From Roseobacter litoralis Och 149 (GTDB taxonomy: Bacteria; Pseudomonadota; Alphaproteobacteria; Rhodobacterales; Rhodobacteraceae): a stretch of DNA of 64,000 nucleotides. Under the pieces are notes generated by a model. That model searched no databases. It was not told where the DNA came from and saw nothing but the letters and a program-made list of their open reading frames with translations. Positions 1-64,000 of the stretch are shown here, piece by piece. Made by a program: the position numbers and the translations under genes. The stretch covers positions 3,720,001 through 3,784,000 of the forward strand of contig NC_015730.1 of NCBI RefSeq assembly GCF_000154785.2, given 5' to 3'. How positions within the stretch are numbered: position 1 is the first letter of the stretch; each line of letters starts with the position of its first letter.

Positions 1-325
1 GCAGGTCGGACTTTGCTGCAGTTGAACCTTGAGCATTGACAGTCCGACCCCGGTTTTTCGACTTGGATGCGCGACTGTTCGAAAAGTCTGTATATTGTGG
101 CTGCCGCGCCTTGGATGCTAGCTTTGCTTTGTCTCGGATATGAGCGATCAGCGTGTCGGCGGCTGCATTGACGCGCGCCATGTGACGGCTTGATGTGGTG
201 ACATCGGGACGGCGATCAGGGTGATATTTCATGGCAAATTCGCGACGTGCGCGCCGCACGTCATCCATGCTCGCTGTTTCGTCAAGTCCAAGTACGCGTG
301 CTGCATGTTCTGGTGTAGCGGCCAT
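1..325 (-). CDS. J-domain (DnaJ-like) protein, C-terminus beyond window
   Basis: Reading the minus strand from an ATG at 325 gives an open frame of 108 codons that runs off the left edge. Residues about 7-60 look like a J domain: a helix, then the diagnostic HPD tripeptide at residues 35-37 (context MKYHPDRRPD). J domains stimulate Hsp70 (DnaK) ATPase activity. After about residue 70 the sequence is basic and low-complexity (Ser/Lys/Arg), not the Gly/Phe and zinc-finger regions of true DnaJ. It is therefore probably a small accessory J-protein rather than DnaJ itself. A GGAATCC stretch just upstream may serve as ribosome binding site. Client and full length cannot be judged here. Confidence 0.7.
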   Translation of the reverse strand, partial: MAATPEHAARVLGLDETASMDDVRRARREFAMKYHPDRRPDVTTSSRHMARVNAAADTLIAHIRDKAKLASKARQPQYTDFSNSRASKSKNRGRTVNAQGSTAAKSDL

Positions 326-677
326 GAGGATTCCAAACCATTTCGATAATCTGACTGTCTTCCTTTCATATTATAAAAAAATTTAAACAAATACGTTGAT
401 ATTTGTTTGTGGTTAATTGCTCTCTCTGAATTCCCTCAGGCAAAGCAGAGCCATGAGATGGTGTCGCAATTGGGAAACTATGCCAAACGCGAGAGCCGCA
501 GTTTTCGGTTATGTCAGAGGCTGCTTTATCCGGCGCCAATTCTAACGGTCGCGAAGACACGTAAATTGCCAGAGGAATTACAGTGCAACACGCTGTTTGC
601 CTGTGTCACCGTCTCGTCACATATAGCACAAAATGGATAGCCATCATTTTCAACGGCATCATCTGCCGTGCAGGTTA
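326..677. other. intergenic region, no supported gene
   Basis: About 350 bases between the divergently placed J-domain gene start and the hairpin downstream of glyA. Only short overlapping open frames of fewer than 80 codons on both strands are present, and none resembles a known family. An A/T-rich stretch at about 365-400 lies upstream of the J-domain gene and is the likeliest promoter area. I see no RNA gene here. Confidence 0.5.
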
Positions 678-716
678 GCGGATGCGCGGGATATTACATC
701 CCGCGCATCCGCTTTT
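678..716. terminator. strong hairpin beyond the glyA stop
   Basis: A perfect 15-bp stem (GCGGATGCGCGGGAT at 678-692 and its complement at 698-712) with a five-base loop (693-697). It lies 16 bases beyond the glyA stop codon. On the plus strand it is followed by TTTT. On the minus strand, the direction of glyA, there is no U run after the stem, so it may act as an mRNA-stabilising 3' hairpin or as a terminator mainly for plus-strand transcription. Confidence 0.7.
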
Positions 717-727
717 CATTCGTGTGA

Positions 728-2029
728 TCAGTAGATTGGAAAGGCGTCACAAAGGGTTTGCACGCGCGACCGGACATTGTCCTCGACTTCGCCGTTCTCT
801 TCTGCACCGTGGCGCGCGAGGCCATCCACCACCTCGACAATCCAGCCTGCAATCTGCCGGAACTCTGTTTCAGAGAATCCACGCGTTGTTCCTGCGGGTG
901 ATCCTAACCGCAGACCGCTAGTGATCATCGGCTTTTCGGTATCAAACGGAATGCCGTTTTTGTTGCAGGTGATATGCGCCCGGCCGAGCGCTTTTTCCGC
1001 TACGTTGCCCTTGACCCCTTTCGGCCGCAGATCGACCAGCATCAGATGGGTGTCAGTTCCGCCCGTCACGATGTCGAGGCCGCCATTGATCAACTCATCC
1101 GACATGGCCTGAGCATTTTTGACGACCTGTGCTTGATAGCGCTCAAAGTCAGGTTGCAGCGCTTCACCAAAGGCGACGGCTTTGGCCGCGATAACATGCA
1201 TCAACGGACCGCCCTGAATGCCCGGGAAAATCGCGGAATTCACCTTTTTCGCGATTGCCTCGTCATTGGTCATTATCATGCCGCCACGGGGACCGCGGAG
1301 TGTTTTATGCGTGGTCGTCGTCGCGACATGTACATGTGGGAATGGCGATGGGTAATGCCCGGTCGCGATCAACCCGGCATAATGCGCGATATCAGCAAGC
1401 AAATAGGCACCAACCTTGTCTGCAATCTCGCGAAAGCGTGCGAAATCCAGAGTGCGGGGAATGGCCGATCCCCCGGCAATGATCATCTGTGGCTTATGCT
1501 CCAACGCCAATGCCTCAAGTTGGTCATAGTCGACGTCCAGCGTGTCTTTTCGCACACCGTATTGAACGGCGTTGAACCATTTTCCGGATTGGTTTGGGGC
1601 AGCCCCGTGGGTCAAATGACCACCCGCGTCGAGGCTCATCCCGAGGATCGTGTCACCCGGTTTCAAAAGCGCCTGAAACACGCCTTGGTTGGCTTGGCTG
1701 CCTGAATTCGGCTGCACATTGGCAAAATCACATCCAAACAGTTTGCACGCCCGCTCAATCGCGAGGTTTTCCGCCACATCCACATGCTGGCATCCGCCAT
1801 AATACCGACGCCCCGGATACCCTTCGGCGTATTTGTTCGTCATGACAGAGCCCTGCGCCTCAATCACGGCCTGACTAACGATGTTTTCTGACGCGATCAG
1901 TTCGATTTCATCGCGCTGGCGTTTCAATTCCAAGGCAACCGCAGATGCGATTTCAGGGTCTGTTTGTGCAAGGCTGGAAGTAAAGAATGTAGAAGTGTTT
2001 CGGTCAAGCGCGTTCATTGTCGCCTCCAA
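728..2029 (-). CDS. glyA: serine hydroxymethyltransferase
   Basis: PLP enzyme that interconverts glycine plus 5,10-methylene-tetrahydrofolate with serine. In the serine cycle it is the entry point of formaldehyde-level carbon. The 433-residue length is normal. The Schiff-base lysine is K242 in [14 protein letters not shown], preceded by the PLP-contacting ADIAH motif near 212-216, and the substrate-binding region IASENIVS is near residue 45. A start at the internal ATG (residue 5, MNALDRN) is equally plausible. It is the last gene of the minus-strand operon that begins with sgaA, 28 bases after hprA. Housekeeping one-carbon metabolism also needs GlyA; I infer a serine-cycle role from its neighbours. 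Confidence 0.96.
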
Positions 2030-2057
2030 TTAGTGTCAGATGCAAAAGGTTGTTAAG

Positions 2058-3032
2058 TTAGGCGACGCGGTCGCGTGGCGGACGTCCGTCAAAGAAGTCG
2101 GCAAGGTTGTCCAGCACACGAAACCCCATCGCCTCGCGGGCCTCGCGTGTGGCGCTTCCCAAATGTGGCAGCATCACCAGATTGTCGCATTGCGCCAGCG
2201 TTGGGTTGATCCGTGGTTCCCCGTCAAACACGTCCAGAGCGGCACCTCCAATGGTATCAAACATCAAGGCTTGCGCCAGCGCGAGTTCATTCACGACTTC
2301 ACCACGCGCGGTATTGATCAGGAATGCGTCTTCCTTCATCAGGTTCAACCGCTTTGAGTTAATCATATGACGGTTTTCTTCGCCACCCGGGCAGTGCAGT
2401 GATACGAAATCACACAGCGGCATCAACTCATCCAGCGTTGCGACCTGCTGCGCGTTGAACTGCGCCAGTACCTCAGGCGCTATTTTTGAGCGGTTAAAAA
2501 CCATGATCTGCATGCCAAAGCCGTGATGCGCACGACGTGCCATCTCTTGACCAATGCGTCCGAAGCCCACGATGCCCAGCACCTTGCCGGACACTTTGGT
2601 GCCGACCAGATGCGTTGGACGCCAGCCAGACCAGTCACCAGCGCGCAACTCGCGTTCGCCTTCGCCGGCACGTCGCGCCGCCATGAGCATCAGCGTCATG
2701 GCCAGATCGGCCGTGCATTCGGACAAAACATCTGGCGTGTTAGTGATGGCAATCCCTTGGGTCTTTGCCACATCCACATCAATATGTGTGTAGCCAACCC
2801 CGTAGTTGGCCAGAATTTTCGTTTGGACGTTAGGGGCATCAAGTGCGTCGGCCCGGATTTTGTCGGTAACGGTCGGTAAAACGGCGTCATACTTGGCGAT
2901 CGCCTCGCGAAACTCTTGAGAGGTGAGGGGCCGATCCGTCCGGTTAAGCTGCACATTGTATTTCTCTGACAGGTGGTGCTCAACAATCTTGGGCCACCGA
3001 CGTGTGACGAGTACGCTTGGCTTAACCATCAT
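2058..3032 (-). CDS. hprA: hydroxypyruvate reductase / D-glycerate dehydrogenase
   Basis: Member of the D-2-hydroxyacid dehydrogenase family, 324 residues. The Rossmann fingerprint GFGRIG is at 156-161. The catalytic triad is visible as R243 (NTARGE), E272 (DGEPR) and H290 (LPHLGSAT). In the serine cycle this enzyme reduces hydroxypyruvate, the product of SgaA, to D-glycerate using NAD(P)H. Its start overlaps the stop of mtkB (ATGA), showing translational coupling in the sgaA-mtkA-mtkB-hprA-glyA operon. Sequence alone does not separate glyoxylate from hydroxypyruvate preference; the operon context decides the call. Confidence 0.9.
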   Translation of the reverse strand: MMVKPSVLVTRRWPKIVEHHLSEKYNVQLNRTDRPLTSQEFREAIAKYDAVLPTVTDKIRADALDAPNVQTKILANYGVGYTHIDVDVAKTQGIAITNTPDVLSECTADLAMTLMLMAARRAGEGERELRAGDWSGWRPTHLVGTKVSGKVLGIVGFGRIGQEMARRAHHGFGMQIMVFNRSKIAPEVLAQFNAQQVATLDELMPLCDFVSLHCPGGEENRHMINSKRLNLMKEDAFLINTARGEVVNELALAQALMFDTIGGAALDVFDGEPRINPTLAQCDNLVMLPHLGSATREAREAMGFRVLDNLADFFDGRPPRDRVA

Positions 3033-3916
3033 GCGGCCTCCATCACTTTTGCAATCGTCTCGCCAATGACCGCCGGATTTTCAGCAACGGTCACACCTGC
3101 GGCTGAGAGGATTTCGACCTTTTCAGACGCACTTTCCCCAAAGGCCGAGATGATGGCGCCCGCGTGGCCCATCGTGCGCCCTTTGGGTGCGGTCAGACCT
3201 GCGACATAGGCCACAACGGGCTTGGTGATGTGCGTGCGGATGTACTCCGCCGCTTCTGCCTCTTGTGGCCCGCCAATTTCACCAATCATTGCGATAATAT
3301 GGGTGTCTTCGTCTTCTTCGAAACGCTGCAGGATGTCTTTGAAGGACGACCCGTTGATTGGATCCCCGCCGATCCCGACCGATGTGGACACACCGATGCC
3401 GCGTTCTTTCAGCTGCGCTGCAGCCTCATAGCCTAGGGTGCCCGACCGGCCCACGATACCCACGTTGCCCTGCAGGTAAATGTGCCCCGGCATGATCCCC
3501 AGCAGCGCCTTGCCCGGGCTGATCGTGCCCGCACAGTTTGGCCCTGTCAGCACCATGCGGCGCTCTTTTGGGTAACGGTACATATAACGCTTCACCCGGA
3601 TCATGTCCTGCGCGGGGATACCGTCCGTTATGCAAACACAATACTGGATCCCCGCATCTGCGGCTTCCATAATGCTGTCAGCCGCAAAAGGCGGCGGCAC
3701 AAAAACCAGCGATGCCTCGGCCCCGGTCTGCGCGACCGCCTCTTCCACGGTGTCAAACACAGGCACACCTTCGACTGTTTCACCGCCTTTGCCCGGCACT
3801 ACGCCACCGACAACGCGGGTGCCGTATTCAAGCATGTCCTTGGTATGGAAACGGGCCATCTTGCCTGTAATGCCCTGAATGATAACTTTTGTGTCGCGAT
3901 CCAGCAGGATACTCAT
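3029..3916 (-). CDS. mtkB: malate--CoA ligase (malate thiokinase) alpha subunit
   Basis: Homologue of succinyl-CoA ligase alpha (SucD), 295 residues. The N-terminal CoA-binding Rossmann domain contains [15 protein letters not shown]. The phospho-histidine is H251 in MGHAGAII, and the loop [10 protein letters not shown] lies near 125-134. With MtkA it would make malyl-CoA from malate, CoA and ATP. I call it malate thiokinase rather than SucD because it sits between sgaA and hprA, with malyl-CoA lyase next door, and not in a TCA-cycle operon with sucA or mdh. Its start overlaps the end of mtkA and its end overlaps hprA, so the subunits are probably translated in balance. Confidence 0.88.
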
Positions 3917-5112
3917 GATGCAGCCCTCATTTTTGTGCCCTGTGAGAGGTCATTTTTCCATGCGCCCACAGCGCGTTCGGCGGCTTCGTTCAGTGTCGCC
4001 GCACGAATGATCGGAAGGCCGGATTGGGCGAGTATTTTTTGCCCCTCCTCCACGTTGGTTCCGGCAAGCCGAACAATTACAGGCACATCCACCTGCACTT
4101 CTTTAATGGCTTGCACGACACCTTCGGCAACCCAGTCGCAGCGATTGATACCGGCAAAGATATTAACCAAGATTGCCTGCACACTTTTGTCTGACAAAAC
4201 CAGACGGAAAGCTTTGGCAACACGCTCTGGTGTTGCTCCACCGCCGATGTCCAGAAAGTTTGCAGGTTCACCGCCAGCAAGTTTGATCGTATCCATCGTC
4301 GCCATCGCAAGACCGGCGCCATTCACGATGCAGCCAATGTTTCCGTCCAGCCCGACATAGGACAGACCTCTGTCCGCGGCGCGGCTTTCGCGCGGGTCTT
4401 CCTGAGACTTATCGCGCAACTCGCTGATCTGGGGGTGACGGAACAATGCGTTGTCGTCAAAGGTCATCTTGGCGTCCAACGCGATCACGCGGTTGTCCGT
4501 CGTGATCACCAATGGGTTGATCTCGACCATTGTCGCATCCAGTTCGGTGAAGGCCCGGTAACACCCTTGCAGCGTGCGCACCATCTGCTGAATCAACCCT
4601 GCGTCCACGCCCAGTTTAAATGCGATCTGCCGGCATTGGAATTCGCGCAGGCCCACTGCAGGTTCCACGATGGCCCGCACAATGCTTTCGGGGCGTTTCT
4701 CTGAGATTTCCTCAATTTCCATGCCGCCTTCGGCGCTTGCGACGATCATGACTCGCTGCGTTGTACGATCGAGCACAAACCCCAGATAGATCTCGCGATC
4801 TATCGGTACCGCGGCCTCGACGTACACGCGGTAGATACCTTTGCCTTCAGGACCAGTTTGATGCGTGATCATCTTCTGACCGAACATCCCTTCGGACGCT
4901 TTCTGGATTTCGATGTCATTGGAACAGACCTTGACGCCGCCCGCCTTGCCGCGCCCGCCGGCGTGTATCTGGGCTTTTACAACCCATCGCTCTCCGCCGA
5001 GTTCGCGTGCACGGTAGGTTGCCTGTTCCGGACTGTATGCCAGTGCGCCGTCCGGCACAGTGACCCCAAAATTTGCAAGAACTTCTTTCGCTTGGTACTC
5101 GTGGATATCCAT
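3913..5112 (-). CDS. mtkA: malate--CoA ligase (malate thiokinase) beta subunit
   Basis: SucC-like, ATP-grasp subunit of 399 residues. It begins [17 protein letters not shown], the conserved start of the family. It continues with the nucleotide-binding segment [17 protein letters not shown] near residue 45, the metal-binding EINPLVI near residue 200, and the C-terminal ligase domain with [11 protein letters not shown]. It activates malate for cleavage to acetyl-CoA and glyoxylate in the serine cycle. It is second in the operon, 33 bases after sgaA. SucC is the alternative reading, but the gene neighbourhood argues for malate as substrate. Confidence 0.88.
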
Positions 5113-5145
5113 GGTCGCTCCTCCCAGAAGACGTGGATGACGGTA

Positions 5146-6384
5146 TTATTCTGCGGCGATTGCCTGTCCGTAGTGATGGCTGAGTGCAGCCGAGACCGCA
5201 TCCTGATCAAAGCTTGCACCGAGATCGCGCATGGCTTGCCCGAACTTGTCGACGATGCCTGAAATGGCCTGCTGGTTGAGCAGGTTCAGGATACCGATCC
5301 GCACTTGCACAGGCTCAGACAATGTCGGCCAGATGCCGAAATTCTGTGCCCGGCAATGCTGCACCAGCTCCATCTCGCGCCCGGCCATCTCGGCTGGCAG
5401 GTTGAGCACGATCAGCGACGTCATGTTGGACGTGATCTCACACCCCATTTCGGTAAGTGCCGCACGAAGTGCTGCCTCGTGATAGATGTAGTCCTTGGCA
5501 CGTTGCGCAACAGTCTGCTGCAGCGTAATGCGCAGTGCCTCGTGGAAAGCAGCAACGGCATAGGCCGAATGAGTGCGGTGGTAGGTGCCTTTTTCGACGT
5601 CCTTACCGTCCACAATGCCCCAGTGACGCGCTTCCATGATCGGGTGGTGTACGAATGTGCGCGTGCCTGTCTTCTTCAACTGCTCAATGAATTGGTCGGA
5701 AAAGGATACGGGTGCGTAGGTCAATGGCAGGCAGCAAATGCCCTTTTGCGGGCAGGACGCCCAGCCATGAACGCCGGGGTAATCATCGATGCGAAAGTCT
5801 TCGACGCCTAAGGACGATACCGCGTCGACCAGTCCCATGGCGCCATGCGCCTCACAGGCATCCGAGAAACCCTGAATGTCATTGACCCGACCTGACCCGG
5901 TTTCCCAATGCGCCATCGCTGCCCACTGCGGTTTGTGCTCGGACAGCGCCTTATCTACAATCTCGCCTGTCACGGACTGGCCGTGCGGCACTTCGATAAT
6001 CGTCACGCTAGCCGGTTTGGGATCGCTGGGGTTCGCTGCAAGCTCTTCGGCTGTTGCCGCTTTCATCCGGACCGTCAGGCCATCGATGCCCGAGAAAGTA
6101 CCGTTCACGAACATTACAACAGTATCGCCGGGCATTACCCCGCTGAACATCACGTCAAGGCCCGACCAACCTGTGCCGGCGACGCCGAAGGTATGCACGT
6201 TCTTGGTGCCCATCACATCACGCAACATCTGTTTGCATTCGACCATGCCGCGCAGGACGTCAGGATGCATGTGGTCGGCCAATCCCGCTCCGGCAAAGCG
6301 TGCGAGAACCCGCGCATCCGTATTGCCAGGACCCGGGCCGGCTGCGATTGTCTCAGGGATTTCGAGTTGCGGGAAAATGGTCAT
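5146..6384 (-). CDS. sgaA: serine--glyoxylate aminotransferase
   Basis: Class V PLP aminotransferase of 412 residues that converts serine plus glyoxylate to hydroxypyruvate plus glycine, a defining serine-cycle step. The N-terminus shows GPGNTDARVLARF, typical of the alanine/serine-glyoxylate aminotransferase branch. The segment SCPQKGICCLPL near residue 210 carries the PLP lysine. A clear GGAGG five bases before the ATG fixes the start. It is the first gene of the operon and is read divergently from the LuxR-type regulator across a 206-base region with several palindromic elements. Confidence 0.93.
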   Translation of the reverse strand: MTIFPQLEIPETIAAGPGPGNTDARVLARFAGAGLADHMHPDVLRGMVECKQMLRDVMGTKNVHTFGVAGTGWSGLDVMFSGVMPGDTVVMFVNGTFSGIDGLTVRMKAATAEELAANPSDPKPASVTIIEVPHGQSVTGEIVDKALSEHKPQWAAMAHWETGSGRVNDIQGFSDACEAHGAMGLVDAVSSLGVEDFRIDDYPGVHGWASCPQKGICCLPLTYAPVSFSDQFIEQLKKTGTRTFVHHPIMEARHWGIVDGKDVEKGTYHRTHSAYAVAAFHEALRITLQQTVAQRAKDYIYHEAALRAALTEMGCEITSNMTSLIVLNLPAEMAGREMELVQHCRAQNFGIWPTLSEPVQVRIGILNLLNQQAISGIVDKFGQAMRDLGASFDQDAVSAALSHHYGQAIAAE

Positions 6385-6485
6385 AGGTCCTCCGAAAATT
6401 ATGGCGAGCAGCGATCACGGCTCGATTGGCGTTGATGCAACATAATCGCGTGGACAATTGCCACAACGCACCTTACTCCTGCTTT

Positions 6486-6570
6486 TGGGTATCTAAATGG
6501 GTAGGAAAAACCCCGCCCAAAGGTATAAAAATACCATCGTATACCGAAATTCAACCCACCAAAACGGGTA
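6486..6570. promoter_or_regulatory. divergent sgaA / luxR-type regulator control region with repeats
   Basis: The 206 bases between sgaA and the regulator contain a perfect palindrome GGTAT-AAAA-ATACC (6522-6535). Immediately after it comes GTATACCGAAAT (6539-6550), and the same 12 bases occur at 7243-7254 in front of mcl. TGGGTA occurs twice 12 bases apart (6486-6491, 6498-6503), with related inverted copies at 6555-6570 (ACCCACC and CGGGTA). This looks like a cluster of regulator sites. The adjacent regulator is the natural candidate ligand, by inference. Confidence 0.6.
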
Positions 6571-6590
6571 GTAAACTTGGATTATAGAAG

Positions 6591-7256
6591 ATGAATCAAG
6601 CCGTTAACCAAGATCGCAAACCAATTGACGTTATGCTCGCTGACAGTAATCCGCTCGTTTTGTCAGCCTTGTCAGAGGTAATCGACCGGGATCCGCGATT
6701 CTCTCTCGTAGCGACCACCGCCACGGCTGAGGGTTTTCTGGGGACGGTGATGCGGGTTCCCGTGCAAATCGGGATTATCAACTGGAGCCTGCCTGCCTTG
6801 GGTGGCGCAAAGCTGATTGAGGTTTTGCGCGATCAGGAAAACGCGCCGCGCATCATCGTCTATGCCGATGATACCGGCGATCTGCCCCGGCTCGCTATGA
6901 CCGCAGGCGCGGCTGCTTTCGCATCGCGCTCATCCCCGGCTGAAACATTGCTGGATACCTGCGTCGATGTTGCCGCGGGCAAAATGGTTTTTCCGTTTCT
7001 CGACGTACGCGAACTACAATCAGACCCAATTCACCTGTTGTCCCGCAAGGAACGCGCGACACTGGACGCTTTGTCCAAAGGGTTGACCAATAGGGAGTTG
7101 GCGAAAGAGCTGTCGATTTCAACGAATACGGTAAAGTTTCACCTGACCAATCTGTACGAAAAACTGTCCGTGAAAAACCGGGCACAGGCGATTGCTTTTT
7201 ACTACTCTTCTCGGCTGGCGCTGGAGCGGGATCAGGACGACGGTATACCGAAATAG
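6591..7256 (+). CDS. LuxR/NarL-type regulator with degenerate receiver domain
   Basis: A 221-residue protein with an N-terminal receiver-like domain (about 10-130) and a C-terminal LuxR helix-turn-helix (about 150-212; LSRKERATLDALSKGLT, then NRELAKELSISTNTVKFHL). The usual phospho-acceptor Asp of the receiver is replaced: the beta-3 segment reads IGIINWSLPALGG with Asn at 64, and the conserved Lys is Arg (FASRSSP). It is therefore probably not controlled by ordinary phosphorylation and may sense a metabolite or act constitutively. It sits between the serine-cycle operon and mcl, so it is the likely pathway regulator. It is not the LysR-type QscR known from Methylobacterium. Confidence 0.8.
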   Translation: MNQAVNQDRKPIDVMLADSNPLVLSALSEVIDRDPRFSLVATTATAEGFLGTVMRVPVQIGIINWSLPALGGAKLIEVLRDQENAPRIIVYADDTGDLPRLAMTAGAAAFASRSSPAETLLDTCVDVAAGKMVFPFLDVRELQSDPIHLLSRKERATLDALSKGLTNRELAKELSISTNTVKFHLTNLYEKLSVKNRAQAIAFYYSSRLALERDQDDGIPK

Positions 7257-7300
7257 ACCGAAACTCTGCTTGACATAATCAGTCTCAGGAAACCTATCTG
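7243..7300 (+). promoter_or_regulatory. candidate mcl operator and promoter
   Basis: GTATACCGAAAT at 7243-7254 is the same 12-mer as at 6539-6550. It extends to a GGTATACC palindrome at 7242-7249. It overlaps the last codons of the regulator gene and lies 20 bases upstream of a TTGACA (7270-7275). A weak TATCTG follows at 7295-7300 with a long 19-base spacing. An upstream activator site in front of a poor sigma-70 promoter fits control by the adjacent LuxR-type protein. The promoter call is tentative. Confidence 0.5.
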
Positions 7301-7336
7301 GCGCAACAATATTACCATCCAGAAAGGATACATCCC

Positions 7337-8314
7337 ATGTCATTCCATCCTGTTGATCAGGCGCAAGCCCGCCTGAATCGCTCTGAACTTGCCGTTCCGG
7401 GGAGTCAGCCGCAAATGTTTGAAAAAGCAGCACAATCAGACGTTGATGTCATCTTTCTGGATCTGGAAGACGCCGTTGCACCGGATGAAAAAGAACAAGC
7501 GCGCAAGAACATCATCAAGGGCCTGAACGAGATCGACTGGGGCACGAAATCGATGTCGATTCGGATCAATGGTCTGGACACGCACTACATGTATCGCGAT
7601 GTGGTCGACGTTGTTGAACAGGCCGGAGAGCGGCTCGATCTGATCATGATCCCGAAGGTGGGAACCGCCGCGGACGTCTATGCCGTCGACATGATGGTCA
7701 CCCAAATTGAGGACGCAAAAGGCTATTCAAAACGCATCGGTTTCGAACACATTATCGAAACAGCACTTGGCATGCAGAACGTCACTGAAATTGCCGGTGC
7801 ATCAAAGCGCAACGAAAGCCTGCATTTCGGCGTGGCAGACTATGCCGCATCCACGCGCGCGCGCACGACGATCATCGGGGGCGTGAACGAGGATTACTCC
7901 GTTCTGACAGACCCCGACGCCGAGGGTAACCGGCAAACGCATTGGGGGGATATGTGGCACTATGCTCTTGCGCGCATGGTCGTGGCGGCGCGCGCAAACG
8001 GATTGCGCCCGATTGATGGCCCTTTCGGTGATTTCAAAGACCCCGACGGGTACAAAGCGGCTGCCTACCGGGCAGCGGTACTGGGCTGCGAGGGCAAATG
8101 GGCGATCCATCCCAGTCAAATCGCACTCGCCAACGAAGTGATGAGCCCGTCTGACGCCGAAATCACCAAAGCACAGCGCATTCTGGAAGCGATGGCGCAA
8201 GCAGAGGCCGACGGCAAGGGCGCGGTGAGCCTTGATGGTCGTTTGATTGATTATGCCTCCATTCGTCAGGCGGAAGTTCTGGTTGAAAAAGCAAAGCAAA
8301 TTTCAAACGCCTGA
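7337..8314 (+). CDS. mcl: malyl-CoA lyase (HpcH/HpaI aldolase family)
   Basis: CitE/HpcH-type lyase of 325 residues that cleaves L-malyl-CoA to acetyl-CoA and glyoxylate. Family features are FLDLEDAVAPDEK near residues 38-50, SIRINGLDTHYMYRDVVD near 75-92, MIPKVG, and KWAIHPSQIALANEV near 255. Sequence and length resemble Rhodobacter-type Mcl1, so beta-methylmalyl-CoA lyase activity is also possible. Start ATG has GAAAGGA upstream. It has its own upstream region carrying the 12-base motif shared with the sgaA side, and it completes the malate-to-glyoxylate half of the serine cycle encoded by mtkAB. Confidence 0.92.
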   Translation: MSFHPVDQAQARLNRSELAVPGSQPQMFEKAAQSDVDVIFLDLEDAVAPDEKEQARKNIIKGLNEIDWGTKSMSIRINGLDTHYMYRDVVDVVEQAGERLDLIMIPKVGTAADVYAVDMMVTQIEDAKGYSKRIGFEHIIETALGMQNVTEIAGASKRNESLHFGVADYAASTRARTTIIGGVNEDYSVLTDPDAEGNRQTHWGDMWHYALARMVVAARANGLRPIDGPFGDFKDPDGYKAAAYRAAVLGCEGKWAIHPSQIALANEVMSPSDAEITKAQRILEAMAQAEADGKGAVSLDGRLIDYASIRQAEVLVEKAKQISNA

Positions 8315-8715
8315 CCAAAGTGATCGCCCTCAATCGGACTGGACAATACAAAAACAAGCGTTGCGCAGCTTACACGGCGCAACGCGTCCCGACGTGCCGA
8401 CCGTGCAGCGGGAAACGCTGGCCAAGCCGCTTGCCGAATGTATCCGCAGCACAGGTACATTGGATGCGACCACAGGCTATTTATAAGTTGCGATCGCTAC
8501 TGCGGGCTCAATGACAACCACCCGGATCACATCATGTGCCCTGTCTCTGGATTGCGCGCTCTTCAAAACGCAAACGCGTCTGCAGTTCCGGGCGTACAGA
8601 CAAAAGTCGTGTCGCACGGTCCTTGTTGTGTGTGTCATTTCATAGCAAAGTTGCACCAACAGTGGGTCATCGGGGAAAAAGGTATGTTTGTGACAGGTGA
8701 CGGCGGCAACACTCC
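8315..8715. other. intergenic region with a hairpin
   Basis: About 400 bases between mcl and the ABC ATPase gene. A perfect 9-bp inverted repeat (GCGTTGCGC at 8358-8366 and 8377-8385, ten-base loop) lies 44 bases after mcl. It has no T run, so it is a possible 3' mRNA hairpin rather than a canonical terminator. Small open frames here do not look like genes. The promoter for the ABC genes must lie in the second half but I cannot place it. Confidence 0.5.
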
Positions 8716-9435
8716 ATGACGCTGGGGCTGTCGGTGCAGGACCTCAGCTTTACCTATGGCGCGAAAACGGCGCTGGACAAGGTCTCTTTCACGGTGGAGC
8801 CCGGTCGGTTCTGCGCTCTGCTTGGGCCAAATGGCGCGGGAAAGTCGACGCTGATCTCTTTGCTGACACGTCTATTGGTGGCGTCGCACGGCGACATTTC
8901 GATTGCGGGGCATGATCTGCGCGCGACCCCGCGCCGTGCGCTGGCCGAACTGGGTGTCGTATTTCAGCAACCCACGCTCGACTTGAATTTGAGCGTGCGC
9001 CAGAACATGAGCTATTTTGCGGCTTTGCACGGGTTGCCACGTACCGAGGTGCCCGGCCGGATCGATGAGGCGCTGGACAGGTTGGACATGCGGGCGCGCG
9101 GCGATGAAAAGGTCCATGCGCTGAATGGCGGGCACCGACGGCGCATGGAACTGGCCCGGGCCTTGCTGCACCAACCGGCTGTCTTACTGCTGGATGAGCC
9201 AACGGTTGGATTGGACGCCGCCGCGCGCCAGAGCATTACAAAGCATGTCCATGACCTCGCGGATCAGGGCCTGTGCGTAGTATGGACAACCCATCTGACT
9301 GATGAAGTGCGCGACACCGATGCGTTGCTGGTTTTGCACAAAGGCAAGATCATAGAGTCGGGAAAGACTGGCGATATACGTGGCCACACACCTTTATCTG
9401 ATTGGTTTTTGTCACAAACAGGGGCAAAGGCATGA
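8716..9435 (+). CDS. ABC transporter ATP-binding protein, PQQ-linked type
   Basis: ABC ATPase of 239 residues with Walker A GPNGAGKST at 37-45, a Q-loop (VVFQQPTLD), Walker B VLLLDEPTVGLD and an H-loop WTTHLTDEV. The signature is divergent, LNGGHRRR in place of LSGGQ. It resembles ATPases encoded beside PQQ-dependent alcohol dehydrogenase systems, and it is followed by its permease with a four-base stop/start overlap. The pqq cluster about 3.5 kb downstream supports that assignment. The substrate is not known. The pair is most likely an exporter, because no periplasmic binding protein is present. Confidence 0.85.
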   Translation: MTLGLSVQDLSFTYGAKTALDKVSFTVEPGRFCALLGPNGAGKSTLISLLTRLLVASHGDISIAGHDLRATPRRALAELGVVFQQPTLDLNLSVRQNMSYFAALHGLPRTEVPGRIDEALDRLDMRARGDEKVHALNGGHRRRMELARALLHQPAVLLLDEPTVGLDAAARQSITKHVHDLADQGLCVVWTTHLTDEVRDTDALLVLHKGKIIESGKTGDIRGHTPLSDWFLSQTGAKA

Positions 9436-10223
9436 ATGGGTTCTGGGGCGTGACGCGGGCGATCGTCGGGCGCGAATTTTTGCGGTTTGTACACCAGCGC
9501 GAACGGTTTTTCGCCGCTCTCGTGCGGCCGTTGGTCTGGCTGCTGATCTTTGCAGCCGGGTTCCGCGCGGCGTTGGGCTTGTCCATTATCCCACCGTATC
9601 AAACATATATCACTTATGAGACCTACATCGTGCCGGGCCTGTGCGCGATGGTGCTGCTTTTTAATGGCATGCAAAGCTCGCTCAGTCTGGTTTATGACCG
9701 CGAAATGGGGTCCATGCGGCTTTTGTTGACCAGCCCGTTTCCACGATGGTGGTTACTCTTTTGCAGGCTGTTTGGCGCGACGACCATTTCCGTGCTGCAG
9801 GTCTATGCATTTTTAGGCATTGCAGCGCTCTTTGGCATCACGATGCCCCCGCTTGGATATGTCGCCGTATTGCCCGGGCTGATCTTGGGCGGGCTGATGT
9901 TGGGCGCTTTGGGATTGGTGCTTTCAAGCTTTATTTCGCAGCTTGAAAACTTTGCTGGCGTGATGAACTTTGTGATATTCCCGATGTTCTTTTTATCATC
10001 CGCGCTTTACCCACTTTGGAAAATGGGGGAAAGCTCACCGCTGCTGCGCGACATCTGCGCCATCAATCCCTTTACCCATGTGGTAGAGCTCATTCGCTTT
10101 TTGCTCTACCTCCAGCTAAACCTGACGGCGCTGGCGTGGGTACTAGCCAGCACACTGGTTCTGGGGGTTGTTGCTGCTTGGGGATATGACCCAGCGCGCG
10201 GCATGATGAAGCGCAAAGGATAA
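9432..10223 (+). CDS. ABC-2 type transporter permease
   Basis: Integral membrane partner of the preceding ATPase, with about six hydrophobic segments (RPLVWLLIFAAGF, then others to the C-terminus) and the ABC-2 fold pattern. An in-frame upstream ATG at 9402 exists, but I prefer 9432 (MNGFWGVTRAIVGREF), where the ATGA overlaps the ATPase stop. It would form a homodimeric channel with two ATPase subunits in the inner membrane. It is convergent, with only 11 bases between its stop and the end of the small minus-strand gene that follows. Confidence 0.82.
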   Translation: MNGFWGVTRAIVGREFLRFVHQRERFFAALVRPLVWLLIFAAGFRAALGLSIIPPYQTYITYETYIVPGLCAMVLLFNGMQSSLSLVYDREMGSMRLLLTSPFPRWWLLFCRLFGATTISVLQVYAFLGIAALFGITMPPLGYVAVLPGLILGGLMLGALGLVLSSFISQLENFAGVMNFVIFPMFFLSSALYPLWKMGESSPLLRDICAINPFTHVVELIRFLLYLQLNLTALAWVLASTLVLGVVAAWGYDPARGMMKRKG

Positions 10224-10234
10224 GCGGGATGTGC

Positions 10235-10438
10235 TCAGATCTCGCGTTCAGCGAAAGAAACAGCGCGACATCGCCAGCTTTTGATATCTTGATTGGGGTG
10301 GGACGCCGCCCATTTGGCAAGTTCGGGCTGTGCACCCATCAAACACTGCATTGGTGTGACATCGGTGAATACGAGACTGCGTTCGCGACATTGGTCCGGT
10401 GCTGTCGCAAGGCATGCAACAAACAAAAGTTCAATCAT
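10235..10438 (-). CDS. small cysteine-containing protein of the PQQ region
   Basis: A 67-residue frame starting MIELLFVACL with four cysteines (positions 9, 17, 32, 57) and Trp/Pro-rich spacing (LAKWAASHPNQDIKSWRC). The N-terminus is hydrophobic but short. Similar small Cys proteins are, to my recollection, common beside quinoprotein or PQQ genes in Rhodobacterales, so I regard it as a real gene rather than chance. It is convergent to the ABC permease and divergent from the histidine kinase. Function unknown. The conserved-looking Cys pattern suggests disulfides or a metal or haem link. Confidence 0.6.
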   Translation of the reverse strand: MIELLFVACLATAPDQCRERSLVFTDVTPMQCLMGAQPELAKWAASHPNQDIKSWRCRAVSFAEREI

Positions 10439-10614
10439 AGCTCTGACTTTCCTGTAATCTGCTTCTTTTCGTCCTCCCGCACACGTCTCAAACCTAGACT
10501 AAAGTCGGTAAATTCGACGTTAAGGCAGCATCCGCACGTCAAAAACCTGATCAAATGCCCAAATTTCTGGCATAACAAACCCGCGACACCTAATTGCTTT
10601 GCAGCTGCAGCAAA

Positions 10615-12210
10615 ATGAGAACGACCAAAGCATCCACACTATCGTTGAAATTTCGGCTCGCGGCTGGCGCGGCTCTTTTGAGCGCGGGCACCATCCTGAC
10701 AGCGCTCACGCTTTATCTGGGGCTGAATGAGGTTGCACAACGGCTCGACGCAGCGGTGGCGTCGGAAACGCGCGTGGCCCGCTATGCCAGCTTGTCGACA
10801 CAAGCGGCGACATTTCTGGTAGTCGCCAGCGAAGCCGTCCAGACCGGCTTGACCCCGGAAATTCGCAGGGATCGCATCGCCCCGGTGGCAGACCAGTTGC
10901 GCCGCACCTTCACGCAGTTGCACCGCGACGTTGAACAGGCGGTGTTTGCAGCGCGCGCCCTAGGGATCGACGCACAGTCACGCTATGGCACTCAATCTCT
11001 TGGCCTTGCGCGCATGGAGGCGCTCCTCGGCTCTACGCTGAACGGATTGGAAGATGACACCAATGATACGAACCGGCTGCGGACGCACATCGACACCTTT
11101 GCCTCAGGATTGGACCCCTTGCTAAGTCAGGCGGTGAATACCGAACTGCTGTTTCGCAACAATATCATGAGTGGTATCGGCGATCTGCGCCTGCAACTGA
11201 CTCGAATCGCGCTGGCAATTGTTGCGGGTACCGTGCTTGCAGTCGCTGCTTTCTACTTCGGTCTCATCCGACCGCAATTCAACCGGCTGGACCGCCTGCG
11301 CAGAGCTGCCACACAGATAGGGCAAGGCAAATTCGATGTTGCGCTGCCAGTCTCGCGCCTCGATGAGATCGGCCAGCTGTCTGCTGAGACCAACCGTATG
11401 GCCGCTGCCCTGATTACGCGGCGCGATGACGTGCAAGCCCAATGGGACCGTCTGAATGATACGATCGCTGAGCGCACGGAAGCACTGCGTTCGGCCAATG
11501 ATGCCCTCGAAGAGATTGACGACAAACGCCGTCGCTTTTTCGCTGACATAAGCCATGAGCTGCGCACGCCTCTGACCGTTATTCTGATGGAGGCGCAGAT
11601 CGGCAAAACAGGCAGCCCCGACCCGGCAGCCGCCTTTGCCACGATCGAAGCGCGTGCCGCGCGCCTCAACCGCCGCATTGATGATCTGCTTAGGCTCGCC
11701 CGGTCGGACACGGGGCAACTGGCGCTGGATCCGGACAGGGTCACTCTTGGTGAACTCACAGAAGACGTGGCCGCAGAGGTTCAGGCGGAGGTGGATAATG
11801 CAGGCATGACACTGACAATTGACGCGATGCCGGACGTTGCCGTTTATTGTGACCGCAACTGGATACGTCAGGTTCTTGTGAGCCTGATGCGCAACAGTAT
11901 TCGCCATGCCCGCGCGGGGCGTATGCTCCATGTTTCATCAGTGCTGGAAAAGACCTGCGCCGGCGTCAGCGTCACCGATAATGGCGGCGGCATTCCCGCC
12001 CAGGATCAGGCGCATGTGTTTGATCGTTTTTCACAGGGCAGCTCGGCAACAGCGAACGAAGGCTTTGGGGTCGGACTTGCCCTCGCGCACTGGGTGATCA
12101 CCGAACAAAACGGCAGTATAACGCTGACAAGCCCCGTGCCTGTCGATCAGGCACTTGGCGATGCACCCGGGACGAAAATCGCGGTTTGCCTGCCGCGCGC
12201 CAACACCTAG
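10615..12210 (+). CDS. membrane sensor histidine kinase
   Basis: About 531 residues from the ATG at 10615; a TTG at 10594 is a less likely start. One transmembrane helix lies near residues 15-40, followed by a periplasmic helical sensor and a second membrane segment (LALAIVAGTVLAVAAFYF-like, near 200-220). A HAMP domain follows, then the H-box FADISHELRTPL with H314, an N-box (LMRNSIRHA) and G-boxes (VTDNGGGIP, GFGVGLALAH). It lies ten bases before an OmpR-type response regulator and upstream of pqqA, so it may control PQQ synthesis or the alcohol-oxidation genes. The signal is unknown. Confidence 0.88.
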   Translation: MRTTKASTLSLKFRLAAGAALLSAGTILTALTLYLGLNEVAQRLDAAVASETRVARYASLSTQAATFLVVASEAVQTGLTPEIRRDRIAPVADQLRRTFTQLHRDVEQAVFAARALGIDAQSRYGTQSLGLARMEALLGSTLNGLEDDTNDTNRLRTHIDTFASGLDPLLSQAVNTELLFRNNIMSGIGDLRLQLTRIALAIVAGTVLAVAAFYFGLIRPQFNRLDRLRRAATQIGQGKFDVALPVSRLDEIGQLSAETNRMAAALITRRDDVQAQWDRLNDTIAERTEALRSANDALEEIDDKRRRFFADISHELRTPLTVILMEAQIGKTGSPDPAAAFATIEARAARLNRRIDDLLRLARSDTGQLALDPDRVTLGELTEDVAAEVQAEVDNAGMTLTIDAMPDVAVYCDRNWIRQVLVSLMRNSIRHARAGRMLHVSSVLEKTCAGVSVTDNGGGIPAQDQAHVFDRFSQGSSATANEGFGVGLALAHWVITEQNGSITLTSPVPVDQALGDAPGTKIAVCLPRANT

Positions 12211-12220
12211 TATAACGCAT

Positions 12221-12901
12221 ATGAGCGCTTTGTTGATCATCGACGACGACCCGGAAATCACCTCCGCCCTGTCGCGGGGACTTGCCTTGCATGGATATGA
12301 AACAGATGCTGAAAACCGGGCGGACCGGGCATTGAGCAGGCTGCAAACCGGGGTGTATGACGGCGCTATCGTTGATGTGATGCTGGGCGCGGACAGCGGG
12401 ATCGATCTGGTGCGCATGGCCCGCGCCTCTGGCGTCAGCATGCCAATCCTGATGCTGTCCGCATTGTCAGATGTGGAACACCGCGCCGCCGGGCTTGAAG
12501 CAGGGGCCGACGACTATGTTGTCAAGCCATTCAACTTTGATGAGTTGGTCGCCCGCCTGCGTGTGCAGGAGCATCGTTCCGCTCAGCACCGCCCCCTGCC
12601 CCCGCTTTTGGTACGCCGCACCCGTGAGCTGAAAAACGACTGCGCCAGCGTCACCTTGACGGAGCGCGAATTTGCGCTTTTGGACCTTTTGGCCCGACAT
12701 TCCGGGACGCCATTGTCGCGCGGGGCGATCTTTGACACGCTCTGGGCCGCCGAAGGGTCAAGTAACGAGAATGTGGTTGATGTGTATATCGGGTATTTGC
12801 GCAAAAAGCTGAAGAACTACAACTTTCACTTTGAAATCAAAACACTACGCAACCAAGGATTTACTCTTGAGGGTCCAGCACCGCAGATCAGCGAGCTCTA
12901 A
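12221..12901 (+). CDS. OmpR-family response regulator
   Basis: Start chosen at the ATG at 12221 (MSALLIIDDDPEITSAL), ten bases after the kinase stop. The receiver domain spans about 1-115, with acidic residues D8-D10, phospho-acceptor D52 (IVDVMLG), and K in DDYVVKPF. The C-terminal winged helix (about 140-220; TLTEREFALLDLLARH and NVVDVYIGYLRKKL) is of the OmpR/PhoB type. With the upstream kinase it forms a complete two-component pair. It is followed after 96 bases by pqqA, whose promoter region contains a palindrome it could bind (inference). Confidence 0.9.
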   Translation: MSALLIIDDDPEITSALSRGLALHGYETDAENRADRALSRLQTGVYDGAIVDVMLGADSGIDLVRMARASGVSMPILMLSALSDVEHRAAGLEAGADDYVVKPFNFDELVARLRVQEHRSAQHRPLPPLLVRRTRELKNDCASVTLTEREFALLDLLARHSGTPLSRGAIFDTLWAAEGSSNENVVDVYIGYLRKKLKNYNFHFEIKTLRNQGFTLEGPAPQISEL

Positions 12902-12922
12902 TACCGATTAAAGTCGTATATG

Positions 12923-12939
12923 CTCTTATAAATTAAGAG
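12923..12939. promoter_or_regulatory. palindrome upstream of pqqA
   Basis: CTCTTA-TAAAT-TAAGAG, a perfect 6-bp inverted repeat with an A/T loop, 22 bases after the response-regulator stop and about 59 bases before the pqqA start. No T run follows, so it reads as a possible operator or promoter element rather than a terminator. Confidence 0.4.
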
Positions 12940-12997
12940 TCGCGCAAACCGGAATCCTCTGTCAGGATAAGACGATAAATCAGTGGAGGAGACCCCC

Positions 12998-13105
12998 ATG
13001 GCTTGGACGAAACCAATCATCCGCGAAATCGAATGCGGCATGGAAATCAACATGTACGGACCAGAGAACGAAGATCGTCACGACGACCGCGACGACTTGT
13101 TCTAA
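12998..13105 (+). CDS. pqqA: PQQ precursor peptide
   Basis: A 35-codon gene. The peptide carries the invariant Glu-x-x-x-Tyr pair as E16 and Y20 (CGMEINMYGP). These two side chains are cross-linked by PqqE and become the pyrroloquinoline quinone skeleton. The MAWTKPIIREIECGMEI start is typical. The acidic tail (about 13 residues after Pro22, rich in Asp, Glu and Arg) makes it somewhat longer than many PqqA peptides. GGAGGA lies eight bases before the ATG. It is the first gene of pqqABCDE. Confidence 0.95.
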   Translation: MAWTKPIIREIECGMEINMYGPENEDRHDDRDDLF

Positions 13106-13129
13106 ACATATAGCGCGCGGGCAGACATA

Positions 13130-14023
13130 ATGACTTTCCGCGCGCATATCCTTGGGGCCGCCGCAGGTGGCGGTTTGCCTCAATGGAACTGCGGATGCGA
13201 CAATTGCAATCTTGCGCGTACCGGTGAAATTCCGGCGCAGTCCCAATCGTCTGTTGCAGTGACCGCCGACGGCGAAAACTGGGCGATCCTGAATGCATCG
13301 CCTGACATCAGACATCAGATGGCCGATTGTGCCGCCTTACATCCAAGCGGATTGCGAGAACTGCCGCTGCGGTCAGTGCTGGTGACCAATGGTGACATTG
13401 ATCATGTGGCAGGTTTGCTGACCCTACGCGAGATGCAGCCGTTCAGTTTGTTTGCCACTGCCGGGATACATGATGTACTGGCCCAAAACCCGATGTTTGA
13501 CGCCCTTAACAGTCGTGTAGTTGCGCGCGAAACCATTGCATTGGATGCAGCTTTTGAACTGGCGCCAGGGCTGATTGCAACGCTCTTTCCAGTGCCCGGA
13601 AAAGTCCCCCTATATCTCGAGGGGGAGACAGTGCAAACAGACCTCATCGGCGATCAGACCGTGGGCGTAAAACTTGAGAGCGCGTCAAAAACCGCATTCT
13701 ACATCCCCGGCTGCGCCATGCTGAACGACGATTTGCGCGCGCGGTTGGAAGGGGCGGATTGGCTGTTTTTCGATGGCACCCTGTGGCAGGATGACGAGAT
13801 GGTCCGCGCCAATCTGGGCCAAAAGACCGGCAAGCGGATGGGCCATATGTCGATGAGCGGCCCTGATGGATCCATCGCAGCTTTCGAAGGGCTTACAATC
13901 GGCAAAAAGATCTTTGTACACATGAACAACACCAACCCCGTACTTCGCCCAACCTCTGCCGAGAAGGCCAAGGCCGAGGCCGCAGGGTGGATCATCGGGC
14001 AAGACGGCATGGAGATCACCTGA
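13130..14023 (+). CDS. pqqB: PQQ biosynthesis protein PqqB
   Basis: Metallo-beta-lactamase-fold protein of 297 residues. The N-terminus has LGAAAGGGLPQWNCGC followed by DNC, the structural Cys-zinc site of PqqB, and NGDIDHVAGLL supplies the metal ligands. PqqB is thought to act as a hydroxylase or oxygenase on the PqqA-derived intermediate. Length and position right after pqqA are as expected, and the stop is one base before the pqqC start. Confidence 0.95.
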   Translation: MTFRAHILGAAAGGGLPQWNCGCDNCNLARTGEIPAQSQSSVAVTADGENWAILNASPDIRHQMADCAALHPSGLRELPLRSVLVTNGDIDHVAGLLTLREMQPFSLFATAGIHDVLAQNPMFDALNSRVVARETIALDAAFELAPGLIATLFPVPGKVPLYLEGETVQTDLIGDQTVGVKLESASKTAFYIPGCAMLNDDLRARLEGADWLFFDGTLWQDDEMVRANLGQKTGKRMGHMSMSGPDGSIAAFEGLTIGKKIFVHMNNTNPVLRPTSAEKAKAEAAGWIIGQDGMEIT

Positions 14024-14024
14024 C

Positions 14025-14774
14025 ATGACCCAATCCAGAGAAGAGTTCGAAGCCCGCCTTCGCCAGATTGGCGCGGAACGATATCACGACCTGCACCCGT
14101 TCCACGATCTGTTGCATGGAGGCGGCTGCACACCTGATCAGGTCCGCGCATGGGTGATCAACCGGTACTATTACCAGCATTCAATCCCCATGAAGGATGC
14201 AGCTTTCATGAGCCGGGTCGAGGACCCTGCCCTGCGCCGTCAATGGCGCTCGCGCATTGAGGATCACGACGGCACGGACGACAACGAGGGCGGCATCAAG
14301 CGCTGGCTGCGGCTGGCGCAGGCGGTCGGCCTTGACCCCGATTATGTCGCATCTTGTGAGGGCGTGTTGCCGGCGACGAAGTTCGCGGTGGATGCCTATG
14401 TGCGCTATGTGCGCGAAAAAACATTGCTCGAGGCAGTCGCGGCATCGCTCACCGAACTCTTTGCGCCCAAGATACATGCAAACCGCATTCAGGGGCTGCT
14501 CAAGAACTACGATTTTGCAGATGACAGTTCGCTGTCCTATTTCAAGAACCGCCTGAAGGAAGCACCAAAAGACGTGGCCTTTGGTCTGGCCTGGGTTCTG
14601 GATCAGGCAGATACGGCCGAAAAACAGGACGCGGCGGCGGCTGCCCTGACCTTCAAGACAGATGTGCTCTGGTCGCAACTCGACGCGCTTTGGGGGGCCT
14701 ATGTTGCCCCCGCGCGTGTGCCACCCGGCGCTTGGCTGCCCGGCGACGGGTTATTACTGCAAAAGGCATCATGA
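14025..14774 (+). CDS. pqqC: pyrroloquinoline-quinone synthase PqqC
   Basis: A 249-residue, haem-oxygenase-fold cofactorless oxidase that performs the last eight-electron oxidation and ring closure to PQQ. Characteristic segments are YHDLHPFHDLLHGGG near 22-36 and NRYYYQHSIPMKDAAFMSR near 46-64. Length matches the family. In some relatives pqqC and pqqD are fused; here they are separate, with the pqqD start two bases after the pqqC stop. Confidence 0.96.
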   Translation: MTQSREEFEARLRQIGAERYHDLHPFHDLLHGGGCTPDQVRAWVINRYYYQHSIPMKDAAFMSRVEDPALRRQWRSRIEDHDGTDDNEGGIKRWLRLAQAVGLDPDYVASCEGVLPATKFAVDAYVRYVREKTLLEAVAASLTELFAPKIHANRIQGLLKNYDFADDSSLSYFKNRLKEAPKDVAFGLAWVLDQADTAEKQDAAAAALTFKTDVLWSQLDALWGAYVAPARVPPGAWLPGDGLLLQKAS

Positions 14775-14775
14775 A

Positions 14776-15051
14776 ATGATGAACACCGATATCCCCTGCT
14801 TGCCGCGCGGCGTGCGCCTGCACCATGATCGTGTGCGGGATGCATGGGTCCTTTTGGCGCCTGAACGTGCGATAACTCTCGATGCGGTGGGCCATGCGAT
14901 CCTGAACGAAGTGGATGGTACACGCAGTTTTGGCGAAATCACCAGCGTATTGGCGGACCGCTATGATGCGCCTCAGGACCAAATCCAAAAGGATAGTGCG
15001 GGCTTTCTGGACGCCTTGCGCAACCGTCGCTTTCTGGACGTGTCTGAATGA
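14776..15051 (+). CDS. pqqD: PqqA-binding chaperone PqqD
   Basis: A 91-residue RRE (RiPP recognition element) protein that binds the PqqA peptide and presents it to PqqE. The text LPRGVRLHHDRVRDAWVLLAPERAI followed by DAVGHAILNEVDG matches the family pattern (the first part is given in two overlapping pieces: LPRGVRLHHDRVRDAW, then WVLLAPERAI). The start is the ATG two bases after the pqqC stop, with a second in-frame ATG directly after it. Its end overlaps pqqE by four bases (ATGA). Confidence 0.93.
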   Translation: MMNTDIPCLPRGVRLHHDRVRDAWVLLAPERAITLDAVGHAILNEVDGTRSFGEITSVLADRYDAPQDQIQKDSAGFLDALRNRRFLDVSE

Positions 15052-16154
15052 AACCACCTGCACCGATCGCCATGCTGGCAGAGCTGACGCACCGCTGTCC
15101 TTTGTCCTGTCCTTATTGCTCAAACCCCGTTGAATTAACCCGGCAAAATGCCGAACTTGATACGCAAACATGGGCGCGCGTTTTCCGCGAAGCGGCAGAT
15201 CTGGGTGTGCTGCAGCTGCACCTGTCGGGGGGGGAGCCTGCGTCGCGCCGTGACCTGACTGAACTCGTGATCGCAGCGCGCGAAGCGGGTCTTTATACAA
15301 ACCTGATCACCTCGGGCATCGGCCTGACGCAAAAGCGCCTCGGCGAACTGGATGCGGCGGGGCTTGATCATGTTCAACTGTCGCTGCAGGGGACAAACCC
15401 TGAAATGGCTGACGAGATTGGCGGCTATAACGGTGGCTTCAAGCGCAAGATGCAGGTTGCCGAATGGATCGGCGCGATCGGCTTTCCACTGACGCTCAAC
15501 GCCGTTCTGCACCGTCGCAATCTGCACCAGCTGCCCCGCGCGCTCGAGATGGCACAGGAAATGGGCGCGCGCCGGATCGAAGTGGCGACCGTCCAGTTTC
15601 ATGGCTGGGCGCTGAAAAACCGCGACGCCTTGATGCCCACGCGTGCGCAGGCACAAGAGGCAAACCGCATCGTGGCAGAGGCCCGCAAGCAACTGACAGG
15701 CACGTTGGTTATCGACTATGTGCCCGCCGATTATCACGAAGACTATCCCAAGCGATGCATGGGCGGCTGGGGGACATCCGGTTTCAACGTGATCCCGGAT
15801 GGACAGGTTCTGCCTTGCCATGCGGCGCAATCCATCCCGCATCTCACCTTTGATCGTGTGCAGGACAAATCGCTAGGTGACATTTGGTACAAGGGAGAGG
15901 CGTTCAACGCCTATCGTGGCACCGAGTGGATGGCGGAGCCCTGCCAAAGCTGCGAGCGCAAGACCATAGATTTTGGCGGCTGCCGGTGTCAGGCGCTGGC
16001 CATTGTCGGTGATGCATCTGCGACCGATCCCGTTTGCATCAAATCGCCCCATCACGGCGCGTTGCAGGCGCAGGCGGACACCCATGCAGCACAAGTCGAC
16101 GCCCCCCTCGTCTATCGGACATTCCCCGGCAAGGAAACGGAGCCTGCCGAGTAG
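15048..16154 (+). CDS. pqqE: radical SAM PqqA peptide cyclase PqqE
   Basis: A 368-residue radical-SAM/SPASM enzyme that forms the Glu-Tyr carbon-carbon bond in PqqA. The radical-SAM cluster motif is C17, C21, C24 (THRCPLSCPYCSNP). HLSGGEPASRRDL follows near residue 60. The C-terminal SPASM region carries extra cysteines (CMGGWG, LPCHAA, CQSCERK, GGCRC, PVC) for auxiliary Fe-S clusters. The start overlaps the pqqD stop. It is the last pqq gene of the operon here; pqqF/G-type peptidase genes are not in the window. Confidence 0.96.
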   Translation: MKPPAPIAMLAELTHRCPLSCPYCSNPVELTRQNAELDTQTWARVFREAADLGVLQLHLSGGEPASRRDLTELVIAAREAGLYTNLITSGIGLTQKRLGELDAAGLDHVQLSLQGTNPEMADEIGGYNGGFKRKMQVAEWIGAIGFPLTLNAVLHRRNLHQLPRALEMAQEMGARRIEVATVQFHGWALKNRDALMPTRAQAQEANRIVAEARKQLTGTLVIDYVPADYHEDYPKRCMGGWGTSGFNVIPDGQVLPCHAAQSIPHLTFDRVQDKSLGDIWYKGEAFNAYRGTEWMAEPCQSCERKTIDFGGCRCQALAIVGDASATDPVCIKSPHHGALQAQADTHAAQVDAPLVYRTFPGKETEPAE

Positions 16155-16181
16155 GGCGAACCCGCCCCAAGGAAATGAGGC

Positions 16182-17054
16182 TTGATGAACAACGGGTGCG
16201 CTGTTAGCGCTGTTGGCATGGATAAGGTCATCGTCTGCATCAACTGGGGCACCAAATATGGTGCACCCTACATAAACCGCCTCTATGAAATGGTGGATGC
16301 CAACATCACGCCTCCGTTTCGTTTCGTGGCATTTACCGACACAAGCGACGGCGTTAATCCGGCGGTTGACTGCTTTGATCTGCCGGAAATGCCCGGGTTC
16401 ATGCCAGAAAACACGATTGGCCAGTGGCCCAAATCGCGGCTCTGGGCGCCGGTGCTGGGGGACCTCTCGGGTCCTTTTCTTTTTGTTGATCTGGATGTGA
16501 CGATTACCGGCTCCCTTGATCCGTTTTTTGAATTCGGATCGCCCGACGATGTGGTGCTTGCGCGCAATGCAGCAAAACCGCTGCAAAAGCTTGGCCAGAC
16601 ATCAATCTACCGGATGCCCGTTGGCGCATTGGCACCTCTGCAGGCACAATTTGCGTCCGACCCGCAAGCGGTCGCAGACAAGTATCGGTTTGAGCAGCAT
16701 TTTGTGACCAAGAATGCGCCCAATGGGGTCAAATTCTGGCCCGTGAAATGGGTTCGACATTTCAGAATTGAGTGCATTCCAAGGTTCCCATTCAACTATT
16801 TCCTCGACCCGCGCCCCCCAAAGGGAACACGTGTCGTGATTTTCGCCGGTGCCATGAATCCCCCGGATGCCATCGCCGGGCAGTACAACCGCAGAACCCC
16901 TCATCTGCCCCCGCTCGCCCATGTGAAGCGCGCATTGAAATCAAGCAACAAGCTCAAATCGCTACGCCAATATGCACGCCCCGCAAAATGGGTGGAAGAA
17001 ATCTGGTCGCAGTCAAACGCGTACAATTCAGCAAATGAACGCGAGGGAAAATAA
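16182..17054 (+). CDS. glycosyltransferase-like protein
   Basis: About 290 residues. Resembles the nucleotide-diphospho-sugar transferase fold: an N-terminal beta strand (VIVCINWGTKYG), then FLFVDLDVTITGSLD near 105-120 with a DLD acidic triad of the DxD type for metal/sugar-nucleotide binding. Related proteins in alphaproteobacteria are annotated simply as glycosyltransferases. The start is uncertain: TTG 16182 or ATG 16185 follow an AAGGAAATGAGG ribosome site, and ATG 16218 (MDKVIVCI) is an alternative. It follows pqqE by 27 bases and may be read through from it, but no link to PQQ is evident. Confidence 0.7.
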   Translation: MMNNGCAVSAVGMDKVIVCINWGTKYGAPYINRLYEMVDANITPPFRFVAFTDTSDGVNPAVDCFDLPEMPGFMPENTIGQWPKSRLWAPVLGDLSGPFLFVDLDVTITGSLDPFFEFGSPDDVVLARNAAKPLQKLGQTSIYRMPVGALAPLQAQFASDPQAVADKYRFEQHFVTKNAPNGVKFWPVKWVRHFRIECIPRFPFNYFLDPRPPKGTRVVIFAGAMNPPDAIAGQYNRRTPHLPPLAHVKRALKSSNKLKSLRQYARPAKWVEEIWSQSNAYNSANEREGK

Positions 17055-17120
17055 CCTCAAAGAATTTGTGAAGATGGTATTGCACCTTTTGGATCGGTGA
17101 CATAGTTAGACGAACATTGG

Positions 17121-17197
<77 letters not shown>

Positions 17198-17225
17198 AAA
17201 TTACCAAACAATACCAAAGCCTTAG

Positions 17226-17249
17226 GCCTCGCATCACGCGGGGCTTTTT
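17226..17249 (+). terminator. rho-independent terminator after tRNA-fMet
   Basis: Stem GCCTCGC (17226-17232) with GCGGGGC (17238-17244, one G-T pair), five-base loop, then TTTTT (17245-17249). It is located 28 bases after the tRNA. Confidence 0.8.
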
Positions 17250-17946
17250 GCTTGTGTGCATTCCACGTCAACGCCAAGTCAACGTTTGACGAGTCGCGCA
17301 ACAAATTTTCAATGAAATCAACGCGACTGCCCGATGGCGGCACTCTGTCACCCCGAGCACTTTGCGGACACCGTTCGTAGGAATTCCTGCCAAGTGACAC
17401 GATTTCTGGGAAACACTGAACGAATCCATTCTCAAAAGGCTTGGCCCGCCCAAGCTTGCCGAGCTGGTGATGGAACTGGTGCAGGGGTCTGCAGCCTGTT
17501 GAACCCCGAAGCGAACCCACGGCCGAAGATGCAATTTTGCGATACCCGACCTTCGCCGCACGGGTCACGAATTGGTAAGGTGCGGGACTTTGCGGTCATT
17601 ACGTGAAAAGCCCAAAGTGTAGCGAAACGGCCCAAAGCCGACGTTTGCATAGTTTATCAACGCGGCGATTAAGCTCACGAAAATGCACCATTCATTGTCT
17701 GAGCAAGACTTTGAGTTCATAAAGACTGTATTCGATACCAAGACACAGTCGTCACAGCCGCTACAAGCCATTGATCGCAGCGCAGGCATAATTAGTGACC
17801 GAGGCACGTTGCGCGCTGATACTCTCGTCGCCCAACACTTTGATTTTTCTGTCTTGGTTCAAATCCACGCATCGATAGTTGGTTGAAGGCCCATGTCGTT
17901 GGCGGGGGAGTCTCCCAATTTCAACCACACGGGCCCTCAGCATTTT
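17250..17946. other. gene-poor stretch after tRNA-fMet
   Basis: About 700 bases with no convincing gene. Short frames on both strands (up to about 130 codons on the minus strand, reading into the terminator) show no family resemblance. Phrases such as GGACTTTGC and GACCTTCG also occur in the gap at 22429-22778, suggesting related non-coding or decayed sequence. If this is the left end of an island, an integrase would be expected here. I do not see one. Confidence 0.45.
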
Positions 17947-19635
17947 TTAGTCTTCGCCGTCCAGAAGTGCTCCTGCTCCGGAGTCATCATGGACGTCGAT
18001 CGTAACTAATTCCGGGTTTACGCCGATCGTGTGTTCGTTCAGCCATTTGTTGACCTCGATTGCTTCGAAACGTCCCTCGGCTTCGACCGGAAAGCGTATG
18101 GCTTCACCGGCCTTGACGGGCAATACTTCATTTTCCTTGACCACAATCGTGCCGTTCACAATGACATATGGAATACCTGTCGTCGGCGTGCCGTGCTCGC
18201 CAACCTTGTAGCCGGAATTGTCCGTGATCGTTAGAGGATCAAAGATGGTAATGTCTGCCACTTTGCCCACCTGCATTCTGCCACGGTCTTGCATAGATTT
18301 GAGCCCGGTATCACCCAGATGTTTGGCAACCCAGTAGCTGGCCTGTGCAATGGTGAACATCAGTGGTACGCCTTGTTCACGGCCCATACGGAAGGTCGCC
18401 CCGCGGGTGCCGGACGTTCTGGGGTGACCGCGATAGTCGGAATACTCCGCGTCCCATGGCAGCAATTCACCATCTTCGCCGACACCCGCCATTGCATCGC
18501 TGGCCAGTGTCATATGCGGAACCGTCAACCAGTAGGGCATCCATTCTTCGCGGTATGGAAAGAACACGACAACAGCCCGTCCCGGATTGGATTCAAGAAG
18601 TGCCGCGTATGTCTCATCTGTGAGATAGGCGTCATCGACCGGATCATAGAGCGTGTCTTCGTAGCGGTAGCCATATTTTTCCCGCCATTCCGCCGGGCGC
18701 AGGAAGTCTGCACTCACCGGCGTCGATCCAGCCGCATAAGGATAATACTCCGACCACATATTGAGACCCTTTTCGCGGGCCATCTGGAGTTTTTCCTCGA
18801 TTTCCCACCAGCCGTAATCATTGTTGTGGGCCATCAAAAGTGGCGCATTGAGCAACATCGCGTTGGTGAAAATCTCGTCAAAGGCGATGGGCGCTTCCGT
18901 CGGTGTATCCTGAATCAGATGATACCGAGTATGCACGGACGTGAGGCGGCCATAGTTTGCGGCCGCCCTTTGTGCGGCGAAAAGCTCGTAGCTGGTCAGA
19001 CCGCGCGCCATATAGGCGGCCCCCACCCCAACCCCAATCGCTCCGTCCTTCAGGTCGGTGTCCAGAATCTGCATGACCTCGTTCATTTGGTCGATGGACG
19101 ATCTGGTGACAGACCATCCGACAATTCCATCCGCGCCCGCCGCAGCGATATAGGGGGTTGCTCGCGCATAATCAGTTGGTTCACTTAGTCCAGCCTCAGG
19201 ATCATGAACCGCCATCCGTGCCATTATCATTCCTGCTGTGGTGCCATAATTCACCTGCCATCCGGTTTCGACTTTTTCATCATACCACCCACCGACATTG
19301 AACGCGCCAAGTTCCAAATCCATCCCCGTGGTGACGCCATCCCGCAGCGCCATCTTGGTCGCGAACTCATCTACAGCGTGATAATGCGTATCGATGAAAC
19401 CCGGGGCCACAACGTGACCGGTGGCATCTATGGTTTCCGTACCGGAGAGCGGTTGCTTGCTGATGGCTGCGATGCGCCCATCAGAGATGCCAACATTGGC
19501 GATGTCATCGAACATCGTCTCAGGGTCCATAACCCTGCCATTGTTGATCACGAGGTCATAGTCTTGGGCGTACGCCGCTGATACGGCCAGACCGCCCACA
19601 ACAACGGTCGTCGTTAAAAGTCTAAGTCTGCTCAT
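17947..19635 (-). CDS. secreted amidohydrolase, D-aminoacylase-like (paralogue 1)
   Basis: About 562 residues. I place the start at the ATG at 19635 because it begins a good signal peptide (MSRLRLLTTTVVVGGLAV, then SAAYAQ) preceded by CTGGAG. The mature part starts with DYDLVINNGRVMDPE, the beta-sandwich of urease-type amidohydrolases. APGFIDTHYHAVDEF is the first metal-binding element (HxH-like). Later features are VHTRYH near 240 and the C-terminal GRMQVGKVADITIFDP, typical of N-acyl-D-amino-acid deacylases and dihydroorotase relatives. It is predicted periplasmic. It ends in an Asp/Glu-rich tail. It sits in tandem with a related gene; the substrate is unknown. Confidence 0.82.
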   Translation of the reverse strand: MSRLRLLTTTVVVGGLAVSAAYAQDYDLVINNGRVMDPETMFDDIANVGISDGRIAAISKQPLSGTETIDATGHVVAPGFIDTHYHAVDEFATKMALRDGVTTGMDLELGAFNVGGWYDEKVETGWQVNYGTTAGMIMARMAVHDPEAGLSEPTDYARATPYIAAAGADGIVGWSVTRSSIDQMNEVMQILDTDLKDGAIGVGVGAAYMARGLTSYELFAAQRAAANYGRLTSVHTRYHLIQDTPTEAPIAFDEIFTNAMLLNAPLLMAHNNDYGWWEIEEKLQMAREKGLNMWSEYYPYAAGSTPVSADFLRPAEWREKYGYRYEDTLYDPVDDAYLTDETYAALLESNPGRAVVVFFPYREEWMPYWLTVPHMTLASDAMAGVGEDGELLPWDAEYSDYRGHPRTSGTRGATFRMGREQGVPLMFTIAQASYWVAKHLGDTGLKSMQDRGRMQVGKVADITIFDPLTITDNSGYKVGEHGTPTTGIPYVIVNGTIVVKENEVLPVKAGEAIRFPVEAEGRFEAIEVNKWLNEHTIGVNPELVTIDVHDDSGAGALLDGED

Positions 19636-19664
19636 TGATGAATGCTCCAGTAGGTCAAAAAATT

Positions 19665-21221
19665 TCATTTCGTAACAGTGTTGCGTATTGGTCGACCGTA
19701 TGGCGCGTCCAGCACCAGTTCACCGTCGCGCACTGCGAAGCCACCGTTTACCAGCACGGTTTGCACACCAAGGGTCAGTTGGTTCGCATTGGCGAAAGTG
19801 GCCAGGTCGGCGACCGTCAGCGGATCAAAGACGACAATGTCGGCGTCCATCCCCACTTGAATTCGACCCTTGTTGCGCATCTGCGGCACGCTTTCTTCCA
19901 GCGTCTGGGCTGGCATCAGCGACATCTTGCGGATTGCTTCGGAAAGCGACAACAGCCCACGCTCGCGTACGTAGGAGCGCAGGATTTTGGTATAAGACCC
20001 AGTAGACCTTGGATGGCCGAACACCTTTTCTGGCAACGGCCATTCATCTCCTTCATAGAATTTCACATTCCCATCTTCGTCGAAGTACGACCAGAACACT
20101 GAATCCGAGGCGATCAACACCGAAGGATGTGTTACCGAGGCATCCAGCAGGGCGAGATTTTCCGGATTATTCTCATCGAGGAAGTGCCAGGTGATGAAGG
20201 TGCCGGGCTTGTTCGCCTGATAGTCAGCCAACTCCTCCTCGGACATCCGGTCCGCGCCAAGCTGGAAATTGTTGGCGGTCGAGTCCATCCGCTCGCGCCA
20301 GTCAGGGCCGCTGAACATGGCCGCCCCGACGACAGTGTTAGCGGCACCATAAGGATAAGCTTCTGTCGTTACGCTGATGCCTTGGGCCTGCGCCTCTTCT
20401 ATCAACGCCAGAGTGGCATGAATATCCGAGAGCGAGGTCGAATTTATATGACACAGATGCATATGCGCACCGGTAATCGCGGCGTTGCCGATCAGTTCCT
20501 TTACGGCCTCGAAGGAACTTTGCGGCTCAGTATTGCTGGCGTACCGAACGTGCGTAAAGGTTGGAACGTTGTATTCCTTGGCCAGTTCGGCAAGCGCGAA
20601 ATACTCCTTCTGCCCATAGCCCGGCGCGTAGCCTGCGTTGATGCCGATGCCAAGCGCACCTTCCTTTAGGCCTTCCTCGAGCAGTGAAAGGATGTGCTCG
20701 GATTGATCCGCATCGGCGATGTCCATTTTCCAGTCGTTACGTATCTGTGCATCCTGAAAATAGGCGGCAGTTGCCAGCGGATCGGTATCGGAAAAGGTTG
20801 CGATCCGGCTGTATGTCCAGCCTGCAGCCGCACCATAGTTCATTGGCAGGTTCTTGGTGGCCTGCGTTTCATACCAGTCGCCGATGGGTAAAAGCCCGGA
20901 TTCAAGCTCCAGTCCTGTAGTGACGCCCTGAATCACCTGCATCCGGTAGTCACCTATATTCTGGCCATGATGATGCAAATCGATGAAACCAGGCGACACC
21001 ACGTGCCCAGTGGCATCGATCACAACATCGCCCTCGAGTGGGAATTCGCTGATGGCCACGATCTTGTCGCCTTCGATGGCAACATTCCGAATGGCATCAA
21101 GCCCGGTCTCTGGGTCGATCACCCGACCGCCCATGATCACAACGTCATTGGCCAGCACGACCACAGTTGAGGAGAATAGAGCGGCTATCGCAGAAGCAGC
21201 CAAATACTTTGCTTTCAACAC
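19665..21221 (-). CDS. secreted amidohydrolase, D-aminoacylase-like (paralogue 2)
   Basis: About 518 residues from a GTG at 21221, chosen because AAGGA lies seven bases upstream and the protein then begins with a signal peptide (LKAKYLAASAIAALFSSTVV). An in-frame ATG at 21296 would bury that signal. It shares the plan of the next gene downstream: DVVIMGGRVIDPETGLD, VSPGFIDLHHHGQNI (metal HxH), FTHVRYASN, and C-terminal GRIQVGMDADIVVFDPL. The pair is probably a tandem duplication and co-transcribed, with 29 bases between stop and start. An AraC-type regulator is read divergently. Likely role: periplasmic hydrolysis of an N-acylated or D-amino-acid-containing compound. Confidence 0.82.
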   Translation of the reverse strand: MLKAKYLAASAIAALFSSTVVVLANDVVIMGGRVIDPETGLDAIRNVAIEGDKIVAISEFPLEGDVVIDATGHVVSPGFIDLHHHGQNIGDYRMQVIQGVTTGLELESGLLPIGDWYETQATKNLPMNYGAAAGWTYSRIATFSDTDPLATAAYFQDAQIRNDWKMDIADADQSEHILSLLEEGLKEGALGIGINAGYAPGYGQKEYFALAELAKEYNVPTFTHVRYASNTEPQSSFEAVKELIGNAAITGAHMHLCHINSTSLSDIHATLALIEEAQAQGISVTTEAYPYGAANTVVGAAMFSGPDWRERMDSTANNFQLGADRMSEEELADYQANKPGTFITWHFLDENNPENLALLDASVTHPSVLIASDSVFWSYFDEDGNVKFYEGDEWPLPEKVFGHPRSTGSYTKILRSYVRERGLLSLSEAIRKMSLMPAQTLEESVPQMRNKGRIQVGMDADIVVFDPLTVADLATFANANQLTLGVQTVLVNGGFAVRDGELVLDAPYGRPIRNTVTK

Positions 21222-21393
21222 ATTCAATTCCTTCGCATTTTCAAATCTTCCGACCCGTCCAGTCGCCAGAAATTCTATCTCAGGTACCGCAGACATCTAC
21301 CATGGTTCTCGAACTGGTTATTTACATCTCGCGCCATCCAAGCGAAAATGCTGTCACCTGAAGTAAATTTTTAGCAGAAAGGCGGGAGCCCGG

Positions 21394-22428
21394 ATGAACA
21401 ATCGGTCTGACCCAAAGTTCACACGGGCAATGCTGGTGCTGCTCCCGCTCACCACAGTGTTTGCCCAACGGGGCGGCGATGTTGAAGCTCTGTTGCTTAG
21501 ACACAAGATACCCAACGCCGCGCTGACCACTCCGACGATGCTTGTCGATGCGTCCGCATGCTACGCCGCAATGGAGGATATGGCGGAAACCCTCGGCGAT
21601 GTTCATTTCGGCGCAAAGGTAGCAACTGAAGCTGCAAACAAAGGCGCACCAGCCATTTGGAAAGCAGCAAAAAACGCCGTGACTTTGGGAGATTTTCTTG
21701 CCCGGATCGTTGTGGAAATCGCGACGCAAGTTGACAATGTGCGCTACTTGTTTTCCGCATCAGCTGACGCCGCCAGTTTCGAAGTCAAGCGTACTCTGAG
21801 GGTTTCAGGGCCAACTACACAACTGGATGCTATCGGCGTTGTCTTCTACGTAAGCCTGATCAAACGGGGATTGGGAAATACATTCGATCCAAAAAGCATC
21901 ATCGTTACTGCGCCAACCAATGCAGGCTTTCCACCGGGCTTCCTGCCTAAAAGCTCTTTCATCAAGTCCAACATTAACGGCCTGCGAATTTCTTTCCCTC
22001 CGCAATGGCTCTGGGAGCCGTTTTCACCCGGCTGGGACGTGGTTGAGACTCCGAGGGGAAAGTTCGCACGCGATGGTAGCGACGACGGTGCAACGGTTGC
22101 CTATTTTCGGAGCCTGCTTGTGGCGAATATCGGTGTCGAGGGTCTGTCGCTAAACCGTTTTGCTGAATTCTGCGGCACGCACCCACGCCAGATGCAGCGC
22201 ATTCTGTCGGCCCAAGGCGTCACCTATAGTCAGATGAAAGACGAGGCCCGTCGGCACCTCGCGGTTGAGCTTGTCGCGAACACAAACACACCTATCGCGC
22301 AGATCGGATTGCGGGTTGGCCTCTCGAGCCCGTCAGCACTAACTCGAGCATTCAGGCAGTGGACCGGGAAGACACCTTCGCATTTTCGTGCCGAAACCAC
22401 GCGAGCCCAAAAACCATCAGAACTGTGA
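21394..22428 (+). CDS. AraC-family transcriptional regulator
   Basis: A 344-residue regulator. The N-terminal about 200 residues match the arabinose-binding-like ligand domain style of OruR/ArgR-type AraC proteins. The C-terminus (about 235-335) has the double helix-turn-helix: LSLNRFAEFCGTHPRQMQRI, and IAQIGLRVGLSSPSALTRAF followed by FRQWTGKTPSHFR. It is divergent from the amidohydrolase pair with 172 bases between the GTG and this ATG, so control of those genes is the natural inference. Confidence 0.88.
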   Translation: MNNRSDPKFTRAMLVLLPLTTVFAQRGGDVEALLLRHKIPNAALTTPTMLVDASACYAAMEDMAETLGDVHFGAKVATEAANKGAPAIWKAAKNAVTLGDFLARIVVEIATQVDNVRYLFSASADAASFEVKRTLRVSGPTTQLDAIGVVFYVSLIKRGLGNTFDPKSIIVTAPTNAGFPPGFLPKSSFIKSNINGLRISFPPQWLWEPFSPGWDVVETPRGKFARDGSDDGATVAYFRSLLVANIGVEGLSLNRFAEFCGTHPRQMQRILSAQGVTYSQMKDEARRHLAVELVANTNTPIAQIGLRVGLSSPSALTRAFRQWTGKTPSHFRAETTRAQKPSEL

Positions 22429-22778
22429 ATAGCGGGACGCTGGAAGTCCGCTTTCCACCCTTCGCGACGGATTCTGCACTTTTCGTCAAAGGGAACTAAG
22501 GGCTCATACCGAACCTTAGCTGCGCGATACCTGAAGGACCGAAGAGCGGACTTTGCCGACCTTCGCTGCGACGGCGCTAATGGCGGCTTTCGAACTTCCT
22601 CAAAATCGGATTGGCTAAATTATGTAGATTTGGGTGCATCCCCTCCCATTCGGTAGTGGTTGATACTTGATGTTCCTTTCAACTTGTTTGAATCTGTATT
22701 TATGCGCGTCTGATGACCTGATTTGCGGCTCAGCTCTGCAAATTGGCAAGACTTCTAGGGATTTGAGGAGGTATTGGA
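22429..22778. other. intergenic region, no supported gene
   Basis: About 350 bases with no credible coding frame. It contains the phrases GGACTTTGC and GACCTTCGCTGC, which are similar to parts of 17540-17640, suggesting decayed or repeated non-coding sequence. The last 100 bases turn A/T-rich and lead into a strong GAGGAGG ribosome site for the next gene. Confidence 0.45.
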
Positions 22779-23135
22779 ATGGAAGATTTCTTGTCAGCGT
22801 TACCATTAGTAGCAAGTAGCGGGTACGCATATATTGCTTACATTCTTACTCTGATAGCTTGGTTCCTGATTGCTTTGCGGGTTCGAAGGCACTCCATACT
22901 TATGAAGAATCTGCGCGCTTTGCCGTCTAAGGATAGGTTGCAAGCAGTGCAGATGGAAATGGGCACAGCAAGTGTTCCCCCCGATTTGACCCCAGATCAA
23001 TGGCTCCAATCAAAAGTGAACTTTTACTATCTGGTAGCTTTTGGCATTTTTTGCGCTGTTTTAGTTGTCATACTGAGTCTTGCATACTTTGATCCGAGTG
23101 GAGAAGTGATTGGGAGGTTTGGAAGTGCCGAGTGA
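22779..23135 (+). CDS. small membrane protein of unknown function
   Basis: 118 residues, not recognised. GAGGAGG lies upstream at good spacing. There are two hydrophobic segments: about 15-37 (YIAYILTLIAWFLIAL) and about 88-108 (FYYLVAFGIFCAVLVVILSL). Between them is a cytoplasm-type basic/amphipathic stretch with LRALPSKDRLQAVQMEM. Codon use is visibly more A/T-rich than in neighbouring genes. Its end overlaps the start of the next gene, so the two form a unit. Probably foreign. Confidence 0.65.
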   Translation: MEDFLSALPLVASSGYAYIAYILTLIAWFLIALRVRRHSILMKNLRALPSKDRLQAVQMEMGTASVPPDLTPDQWLQSKVNFYYLVAFGIFCAVLVVILSLAYFDPSGEVIGRFGSAE

Positions 23136-24387
23136 TGTGCCGACGGCGTTCATAAGGTTTTTATTTGCTGCATTTTTGTTCGCGAGCCCTGTCAAAGCAG
23201 ACCAAATAGTAAACCTGCAAAACGGCAAAATGCCCTACTCATTCGATGAAATGGTTTTCATGGGCTGGCCGGATCGAAATTTGTCTAGTTTTGAGGTCTC
23301 TTATTCGACTTCGGTTAATGGGGAAGCTGTTCATATTTTTCCAGATTTCGAGTACCTGAATTTTCTTAAGGAAGAAAAATCGGTAGTTGGAGTTCATTTT
23401 TGGTGGTCTCCGTTTGAATTTGTCCTTCCGGAGATGGCTATTCGAATTGCAAACGACACCCAAGATCAAGTGTTCGTAGATCAGGCAAAATTCTATGTAC
23501 GATCGAGCGAAATAGACTACAAACCCGTACCTGTTTTCGAGCTCCTTACTAGGATCGACTCAATACATATCATTAATGAGGGTTGGGGACCGATGGAAGA
23601 TGCCTCGACGAGACTCTCAATAGTGAGCCACGAGCGATGCATTCAAGAAGATCAAATTGTTATTGAAGACGGTATATTTGAATTCGCGCTCGGCGAAATA
23701 GAAGAGCAAATGAATTTCTCGGTTCTAGAGGCGATCCCGTCTGACCTTTTGGCTCATCCCATCGTCTGTGCGGTGGGTGAACTTACTTACAAAGAGCGTT
23801 CCGGACATTCTCATAAGATACCATATCGAACTACTGTGAATCGCATCGATCCTCCGCCCGGTGCGCCTGCGCCACCATCGGCCACTTATTTGCTTCGTCT
23901 CGTAGCGGGGAAATCAGGTTACGAAGTCAGCGTTCCACTCTCTCAAATCATATCTCCACAAAGCTTTGACCACTTTCAGATTGCTGTCATTTCCGACATG
24001 TCAGCCAACTATCAGTTAAGTGGGCAAGTTGAGACTATTTCCGGGGATGTGGTTGCTAATGCGAACATTGAAATTGACTACTTTCGACCGCGAAGCGCAT
24101 CTGAGCCATCTTTACCGGATGTCTTCTACCAAGAAGTGAGCTCAGAATACCATCCTCAGGGTGAGTTCAGTGATCTTTTTGTAAGGGCGACACAGAATCC
24201 ATCAGAGCCAGAAAATTTCATTCTATACGTCACAAGCGATTGGTTGAATCTCGACCGGGCGAATAGAGATATTCTGCACCGAGCGATCAGTGCAAAGCTG
24301 CAACAGCTTGGCCTTAGCGAGGGTTACTATCGATACGTGGTTGGAAACGACGAGTTCGGTGGAAGTGGGCCTTTTTATTGGAAGTAG
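23125..24387 (+). CDS. secreted protein of unknown function
   Basis: About 420 residues, not recognised. I choose the GTG at 23125 because GGGAGG lies upstream and the N-terminus is then a plausible signal peptide (MPSDVPTAFIRFLFAAFLFA, cleavage near SPVKA). The rest looks like an all-beta extracytoplasmic protein rich in aromatic and acidic residues. A Pro-rich hinge (PPPGAPAPPSA) near residue 250 separates two possible domains. It is A/T-richer than the surrounding DNA, and it overlaps the upstream membrane-protein gene by 11 bases. The pair is probably a horizontally acquired two-gene module. Confidence 0.65.
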   Translation: MPSDVPTAFIRFLFAAFLFASPVKADQIVNLQNGKMPYSFDEMVFMGWPDRNLSSFEVSYSTSVNGEAVHIFPDFEYLNFLKEEKSVVGVHFWWSPFEFVLPEMAIRIANDTQDQVFVDQAKFYVRSSEIDYKPVPVFELLTRIDSIHIINEGWGPMEDASTRLSIVSHERCIQEDQIVIEDGIFEFALGEIEEQMNFSVLEAIPSDLLAHPIVCAVGELTYKERSGHSHKIPYRTTVNRIDPPPGAPAPPSATYLLRLVAGKSGYEVSVPLSQIISPQSFDHFQIAVISDMSANYQLSGQVETISGDVVANANIEIDYFRPRSASEPSLPDVFYQEVSSEYHPQGEFSDLFVRATQNPSEPENFILYVTSDWLNLDRANRDILHRAISAKLQQLGLSEGYYRYVVGNDEFGGSGPFYWK

Positions 24388-24718
24388 CTAGAAGGTGCCC
24401 AGTCCGAAAGACTTCGAGATTAGACAAAGTGTAACAAGTAAACGACCGTCAATTTGATACACCGCACACCGTTAGCCGACATCCATGCGCAATGCAGCAT
24501 TGGTCGATCAGGGCTCTCACCCGGCTTTCGCCGCACGCTACACGAAAGGCCGCTGTCGGGAAAACGGGCCAAACTTTGCAAATTCCGCCCTCTGAGCACA
24601 GATGCCGTTCGATCTAGGGAATTCGAACGGCTGTTATCACTGGAACTTGCGGTTGCACCGTTACAACGCTGTCAATCATCTATCCGCTTAATCTCAGCCA
24701 GTGCGTATCTCCCGCTGC
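24388..24718. other. convergent intergenic region
   Basis: About 330 bases between the end of the unknown plus-strand gene and the end of the minus-strand tail gene. Frames here are short and unconvincing. GC content changes from A/T-rich on the left to G/C-rich on the right, so a junction between DNA of different origin lies here. Confidence 0.45.
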
Positions 24719-25837
24719 TCAGCCGACCTTGCAGCCCCAGAAGGAAGTGTGATCGGCCGCGAAGTAGCCATCCGCGACCCTGAAATAGCCCTGCAGCTCG
24801 ACGGTATCGCCCGCCGTCAGCGGCACCATGGTCTGCAGCCAGATCGCGGTGGCGAGCGAGACATGGGTGGCGGAGCTCTCGCCGAAGGAGCCACGAATTT
24901 CGGTTGCGCCGTTCAGCACCAGCCGCCCCCGCATCCTCGCCGTCGCGCTGGCGTTGATCTTGTAGAGCAGCGTCGCGCCGAAGAGGTAGGTGCCGTCGAC
25001 CGGTGCTGTGAAGAGGTTGGTCCCAGAATCGAAACAGCCCTGATCGTTATAGTCGGTGTTGTTCAGGCCGATCTTCGTCCAGGTGCCGACACCTACATAG
25101 TTGTCGTAGTTCGTCCAGGCCTTGAAGCGCGGCAGCTGCGGCTGGTCGACGATGCCGTTCGTGTTGTCGACGGTCAGCCCGTCGAAGAAGGTGCTGCCGT
25201 CAGCCGAGACCGCGAGGCGGAAACTGTCGGAGCCGAAGATGCCCACCAGCGCCTTCGTCACGAAATTGGTCTGGAGCGTGAGCCCGAGATCATCGGCGGC
25301 GTTCTCCTTATTCATCGTGTAGAACAGATCGCCGGTCCCGCCTTCGGCGACGGTCGTCGCCGTCCAGAGGGCTGCGTTAAGCTTGGCTGAGAACGGGTTG
25401 GCGGCATCGGCGGTGGTGCCCAACCCCAGCAGCGCGAGGTTCTGCAACTCGCTGGGCGTGGTGCCGACCCAGCCGGTTCCATCGTAGACCAAAAGCAGCC
25501 GTTCTCCGGGCAAACTCTCCCCCGGAGAGTTTGCTGATCCGTCGAACTCCTCAACCCACGCCCGCCAACCGGGCCGGGGTGGGAGTTGAAGCCAGGCCCC
25601 ATCGACCCAATAGGCGATGCTGTTGTCCCAGCCGGACCAATCGTCCGTTGCCCCCGGGGCGACGAGAAACCGGTCGCCATCGTTCGGGTCGGGCGGTGGC
25701 GCGGTACGGGCCGCGCCGCGAACAGAAAGGTGCACGAGCCCGTCGAGCAGGCGCAGGGCCTCGTTGTGGGTGACATGCTTCTGGGCCTGCGCCGCGAGGA
25801 TGTAGGGCAGTAGCAGATTGGTCGTGTTGTCGGACAT
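24719..25837 (-). CDS. DUF2793 phage/GTA tail-associated protein with C1q-like C-terminus
   Basis: 372 residues. The N-terminal about 110 residues (NLLLPYILAAQAQKHVTHNE, LRLLDGLVHLSV, DGDRFLVAPGAT) are typical of DUF2793, found next to host-specificity proteins of Rhodobacterales gene-transfer agents and prophages. The C-terminal about 135 residues (GVGTWTKIGLNNTDYNDQGC, FTAPVDGTYLFGATLLYKI, ending FWGCKVG) resemble a C1q/TNF-like trimeric jelly roll, as in receptor-binding tips. Probably a spike or fibre protein that binds surface glycans. It follows the truncated tail gene by ten bases, the order seen in GTA-like clusters. Confidence 0.75.
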   Translation of the reverse strand: MSDNTTNLLLPYILAAQAQKHVTHNEALRLLDGLVHLSVRGAARTAPPPDPNDGDRFLVAPGATDDWSGWDNSIAYWVDGAWLQLPPRPGWRAWVEEFDGSANSPGESLPGERLLLVYDGTGWVGTTPSELQNLALLGLGTTADAANPFSAKLNAALWTATTVAEGGTGDLFYTMNKENAADDLGLTLQTNFVTKALVGIFGSDSFRLAVSADGSTFFDGLTVDNTNGIVDQPQLPRFKAWTNYDNYVGVGTWTKIGLNNTDYNDQGCFDSGTNLFTAPVDGTYLFGATLLYKINASATARMRGRLVLNGATEIRGSFGESSATHVSLATAIWLQTMVPLTAGDTVELQGYFRVADGYFAADHTSFWGCKVG

Positions 25838-25847
25838 GGGTTGGCCT

Positions 25848-27626
25848 TCAGAAGGTTAGCGTGACGGTTTTGGCCGCACCCCGCCCGATCAGGGCGGAGA
25901 GCTGGAAGATGCGGATGTCGAGCGTATCGCCGAGGCCGAGCAACGAGCCCCAATCGGCGGTCTGCTGGGCAGCGGTGTAGATTGCGCTTGTCGTGGTCAC
26001 GCTCAGCACCCGCTTCACCGTGCTGCTATCGAGGATCTCGACCTCGTAGGCTTCAACCTCTTCGATCAGCGGCACCTCCACCGCGCCCCAGCTGACGGCT
26101 GCGAGGGCCCGGGACCGCCGCGTCCAGCGGATCGTCAGATCGCCGGGCGTGCGCGGCCCTCGCCAGGGCTGCTCCACATGGGCCACAGAGAATGGCCGCA
26201 GACCGGCACCAACTGGCGTAAAACTCTTGGCGACATAGGTCTCGTCACTGACAGAGCGACTTGCCGGGCCGATGCGCCAATTCCACGGCAGCCCGAGATC
26301 GGCCTCGGCGATTGGCAATGACGCCAGCGCAGCGTCCAGCACCACGACCCGCGCGCCTGCCGGAGCCGGACTGCCCATCGCGCCCTCGGTGCCGCGCTGT
26401 CCTCGCAGGAGCCGCGTCAGCCTATAACGGCCCGGCGCGATCAACTCGGCAGCGCCTGCCTGCAGGATCTCCCAAGCGCCGGGCGCGCTTTCCACGGCCA
26501 GCGCATTGGCCCCGCCAAAGAGGGTCAGGTGCATGACGCTCTCAAGCGTTCCGGTCAACAGCTCAACCACCAGCTCATTGCCGAGATCGAAGCGCGAAGT
26601 CGGACCTGCGTAGAAATCCGAGACCAGCGCGCCGATCCGGGCACGGCCGCCGAAGGTGGTCAGCAGACCGAACCCGTCCGTCGTCGGGCTGCGAAAAACT
26701 GCCATTTCACCTGGCCAGGGAACGGCATGGGCAGCGATGAGCGGCCGATGTGCGGGCTGATCCTCGGTCAGCTGTGGCAGGTCCATCAGCACCACCTCGG
26801 GTGCACCGAACACCACGGCCTTTGAGAGCGACGACGGTCGTGGCGATCCGGGCGGCAGGTCGTGGGCTTCCCGGTCCTGGCGAACGGCTTCGATCCCACG
26901 TGCATCTGCATCGGCGATGGAGACCAGCCGCAGCGGAATGTTCCGCCCGTCATGAGCCAGCGTCACCACATCGGCCGGATCCAGTGCCAGCCGCGAGGGC
27001 GGCAGTCGAAACGCGGCCGTTTCCCTCCCGGTCCAGGCTTCCATCACCGCGCGGCGGCAGCGCCGTTCAGCTTCCTCAGGCGGGACCGCCATCGGAAAGC
27101 TCTCCGAGGCAATCCGCGTCGTGTCCACGGTGATGCGCCGCGCCTCGACGAGGGCGGCGTCATAATCCTCGTCAGCCCGTGCAACCTGCCATTTGAGCGC
27201 CTGCGGCAGTTCGGTTTCCTGCGCGCGGGTCAGTTCCAGAACGTCGCCGTCGCGGGCCCCGCTCCCCGCGTTCGGGGCAACCAGATCGTCGTGCGTCACG
27301 CTGGCCACGGCGGCACGCCCGCGCATGACAAACCGGATAACGCCCTCGGTCTCCACCGCGTCGAAGCCGAAATGCCGCGACAGCGTTGTGATCGAGGTGC
27401 GCGGGCTTTCGAGCGCGCCAATGGCGTAGCCCTCGACCGCGCCCCAGAGACCGGTGACGTCGATCCGGGCCTCGGGCATTCCGGAGTGCAGACAGAGATG
27501 ACGGACGAGTGCCGCCAGCGATACCGCACCAAGCCGCCCTGTCAGCCAGTGGCCGAGACGCCAGTTCGCCCCGTCTGTCCAGATGTCGGTCAGCGCCGGG
27601 AAGAACGGATAGCCGAAGCGCGGCGT
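25848..27626 (-). pseudogene. 5'-truncated GTA/phage host-specificity (baseplate megatron) protein
   Basis: Family-like sequence can be read from about 27626 (RFGYPFFPALTDIWTDG, LGHWLTGRLGAVSL) to the stop at 25848, about 590 residues. This corresponds only to the C-terminal half of the GTA host-specificity/TIM-barrel tail protein, which is normally well over 1000 residues. Directly upstream in the same frame is a stop (27627-27629) and unrelated DNA, so the 5' part has been lost. A frame from ATG 27479 (543 residues) could still be translated. Recognisable pieces are WRIGPASRSVSDETYVAKSF and RLTRLLRGQRGTEGAMGS. No other GTA structural gene is nearby. Confidence 0.72.
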
Positions 27627-27816
27627 TCACGGCGATGGCTCCTGATACGACACCTGTTGATCGGGACCATCATTGGAACTTGCGCGGGACTTTTTGCTAT
27701 TCGGGGCATCTTCATATCTCCAACCACAAACATCGTAGGCGTTAAATAAGTGGTGAAGCCCATTACATTGCAATTGGTCGGGTTCGGTGCGGTTTCGAGG
27801 ATTAGGCGAAGGCGGG

Positions 27817-27830
27817 CTCCCGCAACCAAA
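27817..27830. repeat. putative att site, distal copy
   Basis: CTCCCGCAACCAAA, identical to the 3' end of tRNA-fMet at 17186-17199. A terminator hairpin follows at 27840, as if this were the original sequence downstream of the tRNA before insertion. Confidence 0.55.
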
Positions 27831-27839
27831 CTAACTTGC

Positions 27840-27866
27840 AAGGCGTCCTTCGGGACGTCTTTGTTC
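27840..27866 (+). terminator. rho-independent terminator with TTCG loop
   Basis: Nine-bp stem (AAGGCGTCC at 27840-27848 with GGACGTCTT at 27853-27861, one G-T pair), UUCG tetraloop, ending in a short T-rich run. It stands ten bases after the distal att-like repeat with no gene upstream on this strand. It is plausibly the ancestral terminator of tRNA-fMet. Confidence 0.65.
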
Positions 27867-27869
27867 GTT

Positions 27870-28139
27870 TTAAAACCCATCAATCACGGCTTTTTGTGCC
27901 GTAATCGCCAAATCGGTCAGTTGTGGATGAACTTGTGCCTTGGCGGCCATTCCAAGACTGCCCACCAATTCGCCGTGAAGATCAGATACCAGACGGTTTT
28001 CGCCTACGGATGGTGTAATAGCAATCATCTCAACCGGGGATCGAACCACATGAGCCGCCTCAGCACGATGCTCAGGCACATTCAGGGTTTCAATCAGTTT
28101 GCCGACCTACTTTTCATACAGACGGGCCTTGTGTGGATG
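27870..28139 (-). pseudogene. remnant of a serine-recombinase C-terminus
   Basis: On the minus strand the text HPHKARLYEK, stop, VGKLIETLNVPEHRAEAAHVV, RSPVEMIAITP, RLVSDLHGELVGSLGMA can be read. It matches the C-terminal part of resolvase/recombinase proteins (pattern: LYRRKV-L-EAL-RAEA-E-LRSLIE-I-LTP, then ELHGDLAGIL). An in-frame stop at 28107-28109 interrupts it, and the catalytic N-terminal domain is absent. A dead relic of a mobile element that adjoins the distal att-like repeat. The match is from memory of the family, not a search. Confidence 0.6.
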
Positions 28140-28186
28140 ACTTAGAGGCAGGGCCACGGCCGCTGCTCGTCGATTTTTGACGTTGT

Positions 28187-28440
28187 CACTTTTTCCAGTG
28201 GTTTCTTGAGTACAACGTAGTCCAACTTCGTATCCGCCAGCGAACGCTCCAGCTGCGCTTATTCATCGGTGATAGCAAGTAACTTTGCCGCATCGGCATC
28301 CTTCATGCCACCATTCTGCGACTTGAGCCTGTTGGACGCCTCCTGGCTGAGACCGTTCCTGCGGCGCATTTGCGCCGTCGGCAGCCCGGTTTCTTGTTCT
28401 TTGATCATCCCGGTAATCTGGACTTCGGTTGTTACGGGTC
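28187..28440 (-). pseudogene. remnant of an IS3-family transposase OrfA
   Basis: The minus strand reads TTEVQITGMIKEQETGLPTA, then RRRNGLSQEASNRLKSQNGGM, DADAAKLLAITDE, stop, AQLERSLADTKLDYVVLK. This follows the IS3 OrfA plan: EEQI-GMIKEQEAG, helix-turn-helix, KYGGM, LEDENAKLKKLLAD-MLDN-ALK leucine-zipper region. A TAA at 28259-28261 replaces the Asn of the DEN motif. No OrfB or terminal inverted repeats are recognisable. A dead insertion-sequence fragment. Confidence 0.68.
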
Positions 28441-29186
28441 TTGCACGTCGGTTTGTTCCTTCGAAAGGGTGAGCAAACTCTAAATTGAAGAGAGGGAGGT
28501 TTCGGGAGGCAGGGCATTGACCAAAGCACCTCATAAGACACTCGGCAAACACCTATAACTGGGTTTCAATTTGGATTTTCAGCTCAGAACTCACATGAAA
28601 GCCCGATACTGAACGCCACATTTTCAAGGGTGAATTTCATGATTTATATCAGACCATTAAGAGCGATTTGGCAAGAAGTGCCTGAATAAAACACCCCCAC
28701 CCCATGCGTAATCCAGTCAAATTTTAATCAATGTTTCCGCTCCAGTGACGGAAAACACCCAAATTTGAAATTCAATAACAACTTGTATAAACTTTATCTC
28801 AATGCGGCGGGATTGATGATTGCCGTACCGTACAAAATCTGGGTGGGGCAACGCTTTGGAGTTTGTACATGTGGTCCTGGACCTTTCTGACGACCGTTTA
28901 CGGCGTGATTGGCTGCGTAAAAAGCGGTTGTTTCAACTGCGTCAGTGGTGTTGTTCCAGCGCTTAATCATCTTGGAAATGACAGTTCCACAAGCCTTCGA
29001 CGCTTACAACCGGCCGTCGTGGCACGAACGCCCGATTGCAATCGTACCATGAAAACCTTTTTCAACAGGCGCCGCCAGCAGGTTGAGTCCACGTGCAAAA
29101 CCCATCAAGTGCATGCGTAAAAAAACCTAACGAGTAACCAGTAAGAGCAGAGAGCTGCTCAGTTTTTTAAAAAGTGAGGATCAAAA
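28441..29186. other. gene-poor A/T-leaning region
   Basis: About 750 bases containing the upstream edge of the IS3 relic and then no convincing gene. A weak 85-codon frame at 28863-29120 has no recognisable features. The last 50 bases hold the ribosome site (AAAAAGTGAGGATC) for the next gene. Confidence 0.45.
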
Positions 29187-29579
29187 ATGACTGTAAATCT
29201 GGCCAGAGCGCGCAGGCTGAATGCTTTGAACCGTCGCAATACAGACCGCATGCTCGTCGACCCGGCAGCGCATTGTTCGCAGGTCAACCTGCCCGATGAT
29301 GGCACGGTTGCAGCCTATCTGATTGATGCTCTTGGACACGGGTGCTGTGTAGAGGCTCTGGAAACAGAAACCGGTTGGTCAAAGTCCACCGTGGTCATCA
29401 ATCTTTACAAGGTTGCGAAAAAATCAGGTGTGGGTATCCGCCGGAGCGCCAAGGAACTGCACCTGGTGCTGCCAGAAGGTTCAGATCATATTTATCCACG
29501 CGCGAAAGTCGTAGCCACCGGAACCACACTACACCCCATGAACGACAGGATTATAAACATGCCAGATCAGACGGCGTGA
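29187..29579 (+). CDS. hypothetical protein with possible winged-helix region
   Basis: 130 residues with a good ribosome site upstream. Central part: TVAAYLIDALGHGCCVEALE, then TGWSKSTVVINLYKVAKKSG and VGIRRSAKELHLVLPEG. It reads like a helix-turn-helix or winged-helix (recognition helix SKSTVVINLYKV, then a beta wing). No named family recognised; a small DNA-binding or replication-accessory protein is possible. It is convergent with pncB. Confidence 0.6.
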   Translation: MTVNLARARRLNALNRRNTDRMLVDPAAHCSQVNLPDDGTVAAYLIDALGHGCCVEALETETGWSKSTVVINLYKVAKKSGVGIRRSAKELHLVLPEGSDHIYPRAKVVATGTTLHPMNDRIINMPDQTA

Positions 29580-29661
29580 CTGCACACTTTTGATGAACCC
29601 TGAAAATGCGGCTGTCAGAGAGCAGATGTGCTGTGAACCCGCGGGCAACGGGGTACATCCT

Positions 29662-30954
29662 TTAAACGATCACGTCCTGCGCGCGTTGTGCACCAACGTC
29701 GAACACGCGCTTATAGCGTTCGATTTCCGAGGCGGGGCCCATCGCCTTGTTTGGATTATCGGACAGTTTCACGGTGGGGCGCCCATTTGCTTCGATGGCT
29801 TTGCAAACCAGTGAGAATGGCGCAAGGCTGTCTTGCGGCACCAGATTTCGGAAGTCATTCGTCAAGAGAGTTCCCCACCCAAAGGATGGTTGCACCCGCC
29901 CCGAAAACTGGTGGTGCAGGCTGCGGATCTTTTCCACATCCAGACCATCACTGAAAATCACCCGCTTTTTGCTCGGGTCTTCACCTCTTGAGCGCCACCA
30001 GGCGATCGCGTCTTCGGCGGCTTGCACAGGGTCACCGCTATCCACTCTGATCCCTGTCCACCCGGCCAGCCAATCCGGCGCTTTTTCCAGAAAGCCGCTG
30101 GTGCCGAAGGTGTCCGGCAGGATGATGCGCAGGTTGCCTTCGTGCTCATCGTGCCAGTCAGACAGGACGTCATAGGGTGCTTGCGCCAAAGCGCTGTCAC
30201 CCTCCGCGAGGGCGGCGTAAACCATCGGCAATTCATGCGCATTGGTTCCGATTGCTTCCAATTCGCGGTTCATGGCAATCTTGCAGTTGGATGTGCCGGT
30301 GAACGACGCGCCAAGACCTTCCCGCATCGCTTGAACGCACCAGTCTTGCCACAGGTAGCTATGACGCCGACGCGTGCCAAAATCAGCAATCGACAAGCCC
30401 GGAATGTCGCGCAAACCTTCTATTTTTTCCCAAACCCGCGTCATTGCCCGCGCATACAGTACTTGCAGCTCAAACCTGTCCATCTGATCGAGTACCGCGC
30501 GCCCGCGCAGTTCCATCAGCACTGCCAAAGCCGGAATTTCCCAAAGCATGACCTCGGGCCAGCTGCCTTCGAATGTCAGCTCAAACTGATCGCCTTTGCG
30601 TTCGAGGTGATAGGCCGGGAGACGGAGGTTTTCGAACCATTCCATAAAATCCGAACGAAACATCTGACGTTTGCCGTAAAAGGTATTGCCGCGCAGCCAT
30701 GTGCTTTCCCCGCGCGACAGGGAAAGTGAGCGAATATGATCCAGCTGTTCGCGCAACTCCCCCTCATCAATGAGTTCGGCAAGGGGGATATGTGTGGATC
30801 TGTTGATCAGGCTGAATGTCACGCGCGTATCGCGTTTATTGCGGAAAACCGACTGACACATCAGAAGCTTGTAAAAATCCGTGTCGATCAACGAGCGTAC
30901 AATCGGGTCGATTTTCCATTTGTGGTTCCAGACGCGGGTTGCGATATCAACCAT
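29662..30954 (-). CDS. pncB: nicotinate phosphoribosyltransferase
   Basis: 430 residues from the ATG at 30954 (MVDIATRVWNHKWKIDPIVR), which overlaps the last codons of pncA by eight bases; a longer upstream frame is less likely. It converts nicotinate and PRPP (with ATP) to nicotinate mononucleotide in NAD salvage. Family landmarks: SLIDTDFYKLLMCQ near the start, ADFGTRRRHSYLWQ near 195, GTSNCKIA, and IRVDSGDP near 305. With pncA directly upstream it forms the complete Preiss-Handler entry. Confidence 0.95.
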   Translation of the reverse strand: MVDIATRVWNHKWKIDPIVRSLIDTDFYKLLMCQSVFRNKRDTRVTFSLINRSTHIPLAELIDEGELREQLDHIRSLSLSRGESTWLRGNTFYGKRQMFRSDFMEWFENLRLPAYHLERKGDQFELTFEGSWPEVMLWEIPALAVLMELRGRAVLDQMDRFELQVLYARAMTRVWEKIEGLRDIPGLSIADFGTRRRHSYLWQDWCVQAMREGLGASFTGTSNCKIAMNRELEAIGTNAHELPMVYAALAEGDSALAQAPYDVLSDWHDEHEGNLRIILPDTFGTSGFLEKAPDWLAGWTGIRVDSGDPVQAAEDAIAWWRSRGEDPSKKRVIFSDGLDVEKIRSLHHQFSGRVQPSFGWGTLLTNDFRNLVPQDSLAPFSLVCKAIEANGRPTVKLSDNPNKAMGPASEIERYKRVFDVGAQRAQDVIV

Positions 30955-31555
30955 TCGCTGTCTCCAGACGCACGCCGGCATTTTGCATCGCTTGATGTGC
31001 TGCATTACGCGACCCATCAAGGTCAATCGCGCGGCACAGGTCTTCGCGCACTGTGACGTCGAATTTCAATTTGGCGGCATCGATGGCCGAATAATTCACG
31101 CAAAAATCGAACGCCAGCCCGACCAGCGTCAGTTTTTCAATCCCCCGGCTGCGCAGGTAACCTTCAAGTCCTGTTGGCGTTTTGTGGTCATTTTCAAAAA
31201 ACGCGGAATAGCTGTCTATGGCCGGATTATACCCTTTGCGCAGGATCAAATCTGCGGCGTCACTTTGCACATCAGGATGGAACCGCGCGCCGTCAGAACC
31301 CTTCACACAATGGTCCGGCCACAACACTTGCGGGCCATAGTCCATGTCGATCAGGTCGTAGGGCGCCTGCCCCGTGTGCGACGAGGCAAAAGAGGAATGA
31401 CCCGCCGGATGCCAATCCTGTGTCAGCACAACGGCATCCGCCTGCTGCATAAGTGAGTTGATGCCCGTGACTATCCCATCCCCATCTGGCACGGCAAGTG
31501 CGCCGCCTGGACAGAAATCAAGCTGAACATCGATGACAATCAAAGCGTGGGTCAT
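30947..31555 (-). CDS. pncA: nicotinamidase
   Basis: 202-residue isochorismatase-fold hydrolase converting nicotinamide to nicotinate. The catalytic triad is visible: D9 (VIDVQLDF), K107 (LRKGYN) and C152 (AFDFCVNYSA). The metal site is DWHPAGH at 47-53. It is read just before pncB with overlapping ends, a salvage operon. It is divergent from trhO with about 118 bases between starts. Confidence 0.95.
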   Translation of the reverse strand: MTHALIVIDVQLDFCPGGALAVPDGDGIVTGINSLMQQADAVVLTQDWHPAGHSSFASSHTGQAPYDLIDMDYGPQVLWPDHCVKGSDGARFHPDVQSDAADLILRKGYNPAIDSYSAFFENDHKTPTGLEGYLRSRGIEKLTLVGLAFDFCVNYSAIDAAKLKFDVTVREDLCRAIDLDGSRNAAHQAMQNAGVRLETANG

Positions 31556-31673
31556 GCGTTTTTCTCCCGTCTGGAGTATGGCTAAGCGCCTGCGTGCAGC
31601 CCGTCAATGCCGACGGCGGTGATGCGCCACAACACTCTTGCCTGAGAGGGCGCGCAGGCGTATCCCCTCGCCC

Positions 31674-32564
31674 ATGTTTATTATTGCCGCACTCTATCAT
31701 TTCACCCGCTTTGACAACCCGGCGGCCCTGAAGCCTGCCTTGCTGGACCTTTGCAACGCACAAGGCGTGACCGGCACGTTGTTGCTTGCACCCGAGGGCA
31801 TCAATGGCACGATCACAGGATCGCGCGCCGGGGTTGATGCGGTTATTGCACACCTGAAGGCTCTGCCCGGATGTGCCGGTCTTGAGTGGAAAGAAGCACA
31901 AAGCGAGCGGGCAAATTTTGGCAAGATGAAGGTCCGCATCAAGCGTGAAATCGTGACGATGAAGCAGCCGGATGTCGATCCGCGTGCGCAAACGGGGCAT
32001 TATGTGACCCCGGCGGATTGGAATGCGCTGATCGCGCAACCCGATGTCGCGGTGATCGACACCCGCAACGATTATGAGGTCGAAATCGGCACGTTCTCAG
32101 GCGCGATTGACCCCAAGACCCGAAGCTTTGGCGAGTTTCCTGCCTGGTGGGAGGCCAACAAGCACCGCTTTCACAATAAAAAGATCGCGATGTTCTGCAC
32201 GGGTGGTATCAGATGTGAAAAATCCACCAACTACCTGCTTGGTCAGGGAGTTGAGGATGTGTTTCACCTGAAAGGTGGTATTCTCAAGTATCTCGAAGAC
32301 ATCCCGCAGGAAGAAAGCAGTTGGAACGGTGCCTGCTTTGTTTTCGACAATCGCGTCAGTGTGGGCCACGGCCTTGAAGAGGGGCCGCATCTTTTGTGTC
32401 ACGGGTGCCGTCAACCGATCCTGCCGGACGACAAAAACCGACCTGAATATGAGGAAGGTGTCAGCTGTCATAAATGTTTTGAAACGACATCACCCGAGGA
32501 TAAAGCACGGTTTCGCGAACGTCAGAAACAAATCGAGCTCGCCAGAAAGAGGGCTGCTTCCTGA
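31674..32564 (+). CDS. trhO: tRNA uridine(34) hydroxylase (rhodanese-like)
   Basis: 296 residues from the ATG at 31674 (MFIIAALYHFTRFDNP). It has a YceA-type N-terminal domain, then a rhodanese domain with the active loop FCTGGIRCEK (C175, C181), and a C-terminal zinc-ribbon-like part (CHGCRQP, CHKCFE). TrhO makes 5-hydroxyuridine at tRNA position 34 by an oxygen-dependent route. Normal length for the alphaproteobacterial form. Confidence 0.92.
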   Translation: MFIIAALYHFTRFDNPAALKPALLDLCNAQGVTGTLLLAPEGINGTITGSRAGVDAVIAHLKALPGCAGLEWKEAQSERANFGKMKVRIKREIVTMKQPDVDPRAQTGHYVTPADWNALIAQPDVAVIDTRNDYEVEIGTFSGAIDPKTRSFGEFPAWWEANKHRFHNKKIAMFCTGGIRCEKSTNYLLGQGVEDVFHLKGGILKYLEDIPQEESSWNGACFVFDNRVSVGHGLEEGPHLLCHGCRQPILPDDKNRPEYEEGVSCHKCFETTSPEDKARFRERQKQIELARKRAAS

Positions 32565-32753
32565 CCTGTTTGATGCACAGGCCTTTTTTTTAACGGTTGT
32601 GAGACAGGATAAAGCCGCCGCCCTTGCCCGCGTGAGTGCGATCCGTAACCCAACACTCACCCCAAAACCCAGTCAAACGTTTTCGCCGTTAAGCGAACTG
32701 AAACATCTTTCAGTGTATTGCTGGCTTTGGGTGAACTAAAGAGTGGTGGAGAC

Positions 32754-33593
32754 ATGGCTGCGCAGAGTAATCTGGCACCAGTCATCATCAAGAAAAAGAA
32801 AAAAGTCGTAGGAGGTGGTCACCATGGTGGCGCCTGGAAGGTCGCTTACGCGGACTTCGTGACTGCGATGATGGCCTTTTTCATGATGATGTGGCTGTTG
32901 AATGCAACGACTGAACAACAACGCGCGGGCCTCGCGGATTATTTTGCGCCGACGATTCCGATCAATCGGATCTCCGGCGGCGGCGACGGGGCGTTTGGTG
33001 GCGACAGTATCTTCTCCGAAGAAACCTTGCCGCAAAACGGGCTCGGCGCAACATCACAGCACGCGACCCGCAAGAAAGCCGCCAGCGGAGAGAGTGGTAA
33101 CGATTCTGACGGTGGCGAACAGGATTCGTCCGACGAAGAACTCCAGGCCCTCATCGAAGAGCTTATGGGCCGCGGTGGTGAATCGACCGTCATGGAAAAT
33201 GCACTTGAACACATCGTGACCCGCATCACGGATGAAGGTCTGGTCATTGAACTGTTTGCTCTGGATGGCCAGCCGCTATTCCAACCAAACTCCGATGATC
33301 CAACGCCCTTGATGACACAGCTCGTCGAACTGGTAGCAAGCGTTGCTTTCGCTGCAACGAACAACATCGCAATCGGGGCTCATGTGCCATCACGTCCAAT
33401 CGTTGTCGCACAAAACCCTGTGTGGGACGTGTCGACGGATCGCGCGACACGCACACGGCTTATGTTGCAGGAAAATGGTCTTGAGCCGGAAAGAATGCAC
33501 CGTGTCACGGGTCATGCAGATCGCGAGCCGGTCCACCTGAACCCAATGGCAACACGCAACAGCAGAGTGGAAATCGTGCTCCTTCGTGAATAA
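32754..33593 (+). CDS. motB: flagellar motor stator protein MotB
   Basis: 280 residues. One transmembrane helix near 30-50 (YADFVTAMMAFFMMMWLL) carries the proton-binding Asp D34. A Gly/Ser/acidic linker follows, then an OmpA-like peptidoglycan-binding domain with DRATRTRLMLQENGL, VTGHADREP and NSRVEIVLL. The middle of the OmpA domain looks divergent. The basic N-terminus (KKKKK) is typical. It leads the run motB-flgE-flgK-flgL-flgI; motA is not in the window. Confidence 0.92.
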   Translation: MAAQSNLAPVIIKKKKKVVGGGHHGGAWKVAYADFVTAMMAFFMMMWLLNATTEQQRAGLADYFAPTIPINRISGGGDGAFGGDSIFSEETLPQNGLGATSQHATRKKAASGESGNDSDGGEQDSSDEELQALIEELMGRGGESTVMENALEHIVTRITDEGLVIELFALDGQPLFQPNSDDPTPLMTQLVELVASVAFAATNNIAIGAHVPSRPIVVAQNPVWDVSTDRATRTRLMLQENGLEPERMHRVTGHADREPVHLNPMATRNSRVEIVLLRE

Positions 33594-33693
33594 TGGCAGA
33601 AATAGGGCGCATTTTATATGTTAGCTCAGTGTTAAGCCCAAGCCGCTATCTGATGATACCAAGAACGGATTATCACATCAGAAAGGCGTGCCC

Positions 33694-35004
33694 ATGTCGA
33701 TTTCATCTTCGCTCAATGCAGGCGTTGCAGGTTTGCAGACAAATTCGCAGCGATTGGCGTCCATCTCGGACAATATCGCAAACTCGTCGACCTTTGGATA
33801 CAAGCGGGTGCAAACTGACTTTGAGTCGATGGTCCTCTCCTCGGGTGGCGGGTCATATGCTGCCGGGGGTGTGCGGGCGAATACGCAACGCCTGATCGAT
33901 GAGCGCGGCACGCTGGTCTCGACGTCAAACTCTACTGACCTCGCAGTGCGTGGGGGTGGCATGCTGCCAGTGGCACAATCAGCACAGGTCCAGACCGCAG
34001 GTGCCGACGCCCCAATGTTTCTGACAACCACCGGCTCGTTTCGCACGGATGCTGAAGGGTATTTGACATCGCAATCTGGTCTCGTGCTGATGGGGTGGCC
34101 CGCTGCAGCAGACGGGTCAATTCCTGTATATCCGCGCGATACAGCTGACGGGCTGGAACCAGTTCGTATTGCCACTGGGCAACTCGCTGGAAACCCGACG
34201 ACCTCCATGTCTTTGGGCATAAACCTCCCGGCTACGGAAACAGAGGCGGATTCAGCCGGTCTCACTGAGCAAATTTCTGTTGAGTATTTCGACAACCTCG
34301 GCACCTCGCAGAGCGTTAGCATCACCTTTACGCCAGACGTGCCAGCGCCGGGCAACCCTGCGACCAACACCTGGACGATGGAGATGTTTGATTCTGTCAA
34401 TCCGGCCGTTTCCATTGGTTCGTACACTTTGGAGTTCAACGACTCTCGGACGGGTGGCGGTTCCCTTTTTGATGTGACACCAATAGGTGCAAGTCCCGCT
34501 TACAGTGACACGACAGGCCTGATCACAATCAACGTGGCAGCAGGCCCGATCGAAGTCGACATCGGCGCGCTTGGTGATACCGAGGGCTTATCCCAGCTTT
34601 CCTACAGCTTCGCACCGATCTCGGTTACAAAAGACGGATCAGCAATTGGCAACTTTGTCGGTGTTGACGTTGACCCCAATGGGTTTGTGCGCGCGTCATT
34701 TGACACCGGTGAGATCAGGACAATTTATCAGATTCCGTTGATTAATGTGCCTAATCCAAATGGGCTACAGGCCTTTGACAGCCAAACGTACCTTCCCTCC
34801 AGACAAAGTGGCGCGTTCTTTCTTTGGAATGCGGGTGACGGGCCGACTGGTGATATTGTGTCATTTGCACGTGAGGAATCCACAACAGATGTTGCTGGCG
34901 AATTGACCGATATGATCAAAACCCAACGAGCCTATTCTTCGAATGCGAAGGTCATTCAGACTGTTGATGAAATGCTCCAGGAAACAACCAATATCAAACG
35001 TTAA
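33694..35004 (+). CDS. flgE: flagellar hook protein FlgE
   Basis: 436 residues. The N-terminal rod/hook motif is SSLNAGVAGLQTNSQRLASI followed by DNIANSSTFGYKR. The C-terminus is LTDMIKTQRAYSSNAKVIQT followed by DEMLQ. These helical ends form the inner coiled core of the hook, and the middle is the variable exposed domain. Start at ATG 33694 after GAAAGGCG; the ATG six bases upstream in frame is less likely. Confidence 0.94.
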   Translation: MSISSSLNAGVAGLQTNSQRLASISDNIANSSTFGYKRVQTDFESMVLSSGGGSYAAGGVRANTQRLIDERGTLVSTSNSTDLAVRGGGMLPVAQSAQVQTAGADAPMFLTTTGSFRTDAEGYLTSQSGLVLMGWPAAADGSIPVYPRDTADGLEPVRIATGQLAGNPTTSMSLGINLPATETEADSAGLTEQISVEYFDNLGTSQSVSITFTPDVPAPGNPATNTWTMEMFDSVNPAVSIGSYTLEFNDSRTGGGSLFDVTPIGASPAYSDTTGLITINVAAGPIEVDIGALGDTEGLSQLSYSFAPISVTKDGSAIGNFVGVDVDPNGFVRASFDTGEIRTIYQIPLINVPNPNGLQAFDSQTYLPSRQSGAFFLWNAGDGPTGDIVSFAREESTTDVAGELTDMIKTQRAYSSNAKVIQTVDEMLQETTNIKR

Positions 35005-35047
35005 CCCGCAGTAACTTTTAGCAATTTAGCAACCTAGAGAGGCCGAG

Positions 35048-36493
35048 ATGTCAATTTCAGGAGCACTTTCCAACGCGATGACCGGCCTGCGCGCAGCAGG
35101 ACGGACGTCAGAAGTCATATCGGCAAACCTTGCGAATGCCATGACTCCGGGCTACGGCGTACGAAATTTGTCTCTCTCTTCGTCACAGCTTGGGGGCGTG
35201 GCTATTGACGGTGTCATGCGCAGTGTCGACCCAAGTTTGTTGGCGGATCTGAGGTTAGCAGACGCAAGTTTTGGCAATGCAACCGACCGGACCAAGTTTC
35301 TAAACGACTTTGAAAACCTCCTTGGCACTCCTGACCAGGCTGATTCACTGGCCGGGCGCATGGCTGAATTTGAAACGACGCTCATTACTGCGGCCAGCAG
35401 GCCCGACGCGCCGGAGCGATTGAACGGGGTCGTTGATGCCGCTCGGGATATCGCAAATCTGATCTCAGCTGCGTCGGACGGAGTCCAGCAAGCGCGCAGT
35501 GATGCAGACCGTTCAATCCAAGTGCAAATCGATCGCCTGAATACATCTTTACAGAACGTCAAAGAACTCAATTCGCAAATTACACGAACCATATCAACAG
35601 GGAGCGATGCCTCAGCACTCTTTGACAGCCGCCAGGCGATTGTCGATGAGATAAACGCAATTGTCCCAGTACGATTGGTGCCACGGGACAATGGGCAGAT
35701 CGCGCTCTACTCAACAGGTGGTGCAATTCTGCTCGACGGCGGCGTTGCCGAAATCGAATTCAATGCGGTTAATCAAGTCACACCATTCATGACGCTGGGC
35801 AATGGGACTTTGTCAGGGCTTAGTGTCAATGGCTACCCTGTCAGAACGGATAGCGCCAGAGGCACCTTGGGTGGCGGAACCTTGGGTGCGCAATTCGAGA
35901 TCCGAGATGAACTGGGTACATCCGCTCAGACGCAATTGGACGCCTTTGCCAGAGACCTAGTCGAACGTTTTCAGGACCCTGCCGTTGATCCAAGTCTAGC
36001 TGCGGGTGATCCCGGGATTTTCACCGATGCTGGTGTAGCATTTGACCCATTGAATGAAGTCGGCCTTTCTGCACGGTTGGGCATAAATGCTGACGTCGAC
36101 GAGCGGCAAGGCGGAGAGTCCTGGCGCATCAGAGATGGCGTTAATGCCGTGACCCCGGGCGATGTTGGTGATGCACGGCTTATTCAATCTCTGTCAGATA
36201 CTTTGACCGCAAAACGTACTCCTGCATCAGGTGAATTTGGCGCCGGGTCGTTTTCAGCCATGAACCTGATCTCGACGTTGACCTCGCAGGTCGGGTCAGA
36301 TCGGAGCAGAGCAGAGCAGTCACTGAGCTTTGCGTCGTCTCAATTTGATGAGTTGACACAGCAGATCTTGGCCAATGGTGTGGACAGCGATCAAGAGTTG
36401 CAGCGACTTCTAATTGTCGAACAGGCTTACGCCGCAAACGTCAGAATGATCGAAGCCGCAGACGAAATGATGCAAACTATTTTGAGGATATAA
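35048..36493 (+). CDS. flgK: flagellar hook-filament junction protein FlgK
   Basis: 481 residues. N-terminus SISGALSNAMTGLRAAGRTS, VISANLANAMTPGYGVRN (the family motif N-A-x-T-x-G-Y). C-terminus QLLI-type VEQAYAANVRMIEAADEMMQ. It is the first hook-associated protein joining hook to filament. It is three bases before flgL and 43 bases after flgE, so probably co-transcribed. Confidence 0.93.
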   Translation: MSISGALSNAMTGLRAAGRTSEVISANLANAMTPGYGVRNLSLSSSQLGGVAIDGVMRSVDPSLLADLRLADASFGNATDRTKFLNDFENLLGTPDQADSLAGRMAEFETTLITAASRPDAPERLNGVVDAARDIANLISAASDGVQQARSDADRSIQVQIDRLNTSLQNVKELNSQITRTISTGSDASALFDSRQAIVDEINAIVPVRLVPRDNGQIALYSTGGAILLDGGVAEIEFNAVNQVTPFMTLGNGTLSGLSVNGYPVRTDSARGTLGGGTLGAQFEIRDELGTSAQTQLDAFARDLVERFQDPAVDPSLAAGDPGIFTDAGVAFDPLNEVGLSARLGINADVDERQGGESWRIRDGVNAVTPGDVGDARLIQSLSDTLTAKRTPASGEFGAGSFSAMNLISTLTSQVGSDRSRAEQSLSFASSQFDELTQQILANGVDSDQELQRLLIVEQAYAANVRMIEAADEMMQTILRI

Positions 36494-36496
36494 CAA

Positions 36497-37501
36497 GTGA
36501 GTTCAGTCTCTTTAGGCGATTTATCCCAAGCTTTCATGATGCAGCGGCGCAGTGTCGCTCTTCGCCAAGACATGACCAAGCTCACCGAAGAGCTGTCCAG
36601 CGGTCAAGTCAGCGATATCAAGGAGGTTCTAGCTGGCAATCACAATTACCTTTCTGGTTTGGAGAGGTCTTTGGAGACGTTGAATGGGTACTCTGTCGCA
36701 AACAGCGAAGCCAAATATTTTACTGGTGCCATGCAGTCCTCTCTTGACCGTGTCCAAGACTTCAGTGGCCAACTCGGGCTGGATCTGATCCTTGCGGGTG
36801 GCGGGCCTGTCGGTGTCATCGCAGGTAGCCCTTCGGAAAATGCAAAAACGCAACTTGAAGGGATTCTAAATTCTCTCAATGCGGACATTGCAGGCAAGAG
36901 CCTGTTTGCGGGTGCAGCAACAGACCAAGTACCTCTTGAAAGCGCCGAAACGCTCCTTACCGAACTGCGCATTGCGTTGGCTGGTCAGACCACGCCCGAT
37001 GACATCATGACAGCTGCTGAGAATTGGTTTGCTGATCCGGCGGGTTTCGATGCCTTGATTTACACAGGCTCCGCAACTGCATTGGCACCTTTTTCCCTTT
37101 CCGAAACGGAACGTATCTCATTAGACGTCAGGGCGAATGATCCGGCCCTGAAGAACCTCTTGATGAATGCCGCTGTGTCCGCGTTGGCGGATGATCCAAC
37201 CCTTGGGCTAACAGTACCGCAACAATCAGAGCTGTTTAGAACTGCCGGCCTCGGCCTCCAGTCGAACCAGGACCAGTTGACCGATCTGCGTTCACGTATC
37301 GGCTTCACCGAAGCGCGTATCGAAATGATCGCGTCACGAAATCAGGCTGAAGAAACCAGTACTGAAGTAGCACGAAACGCTCTTTTGCTGGCTGACCCGT
37401 TTGAAACAGCAACTCAACTGGAGAATGTACAGTTCCAGCTCCAAGCGCTTTACTCTGTAACAGTCCGAAGCTCTCAGCTGTCACTGGTGAACTTCCTATG
37501 A
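36497..37501 (+). CDS. flgL: flagellar hook-filament junction protein FlgL
   Basis: 334 residues from a GTG start. The flagellin-like N-terminus has AFMMQRRSVALRQDMTKLTE and ELSSGQVSD; the C-terminal helix has ATQLENVQFQLQALYSVTVR. It is the second hook-associated protein. It is divergent in the middle, as usual. It overlaps flgI by four bases (ATGA). Confidence 0.88.
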   Translation: MSSVSLGDLSQAFMMQRRSVALRQDMTKLTEELSSGQVSDIKEVLAGNHNYLSGLERSLETLNGYSVANSEAKYFTGAMQSSLDRVQDFSGQLGLDLILAGGGPVGVIAGSPSENAKTQLEGILNSLNADIAGKSLFAGAATDQVPLESAETLLTELRIALAGQTTPDDIMTAAENWFADPAGFDALIYTGSATALAPFSLSETERISLDVRANDPALKNLLMNAAVSALADDPTLGLTVPQQSELFRTAGLGLQSNQDQLTDLRSRIGFTEARIEMIASRNQAEETSTEVARNALLLADPFETATQLENVQFQLQALYSVTVRSSQLSLVNFL

Positions 37502-38601
37502 AGTACTTGATCCTATTGATGATGCTGGCTTTTTCAATTGTCAGCACGGCCCATGCTGGTCCTGTGCGCATTAAGGATCTTGTCGAGTTTGACGGCGTAA
37601 GAGGAAATGACCTGGTCGGATATGGACTGGTGGTGGGCCTGAACGGATCGGGCGATGGCTTGCGAAATGCACCATTCACCGAAGAAATAATGTCAAATAT
37701 TTTGGAACGACTGGGCGTAAACGTCAGCGGAGAACAATTCAGGCCTAAGAATGTGGCAGCTGTTTTTGTAACGGCTGCGTTGCCACCGTTCGCGCGTGGG
37801 GGCAGTCAAATTGATGTCACCGTCTCGGCGATCGGCGATGCAAGTAGTCTGCTGGGTGGGACCTTAATCATGACGCCAATGAACGCGGCAGACGGACAGA
37901 TATACGCCGTTGCACAAGGCACGATTATTGCTGGTGGCGCAACCGCTGAGGGAGACGGCGCAAACGTTACGCAAGGTGTACCCACATCGGGTGTTATCCC
38001 TTCAGGAGCGCGCGTAGAACGCGAGATTGATTTTGACCTGTCCAGCTTGAGCGAACTGCGATTAGCCTTGAGAGATGCGGACTTCACTACCGCCGCACGC
38101 ATTGAGGCGGCCATAAACAATGATTTCGGACGTCCAGTCGCACTCATGCTCGACTCAGGAACGGTGAGCTTGAATGTAGATAGCACCGAAATGATCTCAG
38201 TCGCGCACGCTCTTGGCCGGATAGAGAATATTTCGGTAGAGCCAGAACGGAAAGCCCGTGTGGTCGTAGATCAACGATCAGGTACAATTGTAATGGGCGA
38301 AGATGTCCGAATATCGAGGGTGGCGGTCTCGCAAGGCAACCTGACGCTGCGAATTCAAGAGGCACCAATCGCGATACAGCCGAATCCTTTTGCTGAGGGC
38401 GAAACGGTCGTTGTACCGAGGACTCGCGCAGAGTTGGAAGAAGAGCCCGGAATAGGTTTGGCCGAAGTCCCTGATGGCACATCGCTGTCAGAGGTTATCG
38501 CGGGTCTAAACGCTCTGGGTGTTTCGCCAAGGGATATGATTGATATACTTAAAAGCATAAAGGCCGCAGGCGCATTACATGCAGAATTTATTGTCCGCTA
38601 G
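37498..38601 (+). CDS. flgI: flagellar P-ring protein FlgI
   Basis: 367 residues with a Sec signal peptide (MKYLILLMMLAFSIVSTAHA). Family text: RIKDLVEFDGVRGNDLVGYG, LVVGLNGSGDGLRNAPFT, and VIAGLNALGVSPRDMIDILK followed by AAGALHAEFIVR at the C-terminus. It polymerises around the rod in the periplasm. Partner genes flgA and flgH are not in this window. It is the last gene of this flagellar run. Confidence 0.95.
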   Translation: MKYLILLMMLAFSIVSTAHAGPVRIKDLVEFDGVRGNDLVGYGLVVGLNGSGDGLRNAPFTEEIMSNILERLGVNVSGEQFRPKNVAAVFVTAALPPFARGGSQIDVTVSAIGDASSLLGGTLIMTPMNAADGQIYAVAQGTIIAGGATAEGDGANVTQGVPTSGVIPSGARVEREIDFDLSSLSELRLALRDADFTTAARIEAAINNDFGRPVALMLDSGTVSLNVDSTEMISVAHALGRIENISVEPERKARVVVDQRSGTIVMGEDVRISRVAVSQGNLTLRIQEAPIAIQPNPFAEGETVVVPRTRAELEEEPGIGLAEVPDGTSLSEVIAGLNALGVSPRDMIDILKSIKAAGALHAEFIVR

Positions 38602-39035
38602 GCCTGTTTCTAGTACCTTGGTGCGGGGTGTGGTGCAGTCACGCACTGTATTGAATGTACGATATCGCGAAGACCAAACACCTGCTCGACCTCCAATTGC
38701 GTATCAGACAAATAGCCCTGCCGCAGTCGGCCCTTACCCCAATCGTGATCGGCGACACTGAATTTGGAGGTGTGGCGCGTGTCAGATTTGCGACGCTCCC
38801 GTTAAGGGCGGCGCTCGCAACGTCGCTTATGAACGCGGTAATTTCAGATTAACCAGTAGTGTGAATTCTCAACTCGGATTCAGGGTTAGTTCAGCATGTT
38901 TAGCCACAGTGTTTTTGCAAGAAGAACAAAGCTGGAAATCGCTCGCACTACGAGAATTCGGTTCATCTGAATTTGTCGTCAAGACAGTCGGCTGAAACAG
39001 ACTTTGGTCAGATCTACGTTGTAGAAAGTTAAGTA
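38602..39035. other. intergenic region, possible decayed gene
   Basis: About 430 bases. A 65-codon frame at 38655-38852 begins MYDIAKTKHLLDLQLR, which looks like the opening helix of a coiled-coil flagellar accessory (FliJ-like) protein, but it loses that character after about 20 residues and ends early. It may be a remnant of a gene following flgI; otherwise nothing is recognised. Confidence 0.35.
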
Positions 39036-41636
39036 ATGGTCAGGTATGGCTTCACAGCTCGTTTTTTGAGACTTACGGTCGCTGGCTATCTGGCTTCAAT
39101 TGTCACCGTTGCCGCAGCTGTTTGGTTCGCGTCAGCGCCGGTTCTTCACGACATGCAGAACGGCGCAAAGAGAGTTCATTTAGAAACGAAAGCAAATGTT
39201 ATCGCGGGCCTTTTGGACGATGTAATGGCCAATGGACGTGCTGTAAGTTCTGATCAAAACACTATTGCATTTGCTTCTGGTGAAACCGGTCTGGAACAGG
39301 ATACGAAAACGCGGCTGTCAGACCTTACAAATGTACGGCTTTTCGATAGCCTAGGACGTGTGCTTTTTAATCGCCCGACACTTTCGGCCGGCTCACCGTT
39401 TCTCGAAGTCGAAGGTAAAGAAGGGCTTGCTGAGATGGTCGCGGGCAGACGCGCGCTCCTTCCACGCGTCTTGTATCGCCCCGGTGATTCAAAATTCGAA
39501 GCGCATTTCCAAATTTCCATTCCGCTGCTCTATGAGAATACAGTGGCAGGCTTACTTGTTTATGAGTCGCATATGGACCTAACAGCGGTTCTCAGCAGTG
39601 CAGATGATGTCCTTGTTACAATGCTGCTCACGCCTTTTCAAAAAGACAAATGGGCGTCTTGGACTGATGGCGGCGAGATCATTGATGTTCAAATCCCCGA
39701 TCACAGCTTTTTCGTAGCAGCCCAAACAGATCGCAGTGTCTTTGAATCAATTGGTCTTGATCTCGTTCTCACTGCAATTTCAGTCGCAATGGTTGCCTTG
39801 CTGCTACCGTTTGCATTGATGGCCTTCTCAGGCATGCGCGCCATCGTACGACCTCATAAAGATCTACTAGAGTCACAAAACCTGCTTGCCGAGAAGCAAG
39901 GAGAATTAGAAGAGCTGGCGCAGATTGCCGAAATGGCATCAGAGAGCGTCACCGTTACCGATGAGAACACGCGAATAATCTGGGTCAATCGAGCGTTCAC
40001 AACAATGACCGGGTTCTCGGTCGAGGAGGCGGTGGGTCAAACACCAAGACAACTCCTACAGGGTCCAGAAACCAACAAAGAGGCGCGCAACGAAATCAGA
40101 CAAGCTGTGCAAGCGCGTCGTCCCGTACAGACAGAAATTATCAACTACCATAAGGACGGGTCGCGCTATTGGATCAAACTAAGCATAGCACCGTTGATTT
40201 CTCTGCGTACCGGAGAGCTTAGATTTACAGCAATCGCAACGGATGTAACGGAAGCGAAAGAAGCACAACATACGATCTCTGAAGCCAAGCGTGAAACAGA
40301 GCATCAAGCTCGACACGACCCTTTGACGGCACTACCAAATCGCCGTTACCTTGATGAGGTGCTGGAGTCTGAGGTATGCAATTCGGCCGCGGCACGCACC
40401 CTTATTCGGGTAGATCTGGACCACTTCAAAAATGTTAATGATACCCTCGGGCATGCTGCCGGAGATTTTGTTTTGGTTGAAGTCGCGAATTGCTTACGGC
40501 GATCTATCGGACCAAACGATCTGGCAGCACGGGTTGGAGGCGACGAATTCGTCATACTGCTTGCGGTCGATGGCAATACGGACAAAGCAAAAGCCTTGAC
40601 AGAAAAGCTGCGGGTTCAACTCGGGACTGACATGGTCTTTGAAGGTAAGACTTGCAGGATTGGGGCCAGCTTTGGGATTGCCACAGCATCCGAAGGTTTG
40701 GTCGGGAATGAAGATCTTCTTAAAAGTGCTGACGCTGCCCTTTACGTCGCAAAAGATACCGGCCGGAACACGACAACCCTGTACACTCCCGATGTGCACC
40801 ATGCTGTTTTGGCAAAAAGAAAACTATCCTCGGAGATAGAGCAAGGAATTGCGCGCGGTGAGTTTATTGCATTTTTTCAACCACAAATCGATGCGCTTAC
40901 TGAAGAGTTGGTTGGTGTGGAAGCCCTCGTTCGCTGGTGGCATCCGACGCGTGGCATTCTTCCACCGAACGAGTTTTTGAAAGTCGCCGAACAGCTGCGC
41001 ATTTTGTCTGATATTGACCGTCAGGTCTTTGCATATGGTCTCGATTGTATGCGCATCCTAAACGAAGATGGCCTGCGCATTCCAAAGATTTCTTTCAACG
41101 TTGGTATGCATCAGCTGATGAATCCTGTGATTGATTATCTTGCAGGCCAGGTCAAAATTGGAAACACGCGAGTATCGCTCGAGGTCCTTGAAAGTGTCCT
41201 CATAGAAGAGGATGCCTCGGGGTTTCAGGCGCGCATTTCAGAGCTGCGCGACATGGGCTTTACCATTGAAGTTGATGATTTTGGATCAGGCCACGCATCA
41301 GTTGTCGGGCTAAAAGCGCTCAATCCGGACATCATGAAACTCGATCGCGTTCTCGTGGCACCTGTTACGGAAAGTGCATCTGCTCGCACACTGATCAAAA
41401 GTATGGTCGAGATTGGTAAAGCGCTTGGGATTTCAGTAACCGCGGAGGGCATTGAAACCGCCGAACATGCCGCAATCATGCGCGATCTGGGATGTGACAC
41501 ATTTCAAGGTTACTACTTTGCACGTCCAATGGACTTTGATCAACTTCGCGAATTTATTAAGGACGGGTATGACACAAAGCTAGATGGCGTCGCGTCTATC
41601 GCCGTACAGCGCGACCGGTTGGGTGACATAAAATAA
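39036..41636 (+). CDS. membrane PAS-GGDEF-EAL cyclic-di-GMP protein
   Basis: 866 residues. One transmembrane helix near 12-32, a periplasmic sensor region to about 240, and a second membrane segment near 240-268 (LTAISVAMVALLLPFALMAF). A PAS domain follows (about 290-405), then GGDEF with an intact ARVGGDEF near 498-505, and EAL with EALVRW near 629. Downstream EAL motifs DDFGSGHAS, LEVLESV and TAEGIETAEH are kept, so phosphodiesterase activity is plausible. The inhibitory I-site Arg before GGDEF is missing (GPND). It lies after the flagellar genes and is likely to tune motility through c-di-GMP. Confidence 0.9.
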   Translation: MVRYGFTARFLRLTVAGYLASIVTVAAAVWFASAPVLHDMQNGAKRVHLETKANVIAGLLDDVMANGRAVSSDQNTIAFASGETGLEQDTKTRLSDLTNVRLFDSLGRVLFNRPTLSAGSPFLEVEGKEGLAEMVAGRRALLPRVLYRPGDSKFEAHFQISIPLLYENTVAGLLVYESHMDLTAVLSSADDVLVTMLLTPFQKDKWASWTDGGEIIDVQIPDHSFFVAAQTDRSVFESIGLDLVLTAISVAMVALLLPFALMAFSGMRAIVRPHKDLLESQNLLAEKQGELEELAQIAEMASESVTVTDENTRIIWVNRAFTTMTGFSVEEAVGQTPRQLLQGPETNKEARNEIRQAVQARRPVQTEIINYHKDGSRYWIKLSIAPLISLRTGELRFTAIATDVTEAKEAQHTISEAKRETEHQARHDPLTALPNRRYLDEVLESEVCNSAAARTLIRVDLDHFKNVNDTLGHAAGDFVLVEVANCLRRSIGPNDLAARVGGDEFVILLAVDGNTDKAKALTEKLRVQLGTDMVFEGKTCRIGASFGIATASEGLVGNEDLLKSADAALYVAKDTGRNTTTLYTPDVHHAVLAKRKLSSEIEQGIARGEFIAFFQPQIDALTEELVGVEALVRWWHPTRGILPPNEFLKVAEQLRILSDIDRQVFAYGLDCMRILNEDGLRIPKISFNVGMHQLMNPVIDYLAGQVKIGNTRVSLEVLESVLIEEDASGFQARISELRDMGFTIEVDDFGSGHASVVGLKALNPDIMKLDRVLVAPVTESASARTLIKSMVEIGKALGISVTAEGIETAEHAAIMRDLGCDTFQGYYFARPMDFDQLREFIKDGYDTKLDGVASIAVQRDRLGDIK

Positions 41637-41828
41637 GAAAGGCACAGAAATTCGGGTATGCACTCTAAAAAACCAATGCACTTGAAGCTGCATCTATTCC
41701 TACGGAGGTTTGCACACCTGTCGCGCGTAGCAAATAAGACTGAGTTTTCTTAACCCAATAGCACCTTCATACAGCGTCTTGACGGACGCACATTGAACGG
41801 CACGGGCCTATTTATCACAATTACAAGA

Positions 41829-42482
41829 TCAAAGGCTTCTGTCGCGCGCGACAAACTGGCTTGCCTTCGCCCCCATGACGTCAGCTTCCGCCTCAAGACC
41901 CGGATCGTCGTTGACTGGGGTTCCTGCAACGGATGTCGTTGGGCTCACTCGACCCTGTTTTTGCTGCACGATGTGCCAGGCTTCATGCGGTAAATGCCGC
42001 TCCTGCCCACTCGCCAGATGTATGTCATTTCCCTGTGCGAAAGCATGGGCGTTCACGGCCGCCGGTGCCGACGAATTATAGTGTACATTCACACCGCCAA
42101 TGTCAGTTCCGGACAATTGCTGAATGCCTTCCTGAAGCTGTACAGGCAGACCACCCTCGGAGACAGCGCTCTTGACTTGAAGCTGGATCGCCTTGCCTTG
42201 AAGCATTTCCTCATCTTCCATTCGCTGCATCGCCTTACCCTGCAGCATCTCTTCCTCTTCTATCCTTTGAACCGCCTTACCTTGAAGCATTTCTTCCTCT
42301 TCTATCCGCTGGATAGACTGTCCTTGGAAGCCTGACAAATACGCAGTTGCACTGCTTTTATCAGCTTTTCGCTGCAACGCTGCCAGCGACTTCTCGGGTA
42401 TGCTGTGAGGTGACGCAGCAGCGCCCGACTTCGATGCGGTTGAAGCTGTGTTTGTACGTTCCGACGCGAATATCTGAGCCAT
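41829..42482 (-). CDS. DUF4157 (eCIS-associated) protein with internal repeats
   Basis: 217 residues from the ATG at 42482, which has AAAGGA upstream. Layout: Ser/Ala-rich N-terminus; LAALQRKADKS near 34-43; three 14-residue repeats at 58-99 (QRIEEEEMLQGKAV type); then the DUF4157 domain (about 112-212) with VNVHYNSSAPAAVNAHAFAQ, DIHLASGQERHLPHEAWHIV and a metallopeptidase-like HEAWH at 166-170, plus NDDPGLEAEAD. DUF4157 proteins are strongly associated with eCIS loci, where the domain often fronts a toxin. Here the protein stops right after the domain, so it may be a carrier or adaptor, or a protease-like effector by itself. It is read away from the structural operon. Confidence 0.85.
   Translation of the reverse strand: MAQIFASERTNTASTASKSGAAASPHSIPEKSLAALQRKADKSSATAYLSGFQGQSIQRIEEEEMLQGKAVQRIEEEEMLQGKAMQRMEDEEMLQGKAIQLQVKSAVSEGGLPVQLQEGIQQLSGTDIGGVNVHYNSSAPAAVNAHAFAQGNDIHLASGQERHLPHEAWHIVQQKQGRVSPTTSVAGTPVNDDPGLEAEADVMGAKASQFVARDRSL
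42186..42311 (-). repeat. three 42-bp in-frame tandem repeats
   Basis: Three consecutive 42-base units (42311-42270, 42269-42228, 42227-42186) encode QRIEEEEMLQGKAV, QRIEEEEMLQGKAM and QRMEDEEMLQGKAI in the DUF4157 protein. The unit is acidic in the middle and amphipathic, likely helical. High nucleotide identity between units suggests recent duplication or ongoing copy-number change. Confidence 0.85.
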
Positions 42483-42846
42483 TTGCGTTCCTTTCGATCG
42501 TAGTTCAATAACACGTAATGATAGAAAAAACACCTATGTGTTTCACGCGACCAAACGCTGCCCGCGCATGATAAAATAAATGCAGGAACTTGCACGCCTG
42601 CAGCTCAGAACGTGGCGATGCGTCGAGATGATGATCGTTTTCGACAGCTTGACGCCAGAAAACTTTCTAAGCAGCTAATTCAAGTGGAGTTGACCCCTCT
42701 GCTCGGCACTTTCTTCAACCGAGATTCTACCCAGAATTGTTTTCTTGCCTTGAGACGCAAAAGTGACCTAGGGTTGAGGTATATTGCATTTACACACGTT
42801 TAAACAGTTGCATTCATAACAGTAATACAATGAGAAGAAGCCAGCG
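42483..42846. other. divergent intergenic region in the eCIS locus
   Basis: About 360 bases separating the DUF4157 gene (minus) from the channel-like gene (plus). No coding frame is convincing. It must hold both promoters. A TATATT at 42780-42785 is a candidate -10 region for the plus-strand genes. Confidence 0.4.
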
Positions 42847-44142
42847 ATGACCCGCGCCGTCCTGTTTGTCCTGATACTGTCCTGCGCGATTGGAACCTTT
42901 GCGCCAATTGCCCATGCCTGTCCCGATGTCCGACCGGAAGGGGATATCATCGTGGCGATGCGTGATGACGCAAGGCCGTTTTCTTACTTCAAGGCGGATG
43001 GTGCACCTGCTGGCTTTGCATATGATCTGTGGCGAAATGTAGAACGCTCGTTGTCCGTCCTCGATGCAGAAGGCAGATCCGTTGCGCCAAACGTTAGTTT
43101 CGTGCCCTGTAACACCATTGATGGCCAGGAAATCGGGCTGGTAAGTGGTCGCATCGACATTGTGATTGCACCGCTCACCATCACGTCCGAGCGGATGCTA
43201 TCGTATGATTTCTCCCAGCAATACCTGTCTTCCGGCATTGCCCTGGCATTGCCCCCGTCAAACGCGATCGACTTCTCCCAAGCCAAGGATATCGTATCAG
43301 AAACAGTCTTCCATCCAACTGTCGCGCGCGCCGTACTGCTTTTCCTGAGCTTCAATCTGTTGATGGCCTTCCTGATCCGCTGGCTGTTGTTTGCCAAAAA
43401 TGCAGACGGCGAGCACACGTCCGCTTCCGTGTGGCTGCGTTCGATCCTTGAATCGATTATTCGCACAATTGGCCTGCGCGGTGTTGGCGATGGATACAGC
43501 ACAGCCATGGCAAAAGTTCTGGAGATTTTCTTGGCAGTGGTTGGAACCGCCTTGTCAGCGACGTTGCTCGGGGTTCTGACATCCGCTTTTGTCGGCTCTG
43601 TCGGTGGACAACAAAAGGTTGCGGCACAATCGCTTACTGAAATGTCGATTGCGACACTCGACTGCTCGACGTCACAAAACCTGCTTTTGGTCGAATATCG
43701 CAAGCGCCTTCAGGAGGCAGACCCGAATTCTGCAGAGGCCGAAGCACTGAAAAAACGCGTTGCGCAACTCACCTGCCGACCCGAAGACCCAGAACGCGAA
43801 GATATATCCGTTGATAAAGACCCCGCGCTGAAGGGGCATGTGACACTGGTGTCGAGCTGGCCCAAGGCCGCAAATCTGCTTGCCAAAGGCGAGGTGGACG
43901 GAGTCCTTGGTGATTGGATTGCACTCACTTATCTGAGCCGTCAGGACACTTACGGCGATAAAATCTCGGTCTTGCCGACCGTATACCGCAATGAACCATA
44001 CGGTTGGGGTATTTCGCGCGCTTCGGTGCCGCAAAGCATGCGACGCGATATTGACCGCGCACTGATCCGTGAGATGCGCAACAGGAACTGGCGCAAGAGT
44101 ATCGAAGATGAGCTCGGCACAGGCAGCGTGTCGCCAAATTGA
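42847..44142 (+). CDS. ionotropic glutamate receptor-like channel protein
   Basis: 431 residues. A signal peptide (1-24) precedes the first lobe of a type-3 solute-binding domain (about 33-150), which includes APLTITSERMLSYDFSQQYL; the TITxxR arginine is R116, the ligand-carboxylate contact of ionotropic receptors. A membrane helix follows at 160-182, then a re-entrant-loop-like segment SIIRTIGLRGVGDGYSTA (about 203-220) and a second helix at 221-249. The second lobe of the binding domain (about 262-420) comes last. This S1-M1-P-M2-S2 order is that of bacterial GluR0-like ligand-gated channels. The filter is not the potassium-type GYG. It overlaps the next gene. Confidence 0.78.
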   Translation: MTRAVLFVLILSCAIGTFAPIAHACPDVRPEGDIIVAMRDDARPFSYFKADGAPAGFAYDLWRNVERSLSVLDAEGRSVAPNVSFVPCNTIDGQEIGLVSGRIDIVIAPLTITSERMLSYDFSQQYLSSGIALALPPSNAIDFSQAKDIVSETVFHPTVARAVLLFLSFNLLMAFLIRWLLFAKNADGEHTSASVWLRSILESIIRTIGLRGVGDGYSTAMAKVLEIFLAVVGTALSATLLGVLTSAFVGSVGGQQKVAAQSLTEMSIATLDCSTSQNLLLVEYRKRLQEADPNSAEAEALKKRVAQLTCRPEDPEREDISVDKDPALKGHVTLVSSWPKAANLLAKGEVDGVLGDWIALTYLSRQDTYGDKISVLPTVYRNEPYGWGISRASVPQSMRRDIDRALIREMRNRNWRKSIEDELGTGSVSPN

Positions 44143-44948
44143 CGGCGCAGGGGAAAAAGCCTCCATCATCCAAGATTCAGTCAGTCACCAAGGTCGACGC
44201 AACGACACAGGCATCCTACCAGCTCTACTTTTCATCTGGCCTTTACGACCTGCGGTATCCAAGCCCTAACCGGATTATGTGGCAGCGGATTGAGCAGTTT
44301 TTGCATGCAGGCTCTGCCGTTCTTGATTTCGGCTGCGGCAGTGGGCGCTATCTGATGCGACTACAAGGGCGCGTTGCGCGTGCCGCTGGTTTCGATGTGA
44401 GCCCGGCCGCGTTGGACACAATCCGCGAGCGTGCAGCGCAGGCCGGATGGCACGACTTGCACATTCTCGGCCCTGCAGACACTGACATTTCAGACCATAC
44501 GCAAGCGTTTGGGAAAATGGATCTGGTGCTCTGCCTGTTTGGCGTTCTCGGTCATATTACGGATGAAAAAGCACGCGCGGATGCCTTGCTGCGCATGCGC
44601 CACGCCCTCAAACCTGAGACTGGCAGGCTGTTGATATCAGTACCGAACAGAGCCCGCCGATTTCGCGCTGAACAAGCCATGAACAAGGAAGGCTGTGGGT
44701 TGGTGCGCTATACGCGACAAACAGGTGATGGCCAGAACGTTGTATTGAATTACCAGCTGTTCGATCCCGAAAAACTGGTGCAGGAACTTGCGGCGGCAGG
44801 CTTTAACCTCCGCCGGATCGGGTGCGAGAGTGTTCTCCCTGAGAGCTGGCTATTACACAATAGCCTTGCGAGAAGGTTCGATGCAATACTGACGCCGCTG
44901 TGCCCACCCCGGTGGGGATATGGGATTTACGCCGAGGCATCTTGCTGA
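44139..44948 (+). CDS. SAM-dependent methyltransferase
   Basis: 269 residues. A TTG start (44139) overlapping the stop of the channel gene gives the most natural frame. The class I motif I is VLDFGCGSGRYLMRL near 64-78, followed by AGFDVSPAALDTIRERA and MDLVLCLFGVLGHI (motif IV region). N-terminal SYQLYFSSGLYDLRYP and a C-terminal half with RARRFRAEQAM suggest a small-molecule or ubiquinone-type methyltransferase; the substrate is unknown. Translational coupling to the channel-like gene implies a shared role. Confidence 0.78.
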   Translation: MTAQGKKPPSSKIQSVTKVDATTQASYQLYFSSGLYDLRYPSPNRIMWQRIEQFLHAGSAVLDFGCGSGRYLMRLQGRVARAAGFDVSPAALDTIRERAAQAGWHDLHILGPADTDISDHTQAFGKMDLVLCLFGVLGHITDEKARADALLRMRHALKPETGRLLISVPNRARRFRAEQAMNKEGCGLVRYTRQTGDGQNVVLNYQLFDPEKLVQELAAAGFNLRRIGCESVLPESWLLHNSLARRFDAILTPLCPPRWGYGIYAEASC

Positions 44949-45520
44949 CAGCCTGTAAGTTGGAAATGTCGGAACATCGAGCGACCGGCGTCACCATATT
45001 CTGAGCAGAAAACGGCTGCTCGCCCCACCCGCTCCCACGTCGTTTAATTCTCGTAGATCAGGTACGTTCGTGGTGCTTTCCATAAGGAGGTTCCAGCACC
45101 AAAATTGATCTGGAATCCGTCGTCCTGGCGTCTGTTGCACACTTCTCAAATGCCGATACGCCCCCTTGCGCTGTCGTGATGATATTTTCGAGCGTGACCG
45201 CCAAGCGTGCAAGTCGGGCAGTAGGACAAACGGGTATCAAAAATGTCAGACGATTGCTTATCTATCTAATATCACGTCATTATTTTTATGTCAGCCGATT
45301 TAAGACCTCTGGTACCTCGTCCAAGAAATGCGCCCAAGAGTTGCATGGGAAAATTCCGCTCCCGTAAAAAAGTCAAAATTTACGAGAGTTTGGTTGCTTT
45401 TAGACAACTTCAGGTTACGCTACGTCAAATTTCCTAGAAAGGTGGGCTGGTGTATTTTCGCCATTTGTCTCGCGGCAACATCTGTTTCGTTTCCATGTTA
45501 GCAACACAGGGGTCAGCCCT
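44949..45520. other. intergenic region before the eCIS structural operon
   Basis: About 570 bases with no supported coding frame. It becomes A/T-rich from about 45240. It must hold the promoter of the eCIS structural genes, but I can point to no clear site. The ribosome site of the next gene (AGGGGT) is at 45508-45513. Confidence 0.4.
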
Positions 45521-46093
45521 GTGATTGATCTGACGCTCAAGCTCATTTGTGACCGGTTGAACGCGCACCTGTCAGCGCTCTTTTCGGTTCCCGAGGATCT
45601 TGTGACGATCGGACCGCTGAATGATGCAGAAGGCAAACCCACAGCGGAGGCGCGCAACCGACTGACCATCTTTGTGACCAACCTTGCACAGGACAGCATG
45701 CCCAGAAACACCACCACGCGTGGTGTTGCTCAAATCGGGCAGTCGCCCCCCGTCCATCTTGATATCTACTTTATGCTCGCCTCCGGACATGATGCCGAGA
45801 TCTATGAGGAAGGGCTGAAGCTCGTGTCTGCGGCGCTGATGTTTTTTCAGTCCAATTCAGTCATGACACCTCAAAACACACCTGAAATGCCCGCAGGCAT
45901 TTCGCAGTTATCCATTGATATTGCAAACCTCAAGGTTGAAGAGATTGGCCAGTTATGGGGCAACCTCGGCGGGCGGTATGTACCTTCGGTCATGTTTAAA
46001 GTCCGCTCCGTCATCATAGACGCAGGTCTTGTCAAATCCATCACACCGCTGATCCGTGCACCCGCAAGTTCCGCCAAAGCGGAGGCAGGCTGA
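45521..46093 (+). CDS. DUF4255 protein (eCIS tube/sheath terminator family)
   Basis: 190 residues from a GTG start. It matches the DUF4255/Pvc16 N-terminal family, found in almost all eCIS loci and considered to cap or terminate the tube and sheath: an N-terminal helix MIDLTLKLICDRLNAHL, then LTIFVTNLAQDSMPRN and VHLDIYFMLASG, and ISQLSIDIANLKVEEIGQLW followed by GGRYVPSVMFKVR. It is the first gene of the structural operon, and its stop overlaps the next start (TGATG). Confidence 0.88.
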   Translation: MIDLTLKLICDRLNAHLSALFSVPEDLVTIGPLNDAEGKPTAEARNRLTIFVTNLAQDSMPRNTTTRGVAQIGQSPPVHLDIYFMLASGHDAEIYEEGLKLVSAALMFFQSNSVMTPQNTPEMPAGISQLSIDIANLKVEEIGQLWGNLGGRYVPSVMFKVRSVIIDAGLVKSITPLIRAPASSAKAEAG

Positions 46094-46830
46094 TGGGGTG
46101 GGGCGTACTCGTCGAGTTGACGATGGAGCATGAATACTATGCCCCGAACATGCCCCCAGTCACGCTGCGCCCGAACGATGCGCGCAGCTTTGACAAGGAC
46201 GGGCTATTGTTGCGTCAACAGGGGACCAAAGGGTTTGTTCTTGCTGAAGATGATGCAACCGGGCTGCCACCGCAGATCGCGATTGACCTGCATATTCAAA
46301 GCGCTGATGTGATCACGGTAACAGCCGGTGGGGACTGGAAGCAGGTCCCGCAGATTGACCTGCCAATGGGCACGGATCATGCGACGCTGGACCCGGTCAG
46401 ACCAGAGGTGATGCCGACACAAACGCCCGGTCACTGGCGCTTGGCGCAGTTGATCATAGACATCACACCCGGCGTTCATCGCAAAGTGCACGTCACATTC
46501 AAAGCCGTGTCATCGCATTGGGCCTATCACGTGATTGGTCCCGGAAATGACGAAGTGATGATCGAGGATTCAGAAGGCAGAGTATCATTTGCCCCCTTGG
46601 GGGTGACAACCTTGCCCGATGGCAGGCCCGCGAATGTCCTGCGCTCCAGCGATGCTCTGCCAGCGCGCGCACGGCCCGGACAGCGCTTCAGCTTGTCAAA
46701 ACCGGGCCCCTTCGGCCCGCGCACTCTCATTCCTGTGCTGCCCACGCCGCAGCCACTTTTCGCTACTGTGCCAGCCCCGGACGGGACAGGCGCAATCATT
46801 CAATCTGACATCTACGTCTCGATCTTTTAA
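46093..46830 (+). CDS. eCIS operon protein of unknown function
   Basis: 245 residues, not recognised. It is probably all-beta with many Pro residues in the last third (ALPARARPGQRFSLSKPGPF, PVLPTPQPLF). No signal peptide or membrane segment. It lies between the DUF4255 gene and the sheath gene, coupled to the former by a one-base overlap. A cytoplasmic particle component or assembly factor is plausible from context only. Confidence 0.72.
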   Translation: MGWGVLVELTMEHEYYAPNMPPVTLRPNDARSFDKDGLLLRQQGTKGFVLAEDDATGLPPQIAIDLHIQSADVITVTAGGDWKQVPQIDLPMGTDHATLDPVRPEVMPTQTPGHWRLAQLIIDITPGVHRKVHVTFKAVSSHWAYHVIGPGNDEVMIEDSEGRVSFAPLGVTTLPDGRPANVLRSSDALPARARPGQRFSLSKPGPFGPRTLIPVLPTPQPLFATVPAPDGTGAIIQSDIYVSIF

Positions 46831-46845
46831 AGGAGGACCCGCAGC

Positions 46846-49233
46846 ATGGTCATGAAAACCCCCGGCGTCTACATTGTCGAAAAAAGCGCCTTTCCCAACT
46901 CCGTCGTACAGGTCGCCACGGCGGTTCCGGCGTTTATCGGCTATACCGAAAAAGCAGTGAACGGGAACGTATCCCTGCACGAAATTCCGATGAAGATCAC
47001 CTCAATCTCGGAGTTTCACAACTACTTCGGTGGCGCGTCTGAGCCCATTTTTGACATCAAGCCATTTGAAGAGCGAGCATCCCCGCAGCCTTATGGCGAC
47101 GACGCCGATATGGCGACAGCCGCCGAGCTGCCGCAGGCAGTGTTCACCGTTGACGGCCCGGCTGGTCCCGTAAAATACGAACTTATTCAGACCAACACCG
47201 CATTCACGCTTTATAGTGCCATGCGCGCCTTTTTCCTGAATGGGGGCGGCACATGTTACGTCACCTCGATCGGGTCCTACAAAGATCAGATTGATTCAGG
47301 CGCGATGCTCAAAGCCATTACCCGGCTGGAAAAAGAGCCTGAACCGACGATGCTGGTCATTCCTGAGACCACCCGTCTGAACCGCCAGAATTCGCTCAAG
47401 GTGCAACAACAGATGTTGGCGCATTGTGGATATACGATGAAGAACCGCTTTGCCATTCTGGACATCCACGGTGGGTATCTCGATGAACGCAGCCCGCGCG
47501 GCGACCCTATCAAATGTTTCCGCAACGATGCTGGCACCAGCTATCTTGATTATGGTGCCGCTTACTATCCATGGCTCGACAGCGCTGTCTATCAGTCGCG
47601 CGACTTCAGCTTTGAAAACATAAACCTGAAAAAAAGCCGCAACACGTTCATTTCGCTGCTGAAGACCAGTGTCAAAATGGACAAGGCAATCGTACCCGAG
47701 ATCCTGAAAGTGGGCACGGCCGTGGTATCCGGTGACTTTACGGTCTCCGTAACGGCGGGCGGTATATCTGTCATCAAAGGGTCAGACATCCACGCAGCGG
47801 ACGATCTGGCAGACGCCGCAGAGCTGAAATACAAGGTTGTCGGCGCTCCCAAGGATGCAACTGACAAAGAGGCTGCTACCGATTTGGTCGCGGATATGAA
47901 GGGCAAGATCGTCGTCGCCGCAAAGAACGCAACCGATGATGCGCTCAAAGAAGCCGACCCGGCGTATGAATTCACTCAAAAAGACGTCGACGATCAGAAA
48001 GTGCGCTACGTGCACACCGACGCGTCCGGCGGCGACGGCTTTTTCGAGCTGGTGATCACCGATAATGAAGGCGTTCAGACATCTGCCCGTAAGATCGCTG
48101 TCATGATCGGCAGTGACGTACTTGCTTTGCCAGATGTAAAAAAGAAAAAGCCCGTGACGATTCCTATCGCGGAAGACGGTGTAACGATCGACAACGTCGT
48201 CTTGCTTGGTGCCGATGAAATCGACGCGGTGGCACGTCAAAATGAGGATGACGCGGTCAAAAGCGCGACTGAAGCGATCCTGGCCCTTCCGGATAATGCA
48301 ACGGATGAGGCGAAAGAGAAGGCGAACAAGGAACTTGCGGACGCGAAGGCCGCTGTCGTTGTCGCGTTCAAAGACAAAACGCTGACCCGTAAGGACATCG
48401 GCGTCTGGGAAGTCAAAGGCACAGAGGCCATCGTCTTCACACCGGACCCGGCACTCGACCGGGCGGAGACATCAGTGCGCTATAAACTGATGGCAGGTGG
48501 CGAGTTGTCCAAGCCTAAGGAGATCAAAATCCTCATCGACGGTATTTCCGGAGACGATGCGACCGATGATCAAGCCGCTAAGACAATCGACAAGACGATG
48601 CGCGTCGTTGCGCCGCTATACACCGATGTCATGAACGCCATCACCAAATATATGAACACCATGCCACCGGCTGCGGCGATGGCCGGTATCTACACGGCAG
48701 TGGATAACACGCGTGGCGTCTGGAAAGCGCCTGCGAATGTGTCCGTTGCCGGGGTGACGGGACCGATGGTCAACATCGACCATGCACAGCAAGAAAACCT
48801 CAACGTTTCGACAACAGGCAAATCGATCAATGCGATCCGGCCGTTTGTGGGCGAAGGAACATTGGTCTGGGGCGCGCGAACGCTTGACGGCAACTCGCTG
48901 GACTGGCGCTATATCAACGTGCGCCGCACCATGATCATGATCGAGGAATCAATCCGGCTGGCCGCAAAAGCCTATGTGTTTGAACCCAATACGGCGCAGA
49001 CATGGGTGACAATCCGGTCGATGATCGAAAACTTCCTGACGTCAGTCTGGAAAGCGGGCGGCCTTGCAGGCGCGGTGCCAACGGATGCGTTCAGTGTCCA
49101 TGTCGGTCTGGGTCAGACGATGACGCCGGTGGATATTCTGGAAGGCAAATTGCTGATCACCGTGCTGGTGGCCGTGACGCGCCCTGCGGAATTCATCGAG
49201 ATCACGTTCCAGCAACAAATGCAGAAATCATAA
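46846..49233 (+). CDS. contractile sheath protein with large inserted domain
   Basis: 795 residues. The N-terminal sheath part (1-284) contains KTPGVYIVEKSAFPNSVVQV, VPAFIGYTEKA and NRFAILDIHGG. The C-terminal sheath core (about 586-795) has IYTAVDNTRGVWKAPANVSV and ending EFIEITFQQQMQ. About 300 residues are inserted between them. The insert includes FTQKDVDDQKVRYVHTD (376 onward, cadherin/CSPG-repeat-like) and LTRKDIGVWEVKGTEAIVFT (513 onward, CshA-fibril-repeat-like). Without the insert it would be an ordinary eCIS sheath. Such an insert would project from the sheath surface. An AAAGGAGG ribosome site lies upstream. Confidence 0.9.
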   Translation: MVMKTPGVYIVEKSAFPNSVVQVATAVPAFIGYTEKAVNGNVSLHEIPMKITSISEFHNYFGGASEPIFDIKPFEERASPQPYGDDADMATAAELPQAVFTVDGPAGPVKYELIQTNTAFTLYSAMRAFFLNGGGTCYVTSIGSYKDQIDSGAMLKAITRLEKEPEPTMLVIPETTRLNRQNSLKVQQQMLAHCGYTMKNRFAILDIHGGYLDERSPRGDPIKCFRNDAGTSYLDYGAAYYPWLDSAVYQSRDFSFENINLKKSRNTFISLLKTSVKMDKAIVPEILKVGTAVVSGDFTVSVTAGGISVIKGSDIHAADDLADAAELKYKVVGAPKDATDKEAATDLVADMKGKIVVAAKNATDDALKEADPAYEFTQKDVDDQKVRYVHTDASGGDGFFELVITDNEGVQTSARKIAVMIGSDVLALPDVKKKKPVTIPIAEDGVTIDNVVLLGADEIDAVARQNEDDAVKSATEAILALPDNATDEAKEKANKELADAKAAVVVAFKDKTLTRKDIGVWEVKGTEAIVFTPDPALDRAETSVRYKLMAGGELSKPKEIKILIDGISGDDATDDQAAKTIDKTMRVVAPLYTDVMNAITKYMNTMPPAAAMAGIYTAVDNTRGVWKAPANVSVAGVTGPMVNIDHAQQENLNVSTTGKSINAIRPFVGEGTLVWGARTLDGNSLDWRYINVRRTMIMIEESIRLAAKAYVFEPNTAQTWVTIRSMIENFLTSVWKAGGLAGAVPTDAFSVHVGLGQTMTPVDILEGKLLITVLVAVTRPAEFIEITFQQQMQKS

Positions 49234-49258
49234 GAATTGAAAAAGAAGGATAAGAATT

Positions 49259-49717
49259 ATGGCAGATGATGGCTCCGCCCAAACAACAGCAATCTGGCCG
49301 CTTCCCAAGTTCCACTTTCAGGTAAAATGGGACGACACGGAACTGGCTTTTCAGGAAGTCTCGGGTCTCGACATCGAGTCCGAAGCACTTGAATACCGCG
49401 CAGGCAACAACCCGGTTTTCTCCAAGATCAAAATGCCGGGCATGATCAAATACAGCAACATCACCATGAAAAAGGGCGTATTCGTCAAAGACAATGCGTT
49501 GTTTGACTGGTTTACAGAAATCAAGATGAATGTGATCAAACGCAAGGCGATCACGATTTCTTTGCTGGATGAAGCGCAAGCGCCGACGATGGTGTGGAAG
49601 GTTCAAAACGCCTTTCCGATCAAGGTCACGGGCACCGATTTAAAAGCTGAGGGCAATGAGGTCGCGGTGGAAAGCATCGAGATCGCGCACGAAGGCTTTG
49701 TTATCGAGAACGCCTGA
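49259..49717 (+). CDS. inner tube protein (Afp1/Pvc1 type)
   Basis: 152 residues, phage-T4-gp19-like tube subunit: FHFQVKWDDTELAFQEVSGL, then MPGMIKYSNITMKKGVF, and a C-terminal beta strand IEIAHEGFVIEN. Tube proteins of this family stack as hexameric rings inside the sheath. It follows the sheath gene by 25 bases. It is the first of two tube-family genes; it is probably the main tube subunit. Confidence 0.92.
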   Translation: MADDGSAQTTAIWPLPKFHFQVKWDDTELAFQEVSGLDIESEALEYRAGNNPVFSKIKMPGMIKYSNITMKKGVFVKDNALFDWFTEIKMNVIKRKAITISLLDEAQAPTMVWKVQNAFPIKVTGTDLKAEGNEVAVESIEIAHEGFVIENA

Positions 49718-49722
49718 CGCCT

Positions 49723-50178
49723 ATGGATCCGCTTAACCCGCCTGTTGCGTTTCATTTTTCGGTCATGTTCGTGGGGGGAACGCCCGCTGTGCCGGACATG
49801 GCGTTTCAGGAGGTGTCCGGCCTTGAAAGCGGCCTCGAGACCGAAGCGTTGGTTGAAGGGGGCGAGAACCGCTTCGTTCACCAACTGCCCAAGCCTCTCA
49901 AACAGGGCAATCTCAAGCTCAAGCGTGGGATGACGACAACGGACAGCGGTCTGGTGAAGTGGTGCAAGGCCACGATCGAAAACGACTTGGCCAAACCAAT
50001 CGAACCCAAGGACATTACGGTGTCGTTGTTGAATGAAGAGCGTGACCCGGTGGCCGTCTGGTCCATCGGGAACGCCTATCCGGTCAAGTGGACGGTAGGA
50101 GGATTTGACGCGATGAAAAATGAACTGGCCGTCGAAACAATCGAACTGGCCTACACTACCCTGAAGAGGAAAACCTGA
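49723..50178 (+). CDS. second tube protein (Afp5/Pvc5 type)
   Basis: 151 residues of the same T4-gp19-like fold: VAFHFSVMFVGGTPAVPDMA, FQEVSGLESGLETEALVEGG and ETIELAYTTLKR. eCIS loci typically encode a main tube protein and one that adapts the tube to the spike complex; from its position after the first tube gene and before the LysM gene this is the adaptor. Its stop overlaps the next start by one base. Confidence 0.9.
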   Translation: MDPLNPPVAFHFSVMFVGGTPAVPDMAFQEVSGLESGLETEALVEGGENRFVHQLPKPLKQGNLKLKRGMTTTDSGLVKWCKATIENDLAKPIEPKDITVSLLNEERDPVAVWSIGNAYPVKWTVGGFDAMKNELAVETIELAYTTLKRKT

Positions 50179-50351
50179 TGGCTGTCGAGATTGGAACGCT
50201 GGTCTTGAAAGGCCGCTTTGGCCCCGCCGAGCCGGACACCGCGCAGGCGCAACCCGACCTGAGTGATGCGTTCGAAGCACTCAGGCACGAAGTGTTGCGC
50301 GAAGTGGATCAAAAGCTGGAACAAGCGGCGCGCCGCGCGCGGGAGCGTTGA
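50178..50351 (+). CDS. DUF5908 small eCIS protein
   Basis: 57 residues, starting MAVEIGTLVLKGRFGP and ending in a charged helix (ALRHEVLREVDQKLEQAARR). DUF5908 proteins of about this size are encoded at this exact place (between the tube adaptor and the LysM protein) in many eCIS operons. Start ATG overlaps the previous stop. The function is unknown; by position it corresponds to Afp6. Confidence 0.82.
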   Translation: MAVEIGTLVLKGRFGPAEPDTAQAQPDLSDAFEALRHEVLREVDQKLEQAARRARER

Positions 50352-50354
50352 TCA

Positions 50355-51041
50355 GTGGCCAAGCTCAAAATCATCAAATGTGCGATCAAATCGAGCAAGA
50401 TCGAACCCAAAAGCGGGGCGGCGAACACATTTCAGGCGACGATCAACCCGGAGAGCTATAAGCACAACTATTCGCTTCAATATACCGGCACCAAAAACAA
50501 CAAGGATGCGCCCGTTGGAAAGTCGGGCACAGTGCCCAAGTACTCGATGGCTGATCCTGAAAAGATCGGTTTTTCGATCACCGTAGATGGGACAGGCGTC
50601 GTGCCGGACGCCAAGGGAAAGACGGTTGCCGCGCAGATCGATCAACTGCGCAAGATCGTCTATGACTATGACGGTGATGAACACGAGCCAACGGCCGTCA
50701 AGATCATCTGGGGAAAGGGCCTGAAGGCGTTTTTCGGCAGGCTGACCGACATGGCCGTGGATTATACGTTGTTTCATCCCGATGGGACCGCCTTGCGCGC
50801 CAAGATTACGATGAATTTCATCGAGGCCCGAACCGCGGCGCAAGAGGCGCTGGAGGCCAAACGGCGCTCGCCCGATCTGACCCATGTCGTGCGTGTGCAA
50901 AGCGGCGATACTCTCCCGATGCTCTGCTACCGTATTTACAAGGACGCGGGCAAATACCTCACTATTGCCGCCTTCAACGACTTAGACAGCTTTAGGGATC
51001 TGGAGCCAAACACACTGCTTCGTTTCCCGCCGATTAGGTGA
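50355..51041 (+). CDS. LysM-containing baseplate hub protein (Afp7/Pvc7 type)
   Basis: 228 residues from a GTG start (MAKLKIIKCAIK). The N-terminal about 165 residues are tube-initiator-like (FQATINPESYKHNYSLQYTG). The C-terminus is a LysM-type segment (HVVRVQSGDTLPMLCYRIYK, LEPNTLLRFPPI) as in gp53-like proteins of contractile tails. It joins the tube to the spike and baseplate. It is ten bases before the spike gene. Confidence 0.87.
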   Translation: MAKLKIIKCAIKSSKIEPKSGAANTFQATINPESYKHNYSLQYTGTKNNKDAPVGKSGTVPKYSMADPEKIGFSITVDGTGVVPDAKGKTVAAQIDQLRKIVYDYDGDEHEPTAVKIIWGKGLKAFFGRLTDMAVDYTLFHPDGTALRAKITMNFIEARTAAQEALEAKRRSPDLTHVVRVQSGDTLPMLCYRIYKDAGKYLTIAAFNDLDSFRDLEPNTLLRFPPIR

Positions 51042-51050
51042 TAAAAAGCC

Positions 51051-52817
51051 ATGCCAGCAAGCCCATTAGACAATTCAGATGGCCCGCTTACCATTTCAGT
51101 GAAAGCTGATGGTGACGAAGTACCTGATTATCTGTCGATCCAGGCGATTTACGTCACATATGAACTCAACCGTATTCCCGAGGCGACGGTTGTCATTCAA
51201 TCCGACTCTGTGGAAATTGACGAGTTCGAAGAATTGGACAGTGATCTGTTTGGTCTGGGTGTTAAAATTGAAATCAGCGCAGGGTTTGGCGATTCCGGAT
51301 ATCAGAAACTGTTCACAGGCATTGTGATCTCGCAGCGCGCCCGGCTCGACGCGCAACAGGGCGCAAGATTGGAAGTGATGTGTCGTGACAAGGCTCTCAA
51401 GCTGACCGAAACACGCAGTTCGGCACCTTATGAAGAGATGAACGATAGCGATGTGATGAAAGGAATAATCACGGAAGCTGGGCTAACGAGTGACGTTGAC
51501 AAAGTCGAAACCAGCGTAGGTACGCAGTTGCGCATCGGCGCGACCGACTGGGACTTTCTCCGCTTGCTGGCCGATCGAAACGGCTTTGTGCTGGCCGTCA
51601 AGGACGGAGAAATCAAGGTCACCAAGCCGGACAGTTCGGTTGAATCAGCGTTGCTGGTAACTTTCGGCAATGACATTATCGATTTTGACATCTCTTTGGA
51701 TAGCAGTCGCTCAATCAAGGATGCCGCACAGGACGCATGGGATGAAGCCAGCCAGGAGCGCGTGTCAGGCCCCAGCAGTTACAAGCCAAAGCTCAGTTTT
51801 GGAGAAACCAAGTACAAAAGTTTCGCAGAAAACCTCGGGGATCGTGCGCACAAGATAAGCACATCACGCGAAGTGGATGCAGCAGACCTCAAGGAGATGG
51901 CCAATGCCCGCGTCATGCGGTCTGAACTGGCGGCTGTTTCCGGTACGGTGTCTTTCCCGGGCTGCGGTAAAATCTGGCCGTTGGATGTTCTTGAAATTTC
52001 CAACACGGGGAAGCGCTTTGGCGGCGACGGTCTGGTTACGGCGGTCTCTCACACAATCGAGTCCGGCCAGTGGACCACGCAAACGCGGCTGGGCTTGCCG
52101 CCCGACTGGACCAGCGACAGCGTTGGTCTGGCTGCCCCTGCGGCTGAGGCCATAACAACCCCGATCCATGGACTCCAGATTGGAAAGGTCGTTCAACTGA
52201 CAGACGATCCCTTGGGCAAGCAGCGCATTCAGATCTCTCTCCCGATGATAGGTGCGGATGGTGCGGATGTCTGGGCGCGCTATGCGCAACCCTATGCGTC
52301 GGACGGGGCGGGCATCCAGTTTCTCCCGGAGGTGGATGACGAGGTGATTGTCGCATTTCTGAACGCGGACCCCAATGCGCCGGTTATCGTCGGATCACTG
52401 CACAACGACAAAGCAAAACGCCCTGAAATAGAAACCGAAGAAAACAAAATCAAAACGATAGTGACGCGCGAAAAACTGAAGGTGATCTTTGATGATGAAA
52501 AGAAGATCATTACCGTTGAAACACCGGGTGGTCACAAACTGGTCATGGATGACGAGCAGAGCAGTTTCAGCATGGAAGACATGAACGGCAATGCCATCGT
52601 CATGGATAGCTCGGGCATCGCGCTGACCTCAGACAACGACATCACGCTGACCGCAACGGGCAAAATAGAGGCTGAGGCCACAATGGACGCGACAATATCC
52701 GGGCAAAACGTGACCTGCGAGGGACAGATCGGATTTACCGGCTCTGGCGGTGCGACGGCTGAGGTATCGGCGGGCGGTCAGACAAAAATCGAAGGCGCCA
52801 TGGTGATGATAAACTAA
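51051..52817 (+). CDS. VgrG-like spike protein (Afp8/Pvc8 type)
   Basis: 588 residues. The N-terminal gp27-like hub (about 1-330) includes GFGDSGYQKLFTGIVISQRA. A gp5-type OB fold follows at about 370-450 (IGKVVQLTDDPLGKQRIQIS, IQFLPEVDDEVIVAFLNADP) and then a beta-helical needle of short repeats to the C-terminus (NAIVMDSSGIALTSDNDITL). It forms the trimeric puncturing spike. No extra C-terminal effector domain is seen. Confidence 0.92.
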   Translation: MPASPLDNSDGPLTISVKADGDEVPDYLSIQAIYVTYELNRIPEATVVIQSDSVEIDEFEELDSDLFGLGVKIEISAGFGDSGYQKLFTGIVISQRARLDAQQGARLEVMCRDKALKLTETRSSAPYEEMNDSDVMKGIITEAGLTSDVDKVETSVGTQLRIGATDWDFLRLLADRNGFVLAVKDGEIKVTKPDSSVESALLVTFGNDIIDFDISLDSSRSIKDAAQDAWDEASQERVSGPSSYKPKLSFGETKYKSFAENLGDRAHKISTSREVDAADLKEMANARVMRSELAAVSGTVSFPGCGKIWPLDVLEISNTGKRFGGDGLVTAVSHTIESGQWTTQTRLGLPPDWTSDSVGLAAPAAEAITTPIHGLQIGKVVQLTDDPLGKQRIQISLPMIGADGADVWARYAQPYASDGAGIQFLPEVDDEVIVAFLNADPNAPVIVGSLHNDKAKRPEIETEENKIKTIVTREKLKVIFDDEKKIITVETPGGHKLVMDDEQSSFSMEDMNGNAIVMDSSGIALTSDNDITLTATGKIEAEATMDATISGQNVTCEGQIGFTGSGGATAEVSAGGQTKIEGAMVMIN

Positions 52818-52843
52818 CATCAATTGGAAAGGGGGCGGGGGAA

Positions 52844-53134
52844 ATGCCACCAGCAGCAAGACTAACCGATATGCAGACCTGTCCGATGGTGACAGGCATT
52901 GTCCCACATGTGGGCGGCATCATTGCGGGACCGGGTGAGGCAACCGTCCTGATCGCCAAGATGCCTGCCGCCGTCGTGGGGGACAATTGCATTTGCGTCG
53001 GCCCCCCAGCGACAATTGCGAAGGGTTCGGCAACCGTATTGATCGGCGGCAAACCGGCTGCACGCATGGGCGATACGACATCGCACGGTGGCAGTATCGT
53101 CGCTGGCGCACCAACAGTGATCATAGGAGGTTGA
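52844..53134 (+). CDS. PAAR-domain spike tip
   Basis: 96 residues, almost entirely PAAR repeats: PAARLTDMQTCPMVTGIVPH, then PGEATVLIAKMPAAVVGD, IGGKPAARMGDTTSHGG. It forms the metal-bound cone that caps the VgrG-like spike. No toxin extension. It directly follows the spike gene and is one base before the gp25 gene. Confidence 0.94.
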   Translation: MPPAARLTDMQTCPMVTGIVPHVGGIIAGPGEATVLIAKMPAAVVGDNCICVGPPATIAKGSATVLIGGKPAARMGDTTSHGGSIVAGAPTVIIGG

Positions 53135-53135
53135 T

Positions 53136-53573
53136 ATGTCGGAGAATGATCCGGGCTTTCTGGGACGCGGCTGGCATTTCCCACCCACCTTTGACCCGGC
53201 AACCGGCGAGGTTCAGATGGTTCAATCCGAACCGGATATCGAAGAAAGCCTGTGTATTCTGATGGCAACCCGACCCGGAGAACGGATCATGCAGCCTGCT
53301 TATGGCTGCCGCCTGCATGACTATGTGTTTGAAACCAACGATGGAGAAACAGAAGCCGCAATCGAAACTGCCATCCGACAGGCCATTCTCTTTTTCGAAC
53401 CGCGCATCACGCTGCATGAAGTCAGCGTGGATACAACAGACTGGATGGGTGGCAAGATGCGGGTGTCATTGGACTATACTGTGGATCAGACAAATTCGCG
53501 TTCTAACATGGTTTACCCGTTCTACATCCATGAGGGCACTCTGGTGGCCGATACCCCCATGCTGGCGATGTAG
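53136..53573 (+). CDS. gp25-like baseplate wedge protein (Afp9/Pvc9 type)
   Basis: 145 residues with the lysozyme-like gp25 fold: LGRGWHFPPTFDPATGEVQM, IEESLCILMATRPGERIMQP (the conserved RPGER motif) and ETAIRQAILFFEPRITL. gp25 staples the sheath to the baseplate in all contractile systems. It follows the PAAR gene by one base and precedes the lipoprotein gene by three. Confidence 0.94.
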   Translation: MSENDPGFLGRGWHFPPTFDPATGEVQMVQSEPDIEESLCILMATRPGERIMQPAYGCRLHDYVFETNDGETEAAIETAIRQAILFFEPRITLHEVSVDTTDWMGGKMRVSLDYTVDQTNSRSNMVYPFYIHEGTLVADTPMLAM

Positions 53574-53576
53574 GAC

Positions 53577-54524
53577 ATGATCAGGTCCCCCCAGATATCC
53601 TCAATCCGAACAGGCGCCGCGATCGGCGTGGTTGTCCTTAACCTTGCGGGCTGCGGTTTCATCGCCGAACGGCTGAAGGACGAGCCTGTGAAAAGAGTAC
53701 AGGCCCTGGCTCCGGATCAGGCGTGCGACGCGGCTGAACAGACACAGAACCGTCTGTCCGGCGGGTACTTGCGCCAAGCAGAGGCAGGTGGACTTGCCTT
53801 TGATCCGGTGCTGATTGCCGGGCGCAGTAACCGCAACGGTCTGCGTGAAGAAATCGACCTGAACGATAAATCCCAGCCCCGCGAAACAGAAGACATCCCG
53901 GGTACGACCTTTATTGGCACCAAGAAAGCGACGGCCAAACCGCGCGTAGGATTTGGCCAGCCCGGAAAGCTGCCGAACGTGTATGACGTGACCTATGCGA
54001 TCAATAAAATCAACTTTACCGGTCCGATGGTGGTTGGGCCCAGTGCTGTTGTAAGCGAGATTCCAACGTCTGGCGCGACGCTTTACACAGGCAAGGTTGA
54101 GCTCAGCATTATTGCGCCAGACGAAGCCGGCGATCTGATCACGACCAAAGCCGCCGGGCGATTTACCATGAAGGCCGGCTTTGCCACCCAACGTGGCAGT
54201 TTCTCCGCCACTGATTTCGATAAAAGTCTGTCCTTTGACCGCCTGATATGGAGCAATCTCTTTTTGTGCGGAACGCGCTTTGTCAGCAGTGGCAAAGGGG
54301 TTGTGGGCGTGCAAACAGGCGATGGGCCTGTTCTGGCACCGTTCAAAGCGGACAGAAACCCGGCCCCGTTTGGCGCGCTTTTTGAAAGTTCCCAATTTGC
54401 GCCCACAGAGCGACCTGCACCGCCAGAGTCCTTTGGCGGGGTTCTGGTCATCCAAAGTGACAACGGCACGATCATAGCCGTGTTCCTGTCCGACCAAGCG
54501 AAAGAGCAGGAAAGTGATGTCTGA
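53577..54524 (+). CDS. predicted lipoprotein inside the eCIS baseplate operon
   Basis: 315 residues. N-terminus IRSPQISSIRTGAAIGVVVL, then a lipobox LAGC with C26 and Gly at +2, so outer-membrane sorting would be expected. The rest is probably beta-rich (GRFTMKAGFATQRGSFSATD, SFGGVLVIQSDNGTIIAVFL) and faintly recalls the end of transferrin-binding-protein-like barrels; I would not name a family. It lies between gp25 (3 bases) and the large baseplate gene (overlap), so it is co-translated with particle parts. A lipoprotein is not a standard eCIS component. It might tether the particle or protect the producer. Confidence 0.78.
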   Translation: MIRSPQISSIRTGAAIGVVVLNLAGCGFIAERLKDEPVKRVQALAPDQACDAAEQTQNRLSGGYLRQAEAGGLAFDPVLIAGRSNRNGLREEIDLNDKSQPRETEDIPGTTFIGTKKATAKPRVGFGQPGKLPNVYDVTYAINKINFTGPMVVGPSAVVSEIPTSGATLYTGKVELSIIAPDEAGDLITTKAAGRFTMKAGFATQRGSFSATDFDKSLSFDRLIWSNLFLCGTRFVSSGKGVVGVQTGDGPVLAPFKADRNPAPFGALFESSQFAPTERPAPPESFGGVLVIQSDNGTIIAVFLSDQAKEQESDV

Positions 54525-57500
54525 TACCGCGCGCCCAAAAAACCAACGGGCGAAGGCCTGGGGCGGGCTTCGCGTCACACCCGGCTCGCAAAGCGACGCA
54601 AGGTTGCCGCGCCCGCTGTCTCCGCGCCGCTTTATGGTCAGAGACGAAAGCCTTGCAGAGGCGTTCTGCAAGGCAGGTAAAAGGCTGGGGGCAGAGGATG
54701 TGCCGCTGGCGCGGGAGAACAGATATGCACGTCCCTGGGCGCGGCTTTTTCAGAACGAACCCGCCTATCTTTATGCCGAAATCCTGAGCTTCAAGGCCGG
54801 TGATGCGGGTTTTGCCTTTGCCGAAGCGCTGGAATATGAACCGACCAAAGCCCTCAGCCTGACACGGGAGCTTTCGGACCAGCTGACCGATTGGTTACGC
54901 CGTATCAAACTTGAATCTCCGGTGCCATTTTCGAAGCAGATCGACCAGCTGAACAAGGAACGTAACCTGTCCGGCCTGCTGGCGGACATGTATGGCAAAG
55001 GGCCGGCGGAGCTGACGCGGATTGCCAAAAAGCACCCGTCGGTTCGGGCGGCCAGCGATCAGGCAGGCCCCCTCGCCGAGGCCCGCGCCTTACGTGACAG
55101 GCTAAGAAGCGTACACACGTTGCTGCGCAATGCCGTCACATCGCTGCAAGCCTCAGCACAAGGCGCGTTTGACGCCCGTATCGCCTCCGGCGAGATTGAC
55201 CCCGGTCTGGGACTGATCATCGCTGAACTGCGCGCGTCTCAACATGTGGATGCCGCGTTTAACAAACTGCCGGATCGCCATACGGATTTATATTATCAGG
55301 ACATCATCGGACAGACCCCGGCCTCGGCCAGCCCTGAAATGGTTTTGCTTGATCTAGGCCGCGTCCCCCGTCCGGGCTTTGTGCCACAAGCAACGGCCCT
55401 TGAAGCGCTTTTGCCAGATGGCAGCGTGCAACAGTTCGAAACGGATACCGGCGTTCCCACAAGCCCCGCCGTTGTGAGCGACATCAAAGTGCTCAGCTAC
55501 GAAACAGACAACAACATTTCTTACAATCGCGCATTGGGCGGCATAACCGGATTGCGCGCCGCTACCTTGAGCATAGACGCAGAACCCAATTCGCAGACCC
55601 TGTTCGGCTCGGGGGTGGAACAGGACCCCGATTTCGGGCTGGATATTTCATCTCCCATGTTGTCCCTTGCCGAAGGGACGCGTCGCATTGAAGTGTCCCT
55701 GCACATGAGCCGCGATTCAAACCTGCCTGCGGGGTCGTATAAGTTTACGAAGGAGGAAATCGAGGCACTCAAGGAAAAACGGAAAGACGAGGCCAACCCT
55801 TTAAACGCCAAAGTTATAAAGACCCCGGTTTTGCGCCGCCGCCCTCAGGAAATCGACCCTGAGTACCGGGACCCGGAGGTGCGCCTCGCCCTGTCAGCAG
55901 ATCCGACCCTGATCTCAACGTTTTATGGCGATCGAAAAGACTTCAAAAGCGCCGACGCGATTGAGGAGTTGACCCGCGAAGTTACTGAATACGCCACCTT
56001 GCACTATATGACGACATCCATGGCGCTGATCTATTCGGTTTTGATGGACAAGGTCGAAAAACCAGCGCACCTCCGGGTTTTGCTGGGCCGCATCGTTACA
56101 CTGTCGCTGATAGAAAAACACCCGTTTCCGGAGGGGGATTACTGGACCAAGATATTCGGGCTGGTCCAGAAGTATCGCAGCGAACTTATCGGCGTCGAAC
56201 CAGAGGGCATTCAAGCGGATGGCGCTGCGCGCAAGAGCTATGATCAGCAACAGAACTCGATGATTTTCGCCGCTTTTTCACAGCGTCTGGACGGCAAAAT
56301 CAACTATCCCCTCAGGGATGTGTTTCAAAGCCTGCTCGGCGATGCTTTTGCCGTGACGATTACAACGGATGACGGGCCGCGCCGCCCGGACATCATGCAA
56401 ATACTGCCGCTGCGGGAAAAGCGCGCGCAGGGCGGCATCATGCTCAGCATGCGCTATGATGCCAACGCACCGGCCCTGACCGGCCCGAAAAATGCGCCCC
56501 GCCTTGCCCTGCGCTATGCAACTGATGCGCGTCTTTGTCCGGTTTCCTTCTTTGAGGCCTACGCAATCGAAACCATCAGCATCCGTACGCAGGTCACTGG
56601 CTTGCGACGTCTTGCGGCGTTTTCCGATGACGGTCCCCTCGTGACCGATCAAACCTTCCAGCCCTTTGGACCGCGCCCCTCTGAGGGGGCCACGTTTCAG
56701 GTCGGGTGCGCTGAAATGGCACGCAAACCCGTCAAAAGCGTAAACATATGCCTTGAATGGTCCGGGATGCCGAACCCGGTCGGCGGGTTTGAAACCCATT
56801 ATGCCACCTACGGACGCGGTATCGACATTCCGGACCCCAAGCTGACCATCGACTACCTCAGCGGGGCCGGCTGGAAGACCGTAAGTTCCGAACCCGTACC
56901 CCTGTTCCAAAGCGAAGGCGTATCGGCGTCTTTAAAGTCTGAATGGGAGTTTTCCGGCAAGATAACGGGGCGTTCGATCCCTGCAACGGGCACGGTGTCT
57001 GCGCAGGAATACCAGTCGCGCCAGACCATCCGCGCAGGCATGATCCGTATGACCTTGACGGGCACGGCTGGTGGTTTCCTGACAGACCGCTATCCGATGG
57101 CTCTGGTCGAAGCGATGCGACCGCGGCTTGTGAAACTGGGCGAACGCAAGATACCCCCCGCACCTTTCATACCGGAAGTTGCCAAATTTTCACTCTCCTA
57201 CACAGCAGAAGGCATGATCGAACTCAATGCCCCTGAAACCGCGCGGGCGGGTGAAGAGGTCCGTCAATCCGGCCCCTTTGGATCCGTAAGCGTGTTCCCC
57301 AAGCGTATGCACAAACGAATACAACTCTTTCCCAAACGGCTCGGCTACGGGCAGGTTTGCTTTCAACTCACCGGTGCAAATAAAACCGGGCCAACCGCAC
57401 TGACGATAAATCTGGCGTCTTCGGGACACCTGCGGCGTGTCCCTGCGCGCAACCCTTTGTCATGGTTTTATCTTTCGGCACACGGCTGGCAGCAGATGCC

Positions 57501-58602
57501 TGAGACCGCAATTTCGTCTGACACGACCGTCGGCTTGATGCGATCCGGGATCGTTGTCATCGACCTGCCCGATGATGCGACAGAGCACTCTACTGAAATG
57601 CCGGCGGGCGGCGTCTGGTTCGCGGCAGTGGCGACACAACCCAATGTCGAGATTTTCCCCAGTCTTTCGGCCGCTAAAGTGAATGGCGTCTGGGCGCGCC
57701 GCATGGATGACACCTGGAAGAAAAGCGATGCCCCACGTGTGTGGCGTTTCACACCGGCGCAGCCGGGTCTGACCAGCATCCAGGAAATCCCGATACCAAC
57801 TACATCACGCCCACCGGAACCGCGCGAAATTTTCCTAGCGCGCGTGGGCGAGCGTTTGCGTCATCGCCGTCGCGGGGTCACGCCGTGGGATATGGAACGG
57901 CTGGTGCTCGAAGAGTTTCCTGACGTCTGGATGGCCAAATGCCTGCCGCATCTGAGAACGGAAAACGCCGCGCCTGCACCGGGTCACATGACGCTCGTGG
58001 TTGCCCGCAAACAATCCGAGGACGCCGTTTTGCGAAACCCGCAGCCTGCATTGTTTGACGTAACGACGCTCAATTCAATTCAGAAATGGCTTTCGCAATT
58101 CACATCCGAGGCTTGCACCGTCGACGTTGTAAACCCGACCTTTGAACGGCTTCAGGTGCGCGCCAAACTGACGGCAAATGTGAAGCGGGAAAACGGTGCG
58201 ATAGCCCAGCTGCTCAGACGTGATCTTCGAAAATTTCTGTCGGTCTGGACGGCTGATGCCTCGATGAAGCGGTTTGGATGGTCACTCAACATCCAGATGC
58301 TGCGCGCTCATATTGCTGAAAAGGACTATATCGAAAAGATAACTGATTTTTCTGTTCTTCATTTGGCTGGCGATGATGAAAAGCGATTCAGTCTGCTGGA
58401 TACCGCACAAACCAAGAATGACTGGCGCGGCATATACGGACCCGTATTGAAGCCTCATTTCCCATGGAGCCTTCCCATTTCTACAGTTGAGCATGGTTTA
58501 ACGATAATAGCCGATTTCAAAGATGAACAACCAACAGCAGCCGGCATTGGAAGCCTCACTTTAGGCGAGATGCTGATTGTCGGCCAAAGGACCATCCCGT
58601 GA
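54517..58602 (+). CDS. large baseplate protein (Afp11/12-like)
   Basis: 1361 residues from the ATG at 54517. There are long N-terminal helical parts, and a C-terminal region (about 1100-1350) with LARVGERLRHRRRGVTPWDM, ERLVLEEFPDVWMAKCLPHL and RLQVRAKLTANVKRENGAIA. That region is the baseplate-J/gp6-like segment of eCIS wedge proteins. It is longer than usual for one wedge protein. The region about 280-480 contains beta-rich text with no recognised match. It overlaps the lipoprotein gene at its start and the next gene at its end. One of two large wedge proteins, with the 59459 gene product. Confidence 0.8.
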   Translation: MSDTARPKNQRAKAWGGLRVTPGSQSDARLPRPLSPRRFMVRDESLAEAFCKAGKRLGAEDVPLARENRYARPWARLFQNEPAYLYAEILSFKAGDAGFAFAEALEYEPTKALSLTRELSDQLTDWLRRIKLESPVPFSKQIDQLNKERNLSGLLADMYGKGPAELTRIAKKHPSVRAASDQAGPLAEARALRDRLRSVHTLLRNAVTSLQASAQGAFDARIASGEIDPGLGLIIAELRASQHVDAAFNKLPDRHTDLYYQDIIGQTPASASPEMVLLDLGRVPRPGFVPQATALEALLPDGSVQQFETDTGVPTSPAVVSDIKVLSYETDNNISYNRALGGITGLRAATLSIDAEPNSQTLFGSGVEQDPDFGLDISSPMLSLAEGTRRIEVSLHMSRDSNLPAGSYKFTKEEIEALKEKRKDEANPLNAKVIKTPVLRRRPQEIDPEYRDPEVRLALSADPTLISTFYGDRKDFKSADAIEELTREVTEYATLHYMTTSMALIYSVLMDKVEKPAHLRVLLGRIVTLSLIEKHPFPEGDYWTKIFGLVQKYRSELIGVEPEGIQADGAARKSYDQQQNSMIFAAFSQRLDGKINYPLRDVFQSLLGDAFAVTITTDDGPRRPDIMQILPLREKRAQGGIMLSMRYDANAPALTGPKNAPRLALRYATDARLCPVSFFEAYAIETISIRTQVTGLRRLAAFSDDGPLVTDQTFQPFGPRPSEGATFQVGCAEMARKPVKSVNICLEWSGMPNPVGGFETHYATYGRGIDIPDPKLTIDYLSGAGWKTVSSEPVPLFQSEGVSASLKSEWEFSGKITGRSIPATGTVSAQEYQSRQTIRAGMIRMTLTGTAGGFLTDRYPMALVEAMRPRLVKLGERKIPPAPFIPEVAKFSLSYTAEGMIELNAPETARAGEEVRQSGPFGSVSVFPKRMHKRIQLFPKRLGYGQVCFQLTGANKTGPTALTINLASSGHLRRVPARNPLSWFYLSAHGWQQMPETAISSDTTVGLMRSGIVVIDLPDDATEHSTEMPAGGVWFAAVATQPNVEIFPSLSAAKVNGVWARRMDDTWKKSDAPRVWRFTPAQPGLTSIQEIPIPTTSRPPEPREIFLARVGERLRHRRRGVTPWDMERLVLEEFPDVWMAKCLPHLRTENAAPAPGHMTLVVARKQSEDAVLRNPQPALFDVTTLNSIQKWLSQFTSEACTVDVVNPTFERLQVRAKLTANVKRENGAIAQLLRRDLRKFLSVWTADASMKRFGWSLNIQMLRAHIAEKDYIEKITDFSVLHLAGDDEKRFSLLDTAQTKNDWRGIYGPVLKPHFPWSLPISTVEHGLTIIADFKDEQPTAAGIGSLTLGEMLIVGQRTIP

Positions 58603-59462
58603 CCAAACAAGACCGCCCCACCCTCAAATCCTTCTTTCGCAGTGGTTCTTTGCCCACGGCAAAGGAGTTCGGTGACCTGATCGACAGTACCGTAAACCAG
58701 GTCGATGACGGCTTTGCGAAAACCGACACGGATGGGCTGCGGCTGAATTCAGTCGGATCCTCGCTGAAGGTGCTCAGCTTGTATCAGGGACTGGGGACCC
58801 CCAAACCGTCTTGGATCATAGAGCATGGCGAAAAAGATGGTGTGCTCAATTTTCGCCCGGATGAAGGGCAGGATGGGCTGAAGATTGACGAGGATGCCAA
58901 GTCATCGGGCAAGACTGAAAACACCTTTCCGCCAAATATGACAATGACCCGCGACGGCATGGTCGGCATCAATCAAGAGGAACCGGAATGGCGTTTTGAT
59001 GTGGGTGGTGTAGCGCGGATGCAGGGGCGCATTGGTGTCGCAACCCCCAAGTACGAAACCGTACCCGCCGACCGGGGCTGGCACCCCATCACCGAAGCCA
59101 TGACCGGCTGCCAGATCCTCGAAGTGGTGGCAGGCACCGGCGGGGAGCCGGGAAAAGGGCGCTATTCCATCATGCGCGCAATTGCCATGAATGCGTACCA
59201 CCCACGCAATCGGTTCCTGAACTGGTTTTTTCGGCGGCGGTCCATCAAAACCCAAACTGCGATGTATGGCAGCTATGCAGATCGCATTTGTCTGCGCTGG
59301 GTCGCGGATAAAGAGAAGGAGCACCATTACATTCTTGAACTGAAGACCAACGCTGAATTCGAGGGCAAATTGGTGCGGTATTATATTACCAAGCTCTGGT
59401 TCGACAGCGCGATGGTTGGCGCCCATGGAAAAAAAGACGACAGGGATGAGAACCTGCTATGA
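58599..59462 (+). CDS. putative fibre/receptor-binding-like eCIS protein
   Basis: 287 residues from a GTG overlapping the previous stop. The N-terminal helix KSFFRSGSLPTAKEFGDLID and VDDGFAKTDTDGLRLNSVG resemble the attachment part of eCIS/phage fibre-like proteins. The middle reads MVGINQEEPEWRFDVGGVAR, a VGI-P-LDVGG pattern seen in tail-fibre stalks. The C-terminal 120 residues form an unrecognised probable beta domain (WHPITEAMTGCQILEVVAGT). By context, a Pvc13-like fibre, at low certainty. Confidence 0.55.
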   Translation: MTKQDRPTLKSFFRSGSLPTAKEFGDLIDSTVNQVDDGFAKTDTDGLRLNSVGSSLKVLSLYQGLGTPKPSWIIEHGEKDGVLNFRPDEGQDGLKIDEDAKSSGKTENTFPPNMTMTRDGMVGINQEEPEWRFDVGGVARMQGRIGVATPKYETVPADRGWHPITEAMTGCQILEVVAGTGGEPGKGRYSIMRAIAMNAYHPRNRFLNWFFRRRSIKTQTAMYGSYADRICLRWVADKEKEHHYILELKTNAEFEGKLVRYYITKLWFDSAMVGAHGKKDDRDENLL

Positions 59463-61711
59463 GCGCCAAACCGCCAGAGCCTTTAGAAGACTTTGCCGAT
59501 CTGCGCCGTGTTGCCGTGGACTATGCGCAAGAGGCCTCGGGCAAGATTTGGACAGACTATAACTTGCATGACCCCGGGGTTACGCTGCTTGAACAAACCT
59601 GCTTTGCGCTGAGTGAAATTGCATATCAGGTGGGGCTGCCGACCCGCGACCTGCTGACGAACCAGCGTGGTAATTTCTGCTTTCACAATCTGGGCCTGTT
59701 CCGTCCGCGAAAGGTTCTGAACACGACACCTGTAACCCGTGATGATCTGGCCGCGTGGCTGTGCGCTTGCAAAGAAGTGGAAAGCGTTACTGTTGCCGAA
59801 CCAGACCCCGAACGTCCGGGTCTGTTTGATATCACCCTTATTCCTTCTGACAATGTGAAGGATAAGAAAGCGGTCGCAAAACGCTTGCGAAAAGCTTTCG
59901 AAGCCGCGCGACCCTTGGGCACGGATCTGGGCAGGCTTACGATCGCCGAACCCGTCTATGTCAAGCTGATCGGATCTATTGAGATCAAGAATGAGGTATT
60001 GCCCGAGACCACGGCCGCATATCTCTACTACGGCATCGCACGTTTGCTCAAAGGCATCGGAACACCCAAAAAACCGGCAAAGCGTCAGGATGTCTTGGAT
60101 GAACCGCTACGCCTGCTCACCCCGCCGCAAAGCCGGACAGAACAAAAACTGGACAGCAAAGAAACACAAGTCGACCTGAGCGCGTATCTTGCAAAGCTGC
60201 GTGAGTTGCCGGGCGTGCAGACAATCGAACATTTGACCCTGCAATTGCCCAAGAAAACCAGGGAGTATGTTTCGAGGCCCAGTCATGAAGTCTACTTTCA
60301 CTCTTTCTTGCCAACGATGCCCGAAGAAGAACTACAGACAATCTCCACAGATGCGCTGCCGCCGCTTCCCGAAGAGATTGGCATCATACTGACGCTCGAC
60401 GGAACGCCCGTTGCGCTGAATGCAAAACGCATCGAAGAAGAAGTCGTGCGCATCAAAGCCGTCGAAATTGCGCAGGCTGATCATCATATTGACGCACCAG
60501 ATTGGGACGTCATGAAACCCGGGCGCAACCGGACTTTCTCACAATCACATGTGGATGCGTTTTTGCCGTTCGTCTTCCGCGCCCGAGGCTACAGGGAGAA
60601 TGACGCCACCACATTGATCGCGGAATATCGCAGCAGTATCGACACTTTGCTGTCCGACATGGTGGACGATCTGAATACACTGCCTGAGATTTTCAAGGCC
60701 AAGCCAAAGACGCAAAATGATGATGCGAAAAAGCACCGCTTGCAGGTTGCGTTGCTTGACTATCTCATCGCACTCCAAGGCAGCGAAATGCCGGCCACAC
60801 GGCACAGCGGCCTGCATTGCTATCATACCACCCGTGAAAGGCACCGGTTTGAGATCTCATGGCGGCTGAATTACCTGTTTTCCCTGCCAGCATTACATGC
60901 GGCCCGCGCGACCGGTCCGGATAGAGAGAAAAAGAAGGATGGCGGTTTTTTGAGCGAATTGGCAACGCTGTGCGATTTGGATATCTCGAAAGATGGCAAG
61001 CTGACCGGACGATTGACGGACTACGGCTTGCGTTTGACGCAAGGACCGACACTGGCAGGCGAAGCACCGGCGGAAGAAGTCAAACTCGTGTCCGCCACAA
61101 GCCCCTTTGATATGATCGTCCCTGAATCGGACAAATACGAACTGCTAGACAAGGACGCGCTAAAAACACTGTCACCGTTTCTCACTGAAGGCGCGCTGAC
61201 GGCAGAACTTTTTGCGCATTTGACGCAATCTGACAGCTTTGCAATCGCACCTTATCCGGGCCAGTACCAGATATTGCTGGACCCTGGCATTTTCGGCCCA
61301 CTGCGTCGGATCGGCTTGCGTCAACGCAAAGAGGATGCTCAGCAGGCCGTGGTCAACCTGCGCTCTACCTGGCGGGACCTGAACCGGCGCTCTGAAACTG
61401 CCGTGTTAATCGAACATATCACACTGCGCGCTTGCGGTGAGGATTGCGACCCCAATATGGCTGATCTGATCTTGCCGGGGTGGACGGCCCGCTGCGCGAT
61501 GCCGAGTTACCAAAGCTATATTGAAACGCAGGTCAACACCCTGGCACCGGCACATATTCATGTGCGGGTGCGCTGGCTGGACTTTGATACCTGTGCCAAA
61601 TTCGAAAAGCTGTACGCAAAATCAAAATCCGGAACAGCCGAAGACCTGCGCGCCTTGAAGGTGTTTCTAGATACGCCCACCAACACGGAAGCGGAGGGTC
61701 AGGATACTTGA
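59459..61711 (+). CDS. second large baseplate protein (wedge, gp6/TssF-like region)
   Basis: 750 residues. The N-terminus DFADLRRVAVDYAQEASGKI, WTDYNLHDPGVTLLEQTCFA is the characteristic opening of eCIS baseplate wedge proteins (the DPGVTLLE motif). The remaining sequence alternates wedge-like alpha/beta regions with Lys-rich linkers. It pairs with the 1361-residue protein in the wedge. Overlaps: four bases with the fibre-like gene upstream (ATGA) and one base with the tape-measure gene downstream (TGATG). Confidence 0.82.
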   Translation: MSAKPPEPLEDFADLRRVAVDYAQEASGKIWTDYNLHDPGVTLLEQTCFALSEIAYQVGLPTRDLLTNQRGNFCFHNLGLFRPRKVLNTTPVTRDDLAAWLCACKEVESVTVAEPDPERPGLFDITLIPSDNVKDKKAVAKRLRKAFEAARPLGTDLGRLTIAEPVYVKLIGSIEIKNEVLPETTAAYLYYGIARLLKGIGTPKKPAKRQDVLDEPLRLLTPPQSRTEQKLDSKETQVDLSAYLAKLRELPGVQTIEHLTLQLPKKTREYVSRPSHEVYFHSFLPTMPEEELQTISTDALPPLPEEIGIILTLDGTPVALNAKRIEEEVVRIKAVEIAQADHHIDAPDWDVMKPGRNRTFSQSHVDAFLPFVFRARGYRENDATTLIAEYRSSIDTLLSDMVDDLNTLPEIFKAKPKTQNDDAKKHRLQVALLDYLIALQGSEMPATRHSGLHCYHTTRERHRFEISWRLNYLFSLPALHAARATGPDREKKKDGGFLSELATLCDLDISKDGKLTGRLTDYGLRLTQGPTLAGEAPAEEVKLVSATSPFDMIVPESDKYELLDKDALKTLSPFLTEGALTAELFAHLTQSDSFAIAPYPGQYQILLDPGIFGPLRRIGLRQRKEDAQQAVVNLRSTWRDLNRRSETAVLIEHITLRACGEDCDPNMADLILPGWTARCAMPSYQSYIETQVNTLAPAHIHVRVRWLDFDTCAKFEKLYAKSKSGTAEDLRALKVFLDTPTNTEAEGQDT

Positions 61712-64000
61712 TGGCGACACCCGCTCGAACGGACCAGCTGAAGCCCGCATCAGCGCGGATCAACAGCTGTCTGGCAGAATTTCATGTGACGAGCCCCAAG
61801 GGGCCCCTTTCGTCGCCCGAAACCCTGCTGGCTGCCGTTCGACGCGAAATCCTGCCTGCATTATCCGATGTTCTGGATTCACCAGAGTGGCAGGGAATTA
61901 CAATTCGGGCGGAACAGATCGACATAGACTTGGGCCACTGGCCCGAGGATCCCGTCTGGTCAGATGTCCGCTACGTCCTTGCAACCAAGTTGCGATATGC
62001 GCTGGCGGACTATCTACCGGCAAATCCAACCAGCCCCGTCATTCACGAGGTCACCGCAGATACGCTCGAAAACCGGATATCACCCACCCATTTCTCAACA
62101 TCAGAAGAAGACACAAACCCGACGCTCAACCACCCGCGCGGCGCTGACCCGCGTGATACCGCGCCCTTAGTGCAGGACCGCTCGGACAAGGAAACAGGTC
62201 AACCGGTGTTGTCTCAGCAGCAGATTGCGCGCCGGATTGATGCATTTGTGAGTTGGACACAGGCCGCGCCAGACAACAAAACCCTGCAGATGGTGTTGGC
62301 GCGACTGGAACGCCACTCAGATGAGCGGCAGGCGTTGATCCATGTTTTGCGCGAACAATATGCATCCAACGTCACGGGCGCAGACACCTCGGCGCGACGT
62401 CTTACAGATGAACTGGGTCGCACGGTCGCTCAGGCGCTCACCCGGTTGGACGCCCGCGCTGCAAATACCGAACGCCAATTGCCTGACAGGGCAGAACCCG
62501 TCGCGGTGGATAAACCACCGGTGCCGCAGAAGACGGACCCGCATGTCACTCAATCGGGCCGGTTGCCTTCCGCAGATGGACAGAACACGTCGAAGTGGGA
62601 TGCGTCGTCGGTGCCGCAGACAACAGACCCGCGTATCTCTCTGTCAGACCGATTGCCTTTCGCAGATGAACAGAACACAGCGCAGACGACTTCAGAGGGG
62701 GATGCGTCGAATGATCTGGGCGCGGCGCCCAATGGGCCCGGCGCAGGCAGCGCGCGCATACCTCAGGCCCAAGAACGCTTGATACAAAGCCTGTTGCAGG
62801 AAGGTGTGCCGGACACCATCGTTCATGAGCGATCCTTTGCACTTCTTCAGCGATTGATGCCATTCCTCGATCCCAAGTTCACGACAGATACGCGAGTGCC
62901 TTTCGACGCCGCGCAAACGTCCGCTGAAGGATCGGGACGATCTGCTGAGGCTGTGCATAGCCACACATTGCTATCAACGGCACCGACGGCGGCCAGTCAG
63001 ATGGCTATCACGGACGCAGAAACACCTGTCGAACCCGTAGAAAACGCGGCCGAGGGTGCATCGATCCAAAACAAAGGCAGGCAAACGCCTAATGAGGGTG
63101 TGGAAGGGGCCGCCACACCTGCGCAAACCGCAGCAAAGGCTGCGACAACAGCGAACGCAGCCCAACGGATACCTGACACGCCCGCGACCACCGACGCAGA
63201 TGGCACAGACACCCGAAAAGATGGTCGTCAAACGCCAAATGTTACGCAGGCACATCATGATGAGGGACATCAAAACAGCCGACCGGATGCAGAAACCAAA
63301 GCTGACGCGGCTGTTGCGCTTGGCTCAACACCTGAACCGGATGCCGCCCGTTCACTTGGCGACCGAGGTGCATCGCCCGAAGTCAGTTCAGAGCCTCTCA
63401 CCCATTACAAAGCGGCAGATTCAGCGGAGGTTGGAGATGACAACCACCAACATGCGCTATCGCAAATCGCCAGTGCGTTGGGGGTTGATCAAGGGGTTTC
63501 GCCCAAGGACTTTTGCATCCGGAAGCTGATACAAAGCCCGAATGCCATTTTCTCCGCAGCGTCTGAACTGGGCGCTCTCAGAGCGCTGATCACGCTTTTA
63601 CGTGAGGAAGGACCGGACACGCGCCCGCTTCTTGCCAAAACAACGCTTGCCTCCGACAAAATCAGAGCCATGCACACAGAAGACCCTGACTCGCTTGCAA
63701 AAGCAGTTGGACGGCTCACGACCATAGATGCGTTTGACCTTGCACGCCGGCTTTTGCCGCCCAGCGCGACACTGCTGGTCGAACATCTTACAGAACTGAA
63801 AAAGAATGCGAAATCGCCCCAGCTTGTGATGCAGCATGTGATTATTGCGCTTCTGAACGGCGATTTGCTCGACTTCGAAGATCTTGCGCAAAGGACTGAA
63901 ACCACCCTTACGGCGCCGAACCCTGAACGAAGCGCGCGCGAGGAGCGCGCCGACAACGGAAATGCTGCGCAGGGATACGAGAGGCCATCAGATCCGGGAC
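61711..64000 (+). CDS. contractile injection system tape-measure protein, partial
   Basis: At least 763 residues, open to the window end. The N-terminus (ILPALSDVLDSPEWQGITIR, AEQIDIDLGHWPEDP) matches the CIS tape-measure family (Afp14/Pvc14 type), which sets tube length. A middle section (about 255-560) is low-complexity and Ala/Thr/Pro/Asp-rich with a 30-residue tandem repeat at 271-330 and two copies of a GRQTPN phrase. Helical units follow (SALGVDQGVSPKDFCIRKLI, LLRNEG-like LLREEGPDTRPL). The downstream AAA+ ATPase and remaining eCIS genes are expected beyond the edge. Confidence 0.82.
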   Translation, partial: MATPARTDQLKPASARINSCLAEFHVTSPKGPLSSPETLLAAVRREILPALSDVLDSPEWQGITIRAEQIDIDLGHWPEDPVWSDVRYVLATKLRYALADYLPANPTSPVIHEVTADTLENRISPTHFSTSEEDTNPTLNHPRGADPRDTAPLVQDRSDKETGQPVLSQQQIARRIDAFVSWTQAAPDNKTLQMVLARLERHSDERQALIHVLREQYASNVTGADTSARRLTDELGRTVAQALTRLDARAANTERQLPDRAEPVAVDKPPVPQKTDPHVTQSGRLPSADGQNTSKWDASSVPQTTDPRISLSDRLPFADEQNTAQTTSEGDASNDLGAAPNGPGAGSARIPQAQERLIQSLLQEGVPDTIVHERSFALLQRLMPFLDPKFTTDTRVPFDAAQTSAEGSGRSAEAVHSHTLLSTAPTAASQMAITDAETPVEPVENAAEGASIQNKGRQTPNEGVEGAATPAQTAAKAATTANAAQRIPDTPATTDADGTDTRKDGRQTPNVTQAHHDEGHQNSRPDAETKADAAVALGSTPEPDAARSLGDRGASPEVSSEPLTHYKAADSAEVGDDNHQHALSQIASALGVDQGVSPKDFCIRKLIQSPNAIFSAASELGALRALITLLREEGPDTRPLLAKTTLASDKIRAMHTEDPDSLAKAVGRLTTIDAFDLARRLLPPSATLLVEHLTELKKNAKSPQLVMQHVIIALLNGDLLDFEDLAQRTETTLTAPNPERSAREERADNGNAAQGYERPSDPG
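62521..62700 (+). repeat. two 90-bp in-frame tandem repeats in the tape-measure gene
   Basis: Two adjacent units starting GTGCCGCAGA at 62521 and 62611 encode VPQKTDPHVTQSGRLPSADG... and VPQTTDPRISLSDRLPFADE.... Divergence between units is moderate, so the duplication is not very recent. Repeats in a tape measure could change tube length. Confidence 0.75.

Follow-up and report, generated by a model that had tools for sequence, protein, structure and literature searches.

Why does the eCIS sheath of Roseobacter litoralis Och 149 carry about 290 residues between two sheath halves that are separated by 27 in the closest solved sheath? The gene lies in a stretch of 64,000 nucleotides (the window; NC_015730.1, positions 3,720,001 to 3,784,000) and is the sole match to its own sequence in the host genome (E ≤1e-3). 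Pfam places Phage_sheath_1, Phage_sheath_1C and Cadherin_3 in the 795-residue product, each above the curated cut-off, and the best PDB matches of the protein are eCIS sheaths. The closest of these, 9r9h_T (519 residues; the related entry 9rce names SalCis12, and our literature search found no paper naming 9r9h_T), aligns with residues 2-260 and 548-795 at E 2.4e-168 (phmmer). Judged by these conserved N- and C-terminal core halves, the product is an eCIS sheath. A first-pass annotation had already recognised two sheath halves flanking an insertion at 47695-48600, and it had done so correctly: these positions correspond to residues 284-585 of the reading frame at 46846-49233, and the alignment to 9r9h_T covers both flanks. 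The gene is divided as follows.

46846..49233, + strand: eCIS sheath gene, 795 residues (open reading frame, Pfam, phmmer against the PDB)
46846..47619, + strand: N-terminal half of the sheath core, residues 1-258 (alignments to 9r9h_T and 7adz_2A)
47626..47712, + strand: predicted helical lead-in, residues 261-289 (structure prediction)
47713..48111, + strand: domain A, Cadherin_3/CSPG type, residues ~290-422 (Pfam match 300-409)
47866..47952, + strand: predicted helical excursion within domain A, helices 341-351 and 364-369 (structure prediction)
48112..48546, + strand: domain B, CshA-repeat-like beta-sandwich, residues ~423-567 (homologue alignment, profiles, fold comparison)
48226..48369, + strand: helical arm within domain B, helices 461-467, 469-479 and 487-508, rich in Lys/Ala/Asp
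48571..49230, + strand: C-terminal half of the sheath core, residues 576-795 (Pfam, PDB alignments)

Around the sheath gene lies an eCIS cluster that includes genes for tube, spike, gp25, baseplate, tape measure and ATPase.

45521..46093, + strand: Pvc16-N protein, likely the cap (Pfam, E 3e-28)
49259..50178, + strand: two tube proteins (Phage_T4_gp19), 49259-49717 and 49723-50178 (Pfam)
50355..51041, + strand: CIS_tube protein (Pfam)
51051..52817, + strand: VgrG-like spike (Pfam)
53136..53573, + strand: gp25 wedge (Pfam)
54514..58602, + strand: baseplate J-like protein of the Afp11/Alg11 type
59459..61711, + strand: Afp12/Alg12-type baseplate protein
61708..64000, + strand: tape measure protein (CIS_TMP), extending past the window end

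Beyond the window, an AAA ATPase follows the tape measure gene (downstream locus L111, whose position 1 is window position 61501). Neither Pfam nor phmmer against the PDB returned a match for the neighbours of 245, 315 and 287 residues (p245, p315, p287) or for the 1108-residue protein after the ATPase (p1108). In Rhodovulum kholense (L035) and Cereibacter ovatus (L036), homologues of p12, p287, p11 and p315 precede the cap gene, an order that differs from the window. A PAS-GGDEF-EAL protein, a solute-binding protein and a methyltransferase lie upstream of the cluster here (39036-44948).

What, then, is the insert? Structure prediction renders it as a single ordered unit (pTM 0.84), and a profile of 15 inserts, compared with the PDB at E ≤10, retrieves nothing but CshA (E 8.7e-4) and CSPG4 (E 0.03). 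Domain A carries a Cadherin_3 match at residues 300-409 (E 1.4e-7; 31.9 bits against a cut-off of 25.5), and the family is matched at E ≤1e-3 in all 59 rows scanned, made up of 58 long homologues and the insert of the window protein. Its assignment as a Cadherin_3/CSPG repeat is supported by the Pfam score, by PDB profiles and by a predicted CSPG fold. This bears out the cadherin- or CSPG-like segment of the first-pass annotation, whose residue numbers (376 for FTQKDVDD, ~518 for GVWEVKG) also hold. CSPG repeats (Cadherin_3, PF16184; CSPG4, 7ml7) form an array in a membrane protein, whereas a single copy lies inside the sheath here. Asp 297, 314, 319, 320 and 406 are invariant across 15 aligned inserts, residue 320 being conserved in less than 90% of the wider set of 59; a calcium site is conjecture, prompted by the cadherin-like family, and no result of the analysis.

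Pfam gives no CshA match in the window protein itself, and we therefore term domain B CshA-like, stopping short of counting it as a family member on its own sequence. The CshA_repeat family is matched at E ≤1e-3 in 47 of the 59 rows, the window row not being among them, and a profile of 11 second domains free of the helical arm matches CshA at E 1.7e-5. With aligned relatives matching in the same columns and insert profiles hitting CshA, the CshA-like assignment is supported, so that the CshA-type segment proposed earlier stands for the relatives and the profiles but not as a Pfam match in the window protein. Domain B shares its motif with the CshA repeats (PF19076; PDB 6szc), 17 of which form a stalk; in the sheath loop there is a single copy, with a helical arm in this lineage. 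The arm interrupts domain B relative to most homologues: its position holds 35-47 residues in 23 of 58 homologues, as also in the window sheath (P0001), at most 6 in 34 and 22 in one. The Lys/Ala/Asp-rich stretches, which had been taken for linkers joining the domains, turn out to be confidently predicted helices inside both.

It is conceivable that the insert is simply an ordinary variant of sheath domain III/IV, the outcome that the first-pass annotation had named as fatal to its own view. We set this candidate aside, since the insert profile matches no sheath in the PDB (E ≤10) and no sheath chain appears among the 50 matches listed in either of two fold comparisons, an absence that is not proof. 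By sequence, the insert is thus not recognisably an ordinary domain III/IV variant, though it is located at that site. The AlgoCIS sheath Alg2 (PDB 7adz, 7ae0, 7aek), likewise the single sheath protein of an eCIS, has a long insertion between the same flanks; the alignment ends at query residue 248 (Alg2 242) and resumes at 561 (Alg2 454). Alg2 is not matched by the insert profile and falls outside the 50 listed fold matches, and the two may still share a fold. In the extracts of the AlgoCIS study on which we draw, Alg2 domains III and IV point outward, domain IV taking several hinge angles, and the loops 288-320 and 430-446 are put in "domain VI" by the methods, which we take as IV (PMC8894135). 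Outward display of the insert is likely by analogy, because in Alg2 these flanks enclose domain IV, which extends outward; to that extent the outward folding proposed in the first-pass annotation gains support. That such sheath regions can be exposed is shown by Roseiflexus, in which antibodies against the region aligned with domain 3 of the S. coelicolor sheath labelled 99.2% of the particles in the positive control (PMC12998442, in extract).

A phage origin of the domains was rejected: a scan of viral contigs gave eight pattern matches, none a relative, and in the 15 phage records listed out of 1307 the match is confined to about residues 537-790 of the sheath, no place covering 80% of the query. 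A plasmid origin was dropped, as the insert has no match in plasmids, and so was a donor within the host genome, where a search by Cadherin_3 found only the sheath's own match.

Relatives differ in whether the insert is present, absent or halved. In the best 120 of 3504 matching proteins, a set skewed towards the query architecture, the part lying between residues 250 and 606 clusters by length at 80-120, 173-227 and 280-379 residues. We combined these homologues with 87 loci into 207 sheaths (198 different; 23 of 230 rows were dropped) and labelled them with two profiles built here: 110 have neither domain, 73 both, 16 CshA only and eight Cadherin only. The length of segment 259-581 tracks this content: 40-118 residues without domains (160 and 167 in two more), 139-246 with one and 247-345 with both. 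Pfam agrees with the labels in six of six single-domain proteins (E ≤1e-3; P0102 is below the curated cut-off) and two of two two-domain proteins, and matches neither Cadherin_3 nor CshA in the unlabelled sheath P0116. On a FastTree tree of the 207 sheath cores, domain content changed at least 15 times; its starred branches force four changes each for none, both and Cadherin only, and one for CshA only. A quick IQ-TREE tree of 129 of the 207 rows gives 17 changes with the helical arm as an additional state. One such difference looks like domain loss, since P0079, which has the Cadherin domain, and P0100, which lacks it, are close sisters with common sequence around the site.

Within the order, 24 of 390 genomes were matched (E ≤1e-50), 16 with both domains, one with Cadherin only and seven with neither. 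All eight matching genomes of the window's genus carry both domains, and at least two genomes of the genus have no match. Genome G404, of the same genus, has a 781-residue sheath whose gene is identical over the compared DNA to that of Roseobacter sp. H9 (L034). Named genomes contain at least 582 matching sheath loci; of the best 80, nine have both domains, and judging by record titles all nine belong to Rhodobacterales. Homologues of the cap, tube, VgrG and gp25 proteins occur in all nine and also in most of the 71 domain-free loci, and comparing the two groups shows no link between the domains and gene content. Several sheath loci are unusual in other ways. At the insertion site, L060 (a Comamonadaceae MAG) holds a 167-residue Lys/Ala/Asp-rich, probably helical segment and neither domain, indicating that the site takes other inserts too. 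The sheath genes of L040, L052, L058 (Roseovarius gaetbuli) and L119, and less surely L094 and L105, are solitary, tblastn having detected no other eCIS genes in flanks of up to ~10 kb on each side. In L120 (G375:C9, 8844-12390) two sheath reading frames lie side by side in one eCIS locus.

Has selection kept the domains? Mean identity among 60 two-domain sheaths is 64% in the N core, 42% in domain A, 37% in domain B and 83% in the C core. From 21 distinct genes we formed 210 distinct pairs, 84 with unsaturated dS in all four parts; the 18 with a C-core dN below 0.03, mostly from one genus, serve as close pairs. In these, median dN/dS is low in the domains (A 0.08, range 0.02-0.14; B 0.07, range 0.02-0.24) as in the core (N 0.07, C 0.04). 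Over all 84 pairs the medians are 0.20 (N core), 0.53 (A), 0.49 (B) and 0.12 (C core), with values above 1 in two pairs per domain, dS at such distances being untrustworthy. The sequence comparison is compatible with selection that is relaxed or diversifying between genera.

What could such an insert do? Elsewhere, domains of the CSPG and CshA types form stalks in bacterial adhesins and in cell-surface proteins of animals. The scenario we find most appealing, with a probability of roughly 60%, is that a two-domain knob, made of a CSPG/Cadherin_3-type beta-sandwich and then a CshA-repeat-like beta-sandwich with a gained helical arm, sits where AlgoCIS bears its outward-extending domain IV, and that a coat of such stalk modules sets the surface properties of the released particle. 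Computation establishes the two domains with their limits, a confident prediction of an ordered fold, their varying presence in relatives and low dN/dS in close pairs; the outward orientation and the coat are inferred. The domains would point outward on about 140 subunits if the sheath had 23 hexameric layers, as in the Anabaena system (PMC8894136) and AlgoCIS, whose layers are numbered up to 23 (PMC8894135, both in extract). The coat would then set the spacing, charge, resistance and inter-particle packing of the particle, and weak multivalent attachment to cells or matrix may be a further effect. We favour such a surface-property coat because the modules are of the stalk type, because Pfam shows no known adhesive domain in the sheath protein and because both ends of the insert rejoin the sheath. 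The injection machinery as such does not need the coat, since it is absent from related clusters that do have tube, spike and baseplate genes.

The main rival is multivalent weak adhesion, a possible reading that we entertain tentatively: the domains would bind glycans, matrix or cell surfaces weakly, their many copies making attachment strong and independent of tail fibres. Domain A resembles CSPG4, a protein receptor according to its PDB entry title, and both domains diverge between species more than the core. Many phage sheaths (types 2 and 3) also bear Ig-like extra domains, like ours beta-sandwich additions to a sheath core, for which adhesion or cementing has been suggested (PMC9230969, in extract). 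However, diversifying selection is unseen in close pairs, and CshA repeats are described as forming a stalk, with ligand binding assigned to NR2 (PMC10952558, in extract). Given this stalk role and the lack of a Pfam-known adhesive domain, though an undescribed one may be present, binding, bundling or anchoring is at most a possible function; the first-pass annotation, which proposed it, made an observation that was real and correctly spotted but partly over-read the mechanism. It seems doubtful that the domains serve mechanical reinforcement, contacting neighbouring subunits and stabilising the extended or contracted sheath. The ordered prediction of the insert and the cementing proposed for phages would fit, as would AlgoCIS, in which the tip of domain IV in the distal layer lies near a neighbour's domain II (PMC8894135). 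However, the domains are much more variable than the core, unlike a conserved interface, the AlgoCIS domain takes several hinge angles, and the domains are missing from clusters that have tube, spike and baseplate genes.

We consider it unlikely that in marine Rhodobacterales the eCIS sheath is a targeting surface, on which a dense CSPG/CshA-type coat, possibly calcium-stiffened, would attach or bundle particles independently of tail fibres, with domain number swapped between lineages. Neutral accretion, in which a permissive loop gathers functionless domains, is improbable: the repeated changes in domain content suggest that the site tolerates gain and loss, the helical insert of L060 occupies the same site and dN/dS is higher at larger distances, but both domains have low dN/dS in close pairs and are kept throughout the matching genomes of the genus. 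Cadherin folds often self-associate, a point in favour of contacts between inserts that would order particles into arrays or keep them in the cell that makes them. Such bundling or anchoring is the least probable of these scenarios, since MACs and T6SSiv, which are related to AlgoCIS and do form arrays, are described as owing them to components of the baseplate and fibres and not to the sheath (PMC8894135, in extract).

Our search of the open-licence literature, with subscription papers and preprints outside it, found no paper that places CSPG/CshA modules in the sheath of an eCIS. To learn how injection machines recognise their targets, one usually looks at tail fibres and baseplates. Cadherin folds are mentioned for tail fibres in a 2026 catalogue of eCIS receptor-binding domains, whose main text never uses the word "sheath" (PMC12923769); extra Ig-like sheath domains are already known from phages (PMC9230969). 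A sheath covered by stalk-type domains, if true, would add a second surface that could serve contact, packing or protection, and with the natural series of related clusters that have no, one or two domains, what sheath decoration does can be tested directly.
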